Part shown: one piece after another, positions 1 through 27,313 of the stretch | How positions within the stretch are numbered: position 1 is the stretch's first letter | Layout of the letters: each line of letters begins with the position of its first letter | From: a virus | DNA length: 27,313 nt | Reading direction: 5' to 3' (one strand) | Virus record (IMG/VR): IMGVR_UViG_3300042883_000687 | Coordinates: 1-27,313 of that record | Made by a program: the position numbers and the translations under genes | Notes under the pieces: model-generated | Database searches by the model: none | The model's input: only the letters and a program-made list of their open reading frames with translations | Told to the model about the DNA's origin: nothing

Positions 1-596
1 GAATAGATCCTAGTGTAAGTAATATAATGGATATTTTTCTTTTAACAAGAACCTACGATACCGAATTTAGAAAGTATATATCAGGAGCTATCCCCCAACC
101 TGAAGTACCAACCAGTGACGCATTGAGAATAGCGTTTGGTAAACAGTTGAATTTAATTAAATCTATTAGTGATGAATTAATTTATCATCCTGTAAATTAC
201 AAAATTTTATTCGGTAGTACAGCTGATCCTAAATTGCAGGCACAATTTAAAGTGGTTAAAAATCCGTATAAAACAATCAACGACAATGATCTAAAGGTGA
301 GAATAGTCTCAGCAATCAACAGCTTCTTTGATATTAATAATTGGGATTTCGGAGATAGATTTTATCTAGGTGAATTAATTACATACATTACCAATGAAGT
401 TGCTCCGGATGTCAGTAATCTTGTGATTGTACCTAGACAACCAGATCAATCATTTGGTAGTTTATTTGAAATACAAAGTCAACCAGAAGAAATTTTTATT
501 AGCGGTGCAACCGTAGACGATATAGTAATTGTCACCGCAATTACCGCGGTTGAAATACGTGCAGAAGTGGCATCTATAGTAAACTCAACACAATAA
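1..596 (+). CDS. Baseplate wedge protein, gp6-like, C-terminal part (5' end outside window)
   Basis: The frame is already open at base 3, ahead of the first ATG at 27, reading I-D-P-S-V-S-N-I-M-D-I. This is therefore the 3' part of a longer gene and not a 189-residue protein starting at 27. The segment IDPSVSNI, then TYDTEFRKYI, LQAQFKVVKNP, INNWDFGDRFY and FGSLFEIQ, matches what I know of the C-terminal region of gp6-type baseplate wedge subunits in T4-like marine phages. In T4, gp6 joins neighbouring wedges around the hub and contacts gp7 and gp53. No membrane segment or signal peptide is seen. The stop at 594-596 lies four bases before the next ATG, so the two genes should be co-transcribed and probably translationally coupled. 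The assignment rests on recalled family motifs; the T4-like gene order supports it. Confidence 0.8.
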   Translation, partial: IDPSVSNIMDIFLLTRTYDTEFRKYISGAIPQPEVPTSDALRIAFGKQLNLIKSISDELIYHPVNYKILFGSTADPKLQAQFKVVKNPYKTINDNDLKVRIVSAINSFFDINNWDFGDRFYLGELITYITNEVAPDVSNLVIVPRQPDQSFGSLFEIQSQPEEIFISGATVDDIVIVTAITAVEIRAEVASIVNSTQ

Positions 597-600
597 GATT

Positions 601-3600
601 ATGGCAAAAGATATTTTCCCTCAAAGTCAGTTACCTATTCGCAGAACTGTAGAACTTCTCCCAGAAGTCTTTCAAACCGAAACCAATGCAAAATTTATGT
701 CTGCAGTGGTTGATCCGTTGGTTCAACCTGGTACATTATCTAAAACAGTTGGTTATGTAGGTCGTAGATATGGTAAAACTTATAATGGTTCGGATGTATA
801 TCTGGACACAGATACAACCCTTAGAAGTAGATATCAACTAGAACCAGGTGTCACAGTCAAAGAAAAAGATAAAGTAGAAAATTTTTATGATTATATTGAT
901 TTTAAAAATCAATTGAAGTTTTTTGGTAACAATCTAGAAAGAGATGATTTAATTACAGATCAGGATCATTATTCTTGGACTCCGCCAATTGACTGGGACA
1001 AGTTTGTAAATTTCCGTGAATACTACTGGGTACCAGATGGTCCCCCGCCTGTTACTATATTTGGTCAACGGCAGGCTATAACCAGTACATATAGAGTAAG
1101 ATTAGGAGTAGGTTCATCATGGATATTTTTTCCGGATGGCCTATCGTTAAATCCTACCCTCACACTATATAGAGGACAAACATACAAGTTTCAAGTCAAT
1201 GCACCGGGCGAAGGGTTTGTTATTAAAACAGCCTATGATACTGGGTCATTGATTTACAAACCCTACCTACCATATCAACAAGGTCAATTTGCTGTATTCA
1301 ACAACAAGTTATGGAAAGCCAAAACTTTTATTGCGGTCACTGATGGCAGCACCATAGATGAAGATAGTCAAGACTGGGAGTATGTCGAAGACGCTAGTCA
1401 GGCTACTGCATTGGATTATAATATAGGAATCACCGGACAAGGAGCAACCAACGGCACATTAACTTTTACTGTACCGTTTGATGCACCCGATGTGCTGTTT
1501 TATCAAAGTAGCACAGACATTGATAGATTCGGCAGATTCATTATTGCAGACATTGAATCAAATACCAAAATTGATATCACTAATGAAGTTATCGGTAAAA
1601 CCACATATGTTAGTAGCAACGGCATTACGTTTACTAACGGTATGAAAGTTCGATTTTCTGGTTTAGTAATACCTACAAAATATTCCACAGACACCTGGAT
1701 AATAGAGGGTGTTGGAGAATCTATTAAATTAATAAGATTTCAAGATTTATCCCCTCCGACTCTTAGTACATCGAGTTTAGAAGTATTGTTTGACGACGGC
1801 GGATTCGACACAGAGCCCTTCGATGATGCAGCTACATATCCAGAATCAAAAGACTATATTACAATTAATAGAGCCAGCCAAGATTCAAATCCTTGGAGCA
1901 GATACAACAGATGGTTTCATAGATCAGTTCTAGAACAGGCACATAGCTTTAACAATAGCGAGTTTGATTCGATCGAAACAGCTCGAGCCAAGAGACCTAT
2001 TATTGAATTTTCTTCAAATCTGCAGTTATTCAATCATGGTAGTCTAGCAAAAACTCCAGTTGATTTTATTGACACTTTTACCGCCGATGTATTTTCAACC
2101 ATAGAAGGCAGCCTTGGTTACAACGTTGACGGTGAAGAATTATTTAATGGTGCTAGATTATTGGTCACAGCAGATACCGATACATTAGCCAACAATAGAA
2201 TTTACACAGTAAATTTTATAACTCATAATAATCGCAGACAAATTAATTTGGTAGAAACTACTGACGCAAATTCTACCATCGGTGACGGAGTGTTTGTTAG
2301 ACGAGGTCTACTAAACAAAGGAATAATGTACCACTTTAACGGTACATCTTGGGTGCCTAGTCAAAAGAAAACAGCAGTAAATCAAAGTCCGTTATTTGAT
2401 GTATTCGACGATAACGGTGTTAGTTACGGAGACATGGATACATATCCTGTTAGCAGCTTCTTAGGAACCAAACTAGTAAGTTATAAAGTTGGAAACAGTA
2501 TTGTTGATACTGAATTAGGATTTAGCTTAAGTTACCTAAATATCAACAATGTAGGAGATATTGAATTTAATTTTGACTGGGAGATAGATTCATTTGATTA
2601 TCATTCTAGTAAAGAAGTATTTTTTAAAACCATAAGACAGGGATATTATAAATTTAATAATACAGGAAGTTATGCTAACGGATGGATTAAAACCGACCGA
2701 GACTATCTACAACCAATAATTTATAGCACCACGGTAACCGAAGCTTCAACACAAATTGTCAGCGATGGAATCAAATGGGCAAATGTCCAAGACAGTGAAA
2801 TTTCTAAAATTTTAATCTACATCAATGGAATAAAATATTCTGGAAACTACACTAGAAATCAGAATATTTTTACGTTTCCTGACAGTCTTAAAATAAATGA
2901 CATTGTTACCGTTAAAGTTTTTGCAGATGCAGATCCCGATCTAGGATATTATGAGATTCCGGTAGGACTTGAAAAAAATCCCTTAAACGATGAAGTAAAA
3001 ACATTTACTCTAGGACAGGCTGTTGATCATGTTTCAACAGCAGTAGATCTATTCGATCAATTCAGTGGGTCATATCCAGGATTAAGTAATCTAAGAGATA
3101 TCACAGGTTATCAAAATCTTTCAAGAAGATTTTTAAAACACTCGGGAATTACACCCACAGCAATAATGTTACTGTGCGATAAACACGTAAACATTATTAA
3201 ATCTATCCAGTACGCAAAAAAATCTTACACAGAATTTAAAAATAACTTTATTAAATTTGCTGAAACTGCCACATACAATCTAGATCCTGTTGAATTTGTT
3301 GATGAAATTTTGGCCATTATGTCCAAAGTTAAAACGCAAAAAGATGCGTTTGCAGATTCTGATATGGTAGGCAGCGGCGCATACAATCTTAAAGAATACG
3401 TTGTAGAAGATACTGGAATTATTACCTTTGCATTGAGTCAAAAATTTAATTTAACCGAATTAAGTAGAACCGCAGTTTATATCTATATAAACAATGTGCA
3501 GTTGATTCACGGTGTTGATTATACATTTAATGATACGTTTGGATTTGTTAGTATATCCAAAACACTAACAGAAGGGGATGTTATTCAAATAAAAGAATAT

Positions 3601-6600
3601 GTTTCTTCAAGTTTCTGTTTTATTCCGCCAACCCCTTCAAAGTTGGGGTTATATAAAACTTACATACCGTCTTTGTTTTTAGATGATACCTACGTAACTC
3701 CTATTAATGTCATTCAAGGTCACGATGGTAGTATCACAGTAGCCTACGGTGATTTTAGAGATGATGTATTATTAGAATTAGAAAAACGCATCTACAACAA
3801 CATCAAACAAGAATATACAGAAGAGTTGTTTAGCCAAGATAATATTCTTGGAGGATACTACGGATCATCTACATATACTAAACAAGAATTAGACAGCGTG
3901 ATCAGTTCTGAATTTCTAAGATGGTTTTCTGAAACAAATGTAGATTATCTAACTAACACCTTTTTTGACAGTGAAGATTCTTTTACCTACACTTATTCAA
4001 ATATGGGAGACCCGACCGGTCAGTTAAATTTGCCCGGATGGTGGAGAGGAGTTTATACTTGGTTATACGATACTGATAGACCACATCGTTGTCCCTGGGA
4101 AATGTTGGGATTTAGTCAACAACCTAGTTGGTGGGAAGACCAATACGGAGCAGCCCCATATACAAGTAATAATTTACTATTGTGGGAAGATCTAGCTGGC
4201 GGCATAATTCGTCAAGGATCTCGTGCAGGAATTTATGATAGATATAAAAGAGCTACACTACTAAATCATATTCCTGTAGACGGTGACGGCAACCTGTTAA
4301 GCCCATTTGATTCTGGAGCAGCTACTAATTTTGTTTTGTACAACAACAAAGGAACATTTAAATTTGGCGACCAAGCCCCAGTAGAATATGCATGGCGCAG
4401 TAGCAGCGACTATCCATTTGTTATTATACTGGCTCTATGTCTAATGAGACCTTACGAATTTATCATTGAAACTTTTGATAAATCTAGAATAAAAGTCAAC
4501 AAAATTGGCCAGACGGTTAATAAAAATACAAATTTATTTTTTAAAAATTCAGACATTATTATTCCAACATCTGGAGGCAATCAAACTTCCGGCCTTGTAA
4601 ATTATGTTGTAGATTACTTAAGATCGAGAGGATTAACTGAATCAGTTCTGCAAAAGAAAGTAGACAATTTAGATGTTAATTTGTCCACAAGATTAAGTGG
4701 ATTTGTAGATCAAAGTCAACAAAAATATATTTTAGATAGTAAGAATCCCAGCGCCAGTACTAGCAATATTTTTCTTCCTCAAGAAAATTATGACATTAAT
4801 TTTAATATTAGCTCACCAATTTCTAGCCCAAGTTACAGTGCATTGGTAATTGAAAAATTAGCCAGCGGCTTCAAACTTTTTGGTTATGACATCAGCGAAC
4901 CTTATTTTAAATATTTTGAAGCTGTCAAAAGCGCCAATGATCCTTTGCTGTCAGTTGGCGGCGTGAGTGAAAATTTTATCGATTGGGAAGCCAACAAGAT
5001 TTTTGGTAATGGAACAATAATTAGAGTATCTGATATTTTTTACAGATGTATTAAATCACACACAAGTGGCATAGAATTTGACGCACAATTTTGGCAAAGA
5101 ATCGCAAAATTACCGTTAGTAGGTGCAGTAGAAGTTTTTAGAAGAAGAACGGTAAACAGTGCCGCAGTAAATGAATTACCTTACGGCACAGTATTTGCAT
5201 CTCTACAAGACATAGCAGATTTTATTATAGGTTATGATGCATATTTGCAATCACAGGGATTTGAGTTTACTGGCTACGACGGAAATCTAGAATCAGCTAA
5301 AGATTGGATAACGTCAATTAAAGAATTATTGTTTTGGTCCAAGCATAAATGGGCCGAAAGTTCATTAATCACGTTAAGTCCCGCTGCTGCAAAAATTGAG
5401 TTGAACATTGATATTGGTGTTGCAGACAATCTTCTTGATAGCTTTTATGATTATAATATTTTAAAAGTTGATGGAACTATTCTTCCTGTGGAATTTATTA
5501 ATGTAAACAGAGAGTTTAAAAAATTAACAGTAGATGTTGTCAACGACTCCGACGGCATATACTTCTTTAGATGTTATTTTGTTTTAAAAGAACATGTAAC
5601 AATTTTTGATGATCGCACAGTGTTCAATGATGTTATCTATGACAAACCAACCGGCTATCGTCAAGAGCGTATCAAGAGTCGCGGATTCCGCACAGTAGAC
5701 TGGGACGGTGATTATACTAGTCCTGGATTCTTGTTTGACAACGTTAATATACAGATCTGGCAACCTTTTACTGATTATAAACTAGGTGACATTGTCAATT
5801 ACAAATCTTACAATTGGACTAGTCTAGTAAATCAACAAGGATCAGACCAATTCAAAGACAGCAATTGGACCAAATTAGACACAACTCCTGCTAAAGGCCT
5901 GATCAGCAATTTTGATGTTAGAGTCAGCCAGTTTGAAGATTATTACAACGTGGATGCTGACGGTGCAGGTGCTAGTCAGCGTGAGCTAGCAAGACACCTT
6001 ATAGGATATCAAACTAGAGAATATTTGCAGAATCTTGCAGAAGATAATGTCACGCAATTTAAATTGTATCAAGGTTTCATTAGAGAGAAAGGTACAGCTA
6101 ACGCTGTGGTCAAAGTTTTTGACAAGCTCAGCAGAATCACTGCCGACAGCATTGTGCTAGATGAAGAATGGGCATTTAATGTTGGTAGATTGGGAGGTCT
6201 AGATCAACTTAATGAAATAGAATTTGAAATTGTTAAAGACAATCTGTTGGTAAATCCACAGGCCATAGTTGTTACAAATGGACCAATTGATAAAAATTCA
6301 TTAGACAAATATCTAAGAGTAAATCAAACTAACTTTACTAGGTCTCTAATTCCTTACAGTGTTAATATCAATCCTTTGACCAAGTATCAAGGAATTACAA
6401 GAAATGCTGGATATGTAAAAACAGATCAAATAGAATTATTTGTAAAATCAAGAGAAGAAATATTATCACTAGATATTTCATCTCTAGTTGAAAATTCTCA
6501 CATATGGGTTACTTTCGATAATGCATCTTGGACAGTTTTGAGATTTAATCTCTCTACTGCTCTAACAATTGAAGACATCGTCAAAAATTCCGGCACAAAC

Positions 6601-9600
6601 ATAGTCACTGTTACTGTAAGTCAAAAACACGGACTTGCTGTGGATGAAATTGTAGGCATAAAAGACATTGAAAATTTTACTGGATTTTACAAAGTTGTAG
6701 CTGTCACTGATTATACCTTTGCTGTTCAAGCTGCCGCTGGACCTACGCCAGCTGCTCCAGACATCAGTTCCATACAATACAACATATATCTGTTGACTCA
6801 ATCTCGATTTAATTCTTATCAGGATATTGGAGATCAAACCGCTGCCCTGTTAAAGCAAGGGTCAAAATTATGGATCGACAATGCCGACGCAACAGTGGGC
6901 AATTGGGAAGTTGTTGAAAAACAAAGACTGTACGCTGAAAAAATCATTACTAATTTTGGTGCCACGGATCCTAGAAATACAGGAAGAGCTGTGGTATATG
7001 CTGCCAACCTTAAACAGGTTATCACAGGTATACCATCTGCCAACTCCGTAATGGTGTACTCGGAAACTGCTACAGGTTTATCTGTAAAAGAAATACTACA
7101 GCCAGAGACCGGATTTACAAATACAACGGCAAATAGTTTTGGAGATGCTATTGCTATTAGTCCTGATAATGTTTGGTTGGCAGTAGGAGCTCCCTTAGCT
7201 TCCGGAGTACCTAGTAGATTCAAAGGAATTTACGAAGACACTTACTCGTACATTGCCGGCGATATAGTGTTGCAAAATGGAAAATTATGGGAAGCCACTA
7301 ACGATCAACAACCTGGTGATGGCAGCACCAACACTCTCAACACGTTGTCTGAAGATTTTAGAAATGACGATTGGAAACTTGTTGATATAGTCTATGCCAA
7401 TGCATCAGGATCTCTAGGACCAGTAAATCAAGGTTTAGTGATTCTGTACAAACGAAAAAATAATGCATGGGAATTGCAACATACAATTCTTAGTCCCCGA
7501 ATTGAAGCGAATGAAAAATTTGGATTCAGCATATCTATTGGAGTTTCTGGAGCAAATTACTACATGTCGATCTCTGCTCCAGGATCTCTCAATAATCTAG
7601 GCAGGGTATATCTTTACAAATACACAGGTACAACAGCAGGATCAACTACACAGATTCTTACATTTAATGGCACTAGTGCTGTAAATTATGTAGTGAATAC
7701 AATTACATTTTCAAGAAATCATAATTATGTCACCGGTCAACTTGTAAGATATCTCAATGGCACATATGCCGGAGATGATAAATCTCTAGCAACATCGCCG
7801 CCGCCACCTGAAGATTACACCATTTTGTATGTAATAAGAATTACAGACACTGTCATACAATTAGCAACTTCAGTAGTAAACGCTACAACTGGAACAGAAA
7901 TTGACCTCAAAGATTTTGGTATAGATGATTCAAGTTCTCATACTTTAATCAGTACAGCCACTGTTGGTTGGAAACAAATGGGAGATCCTGAATACAGAGG
8001 ATTGTATTCCAACAGTGCTAGTTCTATTTACAGTCAAGGATCCAAAGTTTGGTATGAAGGAAAAATATATCAGGCACTAGAAGACACCTACGGTGATGGA
8101 ACATCGCTTGATTTATCTACCAGTAATTCTTGGCAAGTGTTAGATGAGTCTGTAACTGAAGTTTCGCTGCCATCAAACATTGCTTTGATCGACAGCGGAA
8201 ATATACAGCCGATTTTTCAAGACAGTTCTACAGCTATTCTAGGATCAGTATATCCTTTAGTCACAGCCGGCAATTTTATAGTAGGCGAAATTTACACTAT
8301 TGAAGATTACGGAACTACAAATTTTGAAATTATAGGTAGTAATCCTGCAGCCGGAGACGGCCTAACATTCAAAGCTACTGGAGTTGGTTCCGGTACAGGT
8401 ACAGCCAGATGGATATCCTATCAGTTTGCAGAATTAATTAAAGCCGGCGATATGTTTGGTCAAAGCCAAGCCATGAGTCGAGATGGCAGTATTTTAGTAG
8501 TCGGAGCCCCTGAAAGTGACGGAATATACATTGCTAATTACAAAGGTTTGTGGACAAATTATCAAACATACTACGAAGATGATGTAGTAAAATATTTTGG
8601 AAATTATTATAGATTAGTTGATTACAATCCTATTACAGGCGGCGAAGCAGATTCGTCTGAAGATTCTACTTATATTACAACTAGCAAAAATGATATTCCT
8701 ACAAGCAGCAGTCCTCAAGGCCCGTGGACTCTTGTTAGTTCTGAAATTTCTCTTCCTTCCGGAAAGATTTTTATCTACAAAAGAAATTCCAGCGACGTCT
8801 ACGAACTAGCTCAAACAATTACTGCTGGTTCGCTAACTGAAATTAGTGATGTGTCGACTATTGACAATCTAAACACCGGAGACAAATTTGGAGCAGCAGT
8901 AGACATTGATTATAACGGCACCACAATTATTGCCAGCAGTCCGCAAGCAGATGTAAAATCTTCTGATCAGGGTGCAGTGTTTGTGTTCAAATCAGCACAC
9001 TTGGATAATATTTCTTATAGATTAAAACAAAGATTAATCAGCCACGAAAATTATGTCAATGAATATTTCGGTTCTGCTATCAGTATAAGTCCTGCAACAG
9101 AAAAAATAGTTGTTGGTGCAACCAATGCTAGTTTTAACCTGTTTACAATATATGATCAAGGGTCTACATCTTTTGATAATACAAACACCACATTCAGTTC
9201 CGACGAAGGTAATACAGGACAGGTCTATGTATTTGAAAGAAAAGATCAAACCTATCATCTAACAGAAAAATTATATGTACCAGATCTCCAAGACTGGGAA
9301 TCATTTGGTTCTAGTGTAGACTGTATTGGCTCTGTAATAGCTGTAGGATCTCCTACCTATCGTGATACTGTGTATAGGATAGGTGTTAATTTTACAACCA
9401 CTATTCTATTGGGTGCTAGCGGAAACAATGCACTTACAGTAGACGTAGTAATACAAGGCGGAGTAATTGTATCTGCTGTAGCTAAGGATTCTGGAGCTGG
9501 ATATACTGTCAGTGACATGGACGATGCTACTGATGCTATTGAAATCAACGGATCTGCAGACAAAGCTCGTATTAAAGTACAGACAATGTCAGGTGGTACT

Positions 9601-12600
9601 ATAACTAGTTTGTTTGTGGTTTACGGAGGCAGTGGATACACCGGCAGTGCAGAAGTCATTGAAACTGGCCAGGTTAGATTGTTTACTAAAGACACAACTA
9701 AAAATCCGTGGAACACCATTGCCTCTAGACAAGACCTAACTGATATAGAATTGTTTAAAAACATTTCAATGTACGATAATGAAAACAATGTAAAAATTTC
9801 AGACATTGAAATAGTTGATCATTACAAATTAAAAATACTAGGCGCAGCCGAACAAGAATTAAAGTTTAAAACTCTGTATGATCCTGCCACATATACCAAC
9901 GGCACTAATCAACAAGAAGTTGATGAATCTCAGGCCTGGTTTGAAAAACATGTCGGAGAACTATGGTGGGACCTAAGTACAGCCAAATGGTTGCTGTATG
10001 AACAAGGAGATATTTCTTATCGAATCGGTAATTGGAATCAACTGGCCTACGGTGCAAGCATTGATGTATATGAATGGGTAGAATCAAAATATTTGCCTAG
10101 CAGATGGACTGTGTTGGCAGATACAACCGAAGGTCTTGCACAAGGAATTTCAGGCCAGCCGTTATACCCAGATAATACAGTGTATTCTGTAAAGATTTTA
10201 ACTAATCCTTCAACAGGCGAAACTACAGATACAAAATATTATTATTGGGTCAAGAATAAAAATATAGTGCCAAAAAATGTTCCAGGCAGAAGAATCACGG
10301 CTTTGGATGTAAAGAGTTATATTGAAAACCCAATAGGCACAGGACAGCCTATACTGTCTCCAATAGCCGCAGATACCCTATTGGCGTTCAATTTTGAATC
10401 TTTAATTTCTTCAAATACCGCGTTGATTAATATTCAATATAGAAAAAATCTAAAAGCCTTAAATGCTATTCACAATGAATATCAGTTGTTGACTGAAGGC
10501 GTTGCAGACAGTCTTCCAACAGAAACTCTAGAAGCCAAATGGATAGACAGTTTAGTAGGGTACGATCTTGCTGGTAACATAGTACCGGACGCTGATATAC
10601 CTATTAAGCAAAGATACGGTATAAGTTTTAGACCCCGTCAGGCAATGTTCAAAGATAGATTTGCTATTTTAAAAACAGTAATTATCAATATTAACTCAGT
10701 TTTAAAAACTCGAGCGTTTTCCGATACTTTAAATTTTATCAACCTTGGATCAGTTGATCCAGAACCGGCTACTGTATTAAATCAGTACGATGTACGTGTA
10801 GACACACTAACTGATCTTGCAGAAGTGGGAACAACAAGGGTAAAAAAAGCTGTATTAAGAGCCAATATTGTTGACGGAGAAATTGATACTATTGATATTG
10901 TTGATTCGGGATTTGGCTACAGGAATGCCCCATTTGTTAACATTGAAGGAAACGGACAAGGAGCCACAGCACGAGTAACCATTGACAGTCAAGGCAGAAT
11001 AAATTCTGCTACTGTGTTGTCCAAAGGTCGCCGTTATACAGCTGCCGTAGCAGAAATAAGATATTTTTCTGTTCTAGTGGCTCAAGATAGTTCAATCAAC
11101 AATTACTGGAGTATCTATTCCTGGGATGATATAAGAAAAACTTTCTTCAGAGCCAAGTCTCAGGCGTTTAATACTAACAACTATTGGGAATATATTGATT
11201 GGTGGCAAGACGGATATGGAGTGACTTCGAGAATAGTTAAAGAAATTACTGACCTTTATCAAGAGCCTGCAATATCTGTTAACGTAGGTGACCTAATACG
11301 TGTTCAAGAATTTGCCAATGGAGGCTGGGCAGTTTTAGAAAAAACTGAACCTACTCAAGGTAATATTTTAGATAATTACATTCTTGTTGGCAGAAAAAAT
11401 GGTACTATTAATTTAATAATTGACGATCTAGTGTCTGTACAAAATATAGGATATGACAATGCTATTTCTTTTGATGCTAACGTTTATGATATAAATCCTA
11501 CACAAGAACTGCGTAACATTTTGAGAGCAGCCAAGGAAGATATTTTTATTGAAGACCTTAGAGTAGAATGGAATAAATTATTCTTTACCAGTATTCGATA
11601 TGCGTTTGTAGAACAACCATACATCGATTGGGCTTTTAAGACAAGTTTCTTAAACGCTACTCATAATGTTGGAGATTTAGAGCAAAAAATAAATTACAAA
11701 AATGATAATTTAGAAAACTTTCAAGAATACATAGAAGAAATCAAACCTTATAGAACCACAATTAGAGAATATATTTCCAAATACACAGATAGAGATACTT
11801 CGTATTCGGGAACTACTGACTTTGATTTACCTCCAGTATATTCAACTCAAGATGGAAAAATATTACCAATTAGATCAAACAGCGACAGATTTAGTAGCTA
11901 TCCCTGGAAGTGGTGGAATGACAATAACGGATACGTTGTTACTGAAATTTCTGTATCTAACGGAGGTGCCGATTACACAGAAGTTCCTAGTGTGATAATT
12001 GAAGGCAACGGTACCGGAGCAACAGCTCAGGCATTTGTGGCCAATGGCAGTGTTGTAGCTGTAAAGGTTCTAAACAAAGGCCAAGGTTATACACAGGCTC
12101 CTAGTATCAGACTAGTTGGTGGCAACGGAACCAGTCAAAGCATTGCCAAGGCTGTGGCCATAATTGGTGAAACTGCGGTAAGAACATTTGACCTAACTGT
12201 GAAATTTGATAGGGTTGCTAAACAAGGAATATATCAAACATTTACAAAATCTGAAATTTTTACAGCCACAGGATTTTCTGCAGTGTTTCAATTACAGTAT
12301 GCACCTAACAGAGATAAGAGCAAGATTTCAATAACTAAAAATAATCAAATTGTATTGAACAGTGAATATACAATCACGTTGTATACTTCCACAACAGATA
12401 CGTACAGTTTGATCAAAGGTAAATTAATTTTTAATACAACTCCAGCTCCGGGTGATGTGATAGAAATAAACTATGAAAAGAATGTAGAATTATTTGATAG
12501 TATAAACAGAATCGAAAACTACTATGCACCTACTGAAGGAATGCGTGGCAATGAACTGGCACAGTTAATGACTGGTATCGACTTTGGTGGTGTTCAAATT

Positions 12601-15267
12601 CAAGGAACAACCTTTGATGTTACTGGCGGATGGGATGCTCTTCCTTGGTTCACTGACAGTTGGGACAGTGTAGAATCCAACAGTGATTTTTACTATGTGG
12701 CAGACGGAAGTACTATTGCAGTGACATTGCCATTTATTCCTGCGGCAGGAGAACAGATTTCTATATATTGGAAACCTTCAGGAACCAGAATTCCTGGCGA
12801 TATACAAACACTTGGCAGCGCCACAAATCCACAGGTTATTACAGAATCAGGAATCACTGCTCTTAAAACAATTAGGGTAGATGATCCTAACTGGATTCAA
12901 AATTGGGACAGTTCAAACGCCACTAATCCCAACGCACAAATGCCTACATTTATAGGAGATGGCTCTACTAGAGTAGTTGAAATTGGTCAATATATCAGTG
13001 TAGAACCAGGCGATACCTTAATCTTCCGCAAGTTAGACAGCGACGGATCAGTGACCATTACCGATGTAAATCTTTTAGATACTAAATTGAGCGGCGGGTC
13101 TTTATCAAATATCAGCGGTGCGTATCAAACAGCCAACGGTCTTACAGCTGAAGAAATTATTATAGACGGTGATAAATTTATCAGTCCGGATCAAGTGCCA
13201 GCCCCTGAAGAAAACATTCCTGGTCAAGTGTTAGAAAGTGTAAGCATCAAAGTGTTCCATACCTATCCTCAAGGATCTGCCTTGATACAAAATACTATTG
13301 TATATTCAGATGGTGTAAAATTTAGATATGCTATAGGTATTGATATATTAGAAAATAATTCAGTGATTGTTTATATTAACAAAATCAAACAAGAACTTTA
13401 TCAAGATTATACCATAGACTACGAAACCAACGAAGTGATATTTAACTATGTGCCGATCAGTGCCACTATAATTGAAATACTAGCATTTGGACTAGGCGGT
13501 ATAAATTTATTAGACTATCAAGAATTTATTGCAGACGGTGCAACCTCATTATTTTTAACCAAAGCAATTTTCAGTCAAACTGCATCAATATTGGTCACAG
13601 TTAACGGTGATGCCGTTGACACTGGATTTCTAGACAGTGCTGATTTTACAGATACTCCAAATAAAACGTTGGTACAGTTTGGTATTGCTCCAGCGATCGA
13701 TAGTGTGGTTAAGGTAGTATGCTTGGGTCCTGGCCTAGATACTGACTCAACCGGACAGAGTATAATTAGAGTTAATAATCAAACTATAGTCTACGACGGG
13801 TCAACTACTAGATTTGTAGTAGATAAATTTGTTAATTTGTCCAGAGCATCGGCTATATCTAACCTACTGATAAACATTAATGGACAACAGGTTAACGGCC
13901 CTGATACCGTGTTAACAGTCTACGACGGAACTAACAATCAAATTATCATTGGAGTAGATCCAATAAGATTCCCAGGCTCAATAACTTATCCTGATATTCA
14001 AGTATTTGTAAACAACACTCCAACAATTCAGGTAGTAGACTACACACTTAATTCTGGATCTAATATTATTACTGTGCGACCAGACATTCTAGATATAGGT
14101 GATGTTATTAGAATTGTTGTTACTGCATTTGCAGATTATCAAATAGACAGTGATGAAATTGTTTTTACAGATGCAATTATGGCCACCTTGGAAAACAACG
14201 ATGACAGCACTACAAAAGATATAATTGAAATTGTTTGGTTTAGTGAATATCCTAGTATGGACATTGTAGCTGATCAATTTTCAGGAGGAAAGGTTCAGTA
14301 TCAACTTTCTAGAACTCCTATAAATTCTAGTTATGTATGGGTCTATATAAACGGAGTAAGACAAACACAGGATCGTGATTTTAGTGTATCTCTGCCAAGA
14401 GGGGTAGTATATCTAAATGTTGAAACAACTATCGAAGATGCTGTAAAAATTGTTGAATTTGGCAATGACATTTATAAATTTCCTAGTGCATATGAAATTT
14501 ATAAAGATATGTTGAACATATATCATTTTAAACGCTATAGTAGAAATGATGTTAAGCTAGCAATAGCATTGAATTATTATGATCAAAGCATCACAGTAAT
14601 TAACGGTGATCAATTGTATGATCCAACTGATCGACCAGTGTCGGGTATTGTATACATCAATAATGAAAGAATAGAATATTTGCAAAAGTCTGGAAATGTA
14701 CTTACACAACTTCGTAGAGGAAGTTTAGGAACTGCTATTGCGGCAATTCACGCAGAGGGTAGTTTTGTCACAGACAGCGGTCCTTTAGAAACTATTCCGT
14801 ATAATGAAACACAACACCGATTGGATTTTGTCAGCGACGGCAGCACACTATTAGTTGGCCCTTTAGATTTTGTTCCTACACAGGGAACTAGAAGCTCATG
14901 GTACCGTGGAATTGACACTGTAACAGGTGGCCCTAACATTCCTGTAACCTACGGACCATGCGATCAACTAGAAATATTTGTAGCTGGCACTAGATTACGT
15001 AAAAACCCTGTCGATGTATTCGATGAAGATCTAGGACCCAATGGCAGCAAAGAAATAGAAGCAGAATTCAGTGTGGATGGAACAAGTCCTTACGTAAGGA
15101 TAACTAAAGCAATACCAGCAGGTACACGCATCACTGTAATAAGAAAAACAGGAAGAACTTGGTATGATCGAGGTGTTACAACAGCATCGGCTGGAAAAAC
15201 TCTACAGCAAAATGCCACCGCGATCAGCAATTTTATTTTACAAAAGACAACCATCATACCAGAATAA
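601..15267 (+). CDS. Giant (4888 aa) virion structural protein, likely baseplate wedge/peripheral protein at the gp7 position
   Basis: One intact frame encodes 4888 residues. Conserved baseplate-type segments recalled from large structural proteins of T4-like marine phages include: an N-terminal region ending near GRRYGKTYNGSDVYLD; VIQGHDGSITVAYGDFRDD (about 1038-1056); a Trp-rich block with LPGWWRGVY and RPHRCPWEMLGF (about 1144-1170); AFVEQPYIDWAFKTSF near 3660-3680; and LRRGSLGT near 4715. Between these lie an FG-GAP-like propeller (about 2179-3020), six aromatic CBM-like modules, three GNGxGA beta modules and at least eight VNG/DYT modules. No enzyme active site, signal peptide or membrane helix is apparent. 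The gene directly follows the gp6-like gene, as gene 7 does in T4, but it is nearly five times longer than T4 gp7 (about 1030 residues). The gp7-equivalent role is inferred from gene order. The Shine-Dalgarno sequence is weak and coupling to the upstream stop is likely. An alternative is a fused baseplate-plus-fibre protein. Confidence 0.82.
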   Translation: MAKDIFPQSQLPIRRTVELLPEVFQTETNAKFMSAVVDPLVQPGTLSKTVGYVGRRYGKTYNGSDVYLDTDTTLRSRYQLEPGVTVKEKDKVENFYDYIDFKNQLKFFGNNLERDDLITDQDHYSWTPPIDWDKFVNFREYYWVPDGPPPVTIFGQRQAITSTYRVRLGVGSSWIFFPDGLSLNPTLTLYRGQTYKFQVNAPGEGFVIKTAYDTGSLIYKPYLPYQQGQFAVFNNKLWKAKTFIAVTDGSTIDEDSQDWEYVEDASQATALDYNIGITGQGATNGTLTFTVPFDAPDVLFYQSSTDIDRFGRFIIADIESNTKIDITNEVIGKTTYVSSNGITFTNGMKVRFSGLVIPTKYSTDTWIIEGVGESIKLIRFQDLSPPTLSTSSLEVLFDDGGFDTEPFDDAATYPESKDYITINRASQDSNPWSRYNRWFHRSVLEQAHSFNNSEFDSIETARAKRPIIEFSSNLQLFNHGSLAKTPVDFIDTFTADVFSTIEGSLGYNVDGEELFNGARLLVTADTDTLANNRIYTVNFITHNNRRQINLVETTDANSTIGDGVFVRRGLLNKGIMYHFNGTSWVPSQKKTAVNQSPLFDVFDDNGVSYGDMDTYPVSSFLGTKLVSYKVGNSIVDTELGFSLSYLNINNVGDIEFNFDWEIDSFDYHSSKEVFFKTIRQGYYKFNNTGSYANGWIKTDRDYLQPIIYSTTVTEASTQIVSDGIKWANVQDSEISKILIYINGIKYSGNYTRNQNIFTFPDSLKINDIVTVKVFADADPDLGYYEIPVGLEKNPLNDEVKTFTLGQAVDHVSTAVDLFDQFSGSYPGLSNLRDITGYQNLSRRFLKHSGITPTAIMLLCDKHVNIIKSIQYAKKSYTEFKNNFIKFAETATYNLDPVEFVDEILAIMSKVKTQKDAFADSDMVGSGAYNLKEYVVEDTGIITFALSQKFNLTELSRTAVYIYINNVQLIHGVDYTFNDTFGFVSISKTLTEGDVIQIKEYVSSSFCFIPPTPSKLGLYKTYIPSLFLDDTYVTPINVIQGHDGSITVAYGDFRDDVLLELEKRIYNNIKQEYTEELFSQDNILGGYYGSSTYTKQELDSVISSEFLRWFSETNVDYLTNTFFDSEDSFTYTYSNMGDPTGQLNLPGWWRGVYTWLYDTDRPHRCPWEMLGFSQQPSWWEDQYGAAPYTSNNLLLWEDLAGGIIRQGSRAGIYDRYKRATLLNHIPVDGDGNLLSPFDSGAATNFVLYNNKGTFKFGDQAPVEYAWRSSSDYPFVIILALCLMRPYEFIIETFDKSRIKVNKIGQTVNKNTNLFFKNSDIIIPTSGGNQTSGLVNYVVDYLRSRGLTESVLQKKVDNLDVNLSTRLSGFVDQSQQKYILDSKNPSASTSNIFLPQENYDINFNISSPISSPSYSALVIEKLASGFKLFGYDISEPYFKYFEAVKSANDPLLSVGGVSENFIDWEANKIFGNGTIIRVSDIFYRCIKSHTSGIEFDAQFWQRIAKLPLVGAVEVFRRRTVNSAAVNELPYGTVFASLQDIADFIIGYDAYLQSQGFEFTGYDGNLESAKDWITSIKELLFWSKHKWAESSLITLSPAAAKIELNIDIGVADNLLDSFYDYNILKVDGTILPVEFINVNREFKKLTVDVVNDSDGIYFFRCYFVLKEHVTIFDDRTVFNDVIYDKPTGYRQERIKSRGFRTVDWDGDYTSPGFLFDNVNIQIWQPFTDYKLGDIVNYKSYNWTSLVNQQGSDQFKDSNWTKLDTTPAKGLISNFDVRVSQFEDYYNVDADGAGASQRELARHLIGYQTREYLQNLAEDNVTQFKLYQGFIREKGTANAVVKVFDKLSRITADSIVLDEEWAFNVGRLGGLDQLNEIEFEIVKDNLLVNPQAIVVTNGPIDKNSLDKYLRVNQTNFTRSLIPYSVNINPLTKYQGITRNAGYVKTDQIELFVKSREEILSLDISSLVENSHIWVTFDNASWTVLRFNLSTALTIEDIVKNSGTNIVTVTVSQKHGLAVDEIVGIKDIENFTGFYKVVAVTDYTFAVQAAAGPTPAAPDISSIQYNIYLLTQSRFNSYQDIGDQTAALLKQGSKLWIDNADATVGNWEVVEKQRLYAEKIITNFGATDPRNTGRAVVYAANLKQVITGIPSANSVMVYSETATGLSVKEILQPETGFTNTTANSFGDAIAISPDNVWLAVGAPLASGVPSRFKGIYEDTYSYIAGDIVLQNGKLWEATNDQQPGDGSTNTLNTLSEDFRNDDWKLVDIVYANASGSLGPVNQGLVILYKRKNNAWELQHTILSPRIEANEKFGFSISIGVSGANYYMSISAPGSLNNLGRVYLYKYTGTTAGSTTQILTFNGTSAVNYVVNTITFSRNHNYVTGQLVRYLNGTYAGDDKSLATSPPPPEDYTILYVIRITDTVIQLATSVVNATTGTEIDLKDFGIDDSSSHTLISTATVGWKQMGDPEYRGLYSNSASSIYSQGSKVWYEGKIYQALEDTYGDGTSLDLSTSNSWQVLDESVTEVSLPSNIALIDSGNIQPIFQDSSTAILGSVYPLVTAGNFIVGEIYTIEDYGTTNFEIIGSNPAAGDGLTFKATGVGSGTGTARWISYQFAELIKAGDMFGQSQAMSRDGSILVVGAPESDGIYIANYKGLWTNYQTYYEDDVVKYFGNYYRLVDYNPITGGEADSSEDSTYITTSKNDIPTSSSPQGPWTLVSSEISLPSGKIFIYKRNSSDVYELAQTITAGSLTEISDVSTIDNLNTGDKFGAAVDIDYNGTTIIASSPQADVKSSDQGAVFVFKSAHLDNISYRLKQRLISHENYVNEYFGSAISISPATEKIVVGATNASFNLFTIYDQGSTSFDNTNTTFSSDEGNTGQVYVFERKDQTYHLTEKLYVPDLQDWESFGSSVDCIGSVIAVGSPTYRDTVYRIGVNFTTTILLGASGNNALTVDVVIQGGVIVSAVAKDSGAGYTVSDMDDATDAIEINGSADKARIKVQTMSGGTITSLFVVYGGSGYTGSAEVIETGQVRLFTKDTTKNPWNTIASRQDLTDIELFKNISMYDNENNVKISDIEIVDHYKLKILGAAEQELKFKTLYDPATYTNGTNQQEVDESQAWFEKHVGELWWDLSTAKWLLYEQGDISYRIGNWNQLAYGASIDVYEWVESKYLPSRWTVLADTTEGLAQGISGQPLYPDNTVYSVKILTNPSTGETTDTKYYYWVKNKNIVPKNVPGRRITALDVKSYIENPIGTGQPILSPIAADTLLAFNFESLISSNTALINIQYRKNLKALNAIHNEYQLLTEGVADSLPTETLEAKWIDSLVGYDLAGNIVPDADIPIKQRYGISFRPRQAMFKDRFAILKTVIININSVLKTRAFSDTLNFINLGSVDPEPATVLNQYDVRVDTLTDLAEVGTTRVKKAVLRANIVDGEIDTIDIVDSGFGYRNAPFVNIEGNGQGATARVTIDSQGRINSATVLSKGRRYTAAVAEIRYFSVLVAQDSSINNYWSIYSWDDIRKTFFRAKSQAFNTNNYWEYIDWWQDGYGVTSRIVKEITDLYQEPAISVNVGDLIRVQEFANGGWAVLEKTEPTQGNILDNYILVGRKNGTINLIIDDLVSVQNIGYDNAISFDANVYDINPTQELRNILRAAKEDIFIEDLRVEWNKLFFTSIRYAFVEQPYIDWAFKTSFLNATHNVGDLEQKINYKNDNLENFQEYIEEIKPYRTTIREYISKYTDRDTSYSGTTDFDLPPVYSTQDGKILPIRSNSDRFSSYPWKWWNDNNGYVVTEISVSNGGADYTEVPSVIIEGNGTGATAQAFVANGSVVAVKVLNKGQGYTQAPSIRLVGGNGTSQSIAKAVAIIGETAVRTFDLTVKFDRVAKQGIYQTFTKSEIFTATGFSAVFQLQYAPNRDKSKISITKNNQIVLNSEYTITLYTSTTDTYSLIKGKLIFNTTPAPGDVIEINYEKNVELFDSINRIENYYAPTEGMRGNELAQLMTGIDFGGVQIQGTTFDVTGGWDALPWFTDSWDSVESNSDFYYVADGSTIAVTLPFIPAAGEQISIYWKPSGTRIPGDIQTLGSATNPQVITESGITALKTIRVDDPNWIQNWDSSNATNPNAQMPTFIGDGSTRVVEIGQYISVEPGDTLIFRKLDSDGSVTITDVNLLDTKLSGGSLSNISGAYQTANGLTAEEIIIDGDKFISPDQVPAPEENIPGQVLESVSIKVFHTYPQGSALIQNTIVYSDGVKFRYAIGIDILENNSVIVYINKIKQELYQDYTIDYETNEVIFNYVPISATIIEILAFGLGGINLLDYQEFIADGATSLFLTKAIFSQTASILVTVNGDAVDTGFLDSADFTDTPNKTLVQFGIAPAIDSVVKVVCLGPGLDTDSTGQSIIRVNNQTIVYDGSTTRFVVDKFVNLSRASAISNLLININGQQVNGPDTVLTVYDGTNNQIIIGVDPIRFPGSITYPDIQVFVNNTPTIQVVDYTLNSGSNIITVRPDILDIGDVIRIVVTAFADYQIDSDEIVFTDAIMATLENNDDSTTKDIIEIVWFSEYPSMDIVADQFSGGKVQYQLSRTPINSSYVWVYINGVRQTQDRDFSVSLPRGVVYLNVETTIEDAVKIVEFGNDIYKFPSAYEIYKDMLNIYHFKRYSRNDVKLAIALNYYDQSITVINGDQLYDPTDRPVSGIVYINNERIEYLQKSGNVLTQLRRGSLGTAIAAIHAEGSFVTDSGPLETIPYNETQHRLDFVSDGSTLLVGPLDFVPTQGTRSSWYRGIDTVTGGPNIPVTYGPCDQLEIFVAGTRLRKNPVDVFDEDLGPNGSKEIEAEFSVDGTSPYVRITKAIPAGTRITVIRKTGRTWYDRGVTTASAGKTLQQNATAISNFILQKTTIIPE
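7216..8740 (+). repeat. Three CBM5/12-like aromatic modules inserted between propeller blades
   Basis: Three units begin with [F/Y][K/R]G[I/L][Y/W] and continue with a G-D/S-x-V strand, a second aromatic strand, and a closing W-x-L-V/L. They start at residue 2207 (FKGIYEDTY ... GDIVLQNGKLWEA ... DDWKLV), 2465 (YRGLYSNSA ... GSKVWYEGKIYQA ... SWQVL) and 2647 (YKGLWTNYQ ... DDVVKYFGNYYRL ... GPWTLV). Related units occur elsewhere in the protein near residues 219-262, 1458-1502 and 1720-1757. The layout resembles small chitin/cellulose-binding modules of the CBM5/12 type. Binding of a sugar is inferred only. Confidence 0.55.
8266..8412 (+). other. Small 'GTTxF ... GTGTA' beta module within the giant protein
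   Basis: Residues about 2556-2604 read AGNFIVGEIYTIEDYGTTNF, then a spacer, then FKATGVGSGTGTARW. I recall this short cassette as recurring in many phage tail and fibre proteins of aquatic viruses, usually as an inserted unit. It lies between an aromatic CBM-like module and the third FG-GAP blade. Its function is unknown; it is probably a surface-exposed beta unit. Confidence 0.45.
9439..12160 (+). repeat. Three dispersed GYxxxPxVxIxGNGxGATA beta modules
   Basis: Copies lie at residues about 2947-3020, 3425-3482 and 3780-3854. The two clearest contain APFVNIEGNGQGATARVTID and VPSVIIEGNGTGATAQAFVA. Each is followed by a strand of the form V-x-V-x-x-x-G-x-G/R-Y-T (VLNKGQGYT in the last copy). 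The first copy is diverged but keeps GAGYT and GGSGYT. The units look like short beta repeats common in phage fibre and baseplate proteins. Confidence 0.5.
12325..15150 (+). repeat. C-terminal array of 'VNG ... DYT ... GDVI' beta modules
   Basis: At least seven related units fill the last quarter of the giant protein. Each has a strand ending in a turn such as INK, VNG, ING, VNN or VAG, then a 'xDYTI' or equivalent turn, then a strand and a 'GDVIxI' style closing strand. Examples are SVIVYINKIKQELYQDYTID, ILVTVNGDAVDTGF, LLININGQQVNG, IQVFVNNTPTIQVVDYTLN, YVWVYINGVRQTQDRDFSV and QLEIFVAGTRLRKNP. Two more occur far upstream, near bases 2811-2931 (ILIYINGIKYSGNY) and 3471-3603 (VYIYINNVQLIHGVDYTF). 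They are probably tandem beta-sandwich units of a rod-like or peripheral part. Confidence 0.55.
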
Positions 15268-15270
15268 ATA
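15263..15270 (+). promoter_or_regulatory. Possible late-promoter-like box AATAAATA (weak)
   Basis: Seven of eight bases match the T4 late box TATAAATA, and it overlaps the stop of the giant gene. It lies only four bases before the ATG at 15275. A transcript starting at the usual distance would begin at or inside that ATG, so the box would serve only the alternative in-frame ATG at 15302. It is listed as a candidate only. Confidence 0.2.
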
Positions 15271-15274
15271 CACT

Positions 15275-15937
15275 ATGAATAATAATTTCAACGAGCTCGA
15301 TATGCCCAACGAACAAAAACAACCAGAAAAAACACCTAACGAAAGTGGTGGATTCCACATCGAGGGACACATTAAAATATTTGATCCTGAAACAGGAGAG
15401 GTATTTCAAGATAAACGAAATGCCATCCATTATGAAAATATGAGTGTGGCCATGGTTAACAGTCTTAGCAATCAAGGGCAGGGCTGGATTTACCAAATGG
15501 TTTTTGGCAACGGCGGAACCACAGTAGACCCAACTGGACTGATCAGCTATCTAACACCAAACACTGTAGGAGTAAACACCAGTCTTTACAATCAAACCTA
15601 TGCCAAAGTAGTGGACAAAAATGCCACAGAAAATACAGATCCTATTAGGAATAAAATGGAAATTAGGCACATAAGCGGAGCCACTTACAGTGACATTATT
15701 ATTAGTTGTTTATTAGATTACGGCGAACCAGACGGACAGGATGCATTTGACAACAGTCAAGATATGAGTGGCAATTTTGTTTTTGATGAACTGGGTTTAA
15801 GATCTTATAGCGACAGCGGCACCGGCAAATTATTAACTCATGTGATTTTTCACCCTGTTCAAAAATCTCTAAACAGGCTATTACAAATTGATTATACGAT
15901 TCGTGTACAGAGTTTAACTGGATTCACAGAGGTTTAA
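15275..15937 (+). CDS. Conserved T4-like phage virion-type protein of unknown function (220 aa)
   Basis: The protein has 220 residues. The region GHIKIFDPETGEVFQDKRNA followed by IHYENMSVAMVNSL is a signature I recall from a protein found beside the fibre genes of T4-like marine phages. The rest contains an internal WIYQMVFGNGG stretch and ends in a beta-rich part (HVIFHPVQKSLNRLLQIDYT). No catalytic motif, signal peptide or membrane segment is visible. The frame stays open upstream to 15164, but that part overlaps the giant gene, so ATG 15275 is preferred. ATG 15302 (MPNEQKQ, weak GAG upstream) is a real alternative. Placed between the giant baseplate protein and the first fibre gene, with a tandem TAATAA stop abutting that gene's ATG, it is probably a structural or fibre-attachment component. 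That role is inferred from context. Confidence 0.75.
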   Translation: MNNNFNELDMPNEQKQPEKTPNESGGFHIEGHIKIFDPETGEVFQDKRNAIHYENMSVAMVNSLSNQGQGWIYQMVFGNGGTTVDPTGLISYLTPNTVGVNTSLYNQTYAKVVDKNATENTDPIRNKMEIRHISGATYSDIIISCLLDYGEPDGQDAFDNSQDMSGNFVFDELGLRSYSDSGTGKLLTHVIFHPVQKSLNRLLQIDYTIRVQSLTGFTEV

Positions 15938-15940
15938 TAA

Positions 15941-18022
15941 ATGCCATATATTGTAAATTTTACCGATAACGAAAATAAGACACCGATCACGGTCTACGAT
16001 AACACCTCAAATACAGATACCAGTTTGACATTTCCAGGAAGAAATGTTACCGGGTATGGTCAAACCATTGGTCAAAATTTCCTAGCTCTGTTAGAAAATT
16101 TTGCAGGTCCGGCCCAACCAGTCAACCCTATTGAAGGGCAGTTATGGTTCGACACCAACACAAGAACACTACAAATCTACGACGGTGTTGCTTGGAAAGC
16201 AGCCAGCGACATTCAAAAGAGTGTTGTAGCTCCTTCTGTTGAACAAAGTAAAGTTGGTGAACTTTGGGTAGACACTGTAAATCAACAACTATATGTTTTT
16301 TCCGGCACTGACTGGATTTTAGTTGGTCCTAATTTTTCAACAGGACTATTAAGTGGTCCTTTAGTTGAACAGATTATAGACACCAATAACGCTACCAAGG
16401 TAGTTTTAACTTTTTATGTAGAAGATAAACCGGTTGTAATTATTAGCAAAGACAGTTTTACCCCAAAAAATTCTATTACAGGATTCCTTGCAATTAGGTC
16501 CGGTGTGAATATGTCGGCTACAACAGATCTTGGACTAGGAGGATTCGCTCCTAAATTGTACGGAACAGCCACTTCAGCAGACGGATTAAATGTCAGTGGG
16601 GTAGTAATCGACAGTGGTAAATTCCTCAGATCGGATATTACAAATACCACTGAATTTGGATTGAACATAAGAAATAATTCAGGCATTAATATTGGAGTAG
16701 ATAGTTCATTTAATCTTTCTAACTCAGCTACTTCTGCTAAAATCTATAATTCTTCAGCAGGCAGTAGCATTGATATTCAACTGAATTCTGACGGTATACC
16801 TAACACAGTGCTAAGAGTAATCGATAATAAAGTAGGAGTTAACAATCTTAGTCCACAAGAATCGTTGGACGTAATTGGTAACACTAAAATTAGTGGAAAC
16901 TTAGTTGTTGATAGCACAGTAGGCACCACTAATCTCAGCAACGGCTCAATTAGAACTGCTGGAGGATTGGCAGTAACTAAGAATGCATTAATCGGCACAA
17001 CTTTAGAAGTGGTCGGAACCACCATCGCAAGAAATATTGATCCAGCATTAAACGATACTTTTGAATTTGGCAGTGTTACTAAACGTTGGAAAACAATTAG
17101 GGCACAGACTATTATTGCAGAAACCGTAGAAGGAGTTCTAGGAGGAGACATCAGTGGCAATGCTGTCACTGCCACAAGTTTACAAAATACCACAGCATTT
17201 TCTATCACAGGAGACATAGCTTCAACAGCTCCAGTAACTTTTAACGGTAGCACCGGCGGTTATACAAAAACATTTAACACAACACTTTCTTCTTCTATTA
17301 TCAGTAGTAAAGCAGAACCAAGTCCCAATAGATCTAAAACAGATGATTTTGTTTTGGTTTTTAGATCAAGTACCAGCGGATTACTTAAACAATCTAGAGA
17401 TACATTCATAGCTGACCTAGGATTACCAATTGGTGCTATTCTTCCTTATGCAGGTTCCAGTGCTCCGTATGGATTTTTGTTCTGCGATGGCGGCGAAGTA
17501 GAAAGAGGAAAATTTTCTGATTTATACGATATTATTGGCACAACCTACAACGGCAATGATCCATTAGTTGGAGTTAATACTTTTAGAATTCCTGATCTAA
17601 GAGGTAGATTTGCTCTAGGAAGAGATAACATGGATAATGGTATTACAGTGCCTAACAGTACTGGTGGATATGTAGAAGGCGGTGGCGGAGTGGTAGGAAG
17701 AGTATCCGGAACTGAACCTCAGAATGTTGGTCAGTCCAGCGGTGCGTCGACTCAAACATTGTTGATTAGAAATCTCCCAGATCATGAACACGATATGGTA
17801 GGTAGTACAGGCGGTCAATATGCTGCTGTAAAGTTAGATACTGCTTTACCAACTGATTTCGGTGCATTTTTAGATGCAGGACCAACAGCAGCAGGTAAAT
17901 TTAATTATCTTCCTAATTCGGGAGGTATCAAAACCACAAGTCCGTTAAGTGACGCATTTTCATTGATGAATCCGTTCCTAACTATAAACTACATTATTAG
18001 GTCAGGACCACCTGCATTCTAA
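15941..18022 (+). CDS. Tail fibre/adhesin paralogue 1 with C-terminal tail-collar domain (693 aa)
   Basis: The N-terminal ~130 residues belong to the attachment family shared by the next three genes: GYGQTIGQNFLALLENFA, then EGQLWFDTNTRTLQIYDG, then GELWVDTVNQQLYVF. The middle is a beta-rich shaft with GGLAVTKNALIGTTLEVVG and a WKTIRAQ turn, typical of trimeric fibres. Residues about 495-568 match the phage tail collar fold: LPIGAILPYAGSSAPYGFLF, CDGG, then FRIPDLRGRFALGRDNMDNG. The end carries NLPDHEHD and NPFLTINYIIRSG, the usual C-terminal pattern of such fibres and similar in kind to the T4 gp12 collar domain. It probably forms a trimeric short fibre or adhesin on the baseplate. AGAGG at 15928-15932 is an eight-base-spaced ribosome site, and the upstream tandem stop abuts the ATG. 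Confidence 0.85.
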   Translation: MPYIVNFTDNENKTPITVYDNTSNTDTSLTFPGRNVTGYGQTIGQNFLALLENFAGPAQPVNPIEGQLWFDTNTRTLQIYDGVAWKAASDIQKSVVAPSVEQSKVGELWVDTVNQQLYVFSGTDWILVGPNFSTGLLSGPLVEQIIDTNNATKVVLTFYVEDKPVVIISKDSFTPKNSITGFLAIRSGVNMSATTDLGLGGFAPKLYGTATSADGLNVSGVVIDSGKFLRSDITNTTEFGLNIRNNSGINIGVDSSFNLSNSATSAKIYNSSAGSSIDIQLNSDGIPNTVLRVIDNKVGVNNLSPQESLDVIGNTKISGNLVVDSTVGTTNLSNGSIRTAGGLAVTKNALIGTTLEVVGTTIARNIDPALNDTFEFGSVTKRWKTIRAQTIIAETVEGVLGGDISGNAVTATSLQNTTAFSITGDIASTAPVTFNGSTGGYTKTFNTTLSSSIISSKAEPSPNRSKTDDFVLVFRSSTSGLLKQSRDTFIADLGLPIGAILPYAGSSAPYGFLFCDGGEVERGKFSDLYDIIGTTYNGNDPLVGVNTFRIPDLRGRFALGRDNMDNGITVPNSTGGYVEGGGGVVGRVSGTEPQNVGQSSGASTQTLLIRNLPDHEHDMVGSTGGQYAAVKLDTALPTDFGAFLDAGPTAAGKFNYLPNSGGIKTTSPLSDAFSLMNPFLTINYIIRSGPPAF

Positions 18023-18032
18023 AGGATAAAAA

Positions 18033-19859
18033 ATGGCGTATTCGATTAATAAAACAGACGGGACATTATTAGCTACTGTAGCTGATGGTCAAGTTGATGA
18101 CTTAACAACTGACATTACCTTGATAGGAAAAAATTACAGTGGCTTTGGTGAATCGTTAAATGAAAATTTTATAAAACTTTTAGAAAATTTTGCAAGCACT
18201 AGTAGACCTGAGAACCCAATTAGAGGTCAAATATGGTATGATGCCAGCGAAGCAAAACTAAAAGTTTACACTGGCACAGGATTTGTTCCAGTAAGCTCGG
18301 CTAGTATTTCAAATTCTCAACCGGCCCAACCAGGCGCCGGAGATCTATGGTTTAACAACATTAGCAAACAATTATACTTCTATGACGGCGTTGGCTTTAT
18401 TTTGCTTGGTCCTGCTTATTCTCAGGCACAAGGACTTAGTGGATTCAAAGTTGAAACAATTTTAGATTCGTTAAATGCATCACGAGTTGTTACATATCTA
18501 TATGACAACGGTGTTTTATTAGGTATTTTTTCTAAAGATACATTTACACCAAAATTAAATATTGAAGGTTTTAGTGGAAGCATTATTCCAGGATTTAATG
18601 CAGGCACACTAGCAGGCATAAAATTCAATGTTACAGCAACCAACGCAGATCGACTTGATAATGTTACTGCATCTCTTTATGCTCGGCGCGATCAAGCAAA
18701 CAATTTTGCAGAACCGTTAATTATTACCAACAACAGCGGACTTAATGTAGGAGTTGGTACCGAGGGAGCATTCAACGTTGCTGCCGGTAATGTAAGATTA
18801 TACAACACAGCTTCGAATAAAAATCTCAGTTTTGCTGTGCAAAAAGGAGTTGTGAGTGAAACAGCAGTTAATATTATCGCTCCAACTCGAGAAGTAAAAA
18901 TTTATGATGGATTCACTGACAGCTTAACAACAGTTGGTGGTAATCTTACAGTGGTAGGCGATCTTGTGGTTCAAGGAAATACTACCACGATTAATACAAA
19001 TGTACTTACTATCGAAGACAAAAATATTGTGTTGGCAGCCACAGGTGACAGTTCAGCAGGAACTGATGTAAATGCAGACGGCGGCGGTATCATACTGCGA
19101 GGAACTACAGATCACGAATTTTTGTGGAACGGCCCTCAAACTTCATGGGATAGCACTGAACATATCAATCTAGTTACAGGTAAAGCATATAAAATTAATG
19201 GTAATGAAGTAATAACGGCAACACAATGTTTTTCAAGTTCTTTTCCTAATTTAAACAATGTAGGAACTTTAATAAATTTGTCAGTAGACAACGTTTTTAT
19301 AGACAATCAAAGAATATCTACCACAAGTTCTAACGATCTAGAACTAGCACCAGATGGTAGTGGAAATATTGTATTAATTGGTTCTCCGTTGCTGACAGGA
19401 TTGATTACTACTAGTCAAAATTCACCTGTACAAACCACTGAAAATACTGGATCAATTGGCACTGCATTGGGTGCTACTGAATTATCTGAAGCTACAAACA
19501 AGAAATATGTTTTGAATGTGGTAAGAACTCGATCGCTAGTATTCAGTATAGATATATCAGATTTTCCAACAGATGGCGACATTGCTATAATTTTAACAAG
19601 TTTAGCTCCTGTAAACGAATACGAAAACGGCACATTAGCTAGGATTTTGTGTACAAGACTGTCAAATATAAGTTCTACTGCTACTACCAGTCTCGGAGCG
19701 CCATCTACTGCTGAATTTGTCACTCCAACAGGTACAGCATTTGCTATAACAAATCAAACAATTGTAAGTCCTATTACTATTGGTGCACAACCTATCAGCG
19801 TTTTTAGAACTGTTAAAACTTTTATACTACAGGCAGGTGTCTGGACATTTAGCTCTTAA
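18033..19859 (+). CDS. Tail fibre/adhesin paralogue 2 with a distinct C-terminus (608 aa)
   Basis: The N-terminus carries the shared domain (GKNYSGFGESLNENFIKLLE, RGQIWYDASEAKLKVYTG, GDLWFNNISKQLYFYDG), followed by a second shared part with LGIFSKDTFTPKL. The shaft includes VVGDLVVQGNTTTINTNVLT and IEDKNIVLAATGDSSAG, then ADGGGIILRGTTDHEFLWNG. I recall this block from fibre proteins of T4-like cyanophages and pelagiphages. The C-terminal ~130 residues, ending VKTFILQAGVWTFSS, match neither the collar tip of the gene before nor the tip shared by the two genes after. AAAGGA at 18021-18026 sits six bases before the ATG. Its role is inferred as a structural adhesin of the adsorption apparatus. 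The receptor-binding part is probably the unique C-terminus. Confidence 0.8.
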   Translation: MAYSINKTDGTLLATVADGQVDDLTTDITLIGKNYSGFGESLNENFIKLLENFASTSRPENPIRGQIWYDASEAKLKVYTGTGFVPVSSASISNSQPAQPGAGDLWFNNISKQLYFYDGVGFILLGPAYSQAQGLSGFKVETILDSLNASRVVTYLYDNGVLLGIFSKDTFTPKLNIEGFSGSIIPGFNAGTLAGIKFNVTATNADRLDNVTASLYARRDQANNFAEPLIITNNSGLNVGVGTEGAFNVAAGNVRLYNTASNKNLSFAVQKGVVSETAVNIIAPTREVKIYDGFTDSLTTVGGNLTVVGDLVVQGNTTTINTNVLTIEDKNIVLAATGDSSAGTDVNADGGGIILRGTTDHEFLWNGPQTSWDSTEHINLVTGKAYKINGNEVITATQCFSSSFPNLNNVGTLINLSVDNVFIDNQRISTTSSNDLELAPDGSGNIVLIGSPLLTGLITTSQNSPVQTTENTGSIGTALGATELSEATNKKYVLNVVRTRSLVFSIDISDFPTDGDIAIILTSLAPVNEYENGTLARILCTRLSNISSTATTSLGAPSTAEFVTPTGTAFAITNQTIVSPITIGAQPISVFRTVKTFILQAGVWTFSS

Positions 19860-19877
19860 GTTAAATACATAAGGAGC
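19852..19877 (+). promoter_or_regulatory. Candidate SD-covering hairpin before fibre gene 3
   Basis: GCTC-TTA at 19852-19858 pairs with TAAGGAGC at 19870-19877 with one bulged G at 19873: seven pairs and an 11-base loop. The right arm contains the whole ribosome site AAGGAG (19871-19876) of the gene starting at 19884. The left arm overlaps the TAA stop (19857-19859) of the upstream gene, so a terminating ribosome would open the hairpin, which suggests translational coupling. The stem is short and could be chance. Confidence 0.4.
19860..19867 (+). promoter_or_regulatory. Weak late-promoter-like box GTTAAATA in the hairpin loop
   Basis: Six of eight bases match TATAAATA, including the TAAATA core. 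It lies in the loop of the hairpin before gene 19884. At the usual late-promoter spacing the transcript would start near 19873, inside the ribosome site, which argues against it being a working promoter for this gene. Confidence 0.15.
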
Positions 19878-19883
19878 GAATCA

Positions 19884-21695
19884 ATGCCATACATCATAAA
19901 CAAATATAACGGGTCAGAACTTGTTGTTCTTCAAGACGGAACTTTAGATACTTCTACAAGTATTGGTTTACTTGGTAGAAATTATGTGGGCTACGGTGAA
20001 GTACAGAACGAAAATTTTCTATTTCTTTTAGAAAATTTTGCTGGAACAAATCCTCCTGCTCGTGCTGTAGAAGGGCAAACCTGGTACGACAGCGTCAACA
20101 ACAAATTAAATACCTATGATGGAACCAATTGGGTGCCTGTTGGGGCTGCTACAGCTTCAGAAAATGCACCATCCGGCCCAACTGAAGGTGCTCTTTGGTT
20201 TAAAATATCAACCAAACAATTGTATGTTTATTCTAATATATCGGGATGGATACTTGTAGGACCTGAGGGAGTATCTGGTTTTGGTGAAACAAGAATCAAA
20301 GCAGCAATTTTAAGAGATATTAACAGTGTTAATCATGCAGTATTATTAGTATTAGTTAATGATGAAGTATTGTCTATCCACAGTTCAGATACTTTTACAA
20401 TCAATGCGTTGGATGCCATTACGGGATTTAATGAATTACAAAAAGGTGTCACTCTTTCAACAAACACTGTAATTGCTGGTAGTGTTTTGGGTAATTCGAC
20501 CACCGCAACAAGGTTACAGACCGGAAGATTTATCAACGGTGCATACTTTGATGGCAATAATGACATTACCATTACTTCTAATACTTCTGCTATTCTTACC
20601 AGAGGTACATATTTAACAGGTAATAATTTCAACGGTAGCACTGCTACTACTTGGGAAGTAGATGCATCGTCAGCAAACACTATAGGTAAGGTTGTAGCTA
20701 GAGATAGCACCGGTAGTTTTGCTGGTGGAACAATCACAGCTGATCAATTTATAGGTCCTTTGATAGGCAATGTTACTGCAATATCTGGTACCAGTACATT
20801 TTACAGTCTTGTAGCTAACAACATACAAGGGTTTACATTCAGCGGACTTGCAGCACAGGCCAGCACGTTAGCGCCCGGAAGAGCCATTAACGGTGTGCAG
20901 TTTAACGGATCGCAAGATATCATAGTCACAGCCGCAGCCGGTACTTTGAGTGGAGCAACATTGGCTTCTGGAGTAATAAATTCTTCATTGACCTCAGTGG
21001 GAACATTGGCAGGGGTCTCAGTTACAGATACGGGAGCAACAATAGGAGATGCAGGAGAAATACATTTGTTTATAAATGGCAACGCTCCTACTCTAGCTAT
21101 TACTAACGGTCTAGGATTTGCAATCACTATCAATGATGCGTTTCAAACTGGAGATGAAGCAAGTTTTGAATTTATCAGCAGTTCAGTGGCTCTAGCAAAC
21201 GGCGGCACATCAGATCCTACTTTTGTAGGAGATGCTAATAGTAAATGCAATATAGGACTACCAGGACGAACGTTTGGCAGCGTATATGCAGATATTTTTA
21301 ACGGTGTTGCTACCAGCGCACAATATGCTGACCTAGCTGAAAATTACATAGCAGACGCAGAATATGCCCCGGGCACATTGTTGGAATTTGGTGGAGAATT
21401 TGAAGTTACACTTGCACAAGATGGTACTAACAGAGTAGCCGGAGTTGTTACTACAAATCCTGCTTATTTGATGAATAGTAACTGTCAAGGCACATATGTG
21501 GCAGCTGTAGCATTACAGGGAAGAACACCCTGTAAAGTTAAAGGCCCGATAAGAAAGGGTGATATGTTGATCAGCGGAGGAAACGGTTTTGCTAGAACTA
21601 GTCAAACTCCACAAATGGGCACTGTAATAGGCAAAGCACTTGGTGATTTTGACGGGCAAGAAGGTGTAATCGAAGTTGCTGTGGGTAGATTATAA
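19884..21695 (+). CDS. Tail fibre/adhesin paralogue 3 with G2-peptidase/chaperone-like C-terminal tip (603 aa)
   Basis: The shared N-terminal domain is clear: GRNYVGYGEVQNENFLFLLE, then VEGQTWYDSVNNKLNTYDG, then EGALWFKISTKQLYVY. The shaft contains fibre-type beta repeats such as FINGAYFDGNNDITIT and AINGVQFNGSQDIIVTAAAG. From about residue 474 the tip reads GVATSAQYADLAENYIAD, then RVAGVVTTNPAYLMNS, then VKGPIRKGDMLISGGNGFA. This module is shared with the next gene and is common in T4-like marine phage fibres. It resembles, from memory, the Peptidase_G2 type of self-cleaving or chaperone-like tail-fibre end; no cleavage residues are assigned. AAGGAG at 19871-19876 is a strong ribosome site with seven-base spacing, but it is covered by a candidate hairpin. 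The stop is a tandem TAATAA. Confidence 0.82.
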   Translation: MPYIINKYNGSELVVLQDGTLDTSTSIGLLGRNYVGYGEVQNENFLFLLENFAGTNPPARAVEGQTWYDSVNNKLNTYDGTNWVPVGAATASENAPSGPTEGALWFKISTKQLYVYSNISGWILVGPEGVSGFGETRIKAAILRDINSVNHAVLLVLVNDEVLSIHSSDTFTINALDAITGFNELQKGVTLSTNTVIAGSVLGNSTTATRLQTGRFINGAYFDGNNDITITSNTSAILTRGTYLTGNNFNGSTATTWEVDASSANTIGKVVARDSTGSFAGGTITADQFIGPLIGNVTAISGTSTFYSLVANNIQGFTFSGLAAQASTLAPGRAINGVQFNGSQDIIVTAAAGTLSGATLASGVINSSLTSVGTLAGVSVTDTGATIGDAGEIHLFINGNAPTLAITNGLGFAITINDAFQTGDEASFEFISSSVALANGGTSDPTFVGDANSKCNIGLPGRTFGSVYADIFNGVATSAQYADLAENYIADAEYAPGTLLEFGGEFEVTLAQDGTNRVAGVVTTNPAYLMNSNCQGTYVAAVALQGRTPCKVKGPIRKGDMLISGGNGFARTSQTPQMGTVIGKALGDFDGQEGVIEVAVGRL

Positions 21696-21697
21696 TA

Positions 21698-21738
21698 AAT
21701 CTACTCAGATAAATAATAGAATAATATTGGAGTAGATT
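21698..21738 (+). promoter_or_regulatory. Perfect 9-bp SD-sequestering hairpin before fibre gene 4, with a late-promoter-like box in its loop
   Basis: AATCTACTC at 21698-21706 is an exact inverted repeat of GAGTAGATT at 21730-21738. The right arm covers three bases of the GGAG ribosome site (21729-21732) and ends one base before the ATG at 21740. The 23-base loop holds GATAAATA. A read-through transcript would fold and mask the ribosome site. A transcript starting from the loop box would lack the left arm and stay open. Confidence 0.6.
21708..21715 (+). promoter_or_regulatory. Probable T4-type late promoter GATAAATA
   Basis: Seven of eight bases match the T4 late box TATAAATA, with only the first base differing. 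T4 late boxes sit about six bases before the start of transcription. That predicts a start near 21721, downstream of the left hairpin arm and upstream of GGAG at 21729. The spacing suits expression of the fibre gene at 21740. Confidence 0.5.
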
Positions 21739-21739
21739 G

Positions 21740-23488
21740 ATGGCATATCAAGTAGACAGATTTAATGGCACGTTTTTAGTCTCAGTAGAAGACGGTACCA
21801 TTGATACCACTACTGATCTACGCTTCTTAGGTAAAAATTACGCAGGCTATGGCGAAGTACAGAACGAAAATTTCTTACACCTTTTAGAGAATTTTGCCAA
21901 TACTTCTGCTCCACCAAGAGCTGTACTAGGTCAAGTTTGGTACGACAGTGCAAACAAAAAGATTAAATTTTATGATGGATCTAGATTTAGAACATCTGGC
22001 GGATCTGAAGTTAGTGCAACAGCACCTTCTGGACTTGTTGCAGGAGATTTTTGGTTAGATACTACTACTGAACAATTGTATGTATCTAATGGCACTTCCT
22101 TTGTGCTAGTAGGACCTCAAATTGCAGAGGATCCCGGCGCTACCGCTGTAGAAGTAGTAGTTGTTAAAGATACTAGTAATGTAAATCACACAATTATTAA
22201 ATTCACTGTCAGCAGCGATACGCAATATATAATGAGCAAGACTGCGTTTACGTTGAATCCGTTAGTAAACCCTATTACCGGTTTTAGTGAAATCAAGAAA
22301 GGTCTTACTTTAATCAATACTCCGTCTACCGGAGTAACTACAGATGATCATATTCATTGGGGCACAGCTTCAAATGCAGCTAAACTAGGAGGATTTGCAG
22401 CCAATGAATATCTAAGAAATACCAATGCACTGTTTCCAAACGGTGCTAAGTTTTATGATGTTGGTTACACTTTGGGTGATACTGATGATTTAAAAGTGTT
22501 TGTCGAATCCGGTGATCAACCTATTATTTCTAATCAATTAGGATCTTCTGGATCTCAAACAATCACAGTAAGAATTGTGACATCTGGCGGCGATAGAGAC
22601 TATATATTTGGTGCAGATGCCATTTACCCAGAAACAAACAATGCAAGAAATCTAGGTGCTACTTCTTCAAGATGGGCCACAGTGTTTGCCACTACATTTA
22701 ATGGCGCACTCACTGGCAACGTTACTGGTAATGTGACTGGCAACGTTACTGGTAATGTGACTGGGTCAGTTAACGGATCGTTGACTGGTAATATAATTTC
22801 GTCCACAGGAGTTACTGTATTAAATTCTGGCGCAGGCGCAGGCACAGCAGTATATGTAGGATCGGTTAACGGAACTGCTAGTAACGCTTTGCAATTAAAC
22901 AGTAAAACTCAAGATGCTACTGCCACTGCTGATACCATTGCTCTTCGAGATGCTAGCGGTAATCTAGTAGCCAATCAATTCACAGGTACTGCTACTCAGG
23001 CAAACACATTGTTGTGGAACGGCTCGTATAGAACAGCAGCTAGTACTTCAACAGCTAACACAGTTGTAATTAGAGATGCAAGTTCTAATATATATTGTAA
23101 TGTTTTAAACGGAACTGCTACTTCAGCACAGTACGCTGATCTTGCAGAAAAATATCTCGCAGATCAAGAATACGATACTGGAACAGTAGTAGTTGTAGGT
23201 GGAGAAAAAGAAGTCACTGCCAGCACCTGGGGTAAACGTGCCATTGGCGTAGTCAGTGCTAATCCTGCATTTATGATGAATCGAGATCTAGAAGGCGGCA
23301 CTTACATTGCCCTTAAAGGCAGAGTTCCAGTAAAAATAATAGGATCGGTTAAAAAGGGAGACAATCTAATAGCAGCCAATGACGGGTGTGCTTCTGTAGC
23401 AGTTCACCATTCTAGTGAAGTGTTTGCAGTTGCATTAGAATCTAATAGCAATACAAGTGTAAAACTTGTTGAAGCTGTAATATTGTAA
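21740..23488 (+). CDS. Tail fibre/adhesin paralogue 4 with G2-peptidase/chaperone-like C-terminal tip (582 aa)
   Basis: The shared N-terminal domain is GKNYAGYGEVQNENFLHLLE, LGQVWYDSANKKIKFYDG and GDFWLDTTTEQLYV. It is closest by eye to paralogue 3. The shaft has a TGNV-type repeat run near residues 325-350, encoded by a 24-base tandem repeat, and NARNLGATSSRWATVFATTF, a common fibre turn. From about residue 459 the tip reads GTATSAQYADLAEKYLAD, RAIGVVSANPAFMMN and VKIIGSVKKGDNLIAANDG. It is homologous to the tip of paralogue 3 but clearly diverged. ATG 21740 is chosen over TTG 21737 because it gives seven-base spacing from GGAG. It is probably a trimeric fibre or adhesin. Expression is likely to be late and possibly hairpin-controlled. 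Confidence 0.82.
   Translation: MAYQVDRFNGTFLVSVEDGTIDTTTDLRFLGKNYAGYGEVQNENFLHLLENFANTSAPPRAVLGQVWYDSANKKIKFYDGSRFRTSGGSEVSATAPSGLVAGDFWLDTTTEQLYVSNGTSFVLVGPQIAEDPGATAVEVVVVKDTSNVNHTIIKFTVSSDTQYIMSKTAFTLNPLVNPITGFSEIKKGLTLINTPSTGVTTDDHIHWGTASNAAKLGGFAANEYLRNTNALFPNGAKFYDVGYTLGDTDDLKVFVESGDQPIISNQLGSSGSQTITVRIVTSGGDRDYIFGADAIYPETNNARNLGATSSRWATVFATTFNGALTGNVTGNVTGNVTGNVTGSVNGSLTGNIISSTGVTVLNSGAGAGTAVYVGSVNGTASNALQLNSKTQDATATADTIALRDASGNLVANQFTGTATQANTLLWNGSYRTAASTSTANTVVIRDASSNIYCNVLNGTATSAQYADLAEKYLADQEYDTGTVVVVGGEKEVTASTWGKRAIGVVSANPAFMMNRDLEGGTYIALKGRVPVKIIGSVKKGDNLIAANDGCASVAVHHSSEVFAVALESNSNTSVKLVEAVIL
22712..22764 (+). repeat. 24-bp tandem repeat (2.2 copies) in the shaft of fibre gene 4
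   Basis: ACTGGCAACGTT plus ACTGGTAATGTG forms a 24-base unit at 22712-22735, repeated exactly at 22736-22759 and continued by ACTGG. Each half is also an imperfect 12-base repeat, so the protein reads TGNV four times and then continues into related TGSV/TGNI units. The run stays in frame, so copy-number change would lengthen or shorten the shaft by 4- or 8-residue steps. Confidence 0.85.
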
Positions 23489-23497
23489 GGATTTAAA

Positions 23498-24406
23498 ATG
23501 GCCGCAGGTACAGGATTAATAATTGAAGCAGTAGACTATAATACAATAAGAACAAAAATTATTGGTATTATGGGAACAGGGGCTGGCCAATCAGGCTACG
23601 GCCAAACACTGCTGAGTTCTCCTGTGGCCTTTGGCAATACAGTAACAAAAGCACAATGGGACAATTTGAGATTTGACATATTTAATGCTAGACTTCATCA
23701 AGATGGAGTATCACCGACAATTGTTACTGCTACCTCAGGACAACCTGTACGATACGGGGCAGGGCATCCCAACAATCAATATAACACTCAAGCAGATACC
23801 GCAATTGCAAATAAATTTAATATAGGTACCGGTCAATTTGTTATTGAGTCAGCTACGTCGGCTACTCGAACCACAGCATGGAATTCCAGTCTTACAGCAA
23901 CAGTGACAGTAACCTTTGCTACCGCTGATCAAGCTCGTCACTTTTTTAACAGCGGCAGTAAGGTAAGATGTTCAAGTTCTAGAACAGGCGGCACAGCAAG
24001 CCCGCAAAATTCTTCATGGTCAAACATATTAGATTCCGCTGGAACCGTGGCGTTTGGCGGAAACACCGCAGTATTAAATTTTTACAATTTAACAAATAGT
24101 TACCAAACATTTTTTACTTTGAGCTCAAGTGCCCCGTATACATCAAATCAATATAGAATTGAAGTGGTTTCTAACGTGGCCGATAATAGCATAGGCGGAG
24201 CCACTACTTTAACTTTTAGAGTCACTTACACTGATACCTATACATATGGTGGCGGCGGCAGCCCAAGTTTTCCAGATAATGTTGATGGTACATTAATTCT
24301 TACTGTGGATGAATTAAGAGCATCCGGCACACTACAACCATTAGGCACCGGCCCATTTGTTATAACAAGACCTGGTTACTCCATCTCTGGTATATCTGGC
24401 TCTTAA
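23498..24406 (+). CDS. Conserved phage protein of unknown function, tandem duplicate A (302 aa)
   Basis: I do not recognise a named function. The protein starts MAAGTGLIIEAVDYNTIR and then has SGYGQTL, QWDNLRFDIFNARLHQDG, FNIGTGQF, HFFNSGSKVRCSSSRTGG, NVDGTLILTV and a C-terminal FVITRPGYSISGI. The next gene has the same elements in the same order, so the two are paralogues. Composition is Ser/Thr/Gly/Asn-rich and beta-like, without signal peptide, membrane segment or catalytic motif. Proteins of this type occur near fibre genes in aquatic T4-like phages, as I recall. Placed directly after the fibre genes, with AAGGA before the ATG, it is probably a virion-associated protein such as a fibre tip, adaptor or decoration. 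That role is inferred from context. Confidence 0.78.
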   Translation: MAAGTGLIIEAVDYNTIRTKIIGIMGTGAGQSGYGQTLLSSPVAFGNTVTKAQWDNLRFDIFNARLHQDGVSPTIVTATSGQPVRYGAGHPNNQYNTQADTAIANKFNIGTGQFVIESATSATRTTAWNSSLTATVTVTFATADQARHFFNSGSKVRCSSSRTGGTASPQNSSWSNILDSAGTVAFGGNTAVLNFYNLTNSYQTFFTLSSSAPYTSNQYRIEVVSNVADNSIGGATTLTFRVTYTDTYTYGGGGSPSFPDNVDGTLILTVDELRASGTLQPLGTGPFVITRPGYSISGISGS

Positions 24407-24412
24407 CACCCG

Positions 24413-24420
24413 TATAAATA
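24413..24420 (+). promoter_or_regulatory. T4-type late promoter TATAAATA before gene 24448
   Basis: This is an exact match to the T4 late-promoter box recognised by the gp55 sigma factor with gp33 and the gp45 clamp. It lies in the 41-base gap between two convergent-in-direction structural genes. The predicted transcript start is near 24426, which leaves both purine-rich ribosome-site candidates (24430-24435 and 24437-24442) in the leader. Confidence 0.75.
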
Positions 24421-24445
24421 GTCTTATGAAAAGGATTAAGGACTA
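24419..24445 (+). promoter_or_regulatory. Candidate SD-covering hairpin overlapping the late promoter
   Basis: TAGTC-TTA at 24419-24426 pairs with TAAGGACTA at 24437-24445, with one bulged G at 24440 and a 10-base loop: eight pairs. The right arm includes TAAGGA, the ribosome site six bases before ATG 24448. The left arm begins in the last two bases of the late box and ends at the predicted transcript start, so late transcripts would lack it. A second AAAGGA in the loop could allow partial bypass. Confidence 0.45.
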
Positions 24446-24447
24446 CA

Positions 24448-25353
24448 ATGGCTGTTAATGATCTTATAAAGACCACAGACTACAATAATTTACGTGCTAA
24501 CATAATTGATATTATTGGCAACGGTTCTGCTACCTATGGGTACGGTCAAACTCTACAAAGTTCAGCCAAAGTCAATCATGAAAAAATCAGTCAAACTGAC
24601 TGGGATCTTTTAAGATTTGATATTGTTAATTCTCGAACACACCAAGATGGAGTAGCGCCAACAATTACTGATATTAACGAAGGCCAGATTCTTTCTTTTA
24701 CCAATAATACACAGTACAGTGGCCTAATCACTACCGCTGTAGCAAATAGATTCAACATAGGTTCGGGTAGATTTTTAACAGAAAGTGCAGTAAGTTCTAC
24801 TAGATCCACACCATGGAATACTTTAGTTGTGTGTGAAATCACAGCAACTTTTGCCAACGCCGATTTATGTCGTTGGTTCTTTAATAGTGGTGGACAGATT
24901 AGAATTCAATCTTCAAGAATCGACGGAGCCGCTACTGCTCAAAACAGTGATTGGTCTAATTTAACTACCTCCGCTGGAATGCAGGCATTCGGAAGCCAAA
25001 CCCCATCGGCTGGATTTAGTCCAATGAACGGTCAAAATTTTTATAGATTAACAAACTCTTATCAAAATTTTTACACGTTATCCTCATCCGCTCCATATTC
25101 GGCAAATAGTTATAATTTAGATGCTAAATGCGATGTTGCAGATAATTCTGCTGGCACAGCTACCACTGTGTTTATTCGAGTTAGATTTATTGACAATTAC
25201 ACTGATCCAGGATCTCCTGCACCAGGCGATGACGTTGACGGAACATTAACAGTCACAGTTACTGAAAAAAGAGCCACGGGATCTTTAGTTCCGTCTGGGA
25301 CTTTTACCATCACTAGACCCACATATTCAATTACCGCAATCGGCGGAACATAA
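24448..25353 (+). CDS. Conserved phage protein of unknown function, tandem duplicate B (301 aa)
   Basis: This is a paralogue of the gene before it. It shares, in order: DYNNLRANIIDIIG, YGYGQTL, DWDLLRFDIVNSRTHQDG, FNIGSGRFLTES, WFFNSGGQIRIQSSRIDG, NFYRLTNSYQNFYTLSSSAP, DVDGTLTVTV and FTITRPTYSITAI. Length is nearly identical (301 against 302), and divergence is spread along the whole protein, so the duplication is not recent. No enzyme motif, signal peptide or membrane segment is seen. Unlike its partner it has its own exact late promoter and a candidate hairpin over its ribosome site, so the two copies may be expressed at different levels. A virion-associated role is inferred from position after the fibre genes. 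Confidence 0.78.
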   Translation: MAVNDLIKTTDYNNLRANIIDIIGNGSATYGYGQTLQSSAKVNHEKISQTDWDLLRFDIVNSRTHQDGVAPTITDINEGQILSFTNNTQYSGLITTAVANRFNIGSGRFLTESAVSSTRSTPWNTLVVCEITATFANADLCRWFFNSGGQIRIQSSRIDGAATAQNSDWSNLTTSAGMQAFGSQTPSAGFSPMNGQNFYRLTNSYQNFYTLSSSAPYSANSYNLDAKCDVADNSAGTATTVFIRVRFIDNYTDPGSPAPGDDVDGTLTVTVTEKRATGSLVPSGTFTITRPTYSITAIGGT

Positions 25354-25371
25354 TTTTTCATCAACAACAGC

Positions 25372-25390
25372 AGCATATAAATAATATGCT
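25372..25390 (+). promoter_or_regulatory. Perfect 7-bp inverted repeat enclosing a late promoter
   Basis: AGCATAT at 25372-25378 is the inverted repeat of ATATGCT at 25384-25390, with AAATA between. The late box TATAAATA (25376-25383) lies inside it, so the box itself is partly stem and partly loop. The repeat does not cover the GAGG ribosome site at 25400-25403. It could be a weak RNA hairpin in read-through transcripts, a protein-binding palindrome, or chance in AT-rich DNA. Confidence 0.4.
25376..25383 (+). promoter_or_regulatory. T4-type late promoter TATAAATA before gene 25410
   Basis: This is an exact match to the T4 late box, in the intergenic gap after the second ~300-residue protein. 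The predicted transcript start is near 25389, leaving GAGG (25400-25403) in a short leader. It would drive the small protein gene and the two coupled glycosyltransferase-like genes as one late unit. Confidence 0.75.
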
Positions 25391-25409
25391 ACTATAACTG
25401 AGGATGATT

Positions 25410-25760
25410 ATGGACGACCGTTTACAAACTGCATTGGATTTTTCCAAGTATCGCCAAACACTTGCAATACAAAGAAGGCTTTTAAAAGAAAAACTACAAG
25501 CTAAATTAACCTATGGTGCCGGCGGCGGCATTTTTCATATCGACCACTCTTTAATTTCTTTTGTTCAATTATGTATTGATCAGGGTAGAGTGTCTGGTAT
25601 CCCATTAATTGATGCCAACGAAAATCCTGTACTCATTGACGACTTAGTAAAATTTCGAGATGAAATTTTTGACAGATATTTTTCAGCCAGCTTTGAATAT
25701 ATGAGCGAATATGAAAAAATTAAAAAAAGTAGAACAGTTGAAAAATTAGTAGATTTATGA
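25410..25760 (+). CDS. Small conserved phage protein of unknown function (116 aa)
   Basis: The sequence begins MDDRLQTALDFSKYRQTLAI, continues with a basic helical stretch (QRRLLKEKLQAKLTYGAGGG), then HSLISFVQLCIDQG, PLIDANENPVLIDD, and ends in an acidic/basic helix with FDRYFSASFEYMSEYEK. I recall small proteins of this type in aquatic T4-like phages near fibre genes, with no assigned function. The ATG at 25404 is in frame, but GAGG directly abuts it. ATG 25410 gives six-base spacing and is chosen. The stop overlaps the next ATG as ATGA (25757-25760), so it is translationally coupled to a glycosyltransferase-like gene. It could be an accessory or chaperone-like factor for the neighbouring products. 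That is inferred from context only. Confidence 0.75.
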   Translation: MDDRLQTALDFSKYRQTLAIQRRLLKEKLQAKLTYGAGGGIFHIDHSLISFVQLCIDQGRVSGIPLIDANENPVLIDDLVKFRDEIFDRYFSASFEYMSEYEKIKKSRTVEKLVDL

Positions 25761-26614
25761 AAAACGGAATATTAATATTTGCACATAATAGCAGAGATAT
25801 TGATTATGCCTTAATGTCGTTGATATCTGCAAAATTTGCAAAAACAAACTTGCAAGTCCCAGTGTCGTTGGTAGTTGATAAGTCTACAGTAGAATGGATG
25901 CAGACTTCCTATATCTATAATCTTTCTCAAGAAATTTTTGATAAAATTATAGAAATTGAAAAACCTGTTACTCAAAATATTCGAGTACTGAACGATGGAT
26001 ACACTTCTAAAACCGTTCCTTTTGTAAATTCAAATAGAGCTTCAGTTTGGGATCTTACACCATATCACAGAACATTGTTAATAGATAGTGATTTTTTAAT
26101 TATGTCAGATAGATTAAATCAATACTGGGATGCTAATACTGATGTGATGTTATCTCCATCTATGCAAGATGTTAGAGGAGATAGAAAAGGTATTTTAGAT
26201 TCTTGGGTTTCTGAAACTGGAATTCCGCTATACTGGGCAACCACAGTGATGTTTACTAAAAATAATGAATCTAAAATATTTTTTGATCTAGTAGATGTTA
26301 TTCGCACAAATTATAATTATTTTGCAGATTTGTTTAGATTTAATCCTAAACAATATAGAAATGACATTGCTTTTAGCATAGCAAAACATATGCTTAATGG
26401 ATTTGACACAGGAGCTGAAAATCTCCCTCCAATATTAACACTGTTAGATAAAGATCTAATTCATTCTGTTAGTAACAATCAATTGCGTGTTTACCTAAAT
26501 GACAGTATGAGCGAAGACCACGTAGTCATTGCATCTATTAAAGATTTGGATGTTCATGTAATGAATAAACAAAGCATAATCAGAAATGCAAAAGAATTTT
26601 TGGAGATACTATGA
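25757..26614 (+). CDS. Glycosyltransferase-like protein, GT-A fold type (285 aa)
   Basis: The N-terminus (GILIFAHNSRDIDYALMSL, then VPVSLVVDKSTVEWM) has the alternating beta/alpha pattern of nucleotide-sugar-binding GT-A enzymes. Residues 94-113 read RASVWDLTPYHRTLLIDSDF and include D110-S111-D112, a DxD-type metal/nucleotide-sugar motif preceded by a hydrophobic strand and the usual TPY turn. A later part has WATTVMFTKN and QYRNDIAFSIAKHMLNG, resembling the acceptor side of GT8-like enzymes. No signal peptide or membrane helix is seen, so it should act in the cytoplasm of the infected cell. It overlaps the genes before and after by four bases (ATGA), and no clear ribosome site is seen. The substrate is unknown: virion protein, fibre or host glycan are all possible. 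The function is inferred from the motif and fold pattern. Confidence 0.68.
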   Translation: MKNGILIFAHNSRDIDYALMSLISAKFAKTNLQVPVSLVVDKSTVEWMQTSYIYNLSQEIFDKIIEIEKPVTQNIRVLNDGYTSKTVPFVNSNRASVWDLTPYHRTLLIDSDFLIMSDRLNQYWDANTDVMLSPSMQDVRGDRKGILDSWVSETGIPLYWATTVMFTKNNESKIFFDLVDVIRTNYNYFADLFRFNPKQYRNDIAFSIAKHMLNGFDTGAENLPPILTLLDKDLIHSVSNNQLRVYLNDSMSEDHVVIASIKDLDVHVMNKQSIIRNAKEFLEIL

Positions 26615-27313
26615 CTTTTGGATACCTCATTGTAGTTTCTAAAAACGATTCAGTTGACTATTTAAAATTAGCCTACGCTCTAGCACTAAGTATTAAAAAT
26701 ACTCAACCAAAAGGATTTGATAAAGTAGCGTTGGTAACTGATAATATTGAAGACGTTAAAAAATTAAAAAGTTCTTGGGTGTTTAACGAAATTATTGAAT
26801 GGAATCAAGAAACTTTTTGGGACGGTCGAAGTTGGATGGATAAATTGAGCCCGTGGGATCATACCATATGCTTAGATGCAGACATGTTGTTTTTTAGAGA
26901 CTACAGTCATTGGGTTAAATACTTTATTGAGAACTCTGAATTATATATTCCCAACAAGGCATATACTTATCGCGGAGAGACTGTAAAAGATTCATATTAT
27001 AGAAAAACATTCGAACATAACGATCTCCCCAATTTATATTCTTTTTACACATTCTTTAAAAAAGATTCTAAACTATCCGAAGAATTTTTTTCATTAGGTA
27101 GACATATTTTAAAAAATCCCAATGAATTTAAAAATTTATTCTTAGGGAATTATATTCCAAAAGTAGTAGGTACTGACGAAGCATTTAGTTTAGCTACAAA
27201 AATTTTAGACATTCAAGATGATATCAGCTATAATTTAGAATTTCCTAGAGTAGTACATCTAAAACCAATGATACAAAATTGGCCTTGGCCTGCTGACAAA
27301 GTCTCTGATCATG
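26611..27313 (+). CDS. Second glycosyltransferase-like protein, GT-A fold type (3' end outside window)
   Basis: The frame from ATG 26611 is open for 234 codons and runs off the window, so the C-terminus is missing. The start MTFGYLIVVSKNDSVDYLKL, followed by KVALVTDNIEDV, matches the layout of the preceding protein. Residues 73-97 include WMDKLSPWDHTICLDADMLF, with D89-A90-D91 as the DxD-type motif. Later come SFYTFFKKDSKLSEEFF, GTDEAFSLATKI and VVHLKPMIQNWPWP. The TDEA and His-Lys elements fit GT-A enzymes of the GT8/glycogenin-like kind. The ATGA overlap with the upstream stop and GGAG at 26602-26605 show efficient coupled translation. It is probably a diverged paralogue of the gene before, acting on the same or a consecutive sugar. 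The substrate is unknown. Confidence 0.7.
   Translation, partial: MTFGYLIVVSKNDSVDYLKLAYALALSIKNTQPKGFDKVALVTDNIEDVKKLKSSWVFNEIIEWNQETFWDGRSWMDKLSPWDHTICLDADMLFFRDYSHWVKYFIENSELYIPNKAYTYRGETVKDSYYRKTFEHNDLPNLYSFYTFFKKDSKLSEEFFSLGRHILKNPNEFKNLFLGNYIPKVVGTDEAFSLATKILDIQDDISYNLEFPRVVHLKPMIQNWPWPADKVSDH

Follow-up and report, generated by a model that had tools for sequence, protein, structure and literature searches.

Organization of the locus

The window, meaning the whole stretch of DNA that was analyzed, comprises 27,313 bases and is the full extent of a partial IMG/VR record, IMGVR_UViG_3300042883_000687. Its genes and features, with the basis for each assignment in parentheses, are as follows.

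3-596, plus strand: gp6-like baseplate wedge protein, C-terminal part, truncated by the window start (phrog_10646, E = 1.9e-63)
601-15267, plus strand: probable gp7 equivalent, a giant baseplate wedge protein of 4888 aa (phrog_10938, E = 0; position after gp6)
601-5880, plus strand: conserved N-terminal region of the giant, residues 1-1760, common to all jumbo relatives (conservation profile; tblastn)
2749-2964, plus strand: beta adaptor-like module, residues 717-788 (internal repeat)
3397-3612, plus strand: beta adaptor-like module, residues 933-1004 (internal repeat)
5758-5865, plus strand: CBM5/12-like module, residues ~1720-1755 (Pfam PF02839)
5926-6183, plus strand: probable gp7 core helices with FYxxKGT-type motif, residues 1776-1861 (hhalign against gp7 core profile)
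7108-9375, plus strand: FG-GAP beta-propeller region with CBM5/12-like inserts, residues ~2170-2925 (Pfam PF14312, PF02839)
9439-9675, plus strand: GxGY repeat module (phrog_438 positions 189-263 only)
9748-11880, plus strand: second conserved region, residues 3050-3760 (conservation profile; AlphaFold2)
10852-11067, plus strand: GxGY repeat module that accounts for the gp8-family match (phrog_438 positions 188-260 only)
11938-12249, plus strand: GxGY repeat module (phrog_438 positions 198-302)
12253-12498, plus strand: beta adaptor-like module, residues 3885-3966 (internal repeat)
13294-13521, plus strand: beta adaptor-like module, residues 4232-4307 (internal repeat)
13519-13740, plus strand: beta adaptor-like module, residues 4307-4380 (internal repeat)
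13780-13959, plus strand: beta adaptor-like module, residues 4394-4453 (internal repeat)
14269-14472, plus strand: beta adaptor-like module, residues 4557-4624 (internal repeat; PF13799, weak)
14545-14781, plus strand: IGxExIxY/RGxxGT module, residues 4649-4727 (hhalign probability 81%, E = 1.3e-5)
15275-15937, plus strand: conserved small protein beside the giant, 220 aa from its likely ATG (phrog_11259, E = 9.3e-71)
15941-23488, plus strand: four fibre-like proteins with a common N-terminal domain (pairwise E = 1e-31 to 2e-53)

A preliminary description of this DNA, made from its letters alone, reported an intact frame of ~14.7 kb directly after a gp6-like wedge gene, and this is borne out. 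The giant open reading frame begins with ATG 4 bases after the stop codon of the upstream gene and runs for 4888 codons without an internal stop, whereas 50 shuffles of the window gave no stop-free run longer than 178 codons. Its product has a calculated mass of 544 kDa and a pI of 4.6. The upstream frame is ~39-44% identical to jumbo phage genes for gp6-like wedge proteins.

The small protein downstream of the giant has homologues in 87 jumbo phage records. The four fibre-like proteins that follow align pairwise over ~180-340 N-terminal residues, have in common an N-terminal domain of ~200 residues (33-47% identity), and differ in their downstream parts, and the first carries a tail-collar domain (Pfam Collar, 5.4e-18). 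Similar fibre-like proteins are found after the giant in related contigs. Farther along the window, positions 23498-25353 hold two adjacent paralogues of ~300 aa that are 50% identical to each other (E = 4e-96) and for which Pfam gives nothing above cut-off, and positions 25757-27312 hold two related frames (25% identity, E = 2.7e-8), the second of which runs off the window. The latter pair reads like glycosyltransferases and lacks a Pfam match.

A single gene conserved among jumbo phages

Because close full-length relatives occur in other contigs, the giant is no assembly fusion; two such relatives, of 4918 and 4888 aa, are present in separate contigs (L042 and L044). In a few related contigs (L048, L067, and L070) the frame is broken once, as might be expected if sequencing or assembly errors had joined several genes into one. 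However, the broken copies resume with homologous sequence in another frame, one intact long frame is present in ~40 independent contigs, and isolate phages encode the homologue as one gene. These data in practice exclude an artefact of sequencing or assembly, to which we assign almost no probability.

In a PHROG search the giant matches phrog_10938 with an E-value of 0 and 1039.7 bits, in three stretches between residues 15 and 3776, and the similarity extends over most of its length. A tblastn search returned 87 phage records, and the matches listed are jumbo phages and short records of the same groups, with ~25-31% identity to the jumbo relatives over residues 10-1890. Complete genomes of relatives encode the homologue as one gene; its product measures 3857 aa in PA5oct, 4555 in Phosso, 3807 in SCTP-2, 3326 in RaK2, 4449 in Atu_ph07, 3341 in GAP32, 3342 in Munch, 3339 in XbC2, 3771 in Vibrio 2.275, and 3323 in 121Q. 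Relatives were identified on at least 592 IMG/VR contigs. Among 80 fetched IMG/VR loci, 46 have a closed longest frame (the one in L083 is a different gene), mostly of 4450-5550 aa, and the giant of the window is therefore a typical member of its family.

The gene order gp25-gp6-giant recurs in the jumbo relatives, and the homologue lies directly after gp6 in RaK2, PA5oct, Atu_ph07, Phosso, GAP32, 121Q, and XbC2. SCTP-2 is an exception. There the gp6-like match (H121) is located at 234 kb and the giant at 128-139 kb, ~95 kb away, so the pair is separated in that genome. The carrier of the window giant is probably a jumbo phage with a contractile tail, from the broad group that includes RaK2, PA5oct, and Atu_ph07.

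RaK2 ORF070, 121Q gp582, phAPEC6 gp245, CBB_236, and GAP32_230 belong to the same family and occupy the same place after gp6, with the family match covering residues 1-1890 and 3050-3760 of the window giant. At 3323-3341 aa, the proteins of RaK2, 121Q, and GAP32 are ~1550 residues shorter than the window giant. Atu_ph07 gp180, Phosso gp294, PA5oct gp355, and SCTP-2 gp140 are also members at only ~27-30% identity, and the first two align with the window giant across its middle region as well.

Within the family, residues 1-1760 and 3050-3760 are the most conserved; conservation drops in the stretch between them and again at the C terminus. This agrees in part with the proposal of conserved blocks at both ends. 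These blocks had also been called baseplate-type, which is not supported: they are family-specific, with neither a sequence match to T4 proteins nor a PDB fold match above threshold.

Giant proteins in the gene 7 position

The protein had been presented as exceptional in size, but giants in the gp7 position are already known from jumbo phages and cyanophages, and the present protein adds a large new member to this known class. The jumbo relatives reach 3323-4555 aa, and PSSM2_111 of cyanophage P-SSM2, which is annotated as gp7 and lies between gp6 and gp8, is 5195 aa long. Similarly, S-PM2p084 comprises 3048 aa and lies directly after gp6. The P-SSM2 and S-PM2 proteins share GxGY and RGxxGT-type modules with the window giant, and local similarity between them is confined to these repeats. 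In the cyanophage proteins, unlike the window giant, a gp7 core is clearly recognizable close to the N terminus, and a separate gp8 gene accompanies them.

Interruption of the gp7 core also has precedents. In cyanophage S-RIM14 (two records compared), two pieces of the core lie ~2 kb apart, and in gp17 of XM1, the minimal gp7 orthologue at 242 aa, domain I is interrupted and fibre-binding parts are present (PMC10457771). T4 gp7 (1032 aa) and XM1 gp17 are ~5-fold and ~20-fold smaller than the giant, respectively, and have in common with it the gene order and probable core helices. Residues 730-758 of T4 gp7 (L007, 9061-12156) match phrog_2885 (E = 1.3e-4), a "baseplate wedge subunit" family of 4179 positions that probably represents the cyanophage giants.

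Evidence for a gp7 core

The order of the gp6-giant pair is that of genes 6 and 7 in T4, KVP40, P-SSM2, and S-PM2. For comparison at the sequence level, sequences of T4, KVP40, phiM12, HTVC008M, S-PM2, and P-SSM2 were combined with IMG/VR sequences into a gp7 core profile. Residues 1776-1861 of the giant family match it in hhalign with scores of 28-32, probabilities of 15-38%, and E-values of 3.3e-4 to 1.7e-3, the E-values being those of single comparisons in a scan of ~40 giant segments. This match keeps its register across three choices of template and is the sole reproducible one. By comparison, 390 column-shuffled comparisons reached at most 24.0, and decoys on the same motif at most 18.6 against 27-31 for the giant. 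The aligned motif reads (F/L)YxGxIxxKGT in the giant and DFYxxKGT in gp7, and it is kept in all 15 aligned family members, from the window giant to 121Q.

Other matches were set aside. The strongest gp7-profile match (residues 4649-4727, probability 81%) corresponds to the IGxExIxY/RGxxGT module, which is inserted in the gene-7-position protein of cyanophage S-PM2. One hhalign decoy scored 36, and it reflects a repeat within the giant that does not include the core motif. An N-terminal LPE-like motif was not significant against the gp7 profile in hhalign (E = 0.1-0.16), HMMER did not detect the gp7 core in the giant family, and BLAST of the giant against T4 gp5-gp11 and gp53 gave nothing significant.

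Profile searches of seven complete relatives detected no separate gp7-like frame, at a distance where sensitivity is limited; the control sequences T4, KVP40, P-SSM2, and S-PM2 were recovered at E-values of 1e-39 or better. The core match, the lack of a separate gp7 in these seven relatives, and the gene order together make gp7 equivalence likely rather than proven, in agreement with the preliminary proposal. We estimate a probability of roughly 80% that the giant serves a jumbo phage with a contractile tail as its equivalent of the wedge subunit gp7.

Alternatively, the giant might be a protein of the baseplate periphery or fibre lattice unrelated to gp7, with the true gp7 encoded by another small, diverged gene. 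Most of the giant sequence is not gp7-like, its fold matches are to fibre adaptor domains, tailspike domains, and CBMs, and its gp7 core match is weak. Against this, the position after gp6 is constant in the jumbo relatives read, no other gp7-like frame appears in the seven complete genomes, and the whole giant family keeps the FYxxKGT-like motif. We consider this alternative improbable.

Predicted structures and repeated modules

Residues 701-1900 and 3040-3960 were modeled with AlphaFold2 (mean pLDDT 74.6 and 79.5, respectively). In the first model pLDDT drops below 50 exactly at the gp7 core, perhaps because this segment folds together with gp6 partners. The 3040-3960 model had no match to PDB folds below E = 0.001, and the PDB matches of both models, all above that value, were repeatedly to tailspike, adaptor, and nozzle domains and to chitin-binding modules; gp7 is absent among those listed. 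A BFVD search with the 701-1900 model returned the protein's own family first, followed by fibre and adaptor proteins. The structure searches on these predicted models neither confirm nor refute the gp7 reading. At the sequence level, a PDB search with the single giant gave no match, family profiles gave only traces of CBM, chitinase, and depolymerase, and NCBIfam had no match on six giants.

The propeller insert noted in the preliminary description is well supported by Pfam (FG-GAP_2, E = 3.5e-16), and six FG-GAP-like blades can be placed by eye at residues ~2175, 2295, 2613, 2750, 2815, and 2895. Among six giants tested with Pfam, only that of the window has an FG-GAP match, unlike the proteins of RaK2, Atu_ph07, Phosso, PA5oct, and SCTP-2, and five have a CBM_5_12 match (E = 2.7e-9 in the window giant). 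Foldseek matches for the CBM5/12-like module include chitinase CBMs with a probability of 1.0 and E-values above 1e-3.

Seven repeated beta modules are present in the giant, two of them on the N-terminal side of the core and the other five toward the C terminus. The profile for this module was built from these seven copies, and independent instances are only an eighth, weak copy and one in PA5oct. The last of the seven has a weak Pfam match to PF13799 (DUF4183), with an E-value of 0.047 that is below cut-off.

Relationship to gp8 and gp10

The possibility that the giant replaces several separate wedge or fibre proteins, including gp8 and gp10, had also been raised. Its matches to the gp8 family phrog_438 are confined to positions 188-302, which correspond to the GxGY repeat common to other phage proteins, and an assignment as gp8 was rejected. 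An assignment as the neck protein phrog_460 was likewise rejected; by coordinates its best stretch, 3776-3917, falls on the GxGY repeat region. The gp10 profile phrog_958 is absent from the PHROG matches of the giant, and direct hhalign comparison with gp10 is weak (probability 16%).

Separate gp7, gp8, and gp10 homologues elsewhere in the genome had been named in the preliminary description as grounds for rejecting its reading, and complete relatives were searched for them. In these relatives, neither gp7 nor a convincing gp8 was detected at the limited sensitivity of the profiles; gp8 profiles found only the GxGY repeat and one trace with an E-value of 0.008 in the jumbo relatives. A gp10-like gene is present in PA5oct, where it matches the C-terminal positions 435-604 of gp10. 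The gp53 profile matches in 12 of 12 records, weakly in jumbo phages. In one contig (G001, that of L060), two other frames give weak matches to the N-terminal positions 2-79 of phrog_958 at 27842-27961 and 40407-40646, and these perhaps represent fibre anchors.

A stronger version of the gp7 reading, compatible with it, would have one chain per wedge supply the gp7 bundle helices and the whole periphery, including a sugar-binding propeller and docking for four fibres, so that gp8 and gp10 are dispensed with. The missing gp8-family matches in jumbo relatives would fit this version, as would the adaptor-like beta modules of the giant and its weak fold matches to the N-terminal domains of TSP4. 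However, the phrog_438 matches cover a mobile repeat only, P-SSM2 and S-PM2 keep a separate gp8 beside their giant gene-7 protein, and PA5oct has its gp10-like gene. Replacement of gp8 and gp10 is therefore unsupported, and we regard it as unlikely.

Presence in the virion

Proteomic data for relatives, which the preliminary description had suggested consulting, reveal a very large virion protein in phAPEC6, CBB, and PA5oct. The phAPEC6 virion contains gp245 (381.9 kDa), detected with 17 unique peptides and encoded next to the wedge gene for gp244 (PMC7247149), and the CBB virion contains CBB_236, detected with 21 peptides and encoded next to the wedge gene for CBB_237 (PMC5259590). From their size and their place beside a wedge protein, we take both to be homologues of the giant. 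For PA5oct gp355, an annotation note records detection by ESI-MS/MS. Thus, a virion protein in the gene 7 position, as first described, agrees with both the location after gp6 and the detection of homologues. A check for peptides along the whole length had been suggested as well; sequence coverage in the relatives is only 7-8%, and the homologue could therefore be cleaved in the virion.

A proposed architecture for the giant wedge protein

The T4 wedge contains two copies of gp6 and one of gp7 (PMC6300606, PMC10457771). By analogy, each wedge would contain a single copy of the giant, bundled with two copies of gp6 through a short helical core, which may consist of residues ~1776-1861 and possibly also a pair of helices at the N terminus. 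The remaining length would represent insertions and appendages on this core that build the periphery of the baseplate. In this layout, a large conserved region would be followed by the core, the FG-GAP propeller with its carbohydrate-binding-type modules, the second conserved region, and the adaptor-like beta modules, which could dock the downstream fibres. The intactness of the gene, its family, the gene order, the presence of homologues in virions, and the modules recognized by sequence are directly shown, whereas we infer the gp7 identity, the single copy per wedge, the sugar binding, and the fibre docking.

In RaK2-like and other jumbo phages, members of phrog_10938 carry no annotation beyond "virion structural protein." What the present analysis usefully adds is a probable function for these giants as gp7 equivalents. 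More broadly, the comparison suggests that gp7 is a scaffold to which surface modules have been added repeatedly, both in cyanophages and in jumbo phages.
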